Shown: piece after piece, positions 1-44,260 of the stretch | Numbering within the stretch: position 1 is the first letter of the stretch | Layout of the letters: the number at the start of each line of letters is the position of its first letter | Source: a virus | DNA: 44,260 nt | IMG/VR virus record: IMGVR_UViG_3300012001_000001 | Coordinates: 1-44,260 of that record | Direction: 5' to 3' (one strand) | Program-made: the position numbers and the translations under genes | Notes under the pieces: generated by a model | What the model was told of the DNA's origin: nothing | Databases searched by the model: none | The model's input: the letters and a program-made list of their open reading frames with translations, nothing else

Positions 1-99
1 CGCTATTCCCAACGCTATCCCCAACGCTATTCCTAACGCTATTCCAAACGCTACTCCCAACGCTACTCCCAACGCTACTCCTAACGCTATTCCCAACGC
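1..99. repeat. Terminal redundancy, left copy (identical to 44162-44260)
   Basis: These 99 bases match the last 99 bases of the window exactly. An overlap of assembly-word size at both ends is what a circular contig gives, and removing one copy leaves a 44,161-bp circle. The overlap lies wholly inside a 12-nt tandem array, so it could also reflect a contig that broke in the array. The reading frame that continues across the join supports circularity. Confidence 0.8.
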
Positions 100-451
100 T
101 ATTCCCAACGCTATTCCTAACGCTACTCCCAACGCTACTCCTAACGCTATTCCCAACGCTATCCCCAACGCTATTCCTAACGCTATTCCAAACGCTACTC
201 CCAACGCTACTCCCAACGCTATTCCTAACGCTATTCCAAACGCTACTCCTAACGCTACTCCCAACGCTACTCCTAACGCTACTCCCAACGCTATCCCCAA
301 CGCTATCCCCAACGCTATTCCTAACGCTATTCCAAACGCTACTCCTAACGCTACTCCCAACGCTACTCCCAACGCTATCCCCAACGCTATTCCAAACGCT
401 ACTCCCAACGCTACTCCCAACGCTACTCCTAACGCTATTCCCAACGCTATT
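1..451 (-). repeat. 12-nt in-frame tandem array encoding [G/R/W][N/S/D]SV tetrapeptides
   Basis: About 37 consecutive 12-nt units fill this stretch. On the minus strand each unit is codon 1 GGG, AGG or TGG, codon 2 AAT, AGT or GAT, then invariant AGC GTT. The peptide is therefore a tetrapeptide repeat of Gly/Arg/Trp, then Asn/Ser/Asp, then Ser-Val. Variation is confined to one base of codon 1 and two bases of codon 2. Blocks of units recur as larger blocks: the first six units (Gly-Asn, Gly-Asp, Arg-Asn, Trp-Asn, Gly-Ser, Gly-Ser in plus-strand order) return at units 13-18. The true copy number may be collapsed by short-read assembly. Confidence 0.95.
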
Positions 452-715
452 TTCAAGCTCCTTAAATCCATTCTCTTTTTTTGATAATTCACGTATATAG
501 CTTGCTGCTAATTGACAACCCATAGGACTTTCTACGTATACAATCAATGGATCGGGTAAATTACAAAGTTTGTATAGCCATTTTATAGCCTTATTAGCCT
601 TATCCATATCTGGTTTCAATCGTTTCTCAGGATCAAATATTTTTGACATCCATTCATCTCTGGTAGCGATCATTAATTGTTCCTGTTCGGACGTGAGAGA
701 TTCTAATTTTTTCAT
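1..715 (-). CDS. DUF6745-type protein with tetrapeptide array, N-terminal part (continues at 44260-43506)
   Basis: This is the 5' part of a gene that crosses the circle join. Starting at ATG 715, about 88 residues form an N-terminal region ([13 protein letters not shown], later a segment with [14 protein letters not shown] and [13 protein letters not shown]). The tetrapeptide array follows, in frame, to base 1. The other part, 43506-44260, continues in the same frame and carries the DUF6745-like domain, giving a 456-residue protein. The family is known in many bacteria and phages, often with SV-rich repeats in the middle, but its function is not established. No Shine-Dalgarno is present; the leader is pyrimidine-rich (TTTTTCCTTTCTCCTT). 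The gene directly upstream (745-1065) is a frequent partner of this family. Confidence 0.85.
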
Positions 716-744
716 AAGGAGAAAGGAAAAATGGAGATAAAAAA

Positions 745-1065
745 TCAATCAATAACTTGTTTCATGTCCATGTCAATATATGAGTATTCCCTTTCCATAT
801 CGCGCCTATAGGTTCCGGGCTGAATTTCCACAGTAGAATGCTCTTCATGAGTGAGTATTCCTACTTCCATAAGAACAATATATAAATTTGTACCTGTCTG
901 AAATACTTTCATATTATTTGGATTCTTCACAGTCAAACGGTGCGAATGCCCGGTGACCTCTCCAAATGCTAATGGAAATTGACCCTTATGACTTATTAAT
1001 TCTCCTTCTGTCTTATAACATGGAACAAGGAGAACATCACCATGGCGGGCTAATTGTGCTGACAT
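745..1065 (-). CDS. Conserved small protein partner of the DUF6745 gene
   Basis: A 106-residue protein with the motif order RHGDVLLVP (near residue 7), GEVTGHSHRL (about 35), LTHEEHSTVEIQPGTYR (about 71) and EYSYIDMDMKQVID at the end. I recognise this as a short conserved protein often found beside DUF6745 genes. Its biochemical function is unknown to me. The His/Glu-rich motifs could bind metal, but that is inference. The gene is 29 bp upstream of the DUF6745 start and on the same strand, so co-expression from the promoter at 2067-2095 is likely. Its leader is pyrimidine-rich (TTTCTTACCCCCACTTTTT). Confidence 0.8.
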   Translation of the reverse strand: MSAQLARHGDVLLVPCYKTEGELISHKGQFPLAFGEVTGHSHRLTVKNPNNMKVFQTGTNLYIVLMEVGILTHEEHSTVEIQPGTYRRDMEREYSYIDMDMKQVID

Positions 1066-1089
1066 AAAAAGTGGGGGTAAGAAATGATA

Positions 1090-1293
1090 TTATAAATGAT
1101 CAATAGAAGAAACGGTATGTTGATGGTCCCAATCTCGCTGCAGGTCAGATACCTGCTCAAAGGTAAATTCTTTCATTTCTAGGCATTGGTCATTACTGCC
1201 TCGTATAGCGCATGATACGCAGAGAGAATCGTCTATGTCTTCTTTTACTTTCTGACACCGCATACAGCGTTTCTGAAGGTAATCTGTAGACAT
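1090..1293 (-). CDS. Small Cys4 zinc-binding-type protein
   Basis: A 67-residue protein with CMRC at residues 10-13 and CVSC at 25-28, the spacing of a small zinc ribbon. The C-terminal half is polar and acidic (EFTFEQVSDLQRDWD). No family is recognised. It sits in the leftward operon between two small genes without overlap. It might be a DNA- or protein-binding accessory factor, but nothing in the sequence gives a target. Confidence 0.65.
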   Translation of the reverse strand: MSTDYLQKRCMRCQKVKEDIDDSLCVSCAIRGSNDQCLEMKEFTFEQVSDLQRDWDHQHTVSSIDHL

Positions 1294-1321
1294 TAATTAG
1301 TGAGTCGGACAGCGTGCCATA

Positions 1322-1555
1322 TTATAATTGGGTAGAAAAGTCAGATACATCTATTTCAATCTCCTGTAGCTTAATAGGCTCATCCGTTGGAAACATGTCA
1401 TGAGCCTTATCATTGGCTAAATCCTGGAAGGCAACACGAATACGCTCCGGGTGGACATCACTAAGACTTTCAACACCTAGTGCATCCAGTATCTCATCTT
1501 CTGATACAAAGACAGTGCCGGTAATGGTAATGGGAGCTTTCAAGTATTTAGTCAT
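1322..1555 (-). CDS. Hypothetical acidic 77-aa protein
   Basis: The product is 77 residues, acidic, and shows no motif I recognise; it begins MTKYLKAPITITGTVFVSEDE and contains DVHPERIRVAFQDLAND. Its start codon overlaps the stop of the upstream gene (ATGACTAA), an arrangement that favours translational coupling. It belongs to the run of small leftward genes downstream of the promoter at 2067-2095. Confidence 0.65.
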   Translation of the reverse strand: MTKYLKAPITITGTVFVSEDEILDALGVESLSDVHPERIRVAFQDLANDKAHDMFPTDEPIKLQEIEIDVSDFSTQL

Positions 1556-1724
1556 TGTTAAGTTCGGTAGTAAGTAAATCTATTTTTTCTTCCAGTCTCC
1601 GCAGAATGCGTATCGTCTGTATCTGCATGGCAAGCGTATGTTCACTGAGAGAGTCGGCAGAATCAAGGCTGGAAAGTATATCGATGTCTAGCGTATTGTG
1701 TACGAGATTGACGAGCGAGTGCAT
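1548..1724 (-). CDS. Small helical/coiled-coil-like protein
   Basis: A 58-residue product beginning MHSLVNLVHNTLDID, with a heptad-like C-terminal half (QIQTIRILRRLEEKIDLL). The call rests on the ATGACTAA overlap with the next gene and on its protein-like composition. It overlaps the end of the 51-aa membrane protein upstream by 37 nt. No function can be assigned; a short oligomerising partner of a neighbour is possible. Confidence 0.55.
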   Translation of the reverse strand: MHSLVNLVHNTLDIDILSSLDSADSLSEHTLAMQIQTIRILRRLEEKIDLLTTELNND

Positions 1725-1843
1725 CTGTAGGAAGGGGAAATTACAAAGTTCATAATCGTAGCAATAACTATTCCGGGGAGCAATACAGATGGTGCAAGCA
1801 AGAGAGTGAGTACGGCAACAGCGAAGAGAAACAGGAATTTCAT
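1688..1843 (-). CDS. Small membrane protein (51 aa)
   Basis: Reading from ATG 1843, the product starts MKFLFLFAVAVLTLLLAPSV and stays hydrophobic to about residue 36 (LLPGIVIATIMNFVI). It then ends in a polar, Arg/Ser-rich tail. It looks like one or two membrane segments or an uncleaved signal anchor. It starts 2 bp after the stop of the 55-aa gene at 1846-2013. Its function is unknown; early phage membrane mini-proteins often alter host envelope processes, but that is only family-level expectation. Confidence 0.6.
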   Translation of the reverse strand: MKFLFLFAVAVLTLLLAPSVLLPGIVIATIMNFVISPSYRCTRSSISYTIR

Positions 1844-1845
1844 GA

Positions 1846-2013
1846 TTACAAATGAAGAGTCATGAATATCTTAATAGCTTTCGTCTGGTCTAACTTTTCA
1901 ATAATTTCATCTTTGGTTAGATCACGGCACTTAATACCGAACAGGTTATAACACGTACTTCTAAGAACGTCTGGACTGACTGCCGATAACAGAGACTTCG
2001 CACGGGGCGTCAT
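1846..2013 (-). CDS. Hypothetical 55-aa protein, first gene after the early promoter
   Basis: The 55-residue product starts MTPRAKSLLSAVSPDVLRS and contains CYNLFGIKCRDLTKDEIIEKL, a Lys/Glu-rich helix-like stretch resembling the start of SAP/Rho-N-like helices, without a confident match. It is the first gene downstream of the repeated promoter at 2067-2095. Its leader is a pure pyrimidine tract (TTCCTCTCTCTCTCTCCC) directly before ATG. Confidence 0.65.
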   Translation of the reverse strand: MTPRAKSLLSAVSPDVLRSTCYNLFGIKCRDLTKDEIIEKLDQTKAIKIFMTLHL

Positions 2014-2066
2014 GGGAGAGAGAGAGAGGAAGAAATGGAGAAAGGATTTCCGAAGTGACTGAACCT

Positions 2067-2095
2067 AGTATAACGGATGGAAGTGCACCCGTCAA
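2067..2095 (-). promoter_or_regulatory. Repeated early promoter, copy 1
   Basis: On the minus strand the order is TTGACG (2095-2090), a 17-nt spacer, then TATACT (2072-2067). The -35 plus the first 11 spacer bases (TTGACGGGTGCACTTCC) are identical in two other leftward promoters at 35697-35725 and 39889-39917. Spacing and boxes fit a strong sigma70 promoter. Conservation of the spacer beyond the boxes suggests a shared regulator site or recent duplication. It would drive 2013 leftward and on across the circle join. Confidence 0.85.
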
Positions 2096-2116
2096 CTATA
2101 TTACAGTAGTCAAATC

Positions 2117-2461
2117 CTATTTTCCCTGTTCAATTGTAATTTCCCGCTCGTAGAGCTTTTCTATTTTCTTCACACCTACAGTCCTTTTCTTGCGTTTCCA
2201 TCCGTGTACAAGGATACGAACCTTGGAATTCAGTATGACTGGCAGTAACTCATTCGCCCGTATTTTCTTTAAGTGTGCTGATAGTCCGCTGTAGCCAGTC
2301 GTCTGTACAAAGATGATCTGGCCATGGCCAATAGCGACAATATCCGCAATGTGGAATAAGTCTTTTCTTTTTTTAGAAAAGTAATTGTAATGCTCGCTGA
2401 TATCACACTCGTACCCTTGGGCACGCATGTGAGCCAGTGAGAGCTGCATAGGGGACTTCAT
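2117..2461 (-). CDS. PD-(D/E)XK-like nuclease-fold protein, possibly degenerate
   Basis: This 114-residue protein shows the phage pattern SP.QLSLAHMRAQGYECDI.E (residues 3-23), then KDLFHIADIVAIG (33-45), then IIFVQTTGYSGLSAHLKK (49-66) and VRILVHGWKRKKR. The order resembles small phage VRR-NUC/Holliday-resolvase-like nucleases. The usual E-x-K on the second core strand reads Q-T-T here (residue 53 onward), so catalysis may be lost or rely on other residues. It overlaps the upstream 58-aa gene by ATGA. It could help process recombination intermediates, as inference. Confidence 0.6.
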   Translation of the reverse strand: MKSPMQLSLAHMRAQGYECDISEHYNYFSKKRKDLFHIADIVAIGHGQIIFVQTTGYSGLSAHLKKIRANELLPVILNSKVRILVHGWKRKKRTVGVKKIEKLYEREITIEQGK

Positions 2462-2634
2462 TTGGATTGTTTAAGAACTTGATACGAAGGCATAAGCGTG
2501 AGGTCAATTAAATCATTTTCATCAATATCCATTATTTGGGCCTCTAAGGCCTCTGTAATTTTGCTGGGCTTGCCAAGGTAGGAATTACTAGCCGCGGGCC
2601 TTCTGCCTATGCTGGAACGCTGAATTTTGCCCAT
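2458..2634 (-). CDS. Hypothetical 58-aa protein
   Basis: A short product beginning MGKIQRSSIGRRPAASN, with a basic N-terminal third and an acidic middle (IMDIDENDLIDL). The stop TGA overlaps the start of the nuclease-like gene (ATGA), and the start lies one base after the upstream stop. This tight packing is the main support. No family is recognised. Confidence 0.6.
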   Translation of the reverse strand: MGKIQRSSIGRRPAASNSYLGKPSKITEALEAQIMDIDENDLIDLTLMPSYQVLKQSK

Positions 2635-2635
2635 G

Positions 2636-2905
2636 CTAGAGGAACCAGTAATACCATATGAGCCGAATGTAGCTGATTATGGTTTTCATGACGCTTGGTA
2701 AGAAAATATACACATGTCCGTCATCGTCATGCAACGCGTATGAATTCTTTCCCCAATCCCACGCATGAAGTCCAGAAACTTTGGAGATATACCCAGCTTT
2801 AGTTCGTTTGAAGAATTGGCAGTGTTCTTGCGCCAGCAGGATAACCCGACAATGCAGGACGATGAATAAATCATAGCAGCGGAGCTTGGAATATTTTTTT
2901 GGCAT
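2636..2905 (-). CDS. Hypothetical 89-aa protein
   Basis: From ATG 2905 the product begins MPKKYSKLRCYDLFIVL and contains TKAGYISKVSGLHAWDWGK and HDDDGHVYIFLPS, then a hydrophobic Tyr/Trp-rich C-terminus. Two frames are open here; I chose this one because it reads like folded protein and abuts the 58-aa gene. It overlaps the upstream gene by 35 nt. An alternative 62-aa frame at 2686-2874 cannot be excluded. No function is assigned. Confidence 0.5.
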   Translation of the reverse strand: MPKKYSKLRCYDLFIVLHCRVILLAQEHCQFFKRTKAGYISKVSGLHAWDWGKNSYALHDDDGHVYIFLPSVMKTIISYIRLIWYYWFL

Positions 2906-3299
2906 GGTATGCATCTGCCATGGCAATGAAATCATCTGCCACGTACACCATGCTAGGATCTTCCCTAAACAATTTATTGCCAGTCCTGTACGGAACCTTG
3001 GCACATACTTTTTTGCCAAGTGCAACGTATTCCATGAAGTTATGGCGCTCACACCAACGGGTAATAAGCTTATCAAAATCATGCTTGGGATAGGCTGACC
3101 ATGCAGCATGTGTCATAGCTTGGTACGTTACAGTTTTCATCAATGGTTTTTCTGTACCAATGCGCGTCCAATTCTCAATAGGTTTTTCCGTAGACGGTGT
3201 ATGACTGGCAAGCATTGGATTATTATCACAGCTTGGACACGGGCCGGTATCTTCACCTTCCACAATCAAATACTCAAATTGGCAGGCAGGACAGATCAT
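2871..3299 (-). CDS. Zinc-ribbon protein of the replication operon
   Basis: The likely start is ATG 3299, which overlaps the upstream stop (ATGA), giving 142 residues. The N-terminus is a rubredoxin-like zinc ribbon: CPAC at residues 3-6 and CPSC near 21-24. The rest is a soluble domain with WTRIGTEKPLMKTVTYQAMTHAAW, and further on ITRWCERHNFMEYVALGKKVC. A longer in-frame start at 3362 exists but would bury the upstream gene. The role is unknown; its position after the DUF4373-like gene suggests a replication accessory. Confidence 0.65.
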   Translation of the reverse strand: MICPACQFEYLIVEGEDTGPCPSCDNNPMLASHTPSTEKPIENWTRIGTEKPLMKTVTYQAMTHAAWSAYPKHDFDKLITRWCERHNFMEYVALGKKVCAKVPYRTGNKLFREDPSMVYVADDFIAMADAYHAKKIFQAPLL

Positions 3300-3670
3300 G
3301 CTAATTGTTTGGAAGTGACCATAAGCAATTGAGCCTGCTGTTGTTCTTTTTCCTCGTTCCACAGCGGCAGTTCCACTAACTCTTCCGGCGTAAACATCTT
3401 TTTAAAATTGGCATCTTTGCATCCACAATCCAAACGAAATGCATGTTCATGTCCGTACTTGCAAAAGAACTTCCCGTTGCTGCTGGCCTGTTCGGCTCTG
3501 TCTTGGTAGAAACCAAAAATGGTTCTGATACTGGATATGGATTTACCTGAATATGTGTTGCCTTTGAAGAAAACCGGATTGCCGGAGTTGTGTGCCTGCA
3601 TGAATTGTTTGGCAGCAAGCATATCAACACGCTTGCTGGTTCTATCGAAGAATTGGACAACGTAACGCAT
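3296..3670 (-). CDS. Hypothetical 124-aa protein of the replication operon
   Basis: The product starts MRYVVQFFDRTSKRVDML. It contains FMQAHNSGNPVFFKGNTYSGKSISSIRT, which superficially resembles a P-loop (NTYSGKSIS) but lacks a Walker B partner. A C-H-C-C cluster follows (FFCKYGHEHAFRLDCGCK). It lies 18 bp downstream of the DUF4373-like gene and overlaps the zinc-ribbon gene by ATGA. Family unknown; the motifs fit nucleic-acid binding. Confidence 0.6.
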   Translation of the reverse strand: MRYVVQFFDRTSKRVDMLAAKQFMQAHNSGNPVFFKGNTYSGKSISSIRTIFGFYQDRAEQASSNGKFFCKYGHEHAFRLDCGCKDANFKKMFTPEELVELPLWNEEKEQQQAQLLMVTSKQLA

Positions 3671-3688
3671 GGAGAATTTGGGAAGAAA

Positions 3689-4465
3689 TTAACCGGCAAA
3701 GATCATTTCGCCTTTGCCTTTTTTCAGATGGCACGCCTTCATGTCTTCAATCCGTTCATCAGTTTTCAGCCACCACGCCAGCGGACGGGAACCATTGTGT
3801 TCCAGCTTCCATCGGTCCGGCTCGTTTGACAGATTTGCAAAAGCCTGTGCTAATTCGCGCTCGGAATAATTTTTCCTACGAGCCGCCCACTGGCGGCGTA
3901 CAGCGACAGTGATGATCTTGTGATTTGGAAATATCTGTCGTTCATTCAACCAACTGACGAACGTTTCCAGCTCATCAGCAATTTCTTCTTTCGGTTGAAC
4001 GTCCGCATCAGCGGACATACTCGTAGTAGGTTCTGTTCTGTTATGTATTGTATTGTTATGTAATGTGCTACGTTTTGCTAGAGTTTGCTTAGCAGGACTA
4101 GGCACATGCTTAGCATTGCTAGCTTTTGCTAAACCACCAGCACGACCAGCTGCAACTTTTTTCTCTGATTGTTGTCGCATTATTTCTATCTCTCGCTTGA
4201 TTCTATCGCTTGTGTACATTTCATCTTCTTTATTGAATAATCTTAATTCACACATTGTGCTAAGGATTTCATTCCCATTTTCAACGTCATATGCTTCGAA
4301 TATTATTGGTATTTTATATGCGTTGATGGAACCTTTGTTTTCATAACATATTTCTACAAGTAACCAATATATTCCTATGCCATATATGCCATGTCGTTTG
4401 CGTAACACAATAATTTTTTCATCTTTTAGAGCCGATGAATCATGTGGAAACCAACTATTTGCCAT
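3689..4465 (-). CDS. DUF4373-like phage replication initiation protein
   Basis: The first about 90 residues (WFPHDSSALKDEKIIVLRK, then GIYGIGIYWLLVEICYE) match the DUF4373/Lin1244-type winged-helix domain found at the N-terminus of phage replication organisers. After a basic Ala/Lys linker and a Ser/Thr-rich low-complexity stretch, the C-terminal third (FVSWLNERQIF..., RQWAARRKNYSERELAQAFANLS) resembles the C-terminal module of O-like replication proteins that recruit host helicase. No own helicase or polymerase is visible, so it probably redirects the host replisome. It is the first leftward gene and sits behind a structured leader and a dyad-bearing promoter. Confidence 0.75.
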   Translation of the reverse strand: MANSWFPHDSSALKDEKIIVLRKRHGIYGIGIYWLLVEICYENKGSINAYKIPIIFEAYDVENGNEILSTMCELRLFNKEDEMYTSDRIKREIEIMRQQSEKKVAAGRAGGLAKASNAKHVPSPAKQTLAKRSTLHNNTIHNRTEPTTSMSADADVQPKEEIADELETFVSWLNERQIFPNHKIITVAVRRQWAARRKNYSERELAQAFANLSNEPDRWKLEHNGSRPLAWWLKTDERIEDMKACHLKKGKGEMIFAG

Positions 4466-4488
4466 ATGCTTTAATAAGAAAAAGCCTC

Positions 4489-4543
4489 TCTTTCCCGTCG
4501 GCTACGACAAGCTGTGACCGCACGGAGCAGCCGCCAGGAAAGA
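4489..4543 (-). promoter_or_regulatory. Structured leader of the DUF4373-like operon
   Basis: In the minus-strand transcript TCTTTCC (4543-4537) pairs with GGAAAGA (4495-4489), and CGGCT (4533-4529) pairs with AGCCG (4503-4499). This makes a long interrupted hairpin. A U-rich run (CTTTTTCTT) follows at 4484-4476, just before the start codon at 4465. Hairpin plus U-tract resembles an attenuator or early terminator; a simple 5'-UTR stem is the alternative. Confidence 0.5.
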
Positions 4544-4550
4544 AAAGCCT

Positions 4551-4580
4551 ATAATAATACCGTGTGATCACGGTTGTGAA
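4551..4580 (-). promoter_or_regulatory. Leftward promoter with operator dyad (4559-4574)
   Basis: On the minus strand TTCACA (4580-4575) is followed by an 18-nt spacer and TATTAT (4556-4551). The spacer holds the inverted repeat ACCGTG-4 nt-CACGGT (4559-4574), well placed for a repressor to block RNA polymerase. Boxes are recognisable but not perfect. This would drive the DUF4373-like operon. It lacks the spacer shared by the three repeated promoters, so it is probably regulated separately. Confidence 0.5.
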
Positions 4581-4613
4581 CTCTACGCATGAGTACATTA
4601 ATTGTCCATTGCT

Positions 4614-4648
4614 GTAAGATTCAAAGTCTTACGCCGTCATAGTATAAA
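4614..4648 (+). promoter_or_regulatory. Candidate rightward promoter with dyad
   Basis: TTCAAA (4620-4625), a 17-nt spacer and TATAAA (4643-4648) form a weak sigma70-like promoter pointing at the rightward block. The -35 box sits in the centre of an inverted repeat, GTAAGA (4614-4619) with TCTTAC (4627-4632). Either an activator/repressor site or a small RNA hairpin is possible. The first rightward gene starts 40 bp downstream. Confidence 0.4.
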
Positions 4649-4687
4649 TTCTTGATTTCTAGATTCACATCCTGTACGATTCCAACC

Positions 4688-4822
4688 ATGGAAGAGCAGA
4701 AAACATCTGACAAGCCTAGCGATAATTCACAAGTTGAATCCTTCCGCATGCAATTATATGCTGGCCAGATTCAACAAGAACTGTACGAGCGTATGAAGGC
4801 CACTCTTACCCGTGCCGCATGA
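4688..4822 (+). CDS. Hypothetical 44-aa protein, first rightward gene
   Basis: The short product begins MEEQKTSDKPSDNSQVES and ends in a helix-like, Gln/Glu-rich segment (LYAGQIQQELYERMK). Its stop overlaps the next start (ATGA). It is the first reading frame after the divergent control region. No family is recognised. Confidence 0.55.
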   Translation: MEEQKTSDKPSDNSQVESFRMQLYAGQIQQELYERMKATLTRAA

Positions 4823-5004
4823 TTTCTGATTTTGAAATATTGGCAGACCTGCGAAAAGATGAGCCTATTGAGCCTGCGTCAGATGAACATAGAGATTATC
4901 AAGAACAAATACGCGATATGGATTCAGCCAATATGGCCAAATTTGCAAAGTTCTTGCCGCAAAACAGAATTGATCTTTGGAATTTCTTTCATAAAGCATC
5001 ATGA
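4819..5004 (+). CDS. Hypothetical acidic 61-aa protein
   Basis: A 61-residue acidic protein (MISDFEILADLRKDEPIEP..., then FLPQNRIDLWNFFHK) linked by ATGA overlaps to both neighbours. The double overlap and fitting composition support coding. No domain is recognised. It precedes the metallopeptidase-like gene and may be co-translated with it. Confidence 0.6.
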   Translation: MISDFEILADLRKDEPIEPASDEHRDYQEQIRDMDSANMAKFAKFLPQNRIDLWNFFHKAS

Positions 5005-5414
5005 AACTGAAGCTCACTAAAAAGCACCGGCGTCGTTTCGATGATATTTGCCGGACGATACGTGAAGTGCTACACATCGAACATTGGGAGTCGAAGTACA
5101 CAATAAAATCGAAGCAGCCAGAGGACAGATCTACGCTGACCGCACAGAATCAATGCTACGCCGAAGGTCGCCGGATCTGGATCGTTATTTTCCCGTATTT
5201 CTACGGTCTGGAATCTAATGAACAACTGCGAACGCTTATTCATGAACACATCCATGCCACCATGAATCCCTACAATCAAGTGGTGGGCAAGATCATGGAT
5301 TGGAGTCATGATTCTGACAGGCGTTGGGTGGAAATGATTGAGACCAAGGTGAATGAGAATTTGACGGATCACCTAACGTCCGTCATCTACGACCTAATCT
5401 ACGACCGTTTCTAA
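5001..5414 (+). CDS. Putative zinc metallopeptidase (HExxH)
   Basis: The 137-residue protein has HEHIH at residues 81-85 in the context QLRTLIHEHIHATMNP, the helix that binds zinc in many metallopeptidases. Glu residues downstream (WVEMIETKVNENL) could give a third ligand as in gluzincins. The size is that of small SprT/ImmA-like phage peptidases, but the flanking motifs do not settle the family. It has no signal peptide, so a cytoplasmic target such as a host or phage protein is likely. Confidence 0.6.
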   Translation: MKLKLTKKHRRRFDDICRTIREVLHIEHWESKYTIKSKQPEDRSTLTAQNQCYAEGRRIWIVIFPYFYGLESNEQLRTLIHEHIHATMNPYNQVVGKIMDWSHDSDRRWVEMIETKVNENLTDHLTSVIYDLIYDRF

Positions 5415-5433
5415 CATTCCACAAACAAGCATC

Positions 5434-5607
5434 ATGACAGAATACCTGCCAGACGGTAAGAAAAAATGTGAAGGGTCAACCTGTAGCAAGCCTGTGAAAG
5501 GGCCGGGTTATAGATTCTGTCAACACTGCGCCTTCTCCAACAATTCCCGGAAGCATAACCATACAGAAGCCAAGCGTACCTGTGTCAATATGCGAGAACC
5601 ACGATGA
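5434..5607 (+). CDS. Small Cys-rich zinc protein (57 aa)
   Basis: Two Cys pairs, KCEGSTC (residues 11-17) and FCQHC (28-32), in a basic His/Asn-rich context suggest a compact zinc finger. The stop overlaps the next start (ATGATG/ATGA). It is the first of four consecutive small Cys-rich genes. The function is unknown. Confidence 0.6.
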   Translation: MTEYLPDGKKKCEGSTCSKPVKGPGYRFCQHCAFSNNSRKHNHTEAKRTCVNMREPR

Positions 5608-5762
5608 AAAAACACTGTTCCATTTCTGATTGTCCTACGGATTCATTCGCCAATGGCATGTGTGAGAAACATAACAGGCGGCAGTATCGCTATGGCAGAA
5701 CCCACATTGTCAAACCACAAGTCCGTAAACATACTCTGAAACTTGTTCCTACCTATTCCTAA
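5604..5762 (+). CDS. Small Cys-rich protein with HNH-associated N-terminal motif
   Basis: The 52-residue protein has the pattern CSISDC...NGMCEKHNRRQYRYGRT. This is the zinc-binding motif usually seen at the N-terminus of phage HNH or AP2-type endonucleases, but no nuclease domain follows. It may be a free-standing DNA-binding finger or a remnant of a homing nuclease. It overlaps both neighbours. Confidence 0.6.
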   Translation: MKKHCSISDCPTDSFANGMCEKHNRRQYRYGRTHIVKPQVRKHTLKLVPTYS

Positions 5763-5965
5763 TGGACATCCAATGCATGAACTGTGGCAGAAGTATAGAC
5801 CAGTATTCACGCTGTATTAACAAGTGCATGTGTGAACACTACCCGTCGCACCACTATGACCCCGGTGAAGCTTTCTATTGTCAGTCCTGTGGAAGACTAG
5901 TACCATACAAGCAATGGACAGAAGGTAATGCGCACATGTATCCGTCCAGTGTTTCTACCGTTTAA
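5762..5965 (+). CDS. Small multi-Cys zinc protein (67 aa)
   Basis: Cys pairs CMNC (residues 5-8), CINKCMC (about 18-24) and CQSC (40-43), with His residues between them (EHYPSHHYD), suggest two zinc sites. It overlaps the upstream stop by one base (TAATG). No family is recognised. Confidence 0.6.
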   Translation: MDIQCMNCGRSIDQYSRCINKCMCEHYPSHHYDPGEAFYCQSCGRLVPYKQWTEGNAHMYPSSVSTV

Positions 5966-5983
5966 CTTATTTACGAAAAATCC

Positions 5984-6388
5984 ATGATTAAAAAGTGTTT
6001 CCGCTGTAAACATCGAAAATCCCTAAGCCGTTTTCACAAAGATAGAACCAATAAAGACGGCTATGCTTCTTCCTGTATTGAATGCCGGAGTACGAAGAAA
6101 AGTAAATTTATATCTGTAAAACCTATAAAGATTAAAATAACTCATGAAGAGGCACAGATTGATACAGTGAAAGAATTACATAAATCGAGTGTAGCAACTA
6201 CTCTTCCCTTCCCACATATACCTTTACAAAAAATAAATCTTCTTACACAGCTCTTAGAGAAGCTAGGCCATACATTCACTATCACAGTCCAGAAAAATAA
6301 GAAGTCATTCATACAGGTCCATTCTACCCCAAGTTTAGCCTACAGAGCGGAAACACCGGAGGAGTTACTTACAAAGATTCTTGGCTAA
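5984..6388 (+). CDS. Zinc-finger protein, endonuclease-VII-like N-terminus
   Basis: Residues 1-40 (CFRCKHRKSLSRFHKD..., NKDGYASSCIECR) match the paired CxxC finger that precedes phage recombination endonuclease VII/HNH domains. The remaining about 95 residues do not contain an HNH signature. They form a mixed Lys-rich and alpha/beta segment (LPFPHIPLQKINLLTQLLEKLGH). This is therefore a finger fused to an unrecognised domain, 134 residues in total. Confidence 0.6.
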   Translation: MIKKCFRCKHRKSLSRFHKDRTNKDGYASSCIECRSTKKSKFISVKPIKIKITHEEAQIDTVKELHKSSVATTLPFPHIPLQKINLLTQLLEKLGHTFTITVQKNKKSFIQVHSTPSLAYRAETPEELLTKILG

Positions 6389-6390
6389 CT

Positions 6391-6726
6391 ATGCAAAAAG
6401 GCATTGTCAAAGTCATCGAGCATAGAATGAAACGCATAAAAGATACATGGTGCTTTACCGTGAGGGCAGAGAGCGGCGGTGAAAGCCTAAAATTTGAAAT
6501 GTCCTGTCCGAACCACCAACTATCCCAAGAGAACCTAGACAAAATCAATGAATCATTTCGAAACAGCATCCGTTTCATGAAACATTACGCAGGATTTCCA
6601 AATAGAGAAGTATCCAAAGAAGACATGGATGCAGCCATGAATAAACTGACGAGCACCAACTACGGTATTGGAATTAGAATTTCAGAGGACCCATTGCCCG
6701 AATATACCCCATTCTTTCTGAGATGA
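6391..6726 (+). CDS. Hypothetical 111-aa protein
   Basis: The product begins MQKGIVKVIEHRMKRIKDTW and contains FEMSCPNHQLSQENLDKI. The start is 2 bp after the upstream stop, and its TGA overlaps the next ATG. Composition is that of a soluble alpha/beta protein. No function can be assigned. Confidence 0.6.
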   Translation: MQKGIVKVIEHRMKRIKDTWCFTVRAESGGESLKFEMSCPNHQLSQENLDKINESFRNSIRFMKHYAGFPNREVSKEDMDAAMNKLTSTNYGIGIRISEDPLPEYTPFFLR

Positions 6727-6974
6727 AAGCCACTGACCTTCCAAAGGCACAGGAAAAGGTAAAAGAATTATTTGATGATATTAAAGCCACGCCAGAATTT
6801 GACCGAAGACCTATGACATGGAACCAGTTAAATGCTATTAGATTAAAAACTATGAAAAGAAAAGAAACATGGCAAAATGTCGTACGTATCGTTATACTAA
6901 ACTTCCTTACGAAGACCGTATCTGATGAAGACCCATTTCTGCCGAAGTCCGTTATTAGCTTTTTAGAATTATAG
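6723..6974 (+). CDS. Hypothetical basic 83-aa protein
   Basis: This 83-residue Lys-rich product (MKATDLPKAQEKVKELFDD...) has a likely helical N-terminus and a hydrophobic centre (VVRIVILNFLTK). It is coupled to the upstream gene by ATGA. No family is recognised. Confidence 0.55.
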   Translation: MKATDLPKAQEKVKELFDDIKATPEFDRRPMTWNQLNAIRLKTMKRKETWQNVVRIVILNFLTKTVSDEDPFLPKSVISFLEL

Positions 6975-6976
6975 CA

Positions 6977-7144
6977 ATGCTCTACACTTATTTATGCACT
7001 TGTGGCACACTGCTAGAGAAGGATTTTCCCTTTGCCAAGCCACAGAAGGTGAAGTGTAAATGCGGGAAGAAGATGGAGAGAGTTATGCCGAAACTGAAAT
7101 ACATGCTAGCAGGTGAGAATTGGGCGGGGAAGTCAAGAGTTTAA
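6977..7144 (+). CDS. FmdB-like small zinc ribbon
   Basis: The 55-residue protein has YLCTCG (residues 5-10) and CKCG (27-30) with a short basic tail, resembling the FmdB/CxxC-CxxC putative regulatory ribbon family. Such ribbons bind zinc and often act as small regulators, but the target here is unknown. It lies 2 bp after its neighbour and just ahead of the packaging genes. Confidence 0.6.
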   Translation: MLYTYLCTCGTLLEKDFPFAKPQKVKCKCGKKMERVMPKLKYMLAGENWAGKSRV

Positions 7145-7159
7145 TTACACTAACTAATT

Positions 7160-7489
7160 ATGGATACAGTGAAGAAAGCAGTGAAAGAGGATAATCTAAA
7201 ACCCTTTAAGAAAGGCCAGTCAGGAAATGTAAACGGAAGACCGAAAGGAAGAAGGAATTTCGATACAATCTACTGGGAAGCCATGAGGAAGATTGGAGAA
7301 TCACAAAACATGACACCGGAAGAAGTTGAAGATATACTTGTAGAGTCTGGCCTAAATAATGCCTTAAAGGGGGATTACAGATTTTACCAAGATGCTATGG
7401 ATCGAAGACATGGGAAGCCCAAGCAGTCAGTAGGTATAGATGGAACAGGAGAGAATGGAGCTATTGAAATTCATATTAAAATGGTTTAA
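7160..7489 (+). CDS. Putative terminase small subunit (DUF5681-like)
   Basis: Residues 16-31 read FKKGQSGNVNGRPKGR, the hallmark of the DUF5681 family, which is commonly encoded beside phage large terminases. The middle is helical (MTPEEVEDILVESGLNNALKGDYRFYQDAMDRR). At 109 residues it fits a small terminase subunit, which would recognise viral DNA for packaging. TerL follows two genes later. The role is inferred from motif and position. Confidence 0.65.
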   Translation: MDTVKKAVKEDNLKPFKKGQSGNVNGRPKGRRNFDTIYWEAMRKIGESQNMTPEEVEDILVESGLNNALKGDYRFYQDAMDRRHGKPKQSVGIDGTGENGAIEIHIKMV

Positions 7490-7506
7490 TTTTCACTTAT
7501 TATTCT

Positions 7507-7722
7507 ATGAAATATATTCGAGTTGTTCTATGTAAAGGAAATCAAGTGCATCATCTCAATACAGATATGGAGATTTTGTTATTCAATAATAATATGTCTG
7601 AAGGCAAGCCTTTTACTGCTTCGTATTCTGGTGACTATTATAATCGGATTGATCCCAGTGACGTTATTTGTTGGAAAATTCAGGATACGAGCGAAGGATG
7701 TAGGCCTACATTCCAATATTAA
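7507..7722 (+). CDS. Hypothetical 71-aa protein in packaging cluster
   Basis: The product starts MKYIRVVLCKGNQVHHLN and ends WKIQDTSEGCRPTFQY. No motif is recognised. An overlapping frame (7523-7732) is less likely because this one starts closer to the upstream stop and leaves a clean gap to the next gene. Confidence 0.5.
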   Translation: MKYIRVVLCKGNQVHHLNTDMEILLFNNNMSEGKPFTASYSGDYYNRIDPSDVICWKIQDTSEGCRPTFQY

Positions 7723-7728
7723 AATAGT

Positions 7729-8349
7729 ATGAGCCACCACACCTTAAATTCTAGCGTTCCTCAACACCTATATGGGAACGTGTGCAAAGAAATTCTCTAT
7801 GGTCTGGATAAAGAGAAGATAGGACAATATGAACCGTGCGTTATTTTCGGTGTAACAAGTATCCCAAGCAGGGCACTTCACTTCTCTATTCTTTGTGAAT
7901 CCGGTGCGCAATGGGCAAGGATACCTCTTCACATGGTGAGACACCATGAACCTTCACAGAATGCAAAAAAACATCCCATGGAGTCTTTACAGTGTTGGGA
8001 TAGTCATGGATGGGACTTCTCTGTTACTCAATACGAATATTTAAGAGAGATGGGCTGTACGTACCGAACCCCGAAAGGAGAGGAGATACAAGCAAGCTAT
8101 TGGTTTACTCTTGACCACACTGACAACGGATATAGCCAATTCCCCTCGGAACATAAATGTTATCATCTACTTCTTTTAGAGGACGGGAGTGGCCAGATAG
8201 CTGCGATGCCTAACAATAGAATCATTTGGAAAGATCATTCTTTCTGTAAGCCTGGACATGACTTTCAATACAAGGTCATGGCTCCCATTACATGGCACGC
8301 TGAGGAAGGTAAAAGGAACCCGCAAGAAACTGCTATAACTCAAGAGTAG
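7729..8349 (+). CDS. Conserved terminase-adjacent phage protein of unknown function
   Basis: This 206-residue protein has a central segment, LQCWDSHGWDFSVTQYEYL, and a later one, HLLLLEDGSGQIAAMPNNRIIWKD. I associate both with an uncharacterised protein often found next to podovirus terminases. The protein is rich in His, Trp and Tyr. It has no visible catalytic motif. Its place between the TerS-like gene and TerL suggests a packaging or head role, but that is context only. Confidence 0.6.
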   Translation: MSHHTLNSSVPQHLYGNVCKEILYGLDKEKIGQYEPCVIFGVTSIPSRALHFSILCESGAQWARIPLHMVRHHEPSQNAKKHPMESLQCWDSHGWDFSVTQYEYLREMGCTYRTPKGEEIQASYWFTLDHTDNGYSQFPSEHKCYHLLLLEDGSGQIAAMPNNRIIWKDHSFCKPGHDFQYKVMAPITWHAEEGKRNPQETAITQE

Positions 8350-8373
8350 TGTATAGTCCTCCTACTAATAAAT

Positions 8374-9702
8374 ATGTCACAAGTTAATCTTCCCGTTTTA
8401 GATTATAGGGAATACCAAAAGCCTCTAGTTCGATATATGAGAGAAGGAAGACAAACAAAGATTCCTAGAAGGGCGGTATGGGTTGCACATCGTCGTAGCG
8501 GTAAGGACGTCACTTGCTGGGAAATTCTCATTGAAGAAGCTATACAAGAAGTCGGGACATATTATTATTGCCTTCCTGAGTTTAATCATGCCAGAAGAGT
8601 CATTTGGGACGGAATGCTTAATGATGGGCAGAGGTTTATTAATCTCATACCTCCTTCACTTATCAAGAAAACAAATGGGTCACAAATGACGATTGAATTG
8701 GTTAATAATTCTGTGATACAGCTAGTCGGGAGTGACCAGTACGACCGACTTGTAGGAACAAATCCTAAAGGTATTGTTTTCTCTGAATATTCCCTTACAC
8801 ATCCAATGGCTTGGCAGATACTACGCGCTATCCTTGCAGCGAATGGTGGATGGACAATCTTTAACGGAACACCAAGAGGGAAGAACCATTTTCACGAGAT
8901 GTTAGAACAAGCAAAGAAAGATCCTTCATGGTTTTGGGCTGTGGATACAGCATCTACTACGGGTGTTCTCTCACAGGAGATACTCGACAAAGAAAAGAGT
9001 GAAATGGATATAGATGTTTTCATGCAAGAGTATTTCTGTTCTTTTGATGCAGCTTCTAAGGGCGCGTATTACTCTGAACAGATAATGAGCTTTAGAGAGC
9101 AGAAACGTATGTGTAAAGTGCCTTATGATCCTAAATTGATGGTCTATACAGCATTTGACCCCGGCGACGCAGTGACTTCCATTGTCTATTTTCAAGTATA
9201 CGGTAAAGAGAAACGATTTATTGATGCAGATGAATTTTACTCGCCTTCTATTGAGCAGATATATACTACACTCACTCAAAAACCATATCAGTATGGCTTA
9301 CATTTCCTGCCGTTTGATGCAACGGTTAGCCAATTAACTACAGGAATGTCTATTATTGCTCAGTTGAGAACTTTAGGATTAAAGAATATCTATAGAAATG
9401 CAGACGGTGCTGATGGTTTGCCACAGCAAAAGTCCAAAATGGATGGTATTAAGCTCGTTCAAACAGCGTTCTCTTCATTCTGGATTGATGAATCACTAGA
9501 GAAGAAAGTATTAGAACCACTGTCTAATTATGCGCCAAAGTACTCAGAACTCCGCAGAACGTATTCAGATGAGCCAGAGCACAATTGGGCTTCACATATG
9601 AGTGATGCAATACGCTATGCAGTGATAGGGATCAATGAGGCTCTTACAGCTAAAACAAAACAAGTATCTAGAGAGAGAAAAAGTATTTACGCGGCTGGGT
9701 AA
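8374..9702 (+). CDS. terL: Terminase large subunit
   Basis: A packaging motor ATPase-nuclease of 442 residues. The Walker A is AHRRSGKDV (38-46), and the Walker B with catalytic Glu is GIVFSEY (133-139). The C-terminal RNase-H-like nuclease carries Asp262 (YTAFDPGDA), Asp315 (LPFDATVS) and Asp411 (SHMSDAIRYA). It translocates DNA into the prohead and cuts at the end of a packaging round. The length is typical. The headful or cos mode cannot be told from sequence; absence of defined long direct repeats fits a circularly permuted genome. Confidence 0.95.
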   Translation: MSQVNLPVLDYREYQKPLVRYMREGRQTKIPRRAVWVAHRRSGKDVTCWEILIEEAIQEVGTYYYCLPEFNHARRVIWDGMLNDGQRFINLIPPSLIKKTNGSQMTIELVNNSVIQLVGSDQYDRLVGTNPKGIVFSEYSLTHPMAWQILRAILAANGGWTIFNGTPRGKNHFHEMLEQAKKDPSWFWAVDTASTTGVLSQEILDKEKSEMDIDVFMQEYFCSFDAASKGAYYSEQIMSFREQKRMCKVPYDPKLMVYTAFDPGDAVTSIVYFQVYGKEKRFIDADEFYSPSIEQIYTTLTQKPYQYGLHFLPFDATVSQLTTGMSIIAQLRTLGLKNIYRNADGADGLPQQKSKMDGIKLVQTAFSSFWIDESLEKKVLEPLSNYAPKYSELRRTYSDEPEHNWASHMSDAIRYAVIGINEALTAKTKQVSRERKSIYAAG

Positions 9703-9725
9703 GTGTTTATACTTCCTAAAAATCT

Positions 9726-9896
9726 ATGAACCTCTTCTTTTGGAAAGACGGCACGAAGATACTTCATCAAGAAGAATTCATTGAAGATCCTCTATCAGAT
9801 GCACAAGAGCAAAGGCAGAAGATGGAAGACAGATTGGCGAAGAAGGCAAGGAAGGGTAAGGTACGGTCTATTCATTGGGATTATTTTAATCGTTAG
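9726..9896 (+). CDS. Hypothetical basic 56-aa protein between terL and portal
   Basis: The product begins MNLFFWKDGTKILHQEEF and has a strongly charged, helix-like centre (QRQKMEDRLAKKARKGK). It fills the gap between terL and the portal hairpin. No family is recognised. Confidence 0.55.
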   Translation: MNLFFWKDGTKILHQEEFIEDPLSDAQEQRQKMEDRLAKKARKGKVRSIHWDYFNR

Positions 9897-9941
9897 AATT
9901 GGTGGGAATAATCTCTTGCGTTCACTCTGGTATTCCGTATG

Positions 9942-9986
9942 ATTTCCATAGGAGTGTTCAATCCGGAACTGAACTCCTATGGAAAT
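9942..9986 (+). promoter_or_regulatory. Perfect 14-bp inverted repeat covering the portal start codon
   Basis: ATTTCCATAGGAGT (9942-9955) is the exact reverse complement of ACTCCTATGGAAAT (9973-9986), with an inner GTTC/GAAC pair (9956-9959 and 9966-9969). The portal ATG (9979-9981) lies in the right arm, so the start codon is buried when the RNA folds. The AGGAG in the left arm is paired too. This looks like translational control, or processing of the late transcript. There is no U-run after it, so it is not a standard terminator. Confidence 0.8.
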
Positions 9987-12168
9987 TACCAATGAGACAA
10001 CGGATGTTCTTTCTGCTAGAAAGTCAAAACTGTTTCCTTTCTTTCATGAGATAGACAAACAAGACAGATTGGATAATAGTGAACCAACAGGAGAGGAAAG
10101 AGAAACAGCGGCGCAGGACTGGGAAGACTGTCGATACATGATTGAGTATCGTAAGAACTCTGGATGGGACTCTAAGGCTATTCGCGGTATGAAGATATTT
10201 AACGTTGTGCAGACGATGCAGCCGGATGATGAGATTTCCCGTATCTTCTTAGGGAATACGCGTATGATTATTGACAAAGGTATTGAGCAGATGTCCGAAG
10301 GGGAACCGGATTTTGATTTTGAACCCTTTGGTCCGTCAGACCACACGAAAACAATTATCTGGAAACACTTGGTAAAGATGAATTTATCGAACTGCGATTA
10401 TAAGCTGCATCAAGGCAAGTTCTTCCGGGACTATTTTGTGATGGGCAGTGGTGTTTTTGATACGTATATTGACTTTCCACAGCGTACCATTCGTGTGCCA
10501 AACCCTGCATGGCCGGGTGGCTATGAGCCTATCGTGATACAGGACAGGAGACGGCCTAAGGTTGGTGTCAGAGCGGTGAACCCACTGAACTGCTGGCGTA
10601 ACCCGAACATTGATACGCCTTCGCAGGTGCCTTCCTGTCTGCGCCGCAGAAAAGTAACATGGAATCAGTTCGCACAGGAGTTTGGCCGCTGTAATGACAC
10701 GAATGGGGATAGTATGTATGAGAACTTGGAGAAAATAGCGAAGGGTTCACATGTCTGCCTGTACTATTACCAAGATGAATTGCGCGACATTTACCGTATC
10801 TATGCCAAGTCCTTTGGTACGGAGTCTGATGGTAAAGCGACCAGTCCTGAAATGGATTCTTTGGGTGTAAGAATATTGAATAAGCCGCTGAAGATTCATG
10901 AGCGCATGAAAGATAAGGTGGTGTACAGCTCTACAGGCTTAAACATTCCGGGTCTTTGCTCCCTGCGATGGGGCACATTCTTTGATGTCTATGATAAGGA
11001 CTATAGCGGGGAGCAGTCTGTGTATGGCATGGGATTGCCACAGCGTATTGAGGGTGAAGATACGGCCCTGCAGACCATGTTTAATTTGTATCTGGATAGT
11101 GAGCGTTGGGCTGGGACGGTGGCACTGAACTACAAAGGATCACAAGCAGACAGTTATATGGATGTCGATGCGAATAGACTCTATGGTGGCGAGCTTATTG
11201 ATGGTGAGATTACACCAATGCCGCTCGGTATTTCCCGCCCGAATGCCTTTACGTCCTTCCAAGAGGTTATTAACAATAGTACGATTCCTTCCACGGGTAT
11301 CAATCATCAACAGATGACAGGCGATACCTCGAAGACCGCGTTTGAATTTGCCCAGCGTATTAAGGCTGCCAATCGTGGTGCAGAACAACGACTGTCACGT
11401 ATGGAATCCGAAGTATTCAAGCCTGTAGGCACCTTAATGCTGGCAAACTCCTTAACGGTGCTCACCGTCAGTGACTATGAGGATATGACAGAAGAGCAGG
11501 TAGCAGCTGCCAAAGAATCCATTAAGACAGGTAAGAAGCCATTGGCAGATTACAAGGATTTGAACGGTGAAAAGCCGAAGCGCAAGGTGATCCAATACAT
11601 TCCGATGAAAGGTGAGAAGTTCCGTGAAGACTTTACCGTGACCAAAAAACGGAAGCTGGATTATAATGCAAATTATACAAAGACAGGGAACACTACGAAT
11701 ACATTGATACCGGATAAGAGCATGAAGGTAGAGACGAGCTATGTTCCGATGACAGAGGAGTACGTGTATCCAACAGAATACATTGAGTCTGGTATGTTGC
11801 CGGACTGTATTGTGGATTCCAAGAGAATGTTGGGAGATATGAAGGCGCAGGACGTACAGAACTGGCAAGCTGCGACAAACTTCCTCTTGCAGCTGATGCA
11901 AGCCGGGTATAAGAATATTGATATGGATAAGCTCGCAGCGGGAACCCTGGAATTTGCCGGTATTGATGCTGGTAAAATGCTCAATACGGATACAGGAAGC
12001 TCTGAATTGCTCACCAAAGTAAAAGACCTTATTACCCAAATGCAAGATCCTGCTGCCGGACAAAATGCACAACCGACACAAGCAATGCCTGCCGCTCCAA
12101 CACCTATGCCAGCCGCTCCAAACCCTGCCTCTCATCCATTAGCTGCCGTTGCGTCGGGTACGCTTTAA
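9979..12168 (+). CDS. Portal protein
   Basis: At 729 residues this matches the large portals of podoviruses in size and position after terL. It would form the dodecameric ring through which DNA enters and to which the tail adaptor binds. Typical stretches are YMIEYRKNSGWDSKAIRGM (about 54-73), DYFVMGSGVFDTYIDF (about 150-165), VNPLNCWRNPNID, and a late helical region (TSKTAFEFAQRIKAANRGAEQ). The C-terminus is a Pro/Ala/Gln-rich tail. Its start codon is inside the strong hairpin described separately. Confidence 0.85.
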   Translation: MEITNETTDVLSARKSKLFPFFHEIDKQDRLDNSEPTGEERETAAQDWEDCRYMIEYRKNSGWDSKAIRGMKIFNVVQTMQPDDEISRIFLGNTRMIIDKGIEQMSEGEPDFDFEPFGPSDHTKTIIWKHLVKMNLSNCDYKLHQGKFFRDYFVMGSGVFDTYIDFPQRTIRVPNPAWPGGYEPIVIQDRRRPKVGVRAVNPLNCWRNPNIDTPSQVPSCLRRRKVTWNQFAQEFGRCNDTNGDSMYENLEKIAKGSHVCLYYYQDELRDIYRIYAKSFGTESDGKATSPEMDSLGVRILNKPLKIHERMKDKVVYSSTGLNIPGLCSLRWGTFFDVYDKDYSGEQSVYGMGLPQRIEGEDTALQTMFNLYLDSERWAGTVALNYKGSQADSYMDVDANRLYGGELIDGEITPMPLGISRPNAFTSFQEVINNSTIPSTGINHQQMTGDTSKTAFEFAQRIKAANRGAEQRLSRMESEVFKPVGTLMLANSLTVLTVSDYEDMTEEQVAAAKESIKTGKKPLADYKDLNGEKPKRKVIQYIPMKGEKFREDFTVTKKRKLDYNANYTKTGNTTNTLIPDKSMKVETSYVPMTEEYVYPTEYIESGMLPDCIVDSKRMLGDMKAQDVQNWQAATNFLLQLMQAGYKNIDMDKLAAGTLEFAGIDAGKMLNTDTGSSELLTKVKDLITQMQDPAAGQNAQPTQAMPAAPTPMPAAPNPASHPLAAVASGTL

Positions 12169-12186
12169 TCTATTTCTTTTAGCTGT

Positions 12187-12480
12187 ATGTGGTTTATCCG
12201 TAAATTCTTATTGAAGCTCACACAGGAACAGATTTTTCCGTCGGTAGAAGATATGGAAACTCTAAGTGCGTTCTCCAAGAAGCAACGAAGGAGCTTATAC
12301 AAGCGCCTCACACAGCTTTCCTATACCTGTAACCGCGAGCAAGACCGTATGGGGGCACTGTTTATTAGAAACCAGTTAATGGCTGATACCAAGAGCAAGG
12401 TCAATGAATTTGAGGAAGAGATACAATTGCGCTCCCGTCCTTCTCATTTCATTCCTGACGCTTTGAAAGATGAAGCCTAA
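12187..12480 (+). CDS. Hypothetical 97-aa head-region protein
   Basis: A basic, helix-rich product starting MWFIRKFLLKLTQEQIFPS, with FSKKQRRSLYKRLTQLSYTCNREQ. It lies between portal and scaffold genes and overlaps the next gene by 11 nt. No family is recognised. Confidence 0.6.
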   Translation: MWFIRKFLLKLTQEQIFPSVEDMETLSAFSKKQRRSLYKRLTQLSYTCNREQDRMGALFIRNQLMADTKSKVNEFEEEIQLRSRPSHFIPDALKDEA

Positions 12481-12643
12481 CAGATACCATAAGATCGTCA
12501 TCAATATCTATTTGCAAGAACGAACCATTCCACGCACTGTGGCGGTACTGGGGCAGCTTTGTGGTGAGCCATATAAAACAGACAGCTTTGTACGCAAAAT
12601 CATAAAATCTTACAATCTTACAAAGGATGCCGCTCTACGTTAA
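12470..12643 (+). CDS. Hypothetical 57-aa protein
   Basis: The product starts MKPNRYHKIVINIYLQERTI and contains VAVLGQLCGEPYKTDSFVRKII, which has the feel of a small helix-turn-helix without a firm match. It overlaps the preceding gene in another frame. The support is position and composition only. Confidence 0.45.
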   Translation: MKPNRYHKIVINIYLQERTIPRTVAVLGQLCGEPYKTDSFVRKIIKSYNLTKDAALR

Positions 12644-12814
12644 GCGGTGTACGTTATCAGTCGTTAAATGGAACGTGATACTGTGCGAACAGTTCTCTTG
12701 TTCCTTTTCAACAACGCTGACCAAATAATCAAACTTGTGGCTGAGTTTTGGGGGCTTTCACTCCCGTCCCCGAAACCTAGTCACAAGCTAGAATATCACT
12801 TTCCAACTTCTACT

Positions 12815-13414
12815 ATGCCCACTAACGATGACGGCACCGGAGCAAGCCCTACTGCCACAGACGTTAACGCTTCTCAAATTGATGTGACTGCGCTTACACC
12901 AGAACAACTGGAAGCACACCCACATGTACAGGATTTGAAGAAGAAGTACTCAGCTGCACACCAAGACATGGATAAAACAAATCTCTCCAAAAAAGAGTTA
13001 CAATCTGAAATTGCCCGTCTTAAAGTTCTTGCAGGCGAAGAAGTACAAGCCGAAGAAATAAAGGCAGACGAACCACAGTATGTAACCAAAGCAGAACTAC
13101 AGGAACAGGCGTGGGAATTACAGAACGCCAAAGATGTAGATTTGTATGGGGACGATGAGTATAAGAATGATTTAGTAAGTGGTATTCCCCGTGAATACGC
13201 ACTAAAGACCGCTAAATTGCGCTTTCAATCCATGCCCGACAATGTGAGATTACAGCGTCAGCAGGTTATGGCTTCTGGTACCGCTGTTGGTGCGCGTGGT
13301 TTGTCAGACGTAGATGTTACGGATGCAGACAGGCGTGGCATGGCTGAATTCGGATACTCCGAAGAAACAGTACGGAAGCATAAGCAAATGAAAAGGGAAC
13401 GGGGACAAATTTGA
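12815..13414 (+). CDS. Putative scaffolding protein
   Basis: The chosen start, ATG 12815, follows the pyrimidine leader TTTCCAACTTCTACT and gives 199 residues; a start at 12668 would add a hydrophobic 49-aa extension. The protein is acidic and Ala/Gln/Glu-rich with a coiled-coil middle (DLKKKYSAAHQDMDKTNLSKKELQSEI in overlapping heptads) and a basic C-terminus (RKHKQMKRERGQI). That design is common to phage scaffolds that guide capsid assembly. It sits directly before the capsid genes. Confidence 0.65.
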   Translation: MPTNDDGTGASPTATDVNASQIDVTALTPEQLEAHPHVQDLKKKYSAAHQDMDKTNLSKKELQSEIARLKVLAGEEVQAEEIKADEPQYVTKAELQEQAWELQNAKDVDLYGDDEYKNDLVSGIPREYALKTAKLRFQSMPDNVRLQRQQVMASGTAVGARGLSDVDVTDADRRGMAEFGYSEETVRKHKQMKRERGQI

Positions 13415-13433
13415 TCCCTTTCCTTTACAACTT

Positions 13434-13874
13434 ATGGAATATTCTTTCAGTGAAAAACGAGTATGCAATGCATTCTCACGTTTGACAGGCAAGTCTCGGT
13501 ATATGACATTTGATTCATCTGGCACCATTGCCGCAGGCTCTTCCGCGCAGTTCGATGAGAACGGTGAAGTAGCGATTGCTGCCACGAATAAGCAGAATGT
13601 AGGCGTCAACCTTGCCGCTTCTACCTCTGCTACACAGGCAACGCTGGATATTATTGATGATAGTTCACAGTGGCGTTGCACGACCTTCACCGGTACGTAT
13701 GCCGCTTCTTATATCGGTCAGCAGGTAGACATTACCGCGGGCTTGACTGTGGCTTTGGCAACTTCTACCAACAACGACTGTACGGTTATTGGAGGTGACG
13801 TAGCAGGCCAGACCTATGTCGATATTGTCTTCAACCAAGGCGGCTTAGCTAAGCACGTCGTTGGTGTGGAATAA
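13434..13874 (+). CDS. Putative capsid decoration/head protein
   Basis: A 146-residue Ala/Thr/Gly-rich beta-type protein (TFDSSGTIAAGSSAQFDENGEV..., then YIGQQVDITAGLTVALATST). The position between scaffold and major capsid genes and the composition resemble small capsid cement proteins. It has no signal peptide. The function is inferred from position. Confidence 0.55.
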   Translation: MEYSFSEKRVCNAFSRLTGKSRYMTFDSSGTIAAGSSAQFDENGEVAIAATNKQNVGVNLAASTSATQATLDIIDDSSQWRCTTFTGTYAASYIGQQVDITAGLTVALATSTNNDCTVIGGDVAGQTYVDIVFNQGGLAKHVVGVE

Positions 13875-13914
13875 TTTCTCTTTGTACTCTCTTTTCTCTC
13901 TTCTCTTCTAATTT

Positions 13915-14958
13915 ATGGCATATAACACAATAACCGCTAACGAATTCGTAGACAACGTTGAGCGAACCGTCCTTGAACAGCTCAAGGATTCCAAGCCTAA
14001 CCTCGTTCGTTCGCTGTTCAGCTCTGTCCCCTGGAATCCAGGTGACGGTGAAAAAGTAACGTTTAACTCTATTGCTCTGTCCGGCTTTGCGCCTCGCGTG
14101 GTAGAAAATGACAACTATTCTGTTGTCAATCCTTCCAAGGGTAATGAATTGTCCAAGACACAGATCCAGTTTGGTGACAAATTGCAGATCACGCGCCGTA
14201 TGATGAAATTCAATAACCGCTATGCCCGTGCAAAGTTTGATGCACAGGACTTGGTCGGTCGTTTGAAGGCTTCTCTTGACTTGGAAATGACCATGCAGGC
14301 GTTTGCAGAGGCAGACGTAACAACCTTTACGCCACTTGGCGCATTGAGTGCGTATAACATTGCCACGTCTGATGGACAGGCTCTCGCTTCCACGGCACAC
14401 GTTTACGGTGGTGTCACATTCTCCAATATCCTGAATAATGCCACACAGGCAGGCGGTCTTGGTCCAGTCCTCTCTATTGGTAACCTTACCAGTGCCATTA
14501 CGGCAATGGGACAGAATACACCGGATGACTTTGGTACTAACCTTTCTGTCAGCCCGGACACCATTGTTATCGCGAATAACCAGCACATGATTGTGAAGTG
14601 TCACCAGATGTTCGGATCGTCCCTTACACCTGAATCCGCTAACAACGCTGTGAACTATTACGGTGGAACAGGACAGTTTAAGGTTGTCGCGTTGAACTAT
14701 GGTCACTCCACTCCTACGGGAACAGTGAACACCACCGCTGCTACCACGAATATGAACCGCTGGATGGTTGCAGACTCACGTCTGACCGCTCGCTCATGGC
14801 AGTTGATGATGGCCGAAGAGCCAACGACGGAACAGAAGTTCGTGAGTGAGGATAACGTAATTGCCAGCATTCTTGTTACACAGTTCGCTTCTTACGGCAT
14901 TGTCCAGCCACAGGGAACGATGTATTCGTTGTCCATTACGCAGCCTACTCTGAGCTAA
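13915..14958 (+). CDS. Major capsid protein
   Basis: The 347-residue protein begins MAYNTITANEFVDNVERTVL and is rich in Asn, Thr and Ala. It has SLDLEMTMQAFAEADV and a late segment KFVSEDNVIASILVTQFASYGIVQP, typical of HK97-fold capsid subunits in this genomic position. It follows the scaffold and decoration genes and has a long pyrimidine leader. I do not see the canonical N-terminal delta-domain, which agrees with a separate scaffold. Confidence 0.8.
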   Translation: MAYNTITANEFVDNVERTVLEQLKDSKPNLVRSLFSSVPWNPGDGEKVTFNSIALSGFAPRVVENDNYSVVNPSKGNELSKTQIQFGDKLQITRRMMKFNNRYARAKFDAQDLVGRLKASLDLEMTMQAFAEADVTTFTPLGALSAYNIATSDGQALASTAHVYGGVTFSNILNNATQAGGLGPVLSIGNLTSAITAMGQNTPDDFGTNLSVSPDTIVIANNQHMIVKCHQMFGSSLTPESANNAVNYYGGTGQFKVVALNYGHSTPTGTVNTTAATTNMNRWMVADSRLTARSWQLMMAEEPTTEQKFVSEDNVIASILVTQFASYGIVQPQGTMYSLSITQPTLS

Positions 14959-14987
14959 ATTCTATTTAAATTTTAACCCTTTAGTTT

Positions 14988-15536
14988 ATGTCAGGTTTTA
15001 CTTATATATTACTGGGACTTGCGACGATTATATCGTCTCAAATTACGGGATTAACGTCTTGGATTGTCGGATCACAGATTTTTCAAGGAAATATCTTCTT
15101 CGATACGACAAATAATGCTGCGCCAAGTATTATGACCAATACTATTGCGAATGCTACCTACCCTAAGGTTATCCCCTTCGTAGCAAGCGGACACACGGCA
15201 CTCATTGCCAGTCTCGCTATGCCGCAAGCCTATTCATCCGGTGCATTGATTGTCTCTTACTCCGTGGAATGCGGTGGCGTACAGATCGCAACCAGTGGAT
15301 CACTTGTGGTGCAGAGTGGACTCAAGCAAGACAAAGGAACAGGTCTTGTTTTACGTACAGGCGTGTCCGTCAGTACGGGTTCTGTTACAGGTATGAGTAC
15401 AGGAACGGTCGTCGCGTCGAAGATCCAAAAGTCTTATTTACTGAATTTCATTACCACAGCTTCAGGTAGTAAAAACTCAGGAGTAATTGCTGATTGTGTC
15501 GCACATCCGTTTCTTCGGGAAAAATACGGTAGATAA
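14988..15536 (+). CDS. Virion-region protein with N-terminal hydrophobic segment
   Basis: A 182-residue product whose first about 27 residues are hydrophobic (MSGFTYILLGLATIISS, then GLTSWIV). The rest is Ser/Thr/Gly/Val-rich beta-type sequence (IASLAMPQAYSSGALIVSYS). It might be a head fibre or decoration protein with an anchor. Finding such a segment on a gene between capsid and adaptor is unusual. The function is not assigned. Confidence 0.6.
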   Translation: MSGFTYILLGLATIISSQITGLTSWIVGSQIFQGNIFFDTTNNAAPSIMTNTIANATYPKVIPFVASGHTALIASLAMPQAYSSGALIVSYSVECGGVQIATSGSLVVQSGLKQDKGTGLVLRTGVSVSTGSVTGMSTGTVVASKIQKSYLLNFITTASGSKNSGVIADCVAHPFLREKYGR

Positions 15537-15555
15537 ATTCCTTGTTCATTCTCTG

Positions 15556-15576
15556 CTGGCCACAAAGTGTGGCCAG
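15556..15576 (+). other. Strong hairpin downstream of a capsid-region gene
   Basis: CTGGCCACA (15556-15564) and TGTGGCCAG (15568-15576) form a perfect 9-bp stem with a 3-nt loop, 17 bp after the stop at 15536. No T-run follows on either strand, so it is more likely an RNA-stability element, a rho-independent-like pause or an attenuator than a full terminator. It would set expression of the capsid group apart from later genes. Confidence 0.6.
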
Positions 15577-15616
15577 AAATGAATGTACTTCTCTTCACTT
15601 CTTTCCACCCTTGTAT

Positions 15617-16078
15617 ATGGCAGATGGCCCAGACTTTGAAAAACTATTCATGGAAATGAAAGCCCTGAATGCAGAAACGAACTTGAAAGAAATACTACGG
15701 TATTTGCGCTTCTCAAAAGATGAAGGTGCCATGTACCAGAATTATTTGCGCCACTACCTTCCACTGCTTCCTAAGGAGAACCTTGGTGAGTTCATTGATG
15801 ATGTTGTGGACTCCAAAGGGGATACAGACAAAGAATTTGCCGATTCTTTGTATGAGAAGTTTAAAGAGAAAAAAGAGGAAGTTATTGTAAAAGATCCTCC
15901 TGTAATAGAAGGAACCGAAACGACCATTGTTCCTACAACTGAAACAACAATTGTTCCTGTAACCAAAACGACCATTGTTTCTACAGAGGATGTAGAGGCA
16001 GCAGCAGCGAAGAAGGCAGCTACCTCTGCCAAGCGTGCTGCAACTATGGCAGCGAATAGGGCACTAAAGACTAAGTAA
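15617..16078 (+). CDS. Hypothetical protein with Thr/Val-rich repeats and Lys/Ala tail
   Basis: ATG 15617 is preferred over 15542 because the extra 25 residues would cover the hairpin. The product has 153 residues: an acidic helical first half (MADGPDFEKLFMEMKALN..., YLPLLPKENLGEFIDDVVD), then three imperfect copies of ETTIVPTT-like peptide. It ends in a Lys/Ala-rich tail (AAAAKKAATSAKRAATM) that resembles a histone-like DNA-binding tail. A head-interior role is possible. Confidence 0.6.
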   Translation: MADGPDFEKLFMEMKALNAETNLKEILRYLRFSKDEGAMYQNYLRHYLPLLPKENLGEFIDDVVDSKGDTDKEFADSLYEKFKEKKEEVIVKDPPVIEGTETTIVPTTETTIVPVTKTTIVSTEDVEAAAAKKAATSAKRAATMAANRALKTK

Positions 16079-16097
16079 TTTTTCACTTCTCTTTTTT

Positions 16098-16442
16098 ATG
16101 AACGCTATTACAACGTATGACGCATCGGTGACAGGAGTAGTTGAACTGCTGGCAGTCGGCTACTGCAACCTTGAATCTGTAGAAATTGAGAATCCGAACA
16201 CGACTGTTGTGTACTTACAGCTGTTTGATTCTGCTACTACTGCTGCGGTGACTCTTGGAACGACCGTACCTAATACGACACGTCTTATTCCTGCCGGTGA
16301 CGGTGTGGCAAGTGGCGTACGTATTATCGAGTTTAATGCACCACTGCGCTTCGGAAGCGGCATTGTCTATGCCATTACCACCACACGCTCTGACAATACT
16401 TCGCCTGCTTCCGTGTGTCAGATTAATTTTGCACGAAGTTAA
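16098..16442 (+). CDS. Putative small virion protein (114 aa)
   Basis: A beta-rich product (MNAITTYDASVTGVVELLAV..., then NTTVVYLQLFDSATTAAVTLGTTVPNTT) resembling small head-decoration or fibre-tip domains of phages. The leader is TTTTTCACTTCTCTTTTTT with no Shine-Dalgarno. It lies between capsid and adaptor genes. Confidence 0.55.
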   Translation: MNAITTYDASVTGVVELLAVGYCNLESVEIENPNTTVVYLQLFDSATTAAVTLGTTVPNTTRLIPAGDGVASGVRIIEFNAPLRFGSGIVYAITTTRSDNTSPASVCQINFARS

Positions 16443-16462
16443 GTCTTTACCTCTCTTAAACC

Positions 16463-16996
16463 ATGTCTAACGATATTGTTTCACCACCGGGCATCTTCCG
16501 AAGAATTGCCGTTGCGGCCGCGGGAATTATCACGTTGGTTGGTACTGGTGTGGCTTTCACTATTCTTGCGCCGAGTAACAATAACACACTTACTAATCAG
16601 ATAAAGACTGCTGATGGAAGATCTGCATGGTATGTAACAAGCAGTGGATCAACGACGCAATCCGGCAGCTTACGAGTACGCGGTGCGTTATCCGGTTCCA
16701 CTCTTCAAATAGGCGGAACAACTGCCACGCTGACAAACTTTCTTACAAATACGGCAACGCTCGATTTCGCTAACCTTGCCGTTGCAAGCTGTGAACTTTT
16801 GACAATTACGGTGAATGGCGCTGCTGATGGTGATCCTGTCACACTAGGTGTCCCGAATGGAAGTCAGGTAACCAATGGATTTTTCAGCGCCTACGTTTCA
16901 GCTACTAATACTGTTTCCGTAAAATTCTGCGCCGTTATTTCCGGTGATCCGACTTCAGGAACGTTCCGCGTCGATGTTCTGAAAACAACTCCATAA
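16463..16996 (+). CDS. Membrane-segment-bearing head fibre/decoration-like protein
   Basis: Residues 15-36 (IAVAAAGIITLVGTGVAFTIL) form a clear hydrophobic segment. The C-terminal half, from LDFANLAVASCELLTITV to TSGTFRVDVLK, resembles a module I associate with phage head fibres and tail-tip proteins. The protein is 177 residues. A transmembrane anchor on a virion protein is unusual and may point to insertion into a membrane or to export. Confidence 0.6.
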   Translation: MSNDIVSPPGIFRRIAVAAAGIITLVGTGVAFTILAPSNNNTLTNQIKTADGRSAWYVTSSGSTTQSGSLRVRGALSGSTLQIGGTTATLTNFLTNTATLDFANLAVASCELLTITVNGAADGDPVTLGVPNGSQVTNGFFSAYVSATNTVSVKFCAVISGDPTSGTFRVDVLKTTP

Positions 16997-17070
16997 TCCT
17001 CATTCCCTCCTTCTTTCCGGTGTCACTGATTACATGTAACTAATTTTTATATCTTCATCTTCGCCTTTTC

Positions 17071-17952
17071 ATGGCTTCGCCCGCTGGTTCAACCATCATC
17101 GACTTGGCACGCGGTCTGATACGTGAAGAACTTGGCAGCGATGTGCCGTCTGTATCTGATGCGTTCATGCTGTCATTTATATCTGATGCTGATAAGGAAT
17201 TGCTACGCGCTTTTCGGAAAGGTGGTGGCAATACACCGTCTGCCAGTGCCAGAGAGACAGGCTATACACTTGCCTCTGACACAGCCATTAACGATGTCGC
17301 AGGGATAACCTCTGCTTCCGTCACGATTACGGTTGATTCCACGACGGGTTTTGCCGTTTCCGGTACAGCCGTTATCTGGGACGGGGAGGCCTTTGATATT
17401 TTCTCGTACACAGGCATTACCGCTACGTCCTTTACAGGTGTGACAGGCATTGCGTTTGACCATGAAGACAATACCGAAATACAGGCTGTATATGTCCTCC
17501 CTACGAACTTTAAAGCATTCAGACGGACAGAGGACTATGGAGACGGGGTACTACTGAATAGTGCGCCACTGACCTATATGGAAGCACCGCCAAATGCTGG
17601 CAGATTCTCTATTGTGGACGATGGAACGAATAAGTACTTGTGGTTGTACCGTGGCGCCTCTGGCGAGGCATCCGTGTATTATGATAAGACGTCGCCAACG
17701 ATTGATACAATTGACGATACGGTGAGTTTTGATGAGGAATATACGTATTTCTACGTGTGGCGCTGCATCGAAATGTCACTATTTGGCCGAGGGGACTATG
17801 CCATTATCGGACTCGCCAAGCAAAAGGGTGACGCTATTAAACTCGATGCCTTGAAAGATAGGAATATCGGCAGGCGTTTGCGTGTGCGCCAGTTTGGCTC
17901 TGTTGGTGACAGGAATTTTGAGCGCCTTGCTATACGGGAAAGTTCACTATGA
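17071..17952 (+). CDS. Head-tail adaptor-like protein
   Basis: The 293-residue protein begins STIIDLARGLIREELGS and has a later helix-rich segment (DEEYTYFYVWRCIEMSLFGRGDYA). This matches the size, order and flavour of podovirus adaptors that bind the portal and start the tail. The middle contains an inserted beta module (ASVTITVDSTTGFAVSGTAVIW). It overlaps the nozzle-like gene by ATGA. Confidence 0.65.
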   Translation: MASPAGSTIIDLARGLIREELGSDVPSVSDAFMLSFISDADKELLRAFRKGGGNTPSASARETGYTLASDTAINDVAGITSASVTITVDSTTGFAVSGTAVIWDGEAFDIFSYTGITATSFTGVTGIAFDHEDNTEIQAVYVLPTNFKAFRRTEDYGDGVLLNSAPLTYMEAPPNAGRFSIVDDGTNKYLWLYRGASGEASVYYDKTSPTIDTIDDTVSFDEEYTYFYVWRCIEMSLFGRGDYAIIGLAKQKGDAIKLDALKDRNIGRRLRVRQFGSVGDRNFERLAIRESSL

Positions 17953-19988
17953 GCATCTTTATTCAACCAAAGGCGGGCTTCAAAGGCTACGTAAGTGCGC
18001 CTAAAAATGCCAGTGCTTCGTACCTGTCTGCGCCGTCTCAAAACTGCCTAATTACGAGTGACGGGAAGGCTGAAAGTCGGAAAGGCTACGCTGCAGAGTT
18101 TAGTATTGGCCTAGACGGTTTTCCGGCCACAGCTTTTTACCATGAAACGTATGATGTTGCGTTCTTTGCCTTAGGAACAAAGGTGTTTTACCGTGATTTT
18201 ACGGCTGGTGCCACGTATGATACGGGGCTTACGCTCACGACAGGAACCGTCACACGCTTTACTGAATTTTTTGGAGATGTATACCTTACAAATACAACAG
18301 ACGGCCCACGAAGGATTGTCTGTATGCGCCTGAATGGTGCCGTTACAGCCGGAGCTAGTACTATAACGGTAGATGTGGACGGCGTTGCACGTTTGCAGGT
18401 CTTTAGTGTGACCTCTGGTAACCTTATTGTGAACGGAACAGCCGAAGCATTCACCAACCCTATTGTTCCGTACATTTCGGTAACAGGGACGGCTAATAAC
18501 GGTTCTAACCTTATCCGTATTACGACTACTGCCCATAGTTTCCTGACAGGTGACAATGTGACAATAGTAGGAACAGGTGGAACGATAGAAGCAGATGGCA
18601 CATGGACAGTGACGCGTATCAGTGCCACACAATTTGACTTGCAAGCCTCTACGTTTACCAATGCATGGACGTCTGGCGGTACGATTACCTGGAATTACAC
18701 AGACGGCAGAATGCACTTAACAACGACTGCCTCCCAAGCCTATACGGATAATAATTTTGCACTGGTAGTACAGGATATTTCAGGTGTGACAGGCATTCAA
18801 AAGCCGTCAAAGATAGAGCTCTGGAAGTCCAGACTGCATTTGATGGGCTTCCTGTCCTCTACCAACGTAGACCAGCCGAATAACTCTGTAATTGCTGGAC
18901 AGTTTGTTATTGGTGAAACAGGAGCATCTGGTATTGAGAAGATTATTGACTTTACTTATGGAACAGGTGGCGCAACAAAGATCGTTGTTGGTGGTGGCGG
19001 TAAGGTGACAAACATTCTTGGTGTAAAGGACTTCTTATATTTCTTTACGGAAGGAAAGACACATGCGGCGAATTCTGCTGATATTACGACAAGTGGTTCT
19101 GCTATTGGCCTTACGATTCCAAACTTAAAAGATGAACTGCACGGCTGTGTGAATGAAGACTGTGCAACGATAATGGGTAATAACGCACTGACGTATGTAA
19201 CGAATGACAAACGTATTATGATGATTCCTATTTCTACGGAGACAGGAGCAACTGTAAGCCCCCCACAGGAAGACTTTGATGTGCCAATACGTGAACATCT
19301 AAAGAACATGGCCAAAGACCAAACAGGGGCATTTGTGTTCCATTACAGAGGTGGTAGACAAACTATTTACCAGTTGAATATTGCAGGGCAGTGGTTCTGG
19401 TTCATTTGGGATCACAATATTGTGGTTAATACATCGTCTGGAACACAGCATGGTGCATGGCAGCCACCACAGTCTATTAGCCCTGTTGTAGGCTTATTTG
19501 AGCGGAAGGGCGTATTGTACGGTACAGATGTGTCAACAGATACTGTGTACAGCTACTTCACGACATTCACGGATAACTTTGTACCTATCCAAGTGATTAT
19601 CGCTACAGGTGATTTTAATGTAGGCAATGCCATGATGAAACGGGCTGAGCTGGAAGGAGATATCAACCAGCCGTCTATGATTAATATTAAGTGTTATGTG
19701 ACGAATAATAGCGCAGGAAGGCGTTCTGGTTCGGCAAAAGTTATTGATGGCAATGACTATACCTATAGTGATGATCTATCCGTTGGAGCCGTTGCTATTG
19801 GCGATAGTGGGGTTGAAGCGGAAACGACACAGATAGCCCACTGGAAAAAAGGGTTTGGTATTTTCCCGTCTCAAGGCTTTTCTTGTCAGTTGATTGCAGA
19901 GAACTTTCAAGATGGCGGCTACTTTTCTGTTTCTTCCTACTTATTAACCGGTGAAGATTACGCCGGTACTTTTACTTCTGATCTCTAA
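17949..19988 (+). CDS. Tail nozzle/stabilisation-like protein
   Basis: A 679-residue protein, likely equivalent to T7 gp12 or P22 gp10: a beta-propeller-like body (FFALGTKVFYRDFTAG..., KIELWKSRLHLMGFLSS, DFLYFFTEGKTHA). The segment near residues 180-230 (RITTTAHSFLTGDNVTIVG, then GTWTVTRISATQFDLQ) is a small domain often inserted in phage tail proteins. It would form the tail tube distal to the adaptor. The assignment relies on length, order and repeat-like blades. Confidence 0.65.
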   Translation: MSIFIQPKAGFKGYVSAPKNASASYLSAPSQNCLITSDGKAESRKGYAAEFSIGLDGFPATAFYHETYDVAFFALGTKVFYRDFTAGATYDTGLTLTTGTVTRFTEFFGDVYLTNTTDGPRRIVCMRLNGAVTAGASTITVDVDGVARLQVFSVTSGNLIVNGTAEAFTNPIVPYISVTGTANNGSNLIRITTTAHSFLTGDNVTIVGTGGTIEADGTWTVTRISATQFDLQASTFTNAWTSGGTITWNYTDGRMHLTTTASQAYTDNNFALVVQDISGVTGIQKPSKIELWKSRLHLMGFLSSTNVDQPNNSVIAGQFVIGETGASGIEKIIDFTYGTGGATKIVVGGGGKVTNILGVKDFLYFFTEGKTHAANSADITTSGSAIGLTIPNLKDELHGCVNEDCATIMGNNALTYVTNDKRIMMIPISTETGATVSPPQEDFDVPIREHLKNMAKDQTGAFVFHYRGGRQTIYQLNIAGQWFWFIWDHNIVVNTSSGTQHGAWQPPQSISPVVGLFERKGVLYGTDVSTDTVYSYFTTFTDNFVPIQVIIATGDFNVGNAMMKRAELEGDINQPSMINIKCYVTNNSAGRRSGSAKVIDGNDYTYSDDLSVGAVAIGDSGVEAETTQIAHWKKGFGIFPSQGFSCQLIAENFQDGGYFSVSSYLLTGEDYAGTFTSDL

Positions 19989-19989
19989 T

Positions 19990-21972
19990 ATGAAACTCCT
20001 ATACACTATTTTTTACTGGGTTACTGAATCTACAGCACGAACATTTACAGGGCTTATTGTGATTAGTACTTTATCACTTACAGGTATTCACTTTGTTCAG
20101 GCGGCTACAAGCTACGATGTTACAAATGAGCCGCAAATGAATCTTGATGTTTCGATTAACGGAACACAGACAACGGGTATTATTTTATCTGCGCCACAGT
20201 TGAATGCTACAAACCATACGTTTGCTACCACAACAGGCGGTATCCTTCGTATTCGTTTTGGAGCCTACAAGGAAGATATTTACTTTTCCAGTGCAACAGT
20301 GAACGCTACAACATATAAAGTGACGCTTGCAGGAGTTATTAGAAATATCTGCCCACAAGTAGCACGTTCCTACGTCACATGCGGTGCAGGTCGTTCATGG
20401 GGCAAGGGTGCCATTGTAGAACTGAATACAGATGCCCGATTGTTTAATCTAAAAGCTAATATAGATCGTGCCAATACGTTTACCGCGTCTGGCGCTCTAG
20501 CTTTCTCTGGCAGTGGCTCATTGTCTTTTCCTACATTTGCTACAACAGCGGCGCGTAACCAAGCATTGGGTACAAATCCTTCTGGCCCTGTCCGTGGAGC
20601 ATGTGTCACGGCAACAGGCTTGTGTTACGTTTATACAGGTGGTGTATGGACTTCTTTGGCTACGGACGGTACTGCTAATGCTACCACTACTGCGGCTGGA
20701 AAATCAGAATTAGCAACGGCAGCAGACTTATTGGCAGGTACTTTAACAGGTGACTCCGGTGGCCCAATAGTGCTGTCTACATCTGTTACTACTCGTACTT
20801 CTACAGGCTCTACACAGGCTAGTAAAATTCCTGTTCTTGGTACGAATGGTTATCTTACAGGTTCTTTACTAGGAAGTGGTACGAGTAATTCAGGTACCAT
20901 TCTATATGGCGATAATGCATGGCGTGCTCCGCAGAGTGCCTTTTATTTCGGTTCAGGAGTTGATGGAAATGTGTCTATTGGAACAGGAACAACAGTCACT
21001 TTGTCTGCTGATAAAAATTATAATAATCTTACAATTTATTCAGGAGCTACACTGAATACTGGTGGCTATCGTGTGTGGGTAGCTGGAACTTTAAAATTAG
21101 TAGATCCCGGTGTTAGTACTGCTGCTAAGATTGCAGTCAATGGTGGAAATGGCACAAATGGTGGAAATGCAACATTAACTGCCGCAGGAGCTTCAGGAGC
21201 AGGCGGCACAGCTGCTAATAGTGCTGGTTCATTGCCAGCAAGCCCTGCTGCTGGTGCTGGTTCCATAGGGGCAGCAGGTGCTACCGCAGCTGGGTGTGCA
21301 AATGGTTTGGCTGGAGGGAATGGCGTAAGCGGTACAGATGAGACTAATGGTATTGGTTCAAGTGCGGCAGCATCTGGAAATGGAGGAGCTGGGGGGCAGG
21401 ATACAGGCTGTGCAAACACCGTGGGTGCAGCTGGTACTAAGGGTACGGCAGGGGTCACGAGTATTACGACTTCTAAAATAATGTTTAATTCACTTTTACA
21501 GATGATGAGCTGGCCCACGGCTCGTGATTTTTCTGGAAGTGCAAGTGCTGGCGGTGCTGGTGCTGGCGGTGCTGGTGAATCTGGATCATCTGGCAATACC
21601 GGTGCAGGCGGTGGAGGAGGTAGTGGTGGGGCACCGGGTGGAAATATGGATCTTTATGCAAACATTTTAACTGGGTCTGGATATATACAGGCAAATGGAG
21701 GGAATGGAGGGAATGGAGGGAATGGAGGCTCTTCGTCCAACTCAACTTCTGGTTGTGGCGGCGGTGGCGGTGGTGGGGCACCGGGTAATGGCGGTGCTCT
21801 CAATTTATTCTATAAAACACTTACAGCCTGGACAGGAAAAGTAGAAGCACGCGCAGGAACTGCAGGGACGTTTGGACTAGGAGCTACTACTCCATGTTCT
21901 AATCCTGGTGCAAATGGTGTATCTGCTTCAGCTGGATCTTTGGGCCAACTATTTCAATTCCAAGTGCGTTAA
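19990..21972 (+). CDS. Gly-rich tail fibre/receptor-binding protein with N-terminal signal-like segment
   Basis: ATG 19990, just after the upstream stop, gives 660 residues. The N-terminus is a signal-like stretch (TFTGLIVISTLSLTGIHFV ending in QAA). The middle is Thr/Ser-rich beta sequence. Residues about 385-620 are extremely Gly/Ala-rich, with runs such as GGNGGNGGNGG and GGGGSGGAPGG, like the polyglycine-II receptor-binding tips of some phage adhesins. A short DLYANILTGSGYIQANGG block interrupts the runs. It probably binds host surface. The export-type N-terminus is odd for a virion part. Confidence 0.7.
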   Translation: MKLLYTIFYWVTESTARTFTGLIVISTLSLTGIHFVQAATSYDVTNEPQMNLDVSINGTQTTGIILSAPQLNATNHTFATTTGGILRIRFGAYKEDIYFSSATVNATTYKVTLAGVIRNICPQVARSYVTCGAGRSWGKGAIVELNTDARLFNLKANIDRANTFTASGALAFSGSGSLSFPTFATTAARNQALGTNPSGPVRGACVTATGLCYVYTGGVWTSLATDGTANATTTAAGKSELATAADLLAGTLTGDSGGPIVLSTSVTTRTSTGSTQASKIPVLGTNGYLTGSLLGSGTSNSGTILYGDNAWRAPQSAFYFGSGVDGNVSIGTGTTVTLSADKNYNNLTIYSGATLNTGGYRVWVAGTLKLVDPGVSTAAKIAVNGGNGTNGGNATLTAAGASGAGGTAANSAGSLPASPAAGAGSIGAAGATAAGCANGLAGGNGVSGTDETNGIGSSAAASGNGGAGGQDTGCANTVGAAGTKGTAGVTSITTSKIMFNSLLQMMSWPTARDFSGSASAGGAGAGGAGESGSSGNTGAGGGGGSGGAPGGNMDLYANILTGSGYIQANGGNGGNGGNGGSSSNSTSGCGGGGGGGAPGNGGALNLFYKTLTAWTGKVEARAGTAGTFGLGATTPCSNPGANGVSASAGSLGQLFQFQVR

Positions 21973-24342
21973 ATGAAAGAATCTCGCCTCATCGGGAAAA
22001 CTCTTGAGCAGTTAAATGCAGAGCGTGCACAAGCGGGTGTTTCTACTCCTGTAGTAGCACAGAATGCACGGTCTACACAGGCGGCGAATAGTATTCAGGA
22101 AGCTGGTAAGAGTGCTATGAATGCCGTCGTTCAGCCGGGAGTTAATGCTCCTGCTTCTTATGTGCCAACCGTCAATCAGGCAGACCCGAATGCACAGGCA
22201 TTAATTAACGAGCGCAATTCCTATCTGGCACCCGCTCAAGGTACGGGCAATATTCAGGATGCAGCTATCCAGCGAATGCGTAATTCTGGTATGAGCGAGC
22301 ATGATATTAAAGCACATTTGGGTGACCAGAGCGGGATACAGGAAGCGTTTAACCAGGTGGGGACGAATAGCGGACAGATACAGTCACAGTCTGTTTTGGA
22401 CAGGCAGCAGCAGCGACTGGGCAACCCGTCTTCTGACCTTGCCGATAAGTTGGCAGCTGTTGATAAGAGTGCTGCAAACATGAACGCGCAGGGGAACAAT
22501 GTGACGACGCAGGATATTGCACTCCAAAAGCAATCGGTGATAGAGCAGCACAATGCGGAACAGAATGATATAGCCAATAAGCAGAAGGCGGATTATACGA
22601 AGCAACAGGCGGATGTGGCGTCATCCAAGACAGGTACACAGGCTCCTCCTACTCCTGCGCCGAAAGATGCCGGTTCTGCCGCCGCACTTGCGAACCTTCC
22701 GCCAGAATACTCATTCCTCGGGCCACTGTTTCAACAACAGCAGGATCAGATTAATAATGCCATTACAAGTAACCAACAGCTCGTAGGGGATCAATCTGCC
22801 GCTAATAACAAGGCGTACGGCAGTGTTGCTGATTCTATTACCGAGATGAAGGCAGGATACAAAGAATCCAATGACGCTATTCAGAGCATCTTAAAAGATG
22901 TAAAAGTGGATAATGAAGCACAGATTCAAACAGATAAGAAAGCGGCAGAAGACCGTTTGGTATGGGATAATGGGAAGCAGCAACGCACAGAATCGGTTAA
23001 TATGGTAAAGGCTCGTAATGCCATGATTGCACAGATTGCACTATCTGGCGGTTTTGCACAGGATGCAGGACTTGCCGCGGTGGCTGAATCGGATGCCCAT
23101 TTTGAATCCAATATTTCCAATCTTCAAACAGAGCTTGGCATAGAACGAACGGATTTGAGTGCCAAGTTTACGGCCATGTCTGTGGCGAATAAGAACGACT
23201 ATGCAGACAAGACCATTACGAACATGAAAGACCTTCGTTCCAGTTTGGAGCGTCTCACGAATGAAGGGAACCAGAACACCGTGGCATGGACGAATGCACA
23301 GAGTAGCTTACTACAGAATGCATGGACGGCGCAGACAAATTTGCGCAGTGATTTGGCAAAAGGGAACGTGGATATGGGGAAGGAGATGGCTACCATTGTT
23401 AATCAGAGCCGTGATGACAAGAGAGCGCAGGAGCAGAATGGATGGAACATTCTGAACCAAGCCATAGATAACTACGGGCACATGGTTCCGAAGTCCATTA
23501 TTGACCGCGTGCAAGGAATGCTGCCTAAAGGGACTGATATACAGGATGTCATAAATACTCCGACCTTTGCGGAGCGGAACAGTAAGCGCATTGCGGGAGC
23601 AGGTGGGAGAGGCGGCAGTAGCAGTGCAGGCTATTCCGTACCCACGGGTGGAGCTGCGAGCAGTGGATTGTTCCAGGGGGCAATTGATAAGAATACTCTT
23701 TCTGCGGCTATTGACCGTGTGATTACCCCTAAACGCTTTGGCGGTACGGCGGGTGAGCGTGAGAAGAAATTACAGGCATACCATAACAGAGTTAACAGCG
23801 GTGAAGACCCTGCTGTTATTGCGGATGATCTGGTGAAAGATTACTGGCTGACGGTGACAGGCACGGAAAAGACGCAGCACGACCAGCGCGTGACGGCAGG
23901 CGGACAGATGGACGTGATACAGGGCACGGCAGATGCCTATGGAATAAGCGCTGATAATGACGGAATTTTGGGAAGTATGGATTCCAAGAAGAACTGGCTG
24001 GAATCGTTCGTGGGCGTGGCCGACCCTGCCTATAATGATCTACGACCACTAGTAGGCGGTGTGAAGGCGCAGATTACAAAAGCGAATGCCGGAACAGCCG
24101 TCTCTGCGAATGAACTGAAAATGCTGAAAGACTACACGCCAGATATGGCACAGAAAGGGCCGACGTTCTTTGCCAATGTACGGAACTATAAAGCAATGGC
24201 TGATTACCTTGACGCTAAACAAGCGGCTTATGATTTAGGTCTTCCAGCACCCGCGCTCCCAAAGCCTATGACATTTTCCGGTACCGCCTCTGTCGGGCCG
24301 GGTAAGTTTTCTTTGGATGATATTACCAATGCCCAAAAATAA
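21973..24342 (+). CDS. Internal-virion-like protein A (789 aa)
   Basis: The protein is rich in Ala, Gln, Asn and Asp and long coiled-coil/helical stretches (IQSILKDVKVDNEAQIQTDKK, SNLQTELGIERTDLSAK). It has no signal peptide or catalytic motif. In podoviruses one or more such large proteins are packed with DNA and ejected to form a channel across the host envelope. Its start touches the stop of the Gly-rich fibre gene. Confidence 0.6.
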   Translation: MKESRLIGKTLEQLNAERAQAGVSTPVVAQNARSTQAANSIQEAGKSAMNAVVQPGVNAPASYVPTVNQADPNAQALINERNSYLAPAQGTGNIQDAAIQRMRNSGMSEHDIKAHLGDQSGIQEAFNQVGTNSGQIQSQSVLDRQQQRLGNPSSDLADKLAAVDKSAANMNAQGNNVTTQDIALQKQSVIEQHNAEQNDIANKQKADYTKQQADVASSKTGTQAPPTPAPKDAGSAAALANLPPEYSFLGPLFQQQQDQINNAITSNQQLVGDQSAANNKAYGSVADSITEMKAGYKESNDAIQSILKDVKVDNEAQIQTDKKAAEDRLVWDNGKQQRTESVNMVKARNAMIAQIALSGGFAQDAGLAAVAESDAHFESNISNLQTELGIERTDLSAKFTAMSVANKNDYADKTITNMKDLRSSLERLTNEGNQNTVAWTNAQSSLLQNAWTAQTNLRSDLAKGNVDMGKEMATIVNQSRDDKRAQEQNGWNILNQAIDNYGHMVPKSIIDRVQGMLPKGTDIQDVINTPTFAERNSKRIAGAGGRGGSSSAGYSVPTGGAASSGLFQGAIDKNTLSAAIDRVITPKRFGGTAGEREKKLQAYHNRVNSGEDPAVIADDLVKDYWLTVTGTEKTQHDQRVTAGGQMDVIQGTADAYGISADNDGILGSMDSKKNWLESFVGVADPAYNDLRPLVGGVKAQITKANAGTAVSANELKMLKDYTPDMAQKGPTFFANVRNYKAMADYLDAKQAAYDLGLPAPALPKPMTFSGTASVGPGKFSLDDITNAQK

Positions 24343-24344
24343 TT

Positions 24345-27300
24345 ATGTTAACTCCTCAACAGTACGGACCGCCAGAAATGAAAGACGCATTTACGCCACA
24401 AGCGAAGCCTGCCGCTCCTGCGACACAAGCCGCGCCGTGGTCGCCTGATCAGAAGAAGCAGTATCTGAACGCGCATGGGTACAACGACAGTGGGGCGCAG
24501 GCTATGATGTATCACGTAAACCCCGCCAGTATTCAGGGGCATAACTTCCAACCACAGGAGGCACCAAAGCCCGTATTTACTCCGGCACTGAATGTTGCGC
24601 AGAATCTTGGCTCTAAAAAGACAGAACTGAGTCCGGCAAATCTTGAATCTTTACGTGCCAATGGTCTAAAAGATGATGTTATTGCAGATCAGTTTGCACA
24701 AAGCTCACCATTCTTTGCGAATAAGCTACAAAATATCCGTACACACTATAATAATGATCCGGAAGCGACATCTGCATTCTTGAATGCACGATTCTACGGC
24801 ACGACGAGTATCCCGAAGCAGGATCAGCCGCAAACAGGACCAGTCGGGAGGGCAATGCAAGCCATGATGTCTCATGCACAGAACATGCAGCAGTTCTGGG
24901 ATCAATCAGCTTCCCGTGAAATAAACCCGGCGCAGGCTTTTATGCGAACAGGATTGGAAGGTTTTCATGCAGCCGCCGCACCGGTGGCTCAAGTGGGAAA
25001 CGCCATAGTGGGCGCAGGCTTGGATGTGGTAGGCGGTATAGATAATATGGTGACAGGTGGTGCAGTGACACGGGGCATTCAGCAGGGAGTGCAGGATGTT
25101 GTGAACTCTGATATCGGACAGGCTGTTGGCTCTAAGTTCAACCAGTTGAAGGATGCAACCAATGCCTCACCAGAAAACTCTGGCTTACGGGATCTGGCCT
25201 ATCTGGGGCGCGGGGCAGCCGATATTGCAAGCGTGATGGGAACTGAGCAGTTATATAACTCTCTTGGTGGTGCTGCACTGGATAAAGCGGCTTTTCATCC
25301 TATTCAGACTACCAAAACAGTAGCCAAAAATACGGCTGGAACTATACTGCATCCGTGGGAGTCGGTTAATAATTTGCGTGGATCACTTCCCGCCATGGGT
25401 GCAAAGGGTGCTATAGCTAAAGATGTGAGCAAGGGTGCGCTCGCGCGTACTGGTATGGACGAACGATTATCTAATCTTATGACAGATGCCAGTCCAGCAG
25501 ATAAATCAGCCATGGGCAAAATGGTTGAGATGCACGATGCAGCGGCAAAAGACTTTACATCAGCAAATCCAAAGGAAATTGTGGGCGGTACGGCACTTCT
25601 TCGCTATAACCATATTAATGATATTAAAAAGGGTACAGGAGAGTTGATAGGCGGTCTGGTGAAGGCGGCAGGGGATGAGCCTATAAAGATGACTGATACG
25701 TACAATAATTACTTAGGATGGTTGAGAGATAATAACGTGATGGTGAACGAGAAAGGTGTTCTGTCGCTCGAGGGAAGCAGAGTACCGAAGGAAGATTTGC
25801 CATTTCTACAGGCACTGCATAATAAAATTGCACCCGGAGGGGAAGTGCAGACATTCGGACAGGCACACCAGACACGTCAATGGATGTTTAAGGCGCAGGA
25901 TATCGCGCAGCAGAGACAACTTGGCTATACGGATCTGGCAAAGCAAGCTGCGGAGGATGTGCATAGCAATATGTTAACCGAAATGGGACAGGCACACCCG
26001 GCGTATGAAGCCTATGCAAAACCCTATGCAGAAATGTCACGGGCACAGCAGGCATTTGCTAAACTGATGGGAAAATCCAGCCCGGAAGAACTGACAGCGC
26101 GGGACTTACGCGCAGGAGAGATTGCCAAGCGCATGACGGGCAATGCGTCTGCTGATTCGCTGGATGTCTTTAGCAAGCTAGAAGAAACCGCACGAAAGTA
26201 CGGGTTCAACGCTAGTACAGATGTGCGTAGACAGGCGTACTTTGCTGATGCTATTGGGAAGTACTACCCGAATTTCTCACCCGGTGGACTCACAGGACAG
26301 GTGGAGAAAGCAGGTGAGGCACTTGGTATGGCAAAAGATGTCGCAACTGGGAATGTGTTAAGTATGGCTGTGAAAGTAGGTAAAAAGATTATTGGACAGT
26401 CAGAAGAAAGACAATTGGCAGTCATTAAAAAGTTTCTCTCGGCTAATGCCGGTGAAATGGCGTCTATGACTTCCCCAGATGAAGTGGAAGCTGTCTTACA
26501 AAGTCTTTTTGGCGAGCATTATGTTCCTAAGACCTCCGACATAAGAACACCGTTATCAACACTGCCAGCCACCATGGAAGGACCAGCGACAGCAGGACAA
26601 AAAGCGCTACCACTACAAGAGACACAAAGCCAAGCAGGAATATCGCCTGAAACATATGCATCCACTCTACCAGATCAATCACTAAATGTCAATGCCCCTA
26701 TAGAATCCCCAAAAGGCTTGCCCCGTAATGGGGCCAACACAGGGAAAAGCTCACTTACTCAACTGAAGGGACTTATTAAGTCTTTTGATGCCGTTGATAG
26801 TGGTATTGTTGAGTTTGATAAAGGAGCATCCTTAGCTAGTAATTTCAAGAAAAATGCCAGACTGATAGGCGATATTGACAGTATGGACTTGCCTAGTGCT
26901 TCAAAAGCATTAAGGGCAGCCATAGAAAAGAATCCTTCTAATCCAAGTCTATTACAACTTGAAAAAGACTTGTATTCTGCCAATAACTCAATTAATTCTA
27001 GCGAGAATGGACTCTCTATGATTGAATCTGGGTTTAGAGAGGTACTGAATGGTGTAGATGCAGAAGGAACGTCAGTTCTTATGGCTATTGATGATCTTGC
27101 TACCAAGGGAGCATTTAAGTATACTGATGTCGTAGATAACAATGGTACTACTTTACAATCCCTTATTGATGACTACACCAGAATCCTCGACGGCAAAGCA
27201 GAAAAAGCAGCAGCAACCAGAGCAGCAAATAAATCCAGAACTAGCAGCGTTGGGGAATTTTCTAAAACAGAAAATAGCGGAGGCCAGTCAGCAATAACTA

Positions 27301-27656
27301 AAACATCTGATCCCGCAGAAATATCACGCCTGAAAGACAGTATTAATGAAGGAAAGACCATTTTAAATTCTGGTACATTTAATGGTAAAAAATTGACACC
27401 AGAAGAACTATCTGCAGTCAGTAGGTCTGTAGAAAATGCGCAGGCAAGAATTGGCGAACAGACGATTATTACACCGGGACAGACCGCTAAAGATGGCTAT
27501 AAAATGCAGGAAATATCTTCTGCGGAGACATTTAATATGGCCAAAAACGGTGTGAGTCCGAATGATCTAACTAAAGATGGTTTAAAGAATTGGAAAAAGT
27601 TACAACAGGATGGAAAAGCAAAGTTTGTAGATGGAAAATTCTATCATACTCAATAA
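24345..27656 (+). CDS. Internal-virion-like protein B (1103 aa)
   Basis: The N-terminal 110 residues are Pro/Ala/Gln-rich. A Gly/Val/Ala-rich segment around residues 210-260 (VAQVGNAIVGAGLDVVGGID, then TGGAVTRGIQQGVQDV) could be membrane-active. The remainder is mainly helical, ending in Ser/Asn/Gly-rich spacers and NSGTFNGKKLTPEELSAVSRS. Size and place fit an ejected internal virion protein. No muramidase signature was found. Its stop overlaps the next ATG (TAATG). Confidence 0.6.
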   Translation: MLTPQQYGPPEMKDAFTPQAKPAAPATQAAPWSPDQKKQYLNAHGYNDSGAQAMMYHVNPASIQGHNFQPQEAPKPVFTPALNVAQNLGSKKTELSPANLESLRANGLKDDVIADQFAQSSPFFANKLQNIRTHYNNDPEATSAFLNARFYGTTSIPKQDQPQTGPVGRAMQAMMSHAQNMQQFWDQSASREINPAQAFMRTGLEGFHAAAAPVAQVGNAIVGAGLDVVGGIDNMVTGGAVTRGIQQGVQDVVNSDIGQAVGSKFNQLKDATNASPENSGLRDLAYLGRGAADIASVMGTEQLYNSLGGAALDKAAFHPIQTTKTVAKNTAGTILHPWESVNNLRGSLPAMGAKGAIAKDVSKGALARTGMDERLSNLMTDASPADKSAMGKMVEMHDAAAKDFTSANPKEIVGGTALLRYNHINDIKKGTGELIGGLVKAAGDEPIKMTDTYNNYLGWLRDNNVMVNEKGVLSLEGSRVPKEDLPFLQALHNKIAPGGEVQTFGQAHQTRQWMFKAQDIAQQRQLGYTDLAKQAAEDVHSNMLTEMGQAHPAYEAYAKPYAEMSRAQQAFAKLMGKSSPEELTARDLRAGEIAKRMTGNASADSLDVFSKLEETARKYGFNASTDVRRQAYFADAIGKYYPNFSPGGLTGQVEKAGEALGMAKDVATGNVLSMAVKVGKKIIGQSEERQLAVIKKFLSANAGEMASMTSPDEVEAVLQSLFGEHYVPKTSDIRTPLSTLPATMEGPATAGQKALPLQETQSQAGISPETYASTLPDQSLNVNAPIESPKGLPRNGANTGKSSLTQLKGLIKSFDAVDSGIVEFDKGASLASNFKKNARLIGDIDSMDLPSASKALRAAIEKNPSNPSLLQLEKDLYSANNSINSSENGLSMIESGFREVLNGVDAEGTSVLMAIDDLATKGAFKYTDVVDNNGTTLQSLIDDYTRILDGKAEKAAATRAANKSRTSSVGEFSKTENSGGQSAITKTSDPAEISRLKDSINEGKTILNSGTFNGKKLTPEELSAVSRSVENAQARIGEQTIITPGQTAKDGYKMQEISSAETFNMAKNGVSPNDLTKDGLKNWKKLQQDGKAKFVDGKFYHTQ

Positions 27657-27796
27657 TGAACCACCTCTACATTATTACGGCCCATATAGACCTACGCCCT
27701 GCGAAAGAGCGGGTAAAGGACGCAACACGTCTACCACCGTTCTCCGCTGTGACTATGGCCTATACGGAAGAATTTATTGACCACTTTGCTTTCTAA
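27656..27796 (+). CDS. Hypothetical 46-aa protein
   Basis: Coupled to both neighbours by TAATG overlaps, the product reads MNHLYIITAHIDLRPAKERV and ends EFIDHFAF. The double coupling is the main support. No family is recognised. Confidence 0.55.
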   Translation: MNHLYIITAHIDLRPAKERVKDATRLPPFSAVTMAYTEEFIDHFAF

Positions 27797-28674
27797 TGAC
27801 TCTATCTGCAAAAACACGAGAGGCTATACGTAAAATTTCTGATGCTCAGCAGTCGGGTGTCTTACGTATGCAACAGGTACATGAGCAAAGGAAGCATGAG
27901 CGGCAGATGGAACAGTTTTTGACACATGAAGAAGACCCATACTTTCGATCTTCCCCAGCTGCCTTATTGAAAAGCGAAGATGTGACACTGTTACGCATTC
28001 TGCCAGTCGTTCTTCATGATTTTCAGAAGCAGGAGGGGCCAAAGGGAGAGAAAGGAGATGATGGAAAGTCTATGACCGGCCCGAAAGGGGATAAAGGCGA
28101 TAAAGGAGAATCTATGACAGGCCTACCTGGTAAAGACGGCAAAGATGCTGATATTTCAGAAATGAAAACAGTAGCAGAAAGGGAAGTGAGCAAAGAAATT
28201 AAAGACCATCTACGTACCTATGACCACGCGCAGCTTCATGATCAACGAATGCTCGGTTCGTTAACACTGAATGAATCTACTATTGCTGATGATCTTTTCT
28301 TGCAGGTCAAAGGCAATGCCATTGTCTGCACAAAAATAGTAAAGGAAGCGGGAGTACCGTACTTTGCGCGCGGATCCAGTACTACGTCCTCTGGTGGCAA
28401 TACGAGAGTCGTGACCAGCGTTGCTGTAGATACAACGGCAGCCGCCGCAGCTTCTACGGATTATGTCTATTTTGTGTCCGGTACGACGACCCTTACATTG
28501 CCAACGGCTGTGAGTAATACCAACCGTTATACCATTAAGAATACAGGTGTGGCGATTGTAACGGTTGCTTTTACGGGTAGCGAGACGGGAGACGGTAGCG
28601 CAACTGTCTCACTGGATACGGCAAACATGTCACTGGATTTTATTTCGGACGGTTCGAATTATTTCATCGTTTAG
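27796..28674 (+). CDS. Collagen-like tail fibre protein
   Basis: A 292-residue fibre. A helical N-terminal 75 residues (likely trimer-forming, attaching to the tail) lead to a Gly-X-Y collagen-like segment at about 79-118 (GPKGEKGDDGK, GPKGDKGDKGE, GLPGKDGKDA). The C-terminal domain (TTTLTLPTAVSNTNRYTIKN, ending MSLDFISDGSNYFIV) is the common small jelly-like tip of phage fibres. Trimeric and likely receptor- or glycan-facing. Confidence 0.75.
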   Translation: MTLSAKTREAIRKISDAQQSGVLRMQQVHEQRKHERQMEQFLTHEEDPYFRSSPAALLKSEDVTLLRILPVVLHDFQKQEGPKGEKGDDGKSMTGPKGDKGDKGESMTGLPGKDGKDADISEMKTVAEREVSKEIKDHLRTYDHAQLHDQRMLGSLTLNESTIADDLFLQVKGNAIVCTKIVKEAGVPYFARGSSTTSSGGNTRVVTSVAVDTTAAAAASTDYVYFVSGTTTLTLPTAVSNTNRYTIKNTGVAIVTVAFTGSETGDGSATVSLDTANMSLDFISDGSNYFIV

Positions 28675-28676
28675 TT

Positions 28677-28910
28677 ATGGCATATATCCCCCCTGTAGGC
28701 ATTAAGTCAGATATCGAACAGCAGGATGAGTCTACAACTGCTGGCACAATCTATGGTGGATGGGCACCTATTGGCAGTGCTACATCAGCATCCGTCTGGA
28801 AGATTATTAAAGTAGTAAAATCCGGTACCAGCCTTACCACCTATCGAGCTGATGGGAATGATAACTATGACAACATTTGGTCTGACCGTCAATTACTCAA
28901 TTATTCCTAA
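28677..28910 (+). CDS. Small tail-associated protein (77 aa)
   Basis: Begins MAYIPPVGIKSDIEQQDEST and contains IYGGWAPIGSATSASVWKI, a short module I associate with tail fibre accessory proteins. It lies 2 bp after the collagen-like gene and overlaps the next start. A linker or chaperone-like role is inferred from position. Confidence 0.5.
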   Translation: MAYIPPVGIKSDIEQQDESTTAGTIYGGWAPIGSATSASVWKIIKVVKSGTSLTTYRADGNDNYDNIWSDRQLLNYS

Positions 28911-31900
28911 TGGCCCTCCTCGTCCCCATAGCGGCCTGTAATCTCTCGACGGCCAACGCCTTCTACACCGGAGACGTGTGTAATAACTCTTGTCTGTCCT
29001 CCACAGGACTGGCATTAGATACGACCGGGATCAACCCCATAAACGTCACCTTTGCCACGACGGACACCTTGCAGGGCGTGGTGCTCATGCTGCGTACTGT
29101 ACAGAACATCGGCACAGCAGCAACACTCACAGCCCAATTACAGGAGAACGTGGCGACCGTCTGGACCAACCGTGGAACAGCGGTAGTCGTCACGAGCGGC
29201 ACGATGTTGCAGGGATACAATACTACCCTTGAGGCGGTGAGAGAGCACATCATGGTGGATTTTAGAGGGATCAATTACGCCGTTGATACCACAGCGGGGA
29301 AGTGGCGTATTAAACTGACCGCAAGTGCCACCAATAATTTCACGATTCATACATCTAACGCCACGGCTCATACGTTCTGGACGTACATGGCCACCACCCG
29401 TAGTTATGCGGCGAATGACTTACTTATCTGCGTCCAACAGGTGACGCAGGACGTAGACGCTACCTTTCGTGGAATACTCGGCACAGGAGACGCAGCAAAC
29501 GCCAGTGCTCTATGGATCGGCTATCCGTCTACTCTTTCTACTCTCACAACTCCGCAGCCAATGTTTCTGCCGGACGTTACTGCACCAAGGACGCTCACGA
29601 TTGACGGTATGGTACGTATTCCCTTCCACTCCTGCTGGACAATCGGTACCTCCGCTTCACCAGTTACGATTGCGAACAAATACAGTATCAACTTCCCAGC
29701 CCCGACCTTCGGTACGCAATCGGGGATCTTCCGGGGAGAAGCAAATACCAGTTGGAATGCGGCAGGCTGTCAGACAATCCTCTGGTACGGCACTCCACCT
29801 ACCGTCCGAAAGGCCACGATTTACGCTGATATTGCCGTAGGTGCGACCACCATTCAGGTGACGGAAGACGTCACAAGTTGGCTCTCCGGCGCACTCATAT
29901 CGATAGGAAAGCAAAATGTCTTGGGACAGCAGGAAGCGAAACCCTACACCATCAGCGGAGTTCCTACCTACGATGGGGTCAAGTCCACCATCACACTCTC
30001 AGGAGCGATAACCACGTACGCCCGTAAGGCATGGACGGCCCTGTCAGGAGTCGGAACGGTGTTCCTGATTGATCAGAATTCTATTGTGGTGACAGGAAAT
30101 ACGACAAGGCTTGGGCTGTACAATATGCAGATACCCTCCAATTTTGAAGAGGTTGGTGTTTCTTGGATCAACTTCAGCAACATCCACAATAATGTTCTCG
30201 GCAATACCGGCTCTCAGGATTTGGCAGCCAACCGCAGCCAGTGGAGAATTGAGAACTGTACCGCAGGACGCACGTTATTGAACGGAACAGTTGTCTTTAA
30301 CACACCAGCGATCCCGAGAGAGGGGTACATCACCCGAGGCTGCTACATACAGAGCGGGAACTTTTCCGGTGCCACTTCTGCGGTTTCCACCGCGGCGTGC
30401 TTCTCCAACAGTCTTGGGGAGAATATCGTGTCGGACAACATCACCCACTGCGCTCCGGGAAGTACTTCCTTCGATTTCAACCAGTTTACGACCATCGACA
30501 ATAATATTGTGGAGAACGGCTTATATACCATTGGTGTCAGAGGATTTAACAACAGCTTCACGAATTTCTACGGCTGGTGTCTTGATCCGGCAGCGTCCGG
30601 GGTTACGCTTGGCGCTTTGCTCTTTGGTGCGTCCAACAGCAACGGCGCATCCTACCTGACATCCTGTCGGGCTATCAGTAACATCCGCCTGAACAAGTGC
30701 AGAAACGCCTTTGGATTTCTCGGTGTGGTAGTGCCGGGCGTGGATGACACGGGTAGTCATCTTGGAGACGATACGGCCAACGTGTCGGACGTGTATTTTG
30801 CCACCAATGCCTTAGTGAATTACCGCATGACCGGCTCATTCGGAAACCTGAACATCTCCTCCACGTACTCAGCAGCCGCCCGTGGATCGAAGTTCCGTGT
30901 GGATGATTTCAACAGCGTCTCCGGGGATAACAGGGCGTGGTATACGGAGGGAGTGTTCACATCCAGCGGTTCCCTGCTACAGGCCGAGAATGCCATCTCT
31001 GGCGTGCTGCTTGACCCGATTTACAATGTGACGACCGCAGCCACTTCCACGTACAAACACGGCTTCCAGGTGAATTGTCTGATTGGCTTTGCAGCCTACT
31101 ACGCGGGCACGTACACACTGCCCACAATGAAGGTGACGTATGATCTGACGAGTACCCAGACTGCCGTGGCTTCTGCTTCCACAGCGCAGCAAGTCCTGTC
31201 CCTGTTCGTCACACCTACTACGAACAGCAACCCAATGCCCGTAGAATTCCGAACACTCACGGATTCTTCTCTGGCAAATAGTCTCGTGACATGGGACACG
31301 CTGATTAATAACGTGCGTGGTTACGGGTACGTCTATTCGACGGCGACGATTGATATTAATAAGACAACGGACTTGGCAGTAAATACCAACGCCACACCCG
31401 TCACTAATCCATTCATCACCCAGACTACACGGGCCACGGTGGCTGCTTATACGGGTATTGCGGTGAACCACACAACCCAGACAGTGACGCTCACGGTGGC
31501 CCACACACTGCAAGAACTCTACGATTACGCCCAGTATGACCTGTCGGAAGATGCTAACTTCTTCACAGCTGATTGGTTCACGACGCTGAATGGAGTGGAT
31601 TACACGTCCACCTATGACATTGTGGTGAATAACTGCGCCCTGACAGGTGGTGGTTCGATTGATGTGGGGACGAATACGTTCACCCGCAGTGGAACAGGAA
31701 CGTATGACGGGTATGTGATTACGAGTACGAACCGTTCCTTGCATGTACTCCTTAATACCCTCGTGAGCGGTTCGACAGTCCAGATTTACGATACCACCAC
31801 AAGTACAGAACTCTATAACGCCGTGGTTGCTGCAACGTCACTGGATTACCTCTTCACTTACACAGCAGACCATACGCTCCGTATCCGGGTGAGAAAGACA

Positions 31901-32455
31901 GGGGAGATTCCCTACGAGTACTCGGGCACGATCACGAACACCGGCTTTTCCTTGAACGTTTCGCAGGTGACGGATGACGTGTACGTCTACAACGCCATTA
32001 CCGGCTCTACCGTTACGGAGGTGTACTTGACTGGTTCCACATTGCTTGTGTACGTGGATGATGTAGATAACGCCACGACGGCCCAGCGGATCTATGCCCG
32101 ATACATGTATGATATTTCGTCTACAAGCTACATAGGCTTGCAGCCCTACGATATTACGGCCAATACACCATTTGACTACGTGCTGGCTGATGCTATCAAA
32201 ATCTATAACGTCGATACGAGTAACCCGCTCATGGTCTCCGGGGCTAACGTCAATAACGTGACTGGCAATGGATTAGTCATTGATACGGCTGGCGGATCGA
32301 TCAACTTTATCAGCTACTACCCTATCAAATCCAATGACGATTTGGCTGCAGCGATATGGACAACCCCTGTTTCTCAGTACAGTACGGCAGACGGAACCTT
32401 TGGCAATGAGGTGCTTACAAAGCAACGCTTTAAATCATTGCATCCTATCGAATAA
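28910..32455 (+). CDS. Giant tailspike/fibre-like protein (1181 aa)
   Basis: A Thr/Asn/Ser/Val-rich beta protein. Residues about 310-400 (TIYADIAVGATTIQVTED, SWLSGALISIGK, QNSIVVTGNT) resemble the G8/CEMIP-type lead-in. They are followed by irregular repeats typical of a right-handed parallel beta-helix (WRIENCTAGRTLLNG, NNIVENGLYTIGVRGF, NNSFTNFYGWC). The C-terminal half is a series of beta-sandwich-like blocks. It probably binds or cleaves host surface polysaccharide; no catalytic residue can be named. Stop and next start overlap by one base (TAATGG). Confidence 0.65.
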   Translation: MALLVPIAACNLSTANAFYTGDVCNNSCLSSTGLALDTTGINPINVTFATTDTLQGVVLMLRTVQNIGTAATLTAQLQENVATVWTNRGTAVVVTSGTMLQGYNTTLEAVREHIMVDFRGINYAVDTTAGKWRIKLTASATNNFTIHTSNATAHTFWTYMATTRSYAANDLLICVQQVTQDVDATFRGILGTGDAANASALWIGYPSTLSTLTTPQPMFLPDVTAPRTLTIDGMVRIPFHSCWTIGTSASPVTIANKYSINFPAPTFGTQSGIFRGEANTSWNAAGCQTILWYGTPPTVRKATIYADIAVGATTIQVTEDVTSWLSGALISIGKQNVLGQQEAKPYTISGVPTYDGVKSTITLSGAITTYARKAWTALSGVGTVFLIDQNSIVVTGNTTRLGLYNMQIPSNFEEVGVSWINFSNIHNNVLGNTGSQDLAANRSQWRIENCTAGRTLLNGTVVFNTPAIPREGYITRGCYIQSGNFSGATSAVSTAACFSNSLGENIVSDNITHCAPGSTSFDFNQFTTIDNNIVENGLYTIGVRGFNNSFTNFYGWCLDPAASGVTLGALLFGASNSNGASYLTSCRAISNIRLNKCRNAFGFLGVVVPGVDDTGSHLGDDTANVSDVYFATNALVNYRMTGSFGNLNISSTYSAAARGSKFRVDDFNSVSGDNRAWYTEGVFTSSGSLLQAENAISGVLLDPIYNVTTAATSTYKHGFQVNCLIGFAAYYAGTYTLPTMKVTYDLTSTQTAVASASTAQQVLSLFVTPTTNSNPMPVEFRTLTDSSLANSLVTWDTLINNVRGYGYVYSTATIDINKTTDLAVNTNATPVTNPFITQTTRATVAAYTGIAVNHTTQTVTLTVAHTLQELYDYAQYDLSEDANFFTADWFTTLNGVDYTSTYDIVVNNCALTGGGSIDVGTNTFTRSGTGTYDGYVITSTNRSLHVLLNTLVSGSTVQIYDTTTSTELYNAVVAATSLDYLFTYTADHTLRIRVRKTGEIPYEYSGTITNTGFSLNVSQVTDDVYVYNAITGSTVTEVYLTGSTLLVYVDDVDNATTAQRIYARYMYDISSTSYIGLQPYDITANTPFDYVLADAIKIYNVDTSNPLMVSGANVNNVTGNGLVIDTAGGSINFISYYPIKSNDDLAAAIWTTPVSQYSTADGTFGNEVLTKQRFKSLHPIE

Positions 32456-32826
32456 TGGACTCTTCTCTCTTTGCTATCGAAAAAATGGTGAATGATTTTA
32501 ACGATCTTAAAACTGATGTGAAGGCTATGAAACATTCCGAAGAAGAAGCGCATCTGATGATTTTAAGATCTATAAAAGATTTAAAAGAAGAGAGTAAAGT
32601 GTATTTAATAGATATTAAGCAACAGACGGAAAAAACGAATGGCAGGGTCACACGACTGGAAAGCCTTCGTATACAGGAAGAAGCTACGGCGAAAGAAAGG
32701 GAGCGCAACGAAGCCAGAAATGAGGATTCCAGGAAGGACATATTATACAAAGTCCTCTTTCCCATTCTTACCTCTGTGGCTACCGCCATTATTACCTACA
32801 TCATTTTTCACCTTGCCAGCTTATGA
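32455..32826 (+). CDS. Coiled-coil protein with C-terminal membrane segment (XhlA-like)
   Basis: The 123-residue protein has a charged coiled coil (SIKDLKEESKVYLIDIKQQ, RVTRLESLRIQEE) and a C-terminal hydrophobic helix (ILYKVLFPILTSVATAIITYIIF). This layout matches XhlA/haemolysin-like phage lysis accessory proteins. It overlaps the endolysin gene by ATGA, which supports a lysis role. Protein extends from the cytoplasm with its tail in the inner membrane. Confidence 0.65.
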   Translation: MDSSLFAIEKMVNDFNDLKTDVKAMKHSEEEAHLMILRSIKDLKEESKVYLIDIKQQTEKTNGRVTRLESLRIQEEATAKERERNEARNEDSRKDILYKVLFPILTSVATAIITYIIFHLASL

Positions 32827-33407
32827 TTGATCCTCTCTTAAAAGGCCAAAACCTGCAAAAGTTTCTTGAGCTTACGCAGGTAAGTTACGAGCCGTGTTTC
32901 CAAGCACAGCAGGATTGCTTTGACCAAGGTTACTATTTTCAGGTACTGGAAGCATACAGGCCACAGGCCCGACAGGATGCACTATGGCTTATCGGCAGGA
33001 GAGGCAGAAAAGGGGAGGCAAAAGTAACGTGGACAAAGACCAGTAATCACACCAATCGTTTAGCCTTTGATATTCGGACACTTTTTACGCCAGAGGAGAA
33101 AGACACGCCGACCATTATGACGAAAGACCTTCCCGCCGTGAAGTTGCGAAAACGCGCTATCTATTCCTATACCATGGTTGCTGATGTGCTGGCAGAATAC
33201 GGCATTTTGAGGCAAATAGATCTTATAGCCTTGGGTGACTTTGGACATTTCAACGTCGATAAGGCACATACGATAAAGCCGAGTCCCGTTATTATAGGCA
33301 AAGAAGATCGCATAAATGGGCTTACCAGACGTTTGAAGACTGAAAAAGACCCAGTGGAGCGTGAAAGAATTGGAAGGCTCCTAGATCGACTAGGACAAAG
33401 AAAGTAG
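32823..33407 (+). CDS. Endolysin, M15 (VanY/L-Ala-D-Glu peptidase-like)
   Basis: The 194-residue protein carries the M15 signature: YRPQARQDAL (45-54), SNHTNRLAFDI with zinc ligands His76 and Asp83, and GDFGHFN with His142. Such enzymes cut peptide stems of peptidoglycan. The C-terminal 50 residues are basic and helical (RLKTEKDPVERERIGRLLD), perhaps wall- or membrane-binding. No signal peptide is present, so holin-dependent release is expected. The flanking membrane proteins complete a lysis cassette. Confidence 0.8.
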   Translation: MIDPLLKGQNLQKFLELTQVSYEPCFQAQQDCFDQGYYFQVLEAYRPQARQDALWLIGRRGRKGEAKVTWTKTSNHTNRLAFDIRTLFTPEEKDTPTIMTKDLPAVKLRKRAIYSYTMVADVLAEYGILRQIDLIALGDFGHFNVDKAHTIKPSPVIIGKEDRINGLTRRLKTEKDPVERERIGRLLDRLGQRK

Positions 33408-33434
33408 AGTTTTATCCTTTTTACCCCTTTTCGT

Positions 33435-33662
33435 ATGGCAAATTCGCCAACAGGAACCATTAACGTCTATGACTGGAGGCGTATTATGGAATTATTCATT
33501 CAGTCACTGATTACATTCGTTCTGACGTGGCTATTAACCTTTATTCCCGAGCTTTCTGTGACCGGTCCGTATGCAAATGCGTGGATTACGGTACAGCCTA
33601 TTGCTATCCTTCTCCTTACCGAAATAGCCAAGCGGTATAAGCAGAGCCAAGGACAGTTTTAA
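33435..33662 (+). CDS. Putative holin (75 aa)
   Basis: After a short polar N-terminus the protein has two hydrophobic segments (LFIQSLITFVLTWLLTFIPEL and ITVQPIAILLLTEIA) and a basic Lys/Gln tail. Size, topology and position after the endolysin fit a class II holin that triggers pore formation. The leader is pyrimidine-rich (CCTTTTTACCCCTTTTC). Its TAA overlaps the stop of the opposing gene. Confidence 0.75.
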   Translation: MANSPTGTINVYDWRRIMELFIQSLITFVLTWLLTFIPELSVTGPYANAWITVQPIAILLLTEIAKRYKQSQGQF

Positions 33663-34006
33663 GTAGTTGCCGGATAGAGTGGATATGCTTTCCTGAAAGC
33701 CATGTCCACTTCTGTCAGTTCATAAGTTCCCTGCGCTACAGCGTACATAACCCTCTTGTTCACATACCGTAGCAGGAAAGATTCTAGGTCGGGATCATGG
33801 AGCGGAGCAAAGGCGTGAACAGCATGGGAAAGTGGTGCCGCATTGAAAACGGAAGAATGCATTTTCCTGTTCTCTTTGTCCTTGGCGTTGCCCCGTGATT
33901 TTACGTGATGATATTCCGTAGGCCGTATACCAGAAAGTACACATGGGGCTGATAGTCCCCATATGCACTCTCCCAGCACTTCAAAATCAAATGAAGCGTG
34001 ATCCAT
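33659..34006 (-). CDS. HNH-like endonuclease, possibly zinc-site degenerate
   Basis: The 115-residue protein contains CVLSGIRPTEYHHVKSRGN (22-40), like the start of HNH nucleases (Cys, then HH, then RG). It continues with FNAAPLSHAVHAFAPLHDPD, where the usual Cys pair and His would be. The expected zinc Cys residues read Ser and Val, so the structural zinc may be lost. Convergent with the holin gene, it is the last leftward gene. Confidence 0.6.
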   Translation of the reverse strand: MDHASFDFEVLGECIWGLSAPCVLSGIRPTEYHHVKSRGNAKDKENRKMHSSVFNAAPLSHAVHAFAPLHDPDLESFLLRYVNKRVMYAVAQGTYELTEVDMAFRKAYPLYPATT

Positions 34007-34104
34007 TACTTACTTGTTTCATCTGTTGGCTCCTTTACTTCTTCTACGGTAGAAGGTTCGACCGTTGCTGGAGTCTCTTCTGCTGTCTCTGCTTCGTGGT
34101 TCAT
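34006..34104 (-). CDS. Very acidic 32-aa peptide gene
   Basis: From ATG 34104 the product is mostly Glu, Thr and Pro (MNHEAETAEETPATVEPS...). Its stop overlaps the HNH-like start by TAATG. Starting at 34143 would add MLLFSLYYFPLII, a hydrophobic start, giving 45 residues. The leader TTTTCCTCTCATCATC suits 34104. The acidic composition resembles DNA mimics or anti-restriction peptides, but it is too short for a confident call. Confidence 0.45.
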   Translation of the reverse strand: MNHEAETAEETPATVEPSTVEEVKEPTDETSK

Positions 34105-34149
34105 GATGATGAGAGGAAAATAATAGAGACTGAATAGTAGCATGGTTCG

Positions 34150-35319
34150 TTAATCTTTCCAAGGGTCTACAATATCCTTTCCAGCCATAGCAACTCCAAT
34201 AGGCCGGAGCGTGTGCAAAATCTTGATCGTCCCGGCGTGCTCTTTCAGGACTTCTGGTAGGCGACGGTATGCTTGCGGTGCTTCATCAAGGTCAGCCCCT
34301 CGCAGGCATACCCCCTTGTCGTTGACCCATTTCATCATCTCATCATGTCGGACCAGACCGGGTTGACGTTGCTTCTTACCGTTCTCATCGCGCACGAAAC
34401 GACCACGAGCAGCGGTACGGCTCATAACCCGCCCGGCACCATGAACAGTCGAATAGAGGGATCTAGCAGACAGTGTAGAATCGACTCCTTCAATTATTAC
34501 TGCATTATCGCCCATTGATCCTCCGACAAATCCTTTTTGTCCGGGGAAAGCAGGGGTGGCACCCTTTCGTATTACCCACATGTCTTCGTCGAAATGGTTC
34601 TCACGCCACGCGAAATTATGATGATTGTGAATTTCCTCAGTAATATGCGCACCGATAATCTTCGTAGAAACAAGCCGAGCGACGTATTCACGTCCTGCAT
34701 AGGCGTAGCGTCCAGCCAGATTCATGGCAGCGATATAACCCTGTCCTAGTTCGCTTTCTTCATCTATAAGAGTGGGAGGTACATCCATGCCGTCTTTCCC
34801 ACCCGCGAGTGACAGGAATTTGGTGGCCGTTCCGTGTCCGAAGCCTCGGGAACCAAAGTGCACGCCAACCCATATCCATCCTTCTTCATCCTCAAAAATA
34901 TCGACGTAGTGATTGCCCGAGCCGACCGTGCCAAGTTGGGCAGCGGCCTTTTGCTTCATGGAGTGAATTTCCGGCATCGACCACGCTTCGTCATTAAATA
35001 GCTCATGGTCAATAGGCGTGTCGTTGTACCGACCTACGCCAAACGAGATTTGGGCAACCATGTCATCCATAATCTTGTTAATATGAGGCAGGACATCTAC
35101 GAGCCGGGCATCTGTTTTACAAGCCAAGTTCCCGCAGGCAATGTCGAAGCCGACACCTGAAACAGATATTTTTCCTTTATAGGCAACAACACCACCTACG
35201 GGCTGGGAATAGCCCTTGTGGCCGTCTGCGCATAATACTGCGTGCGTTCCACCTACATTGAGACAGGTTTCCATTTGTAGCAGAGTTCCATCATCATGGT
35301 TTCCAAAGATAGTAAACAT
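34150..35319 (-). CDS. rtcB: RNA-splicing ligase RtcB
   Basis: This GTP- and Mn2+-dependent ligase joins 2',3'-cyclic phosphate and 5'-OH RNA ends. Family residues are present: GVGFDIACGN with Asp59 and Cys62, GSGNHYVD with His137, VHFGSRGFGH with His154 and His162, HNHHNF with His233/234, and TVHGAGRVMS with the guanylylated His293. At 389 residues it is slightly short but complete. Archease is not seen. A phage might use it to repair tRNAs cut by host anticodon nucleases or to ligate other RNAs. A tRNA-like RNA lies about 4.6 kb away on the same strand. Confidence 0.9.
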   Translation of the reverse strand: MFTIFGNHDDGTLLQMETCLNVGGTHAVLCADGHKGYSQPVGGVVAYKGKISVSGVGFDIACGNLACKTDARLVDVLPHINKIMDDMVAQISFGVGRYNDTPIDHELFNDEAWSMPEIHSMKQKAAAQLGTVGSGNHYVDIFEDEEGWIWVGVHFGSRGFGHGTATKFLSLAGGKDGMDVPPTLIDEESELGQGYIAAMNLAGRYAYAGREYVARLVSTKIIGAHITEEIHNHHNFAWRENHFDEDMWVIRKGATPAFPGQKGFVGGSMGDNAVIIEGVDSTLSARSLYSTVHGAGRVMSRTAARGRFVRDENGKKQRQPGLVRHDEMMKWVNDKGVCLRGADLDEAPQAYRRLPEVLKEHAGTIKILHTLRPIGVAMAGKDIVDPWKD

Positions 35320-35343
35320 AGTTATCTGGTAAAAAAGTAAAAA

Positions 35344-35364
35344 GAAGGGGTAGTTAGCCCCTTC
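35344..35364 (-). terminator. Rho-independent terminator after the secreted mini-protein gene
   Basis: On the minus strand GAAGGGG (35364-35358), a 7-nt loop and CCCCTTC (35350-35344) form a strong stem followed by TTTTTACTTTTTT. It comes 18 nt after the stop of 35383-35655 and lies 24 bp before rtcB. Read-through would feed rtcB; otherwise rtcB has no visible promoter. Confidence 0.75.
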
Positions 35365-35382
35365 TTCGTATGATTATCTGGA

Positions 35383-35655
35383 TTACTTACGGTCGCAAGC
35401 ACTTACGTCACCAGCGTGACGAGCTGCGAGTGTGAAACGACAGTGACGCTGTACGCCAGACAGATAGGCCTCTTTCCAGCTGATAACAGTAGCGCCGTTA
35501 CTCTTATCTTTGCCAAGTTCGATTAAGCGCTGATCAAGTGCGCCGGAAATATAACGATCAGTTGTATTTGTCAGGGCATCAGCCTGTAGAATAGATGCAA
35601 AAGCAAACGTGGATGTGGCCAAAGTGACCAGAACGGAAGAAATAATTTTCTTCAT
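35383..35655 (-). CDS. Small secreted protein with own promoter and terminator
   Basis: A 90-residue product with a classic Sec signal (MKKIISSVLVTLATSTFAFA, cleavage likely after AFA). The mature part is about 70 residues with two Cys (near residues 71 and 86) that could form a disulfide. Its leader TTCTCTTCCCCCCTCTTCTC has no Shine-Dalgarno. It sits alone between promoter copy 2 and a strong terminator, implying high early expression. Periplasmic or envelope action such as superinfection exclusion is possible, not shown. Confidence 0.75.
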   Translation of the reverse strand: MKKIISSVLVTLATSTFAFASILQADALTNTTDRYISGALDQRLIELGKDKSNGATVISWKEAYLSGVQRHCRFTLAARHAGDVSACDRK

Positions 35656-35696
35656 GAGAAGAGGGGGGAAGAGAATGGAGATAAGTAACTGAAAGA

Positions 35697-35725
35697 ACTA
35701 TAGCGGACGGAAGTGCACCCGTCAA
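35697..35725 (-). promoter_or_regulatory. Repeated early promoter, copy 2
   Basis: TTGACG (35725-35720), a 17-nt spacer and TATAGT (35702-35697) on the minus strand, with the same TTGACGGGTGCACTTCC start as the other two copies. The start codon of the secreted-protein gene is 42 bp downstream. Boxes and spacing predict a strong sigma70 promoter. Confidence 0.85.
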
Positions 35726-35747
35726 TAGTATTTTTTACACTGCCTCG

Positions 35748-35936
35748 TTAGGGGTGGTTCTTTCTTCGTTCGCTTGTCGCACATTTCACTACTGATTTTC
35801 TAATCATCTCTTTTCCTCGTTCGCTTTGCCTCCATGCCCGTACAACAGGAGCGGCTACTATTTTTGAATAGCAGCTTCGACAGTAGCCCTTCCCATAATG
35901 TTTTACGGAGCACCCTGCTGTCTTACATATTTTCAT
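35748..35936 (-). CDS. Small Cys-rich DNA-binding-type protein
   Basis: The 62-residue product has CKTAGC, then YGKGYCRSCYSK, the same HNH-associated finger seen at 5604-5762, followed by a basic Arg/Lys region (RKSVVKC..., SERRKNHP). No nuclease core follows. Its start overlaps the stop of the transposase-like frame upstream (ATGA). Confidence 0.6.
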   Translation of the reverse strand: MKICKTAGCSVKHYGKGYCRSCYSKIVAAPVVRAWRQSERGKEMIRKSVVKCATSERRKNHP

Positions 35937-36209
35937 AGAAGCGAGAGTAAAGAATCAAACTTCTTCTTGGTGAGCTTTCCACCCTCTACAGCGTTCTCGT
36001 CCATCATGGAGCGAATCATGCGTGTCATGCGTAGAGCCGTCTGGTAGTGCTTCACGCCGATATGCCGTTGCAGTTCCAAGGCGGCTACGCCGTTCCTGCT
36101 TTGTGACATGAGGAAGATGGCAAAATACCACTGCCTCTGTAAGCCTATCGTTAATATCCATGTCTGGTTCGATAGGAATTAGCCGTGGAGGAAAATAAAC
36201 GTATATCAT
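35933..36209 (-). pseudogene. IS1595-family transposase remnant, readable across a +1 frame change
   Basis: A frame open from 36178 to 35933 encodes LQRQWYFAIFLMSQSRNG and then AALELQRHIGVKHYQTALRM, closely matching the helix-turn-helix region of IS1595 transposases. There is no catalytic DDE part and no zinc ribbon. This frame has no ATG until 36109. Another frame starts at ATG 36209, coupled (TAATG) to the upstream gene, while only the transposase frame ends coupled (ATGA) to the downstream gene. A one-base skip would join them. The +1 change may be a decayed gene, an assembly indel, or a real frameshift. Confidence 0.6.
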
Positions 36210-37204
36210 TACAGAGAAATAGATTGAGTTTTCAGATATTTCTGAACGTCATTAATCATAAGAACAGCATTAGCTAAAATCGTTTTAGCTTCCTCACTAG
36301 TGACATTTGGCAAATCAAATACTGCCAATCTGTCTGCAAACATGGAAAGTTTTTCTCTGTCAGGTGCCAGCTTCGCTTGTTTCTCTGCTTTCAGTCTCAA
36401 TGCCTCAGCCTCTTTTTCCTGCTGAATGCGCTTCTGCTCTTCCGCTTTCTTTTCCTGTTCCAAGCGTTGTTCTTCTTTCTTTTTAGCCAGTAATTCAGCT
36501 TCCACTTTCTCTTTAGCAGCACGCTCTGCAGCAAGTTCTTTTTCCTTAGCTGCACGTTCGGCATCAATTTCTTTCTGTCGTTCCTCCGCTTCTTTTTTGA
36601 GGCGTTCATTCTCTGCCTTCATGCGTTCACGTTCTGCCAGTTCTGCCTTTTCCCTTTCTATCCGTTCATTCTCTATCTTCATACGGGCCTCTTCTGCCAG
36701 TGCGTATTGCTGCTGACTGGTTTCTAGCAGTGTGGAAAACATATCATGCGGCATATCTGCCAAGTTATAGAAAGATGTATCTACATTATATTTAATCAAT
36801 TGTTCCTTACGCTTTTCTGCCAGTTCTTCTTTGACTCTCTTTTCCTGTAAGACAGCGTAGTTTTCCTGTGCCGCCAAATGCTTTTCCAACGGAACCACAA
36901 TGAATTCAATAAGATTGTAAATGGCATCAATAGCTTTGCCTTTCCGTAGACTTTCTTCTTTCAATGCCTTACGGGATTTCTCGGCATTGAGACGGATATG
37001 CTGTAAATTCAATCGCGCTTCCCGTGCAGCAGCCATGCCAGCCTTATCTAACGATGATGTAACTTGAATGGCCTTGGCTTTTTCTTCCCATTCTTTGGCA
37101 AGAGTGAAGATAGGGGTAAAGGTACGGTGCAATGTGACAGCCTCATCTTCGGATACTTGGGAGTCACGAATTTGTACTTCTAACGGGGTTTCAATAACGG
37201 ACAT
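36209..37204 (-). CDS. Long coiled-coil protein of the recombination/replication region
   Basis: ATG 37204 (leader TTCCTTTCTCCACCC) gives 331 residues; the tracked upstream extension is less likely. The N-terminal third (RTFTPIFTLAKEWEEKAKA, GKAIDAIYNLIEFIVVPLE) resembles phage proteins located beside ssDNA-annealing or SSB genes. The middle 180-300 is an almost uninterrupted Glu/Lys/Ala coiled coil. The C-terminus is a short helical domain (LPNVTSEEAKTILANAVL). No enzymatic motif. A structural or bridging role in recombination is inferred. Confidence 0.65.
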   Translation of the reverse strand: MSVIETPLEVQIRDSQVSEDEAVTLHRTFTPIFTLAKEWEEKAKAIQVTSSLDKAGMAAAREARLNLQHIRLNAEKSRKALKEESLRKGKAIDAIYNLIEFIVVPLEKHLAAQENYAVLQEKRVKEELAEKRKEQLIKYNVDTSFYNLADMPHDMFSTLLETSQQQYALAEEARMKIENERIEREKAELAERERMKAENERLKKEAEERQKEIDAERAAKEKELAAERAAKEKVEAELLAKKKEEQRLEQEKKAEEQKRIQQEKEAEALRLKAEKQAKLAPDREKLSMFADRLAVFDLPNVTSEEAKTILANAVLMINDVQKYLKTQSISL

Positions 37205-37229
37205 GGGTGGAGAAAGGAAGGAATAGGAA

Positions 37230-37475
37230 TTAACGCATAGTTCGGTATTTTTCAAACTCTTCAAACAGTATATTTTCATCTACCCCATAATTAATAAGTA
37301 TCTGGTCATGACGTAAAATAAATTCTTTAGCCACAATGATGACCTGCTTGTTTTTTACATCCAATGTAAATTCAGCATTGTTATTCGATGAATGGTTATA
37401 CAAAGAACCATAGCCAAGTGCTATGGCCACATCGTCTGCGACTTTCTTTACTTTTTTTGTAGGCTTTGTAGCCAT
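37230..37475 (-). CDS. Half SET-domain protein
   Basis: The 81-residue product starts with a Lys-rich tail (MATKPTKKVKKVADD), then ALGYGSLYNHS, with NHS at 27-29, SNNNAEF, and ILINYG, with NYG at 62-64. These are the C-terminal motifs of SET lysine methyltransferases (NHSxxPN-like and the catalytic Tyr region). The N-terminal half with the GxG motif is missing and I find no second half nearby. It may be a decayed, split or repurposed SET domain. Neighbours are the SSB-like and coiled-coil genes. Confidence 0.7.
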   Translation of the reverse strand: MATKPTKKVKKVADDVAIALGYGSLYNHSSNNNAEFTLDVKNKQVIIVAKEFILRHDQILINYGVDENILFEEFEKYRTMR

Positions 37476-37510
37476 AGGGGATAGGGGATAGGGGGAAAAA
37501 TGGATAGGAA

Positions 37511-38485
37511 TTAGAATAGTAAATCTTCAGGTTTGATTTCACTGACATGCTCTATGGCATCCACATGTGGCACGCCTTCAAAATCCTGCACGACAGCATC
37601 AACAATTTCATGCTGTGTTTGAACTGGTGCAGCAATGGCTGTTTTGGCATTAGAAGAATGTGACATATTTTCCTGCATGAGAGCTTGCATATACGGACGA
37701 TAAAACTTGTCCAGCTTTTCCAAGTCCTCCCCTAAATTCGGATTAGTACCAACGTAATTAAATTGCATGATGTAAAATGGCTTTGGCTTTTTCTTATCAT
37801 CGTCTTGGGTATCAGCAATAAATCTGCTACCAAGCGCACATACAGCTTTCACATACAAATTGTCACCCGGATTAATCTCTGCAAGATCCAAAAAGTGTGT
37901 AAGAGAAAGTTTTTGTGGCTTCTGAAAACTTGGTGCTCGTTCTCCTTCAGGAATGCCGGCAACAGCACTGTTCTTTAAAATGAGACGGTGCACCTCACCT
38001 GCATACAAAGCATACAGAATGGTGGCAAAAGACAGGTCACTTTCTTTTCTCTTGGTAACAGGATTCTCCCTTTCATATGTTGCCGTCTTGTAGTCCTTAA
38101 ACTCGCGCCATGTACCTTGAAATTCTACCTCTCTTCCTTTTTCACCTTTGTTATACAGTGTAACTAAATCCCTATCGCCATATCCTTGAATATCTGATGT
38201 CCAACGCAATGCAGAATTAGTTTCTGTATCGTAATAACTATATGTAACACACTTATGAAGGATAACAATTTCAGGGTTCGGACCAATGTTCATGGTAATG
38301 GACTTTTTTAAATCAGAATCATATTTACTTACATAATAATTACCTGGCTCAATGTCACCAATCTGTTCTTGGGCAAATTTAAGCTGTGGCAAAGACGGGC
38401 CAAAAGCTGTTTGCTTATGGATAGCAAGATACTTGTCTTTGAGTTCTTGCTGTTCTGGCGTAAGACTTGGAACAATATCTGACAT
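37511..38485 (-). CDS. SSB-like or annealing-type DNA-metabolism protein
   Basis: ATG 38485 (leader TTCTTCCCACTCTCCGTT) gives 324 residues. The protein is soluble with alpha/beta stretches (LRWTSDIQGYGDRDLVTLYN, DYKTATYERENPVTKRKES). The acidic tail ending KPEDLLF resembles the C-terminal tip by which single-stranded DNA-binding proteins recruit partners. No zinc finger or nuclease motif is seen. Position in the leftward replication block fits ssDNA binding, but direct family evidence is lacking. Confidence 0.55.
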   Translation of the reverse strand: MSDIVPSLTPEQQELKDKYLAIHKQTAFGPSLPQLKFAQEQIGDIEPGNYYVSKYDSDLKKSITMNIGPNPEIVILHKCVTYSYYDTETNSALRWTSDIQGYGDRDLVTLYNKGEKGREVEFQGTWREFKDYKTATYERENPVTKRKESDLSFATILYALYAGEVHRLILKNSAVAGIPEGERAPSFQKPQKLSLTHFLDLAEINPGDNLYVKAVCALGSRFIADTQDDDKKKPKPFYIMQFNYVGTNPNLGEDLEKLDKFYRPYMQALMQENMSHSSNAKTAIAAPVQTQHEIVDAVVQDFEGVPHVDAIEHVSEIKPEDLLF

Positions 38486-38513
38486 AACGGAGAGTGGGAA
38501 GAATGAATAAGAA

Positions 38514-38732
38514 TTAAGACACAATGTCTATAATACGACCATGTTTGTTTCTTTTTATCATATCTTTTTTTTCAAGGTTTCTAATCGTAAGATAGAGCAT
38601 GGTACGTCCTATTCCTAAGGATGGATATTCTGATAATAATTCCTTAACGGAGGGATAGTAACCATATTTCATATGGAACTTTTCCAGTGACTGCAGGACT
38701 GCATCGGACTTGGGAAAGTTGAGGTTGGGCAT
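38514..38732 (-). CDS. LexA-like winged helix regulator
   Basis: Reading from ATG 38732 (an earlier ATG is at 38753, GTG 38768), the 72-residue protein is a compact winged helix: LQSLEKFHMKYGYYPSVKELL..., then IGRTMLYLTIRNLEKKDMIKRNKHGR. This is the N-terminal DNA-binding fold of LexA without its protease domain. It could bind the dyads at the divergent control region or the repeated promoters, but no target is proven. Confidence 0.65.
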   Translation of the reverse strand: MPNLNFPKSDAVLQSLEKFHMKYGYYPSVKELLSEYPSLGIGRTMLYLTIRNLEKKDMIKRNKHGRIIDIVS

Positions 38733-38785
38733 GTCTGTAGTGTAGAGACGCATAGCACATATGTCCACCCGAAATTATTACCGAA

Positions 38786-39520
38786 CTAAAGGGAATTGTA
38801 TTTAAAAGTTACATTTTTCAGCCAAGAATCTGCATTGTCGTTTCCAGACCAACGAATAGCTAAAGCTTTATCCGGAAACTTGCCATAACTTTTTACCCAA
38901 ATACGCTTAAAATCAGCATAGGATTCTTCATGTGTTTTATAGGTCTTGGGCGTGCGAGAACCTTTACCTTTAGGCCACCACATTATTCCGAAGCAGTTTT
39001 TACGTTTCACGGCTGTACCGTCTGTACATGATGCCGTTTCTGCAAAACTTATAGCATAGGCCAACTTATCAATGTCATAATCAGCCTTCTCTGGAAAATC
39101 AAACTTAATTTGAACGGCTGGCAGCGGACCGAAAGACAAATATTCTGCTGCTCCTGCTTTCGGAATGAATGATTTATAACCTTCATTTTGTTCTTTTAAC
39201 AGAATCTGTTGGCGGGAAAGAGTATCAATCATCATGCGAATTGATTCATACTTCTGACGGGCTGCGTCCTCTTCAGGCAAACTCTTCTTAATTTCCAGCT
39301 CCAACTTTTTAATATTGTTGTTATTTTCCAGAATCAAACGCCGGTAGTGCTGCTCTTCGGATGCATACACGGTGTATGCCCAGTATGAAGCGACAAGGAC
39401 AATAATAACTACAACTTTAGCAATGGCTGAAATAATCTTGTAGCGTCGATTCTTTTTGTGTATAGATTTTGCGTCTGCGCGAAACTGTTCAAGCTCTTGT
39501 TCTGGGGTAATTTTTGCCAT
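38786..39520 (-). CDS. Membrane-anchored lysozyme-like muralytic enzyme
   Basis: The 244-residue protein has a transmembrane helix at about 29-53 (ISAIAKVVVIIVLVASYWA), a coiled coil at about 57-118, and a C-terminal domain with AISFAETASC (Glu161), NCFGIMWW, then THEESYADFKRIWVKSYGKFP. This resembles lysozyme-like/lytic transglycosylase domains common in Patescibacteria and their elements. Glu161 is the likely acid. Anchoring in the membrane would tether the enzyme outside. It lies in the early region under promoter copy 3, not in the lysis cassette. Confidence 0.75.
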   Translation of the reverse strand: MAKITPEQELEQFRADAKSIHKKNRRYKIISAIAKVVVIIVLVASYWAYTVYASEEQHYRRLILENNNNIKKLELEIKKSLPEEDAARQKYESIRMMIDTLSRQQILLKEQNEGYKSFIPKAGAAEYLSFGPLPAVQIKFDFPEKADYDIDKLAYAISFAETASCTDGTAVKRKNCFGIMWWPKGKGSRTPKTYKTHEESYADFKRIWVKSYGKFPDKALAIRWSGNDNADSWLKNVTFKYNSL

Positions 39521-39602
39521 GGTATGTATGTGGGTAAGAAGTGAAAATATTGACTTTTTACAGTTAATCTACCATCCTTTCTGTAGGAAGAATGGATTTT
39601 TT

Positions 39603-39630
39603 AACGGTGTGGTTGGAGAACCATGCCGTT
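39603..39630 (+). other. Interrupted hairpin with T-run on the plus strand
   Basis: On the plus strand AACGG/CCGTT and GGTT/AACC pair around a 4-nt loop, followed by TTTTT (39629-39633). It would act as a weak terminator for plus-strand transcription, perhaps stopping antisense transcripts. On the minus strand it is a leader hairpin for the lysozyme-like gene, without a U-run. Confidence 0.4.
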
Positions 39631-39631
39631 T

Positions 39632-39808
39632 TTATTGTGAGGCGAAGACAATGACTGGTTCTGTGAATACGATTGATACGAAGAGACACATAATAATGCC
39701 GATATGTAAAAGAACGACGTAACGGAGGTGCGTCTTTAAAATACCTGCATGGAGGGTGCTAATCTTTCGTGGCTTCCTAGTACGTAACCAAAGGCGAATC
39801 CACTGCAT
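39632..39808 (-). CDS. Small membrane protein (58 aa)
   Basis: From ATG 39808 the product begins MQWIRLWLRTRKPRKISTL, a strongly basic start. It continues to a hydrophobic helix (LRYVVLLHIGIIMCLFVSIVF) and ends EPVIVFASQ. It overlaps the 40-aa membrane gene by 73 nt in another frame. Lysis- or envelope-related mini-proteins are often nested like this. The coding status rests on composition alone. Confidence 0.45.
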   Translation of the reverse strand: MQWIRLWLRTRKPRKISTLHAGILKTHLRYVVLLHIGIIMCLFVSIVFTEPVIVFASQ

Positions 39809-39858
39809 ATGAAGATGATAGCAGTGACGATAAGAAGTGCATATTTACAAGTGTGCAT
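39736..39858 (-). CDS. Small membrane protein (40 aa)
   Basis: The product starts MHTCKYALLIVTAIIFICS and ends ERLAPSMQVF, one hydrophobic segment or a signal-like start. It is the first gene after promoter copy 3 and has a short leader ending in ACACAAAT. Its function is unknown. Confidence 0.5.
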   Translation of the reverse strand: MHTCKYALLIVTAIIFICSGFAFGYVLGSHERLAPSMQVF

Positions 39859-39888
39859 ATTTGTGTGGGTAATGAAGTGTATGTACTT

Positions 39889-39917
39889 AGTATAGCGTAC
39901 GGAAGTGCACCCGTCAA
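39889..39917 (-). promoter_or_regulatory. Repeated early promoter, copy 3
   Basis: TTGACG (39917-39912), 17-nt spacer, TATACT (39894-39889), minus strand, sharing TTGACGGGTGCACTTCC with the other two copies. It sits just downstream of the tRNA-like RNA and would drive the small membrane genes, the lysozyme-like gene and the replication group. Confidence 0.85.
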
Positions 39918-39940
39918 TAGATAATATGTAGGCTCGGATT

Positions 39941-40079
39941 CGAGAGCAGGGTACGGGCGGCAGGAATCGAACCTGCTATACCGTAGTAACAACCTTATTG
40001 GCCGGTACCACCGTGTTGCGTTGGGCTGTGGACTCCCACGGTTGCCAGTCCTTCTGGCTACGCCCGTACCCTACTCTCG
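39941..40079 (-). ncRNA. tRNA-like structured RNA with extended terminal helix
   Basis: On the minus strand GGGTACGGGCG (40071-40061) pairs perfectly with CGCCCGTACCC (39959-39949). Beyond a 2x2 internal loop, CGAGAG (40079-40074) pairs with CTCTCG (39946-39941). Inside lie a D-arm-like GCC...GGC (40058-40044) and a canonical T-arm, GCAGG-TTCGATT-CCTGC (39976-39960). The anticodon/variable part is 66 nt instead of about 22-40: a 6-bp ACCGTG/CACGGT arm with a 21-nt loop, then a TACCG/CGGTA arm. CCA is not encoded. It may be an aberrant or intron-bearing tRNA, or a tRNA mimic; an ordinary tRNA is unlikely. Confidence 0.6.
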
Positions 40080-40110
40080 TGCCGATAATGACAATGACCA
40101 GAATCAATTC

Positions 40111-40257
40111 CTACTCAATCTCCGCGACCTTCCGACTAATTCTGTTCTGAAGTAATGTGATGGTCTTCCCCGCTCGCCACTGTGCCTCGATCATCTCCTG
40201 AACCCTCCTGCGTTCGTACCAGGTGACCGGTGTCTGATAGGGATCGTAGTAATTCAT
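40111..40257 (-). CDS. Hypothetical basic 48-aa protein
   Basis: Coupled to the upstream gene by ATGA, the product reads MNYYDPYQTPVTWYERRRV and then a basic helix (QEMIEAQWRAGKTITLLQNRI). It is the last gene before the structured RNA. No family is recognised. Confidence 0.55.
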   Translation of the reverse strand: MNYYDPYQTPVTWYERRRVQEMIEAQWRAGKTITLLQNRISRKVAEIE

Positions 40258-40643
40258 GACCGGACGGCAGTAAGAGCGGCAAGGCAGATGGCTCGCTGCT
40301 TATCGAGATTTTCAATATTCGACTCCTGCTCATCTTTTCCGAAGACAACTTTAGTGAGGTACATATGACCGGTATCAGAGTGGAATGTAGTCATCCAGAA
40401 TTGCCAGCCATTATTTTCCATCTTCTGAACCACCTCCATCGTGTGGTTCCAGTCGGTGAGGGGGTTCCATTTATGCTTAATTACGTATTGCTGGCCAGCG
40501 TCATCCTTCCAGACGTCGCTCATCTCGCCGGAGTAGTCGGGCCATCTCTCAGTGTTTTGCTTCCACTCCATCACCTCCACCGCCACAGCCTCTATCAGCT
40601 CCTCATCACTCATGTCTGCCGGTAATTTAAGAGAAGGTGTCAT
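40254..40643 (-). CDS. Phage ABA sandwich domain protein
   Basis: ATG 40643 gives 129 residues (a tracked 158-aa version starts upstream). The pattern LIEAVAVEVMEW near the start, then HTMEVVQKMENNGWQFWM, and finally DKQRAICLAALTAV matches the phage ABA-sandwich family. These small proteins are common in phage early regions and of unknown role. Neighbouring YopX gene fits this context. Confidence 0.7.
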   Translation of the reverse strand: MTPSLKLPADMSDEELIEAVAVEVMEWKQNTERWPDYSGEMSDVWKDDAGQQYVIKHKWNPLTDWNHTMEVVQKMENNGWQFWMTTFHSDTGHMYLTKVVFGKDEQESNIENLDKQRAICLAALTAVRS

Positions 40644-40689
40644 AGATACAAAGTAAGGTAGTTCGTTGGCATCTTCAGTGGAATAGATA

Positions 40690-41085
40690 CTAAACAAGAG
40701 GGGAAAGTAAATCAGAGTTTTGCCAAACATTTCCGATGACTTTGAGCTTATCGAGGTCTAGATCCTCTCCGCACGAATCCCAGAGTTGGCTACCATTCCG
40801 TTCAACATAAAACCCAATGTGCCAATGTCCACGGGAGCACCCGGCCTCGTGCGAACTCATGAACTTCCCGTACTTAATCTCACCGATTTCATCTTTCTCC
40901 GTTAGCACTACATCTCCCTCGTAGATCTCCACGCCGTTCTGGTCGGTGAGGCCGGTAGATTGCATGATAACTGAATCAGTACCAGCACTGTCATGAAGAT
41001 CAAAGAATCTCCCTAGTCGATAAAAACCATCTGTATCCATTTCTTTTTTGAGCTTATCCCAAGCTCGAAATTTAAGGGGTGTCAT
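40690..41085 (-). CDS. YopX family protein
   Basis: The 131-residue protein has the YopX pattern: FRAWDKLKKEMD at the start, MQSTGLTDQNGVEIYEGDVV in the middle, and LKVIGNVWQNSDLL at the end. The fold is known from B. subtilis phage SPbeta; its function is unclear. A common early phage gene. Leader CCCTTCCCCTTACCC, no Shine-Dalgarno. Confidence 0.85.
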   Translation of the reverse strand: MTPLKFRAWDKLKKEMDTDGFYRLGRFFDLHDSAGTDSVIMQSTGLTDQNGVEIYEGDVVLTEKDEIGEIKYGKFMSSHEAGCSRGHWHIGFYVERNGSQLWDSCGEDLDLDKLKVIGNVWQNSDLLSPLV

Positions 41086-41112
41086 GGGTAAGGGGAAGGG
41101 TTAGGATAGGGA

Positions 41113-41367
41113 TTAACGGCCTTGATTTCGGTGGCTCTGGTGCGCATCAGAAACCGTGCCGGCGAAGCCGCAGATAGAACATGGTTCCCAGACTTTTTTC
41201 TTCGGCTTGAGCTTGGCTAACTCCTCCACAAGCTTGGCTATCTTCTCTTCTTGGGAGCGGATATGCTCGCCAATTGCTCTGAGCTTCATGGTTCTGTCAG
41301 CTTGTCCGTTCTCAAGCTCTTTGATAATTGAGTCTATCTCTGCCGTTGATGGTGTTTCGTTGCTCAT
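41113..41367 (-). CDS. Coiled-coil protein with C-terminal Cys/His motif
   Basis: An 84-residue protein with a coiled-coil middle (LRAIGEHIRSQEEKIAKLVEE) and a C-terminal CSICGF...H...H motif like a zinc finger. The leader and first codons duplicate those of the in-frame internal start at 41732 (19 identical bases). No family assigned. Confidence 0.6.
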   Translation of the reverse strand: MSNETPSTAEIDSIIKELENGQADRTMKLRAIGEHIRSQEEKIAKLVEELAKLKPKKKVWEPCSICGFAGTVSDAHQSHRNQGR

Positions 41368-41840
41368 AGGGAAGCAATGCGGTTAAGAACTTCTTGACTA
41401 GAGTGGCCGTCGAACTCAGGCGCTTTTTCCAAAGTCTCTGCAAATTCTGTCTCATCCCATCTGCCCAGCGGCAAATGATATGTCATCTGCGAGCCTGCTT
41501 TCTTGTTTAATCCCAAGAGAAACCAACCGTCATAAGTACTACCGTCACTATGCAGTTTACTTCGCCATGCCCCATCTGGTTTACCAGTCGAAGTTTCCCA
41601 TATGAAAGACGCACATTTACTTTCATAGACTCGGCACAAAGCAATCCAAAGCGTTATCCGATGATCGTACAACTCATTGAATGTGTGGTATCCATCTGAA
41701 GTGGCGCCGGTGATTTGGGTTTCGTTGCTCATAGGGATTTTGGGGCAGTCAGTGCATGCCGCACCGAAATATAATTGTTCGCATTTATGACAGAGAAAAC
41801 CATTGCCGGGGTACTTCTCTGCTTGGGTGAGGGGTGTCAT
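41364..41840 (-). CDS. Conserved phage protein with N-terminal zinc motif
   Basis: The 158-residue frame has a Cys4 segment at 17-32 (CHKCEQLYFGAACTDC). The conserved phage block DGYHTFNELYDHRITLWIALC follows, then TYDGWFLLGLN..., MTYHLPLGRWDE and EFDGHSSQEVLNRI, which I know as an uncharacterised early phage domain. An internal ATG at 41732 (MSNETQITGATS) has a leader identical to that of the next gene and may be the true start, making the zinc segment separate. Both are kept here as one frame. Confidence 0.7.
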   Translation of the reverse strand: MTPLTQAEKYPGNGFLCHKCEQLYFGAACTDCPKIPMSNETQITGATSDGYHTFNELYDHRITLWIALCRVYESKCASFIWETSTGKPDGAWRSKLHSDGSTYDGWFLLGLNKKAGSQMTYHLPLGRWDETEFAETLEKAPEFDGHSSQEVLNRIASL

Positions 41841-41884
41841 AGTGTTAAAATTAAAAGGAATTTAAATGTATTTTGCTGATACCT

Positions 41885-42241
41885 TTATTGGATAAGAAGG
41901 GAAAATAAGAAGTCGATTGTCTCAGGGGATTGGGAGTCGAGGGAGTCTTGGCGGAGGTTCCATTGAGCGTCGGTATGTTTGTCATAATCTACAAACAGAA
42001 CGATTGGTTTCGACAGGCGAATTTCGACATCAGGAGAGGCCAGCAGCACATCAGCGAGTCTAATTTCACGGCAACGTAGATACGGGCATTTCTCTAGGGC
42101 TTTCGCCTCGAATTTTTGGCAATTGCAACCGTCACAAAATCGACGCAAATAAAATGTGTGCTCACCTTTTTGTGAATCAATCTCCGGGTTCGCCTCCACA
42201 ATCTTGGCTCGAATGGCGGATAGCTTTTCATCGTGAGTCAT
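41885..42241 (-). CDS. Conserved phage protein of the LADVLL type
   Basis: ATG 42241, coupled to the HNH gene by ATGA, gives 118 residues. It has MTHDEKLSAIRAKIVEANPE at the start and IRLADVLLASPDVEI near the middle, a combination frequent in small early phage proteins. Four Cys residues (CDGCNC, CPYLRC) suggest metal binding. Function unknown. Confidence 0.65.
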   Translation of the reverse strand: MTHDEKLSAIRAKIVEANPEIDSQKGEHTFYLRRFCDGCNCQKFEAKALEKCPYLRCREIRLADVLLASPDVEIRLSKPIVLFVDYDKHTDAQWNLRQDSLDSQSPETIDFLFSLLIQ

Positions 42242-42636
42242 GCTGCCTTGGGGGAAGAGTAAGTCCATTGATTGGAAGGGCGGCGGTTCCTTGATTGTTC
42301 GCTCTTCGGAATCCATTTGCAGTTGTCGGGTTCGTAGTGACCATTAACATTCATTCGCTCGATACTCGCTCCAAGGAAGTAACTTCCTGCCATATCCTCC
42401 GCAAAGCGAGCGAAAGCCTGCCAGTGGTGGCACACTTTGATCCCACGAGCACCATAGTTTTTGAAGCTCTTGTTGTTTGGGTTCTGGCACCTCTGAAGCA
42501 TCTGGTGCCAACTCCAGTACATCGGATGCCGCTTTCCGTTTCGTGGGGCCATACCATGTTTCGTATTGCCGTGCTCCACACACTTCTGGCGTATGGCCTG
42601 TAGCTTCTCTGCCTGTAGGTCTTTCGGTTGGGTCAT
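42238..42636 (-). CDS. AP2/HNH-type homing endonuclease
   Basis: The 132-residue protein carries YWSWHQMLQRCQNPNN (40-55), YGARGIKVCHHW (61-72) and SIERMNVNGHYEPDNCKW (91-108), the typical order of HNH endonucleases with an AP2-like region. Such genes cleave DNA and spread between phages. Start similarity to its downstream neighbour (EKLQAIR and EKLSAIR) suggests shared origin of the N-terminus or recombination. Confidence 0.8.
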   Translation of the reverse strand: MTQPKDLQAEKLQAIRQKCVEHGNTKHGMAPRNGKRHPMYWSWHQMLQRCQNPNNKSFKNYGARGIKVCHHWQAFARFAEDMAGSYFLGASIERMNVNGHYEPDNCKWIPKSEQSRNRRPSNQWTYSSPKAA

Positions 42637-43031
42637 GATTCAGAGGGAAGAAGATTGTTTTCTTTGAGGTAGATCCACATGGCGGCCAGAGAATCCTGCG
42701 GGCTCACGTAAAGCATGTCTTCCTGATAGCCCAAGGTCGGGTGCTCATCAGCGAGATGCGGCAGGGCGGCACGGTATCCGATGCTGTACTTCTGGACTTC
42801 GGTGTATTCAAACATCTCCTCGAACAGCTCTGAGGCGGTGGGGGCGGCAAGCCATTTACCTATAAGTTCACCTTTCTCATCCATCGGTTGATTGTACCTA
42901 TATCGAACTTCGCCATACTGAGGTTTCCCTGAATCAGAGATTATGAAGTTGCTGCCGCTTTGGTTCCAGCCACTTTTGAGCAATTTAATAGCCCATTCAA
43001 GCGAGACGGTAATGGATTCAGATGTGGTCAT
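42633..43031 (-). CDS. Hypothetical early phage protein (132 aa)
   Basis: A soluble protein with ELFEEMFEYTEVQKYSIGYRA and the C-terminal DSLAAMWIYLKENNLL. I associate the last motif with an uncharacterised phage family that tiles early operons. It is coupled to neighbours on both sides by ATGA. Confidence 0.65.
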   Translation of the reverse strand: MTTSESITVSLEWAIKLLKSGWNQSGSNFIISDSGKPQYGEVRYRYNQPMDEKGELIGKWLAAPTASELFEEMFEYTEVQKYSIGYRAALPHLADEHPTLGYQEDMLYVSPQDSLAAMWIYLKENNLLPSES

Positions 43032-43324
43032 GATGTATAATAAGTAAGGGAATTAATACCAGTCGTTTCTTTCAGCCAGAGAGACAGCTTGCGGAATTGC
43101 GGAACCATTTCCCCTGGCACTCTTTCCTCTACTGGCTTGTCCATCATTCCATGAACGACGTAATTACTGACAACATGATTGAAAATAAGTAGTACATTCA
43201 TGACGTCCGATTCACTGTATCTAATATCGGCTGAACGATTTTCTGCATCGAGAGTGAGACAGGTAGTGGAAAGCTCTTCCAGAACTTCCGCCATTGCCAT
43301 GCCGGTGTTTGGGAGGGTCGTCAT
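43028..43324 (-). CDS. Hypothetical 98-aa protein
   Basis: Starts MTTLPNTGMAMAEVLEELST and has a mixed helical core (SDVMNVLLIFNHVVSNYVVHG). The ATGA overlaps with both neighbours support it. No family recognised. Confidence 0.6.
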   Translation of the reverse strand: MTTLPNTGMAMAEVLEELSTTCLTLDAENRSADIRYSESDVMNVLLIFNHVVSNYVVHGMMDKPVEERVPGEMVPQFRKLSLWLKETTGINSLTYYTS

Positions 43325-43503
43325 AGCCCGTTACGATAAACAGATACAATCAATGTAATAACTTCATCTTCTGTCATGTTCGCGATGAACTTACTGCAGT
43401 CATCCGGCATGTCGTCATCTAATCCGATGTACTGATCCGCATGCGCATACTCTAGGAATGAGAGAAGAGCTTCTGCCTGTTTTTTCTGGAAATAGGTATT
43501 CAT
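43321..43503 (-). CDS. Hypothetical acidic 60-aa protein
   Basis: Acidic protein (FQKKQAEALLSFLEYAHADQ, then GLDDDMPDDCSKF) 2 bp after the DUF6745 stop. It continues the leftward operon. No motif. Confidence 0.6.
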   Translation of the reverse strand: MNTYFQKKQAEALLSFLEYAHADQYIGLDDDMPDDCSKFIANMTEDEVITLIVSVYRNGL

Positions 43504-43505
43504 AT

Positions 43506-44260
43506 TTATGCTTCTACGGTTAATGAATTATATTGCTCTAAAGTTAACCCAAACTTCCATGCTTGGCATAAATCTGCGTCCAAATTCTTTCCTATTTCCG
43601 GGTCTATACCACTAACATAGACACGGGCTGTAGACGGGCAAACATACTTGAGATAATAGGCTGTCTGCGAAAATACATTGTCAATCTTATAAAGCATATT
43701 TCCCCTATCTGATCTATTAATTAGCTCTGCTTTAGTAGATTCTAATAGCTTTTCTGGACCTATTAATTTTAACGCAGCCATACGCTTTTCCATATTCTCA
43801 AGTCCTAAAATGTATTTCATACTGACTTTTTTTGCCGTTATTTTTTTAAATACTTCTGGCTCAAAAAATATACCATATAAATAATGTTGTCCGTAGCCGT
43901 CTGGCCACTGAATAGCGTATCCATCGGTACAATGCAGCTGCATTTGTTCGCGCACTTCAGTCCTCTCAATTTTTGTTGGCATTGGACAGACGATACACAG
44001 TTTATCAAACTGAATCATGTCATAAATTCCTGCATCTAATAAATTTAAAAATGTATCAAAATTCTCATCTTTGACTATTCCTATTTTTCGGAAATAATCA
44101 TAAAATGCACACCATCCATAGTCTCTAATTGATCCATACCAGCAGAATCCAAAATACTCAACGCTATTCCCAACGCTATCCCCAACGCTATTCCTAACGC
44201 TATTCCAAACGCTACTCCCAACGCTACTCCCAACGCTACTCCTAACGCTATTCCCAACGC
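43506..44260 (-). CDS. DUF6745-type protein, C-terminal part (starts at 715 across the join)
   Basis: In frame from the array, the sequence runs SVEYFGFCWYGSIRDYGWC, FYDYFRKIGIVKDENF, and then the DUF6745-like domain. That domain has DGYAIQWPDGYGQHYLYGIFF, then ILGLENMEKRMAALKLIGPEKLL, and the end VYVSGIDPEI, LCQAWKFGLTLEQYNSL. The last pieces match the characteristic C-terminus of DUF6745 proteins. This domain is of unknown function. An internal start at 44018 would drop the array but is less likely because the upstream frame is open. Confidence 0.85.
   Translation of the reverse strand, partial: VGNSVRSSVGSSVGSSVWNSVRNSVGDSVGNSVEYFGFCWYGSIRDYGWCAFYDYFRKIGIVKDENFDTFLNLLDAGIYDMIQFDKLCIVCPMPTKIERTEVREQMQLHCTDGYAIQWPDGYGQHYLYGIFFEPEVFKKITAKKVSMKYILGLENMEKRMAALKLIGPEKLLESTKAELINRSDRGNMLYKIDNVFSQTAYYLKYVCPSTARVYVSGIDPEIGKNLDADLCQAWKFGLTLEQYNSLTVEA
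44160..44260 (-). repeat. Tetrapeptide array, right end of the window
   Basis: The same 12-nt units as at 1-451, from the first unit next to GAG TAT (Glu-Tyr) on the minus strand. Joined to the left copy, the array has 37 full units plus a final NSV. Confidence 0.9.
44162..44260. repeat. Terminal redundancy, right copy (identical to 1-99)
   Basis: Exact 99-base repeat of the window start. Treat one copy as assembly overlap when building the circle. Confidence 0.8.

Follow-up and report, generated by a model that had tools for sequence, protein, structure and literature searches.

What kind of protein carries the long tetrapeptide array that lies across the ends of the viral record IMGVR_UViG_3300012001_000001 (IMG/VR), and what could such an array do for a phage? 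The whole record of 44,260 nucleotides, hereafter the window, was analyzed.

A DUF6745 protein with a tetrapeptide array encoded across the record ends

The preliminary description had proposed a single DUF6745-type gene of 456 residues spanning the join of the record ends. The analysis confirmed this frame on the minus strand, which runs from 715 to 1 and then from 44161 to 43506, with a length of 1371 nt (456 aa and a stop codon). In the encoded protein, the N-terminal part (residues 1–87) is followed by the array (residues 88–239) and by the C-terminal DUF6745 part. According to the protein scan, the C-terminal part matches the Pfam family DUF6745 (PF20530) with 38.4 bits at a cut-off of 27 (E = 1.1e-9). 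The conserved columns of the family alignment (H, A, D-G, G, N) are present in it, the window carrying LHCTDGYAIQWPDGYG and ENMEKR at the aligned places. The N-terminal part shows an identity of 41% with that of the relative L206 and 36% with that of L207, and is common to relatives with and without arrays. Since four of the six reading frames across the array contain no stops, the array does not single out one frame; it is the conserved flanks that do so. The architecture, the frame and the DUF6745 family membership of the window protein are established by these data (Table 1).

Table 1. Coordinates of the array gene and of the terminal repeat in the window
Feature	Position	Strand	Remark
Gene start and conserved N-terminal part (residues 1–87, includes ...VESPMGCQ...)	455..715	-	Same part in relatives with and without arrays
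Tetrapeptide array, nearly all (ENSV + 37 × [GRW][NSD]SV, 12-bp units)	1..454	-	Repeat and frame analysis
Final 2 bp at the C-terminal edge of the array	44160..44161	-	Joined frame; visible only after end joining
C-terminal part of the gene and stop codon	43506..44159	-	Frame open through the join
Pfam DUF6745 (PF20530) match, profile positions 44–202 of 206	43524..44012	-	Above the Pfam cut-off
Terminal direct repeat, left copy	1..99	.	Entirely array sequence
Terminal direct repeat, right copy	44162..44260	.	Entirely array sequence; second reading of the array

No obvious Shine-Dalgarno sequence was found in the region 716–748 (minus strand) ahead of the ATG at 715, and where the upstream gene stops there is an in-frame TTG (748). 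The array gene is not part of the structural block; it is surrounded by small genes, with a replication-initiation-like gene and an HNH gene close by. Elsewhere in the window, an RtcB-like RNA ligase gene was identified (34150–35319, minus strand; phrog_1075, E = 6e-67).

The array consists of 38 consecutive xxSV units, namely, one ENSV followed by 37 [GRW][NSD]SV units, which are built from just six 12-bp sequences. Three variable bases per unit had been reported previously; among the 37 units these are bases 1, 4 and 5 only, with bases 2 and 3 deviating solely in the ENSV unit, and the sequence AGCGTT is invariant in all units of the window. The share of repeats, given earlier as about one third of the protein, is exactly that (152 of 456 residues). 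The array is not a product of chance, since its TRF score of 636 (37.6 copies) greatly exceeds all others in the window. Repeated four-unit words number 12 in the array versus 0.75 in shuffles, as would be given by segmental duplication.

Relatives and variation of the array

With the window C-domain as a single query, no relatives were found among viral and genome contigs; therefore, the family alignment and relatives were used as queries. Pattern matches that were antisense or of unrelated low complexity (TPTV, SLSL) were excluded by hand. The N-terminal part, a period-4 array and DUF6745 are encoded in one unbroken frame in L125, L126, L129, L206 and prophiGD102-1, so that the C-terminal part does not form a separate gene in them, as it might have done had the single-gene reading been wrong. 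A Manatee Spring siphovirus has the same layout, its units being [GERW]SSL, and the Mycobacterium abscessus prophage prophiGD102-1 contains 46 [GRW][DG]QL units. Many IMG/VR phages have DSV/ASV, DQV, SQL or NI units in the equivalent place. In total, the array types of phage and prophage relatives are xxSV, xxSL, xxQV, xxQL and xxNI, and some relatives have no array. The statement that Ser-Val never varies is true in the window but does not extend to the relatives, which use SL, QV, QL and NI instead. At L206:3001- an odd unit code occurs, with Cys, Tyr, Ser, Gly or Arg as residue 1, and at L207:3001- NI replaces SV in the units.

The array design is common among environmental phages. The protein closest by C-domain, L125 (41% identity), has 85 units. 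Across 63 arrays of at least eight units each (taken from DUF6745 proteins, a second phage protein type and mycobacteriophage Tweety gp54, some of them shortened by record ends), the length ranges from 8 to 85 units; the window's 38 units tie for tenth longest and many arrays are equally regular, so that the length and regularity considered exceptional in the preliminary description are not. The window thus contains a real gene with a real array, ordinary for the DUF6745 family.

The array is an insert and not a core element, because MaMV-DC, an Aulosira plasmid, L127 and L131 have both conserved parts but an array that is small or missing, and the linker of a Streptomyces plasmid member is non-repetitive. 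Weak Pfam, NCBIfam and PADLOC matches within arrays (YpjP, GvpQ, REase_II, FliH) were judged to be repeat-driven, and PADLOC gave no other match. The DUF6745 family is little studied: the literature searched yielded no paper naming it and no measured function for any of its proteins. A scan of genome contigs with alignment A6 found one relative only, a result that barely informs about the bacterial distribution, as the single degenerate pattern of A6 is poor; the phylum search around the genome found covered just 46 genomes.

The preliminary description had also suggested that copy number and the choice of residues 1 and 2 are tuned, and both do vary. The relatives L159 and L161 have 50 and 32 units, respectively, in a different order, with 174 of 207 C-domain residues identical (84%). 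In 50 DUF6745 arrays, the variants of residue 1 present in at least two units comprised 1 synonymous and 107 nonsynonymous ones (27% synonymous expected), and those of residue 2 comprised 3 and 62, respectively (20% synonymous expected); these counts are not independent, since arrays share ancestry and inherited unit types are recounted, which inflates p-values. Amino acid changes account for 169 of the 173 repeated-unit variants at residues 1–2. In the same 50 arrays, variants of residues 3 and 4 are few and without nonsynonymous bias, and in 54 of the 63 arrays variation is lowest at third codon positions. There is strong support for in-frame gain, loss and reordering of 12-bp units in the array, and equally for the view that spreading unit variants alter residues 1–2 while the last two residues stay. 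Judging from the relatives compared, array length and order appear to change fast.

3D modeling of the relative L126 in AlphaFold2 gave a pLDDT of about 90–95 for the N- and C-terminal parts, with the array as two long helices, mostly at pLDDT 40–60. The model of the window N-terminal part plus array gave a similar picture, the array being a low-confidence helix. Over the AlphaFold2 models, array pLDDT was about 36–60; near-perfect repeats are a known weak point of this program, which misjudges them (PMC11795689). A helical stalk is only a guess for the array because of the low confidence of these helices. A Foldseek search against the PDB with the full model as query gave no match below E 0.001, and VIA-align matches were set aside as long helices or hits of middling Z.

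Low model confidence is also what would be seen if the array were a neutral minisatellite, expanded by slippage or recombination in a linker that tolerates any length, with copy number meaningless. Repetitive linkers are often unstructured, and both the wide spread of array lengths and the absence or degeneration of the array in some relatives agree with this explanation. However, the spreading variants are nearly all nonsynonymous at residues 1–2, with hardly any at residue 3, which is against the neutral expectation. In addition, units of this kind, with a variable residue 1, a residue 2 that is small or acidic and an unchanging final pair, are found again in the second phage protein type and in Tweety gp54. 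We consider neutrality unlikely, though it deserves serious attention.

Conservation in DUF6745 proteins is highest in the C-domain, and this would fit a captured host protein tied to the STM4011–4015 radical-SAM pathway or to another cellular process, for which the array is a mere tether. A cellular role is hinted at by arrayless bacterial DUF6745 genes that adjoin STM4011–STM4015 genes on Streptomyces and Deinococcus plasmids (L148, L150). Still, these were the only two bacterial cluster loci inspected, and the family as a whole may not share the link; no STM401x gene occurs among the window genes examined. Such a capture is quite doubtful. The Deinococcus DUF6745 protein has a leucine-rich-repeat-like N-terminal part.

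Record ends and reliability of the unit count

The terminal direct repeat is exactly 99 bp long and would close the record into a circle of 44,161 bp. The break between the record ends falls 2 bp within the array, at its C-terminal edge, where a random cut point would rarely land. Similar cuts affect relatives: at 58 loci fetched by C-domain, 22 upstream record ends lie at most 700 bp from the DUF6745 domain, that is, in the array or linker region, whereas the 4,300 bp beyond contain only 4 (p ~1e-15). Both ends of IMGVR_UViG_3300031716_000030 (35.5 kb) are inside its own array, without overlap, and L154 and L167 proved to be truncated versions of L153 and L169. Tetrapeptide arrays break many viral assemblies, and a viral record may be called circular or complete on the strength of an overlap within such an array.

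The pure array overlap, the cut at the array edge and the clustering of relatives' record ends near the DUF6745 domain would all be seen if the ends had been falsely joined inside the repeat, the true array being longer, shorter or split over two genes. Against such an artefact, no exact internal repeat of the window array reaches 80 bp, so that the 99-bp overlap is longer than any of them, and for this reason the join is plausible. Moreover, the N- and C-terminal parts both match the DUF6745 family, and relatives encode all three parts in a single unbroken frame. An artefact of this kind is improbable, and the circularity of the window is weakly supported. The 37 [GRW][NSD]SV units first reported are indeed present in the record after the ENSV unit; this exact number is unsafe, because the overlap used for circle closure consists of array sequence and the cut is 2 bp from the array edge. 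It is the assembler's count, an estimate that may be wrong. We think that the gene is real even if the count is not correct.

The terminase search for sister records found L205 (IMGVR_UViG_3300014031_000014, 17.8 kb) and three short fragments. L205 is 100% identical to window positions 5814–19699 (13,886 bp) and is, by this identity, evidently a second record of the window's phage. As L205 does not contain the array region and the other records are short fragments, no same-species comparison of copy number was available.

A diversity-generating retroelement rewriting the variable bases, which the confinement of variation to three bases per unit could bring to mind, was rejected as having practically no chance of being correct, since no reverse transcriptase (RVT_1) was detected in the record although the controls were, and base 1 is G, A or T with G the commonest, so that the variation is not adenine-directed.

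Proposed role and comparison with known systems

We tentatively favor, at slightly less than an even chance, an accessory phage protein in which the array would be a length-variable, frame-safe spacer between conserved parts, working in the manner of the Tweety gp54 counter-defence protein. A tetrapeptide array of variable length would be inserted between the conserved N-terminal part and the conserved C-terminal DUF6745 domain. As a helical or flexible spacer, it may set the distance and register between these two parts or between two partners, and it may also carry a varied surface. Changes in copy number would then retune the protein without frameshifts. By analogy only, this would be a non-essential host-interaction protein, most likely acting in counter-defence.

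Among known families, the window protein shares the C-domain with DUF6745 (PF20530; phage PHROG 31813), and its order of N-terminal part, array and C-terminal part is seen in many phages. Unlike the window protein, many members of this family (from a Streptomyces plasmid, Aulosira and Microcystis phages) lack a regular array.

In addition, a second type of phage array protein, with [GRW][DA]SV units, was found in L019, L045, L049, L069, L072, L078, L097 and L112; its C-tail is like FDGKTWRLHSGE. The units are like those of the window, whereas the N- and C-flanks differ (hhalign probabilities of 0.1–0.2% for L112), and the members scanned matched no Pfam or PHROG family. The comparison suggests that the period-4 module appears repeatedly, also in phage proteins whose flanks are unrelated.

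A four-residue period with small residues is also found in the glycine-repeat helices of FliH/YscL, AxxxG(xxxG)mxxxA, which have a variable repeat number and are predicted to be helical (PMC2674601). In contrast to the window array, the FliH repeats are short (m averaging 2–10), and this is a likeness of pattern.

The closest parallel is Tweety gp54, which contains 48 copies of a 12-bp unit encoding AA[GWQ][SY], with invariant third codon positions; the copy number is 48, 26 and 15 in Tweety gp54, Che8 gp57 and PMC gp51, respectively, and the pattern of variants was considered by its authors to be consistent with selection for variation (PMC2884959). According to two reviews, defence-escape mutants of Tweety gp54 gain or lose tetrapeptides and thereby acquire activity against one prophage defence or another (PMC9262239, PMC8549241). 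A changed tetrapeptide number switches which prophage defence is beaten, and this is the precedent for the role proposed here. A counter-defence role has been established genetically for Tweety gp54, in distinction to DUF6745 proteins. The Tweety N-flank compared with the DUF6745 family profile gave an hhalign probability of 0.2%, indicating no homology, and the window N-terminal part plus array had no match to PHROG 3416, the family of Tweety gp54, which Tweety itself matches at 1e-142. On the flanks compared, the window protein does not appear to belong with Tweety gp54, and it would work like it at most by analogy, without detectable shared ancestry. What the two have in common is 12-bp tetrapeptide units, two fixed and two varied residues per unit, third codon positions without variation and a copy number varying among relatives. 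The direction of the bias in DUF6745 arrays is likewise the one reported for Tweety gp54 (PMC2884959).

It is conceivable, although we hold it to be unlikely, that DUF6745 array proteins constitute a widespread group of phage counter-defence proteins, tunable and so far not described, in which in-frame gain and loss of 12 bp would act as an evolvable retargeting dial and on whose period-4 module unrelated families would have converged. The likeness to a tunable counter-defence protein makes this family worth testing. If array length tunes DUF6745 proteins as it does Tweety gp54, what is now one well-studied curiosity would represent a widespread means by which phages adapt quickly and reversibly to bacterial defences.
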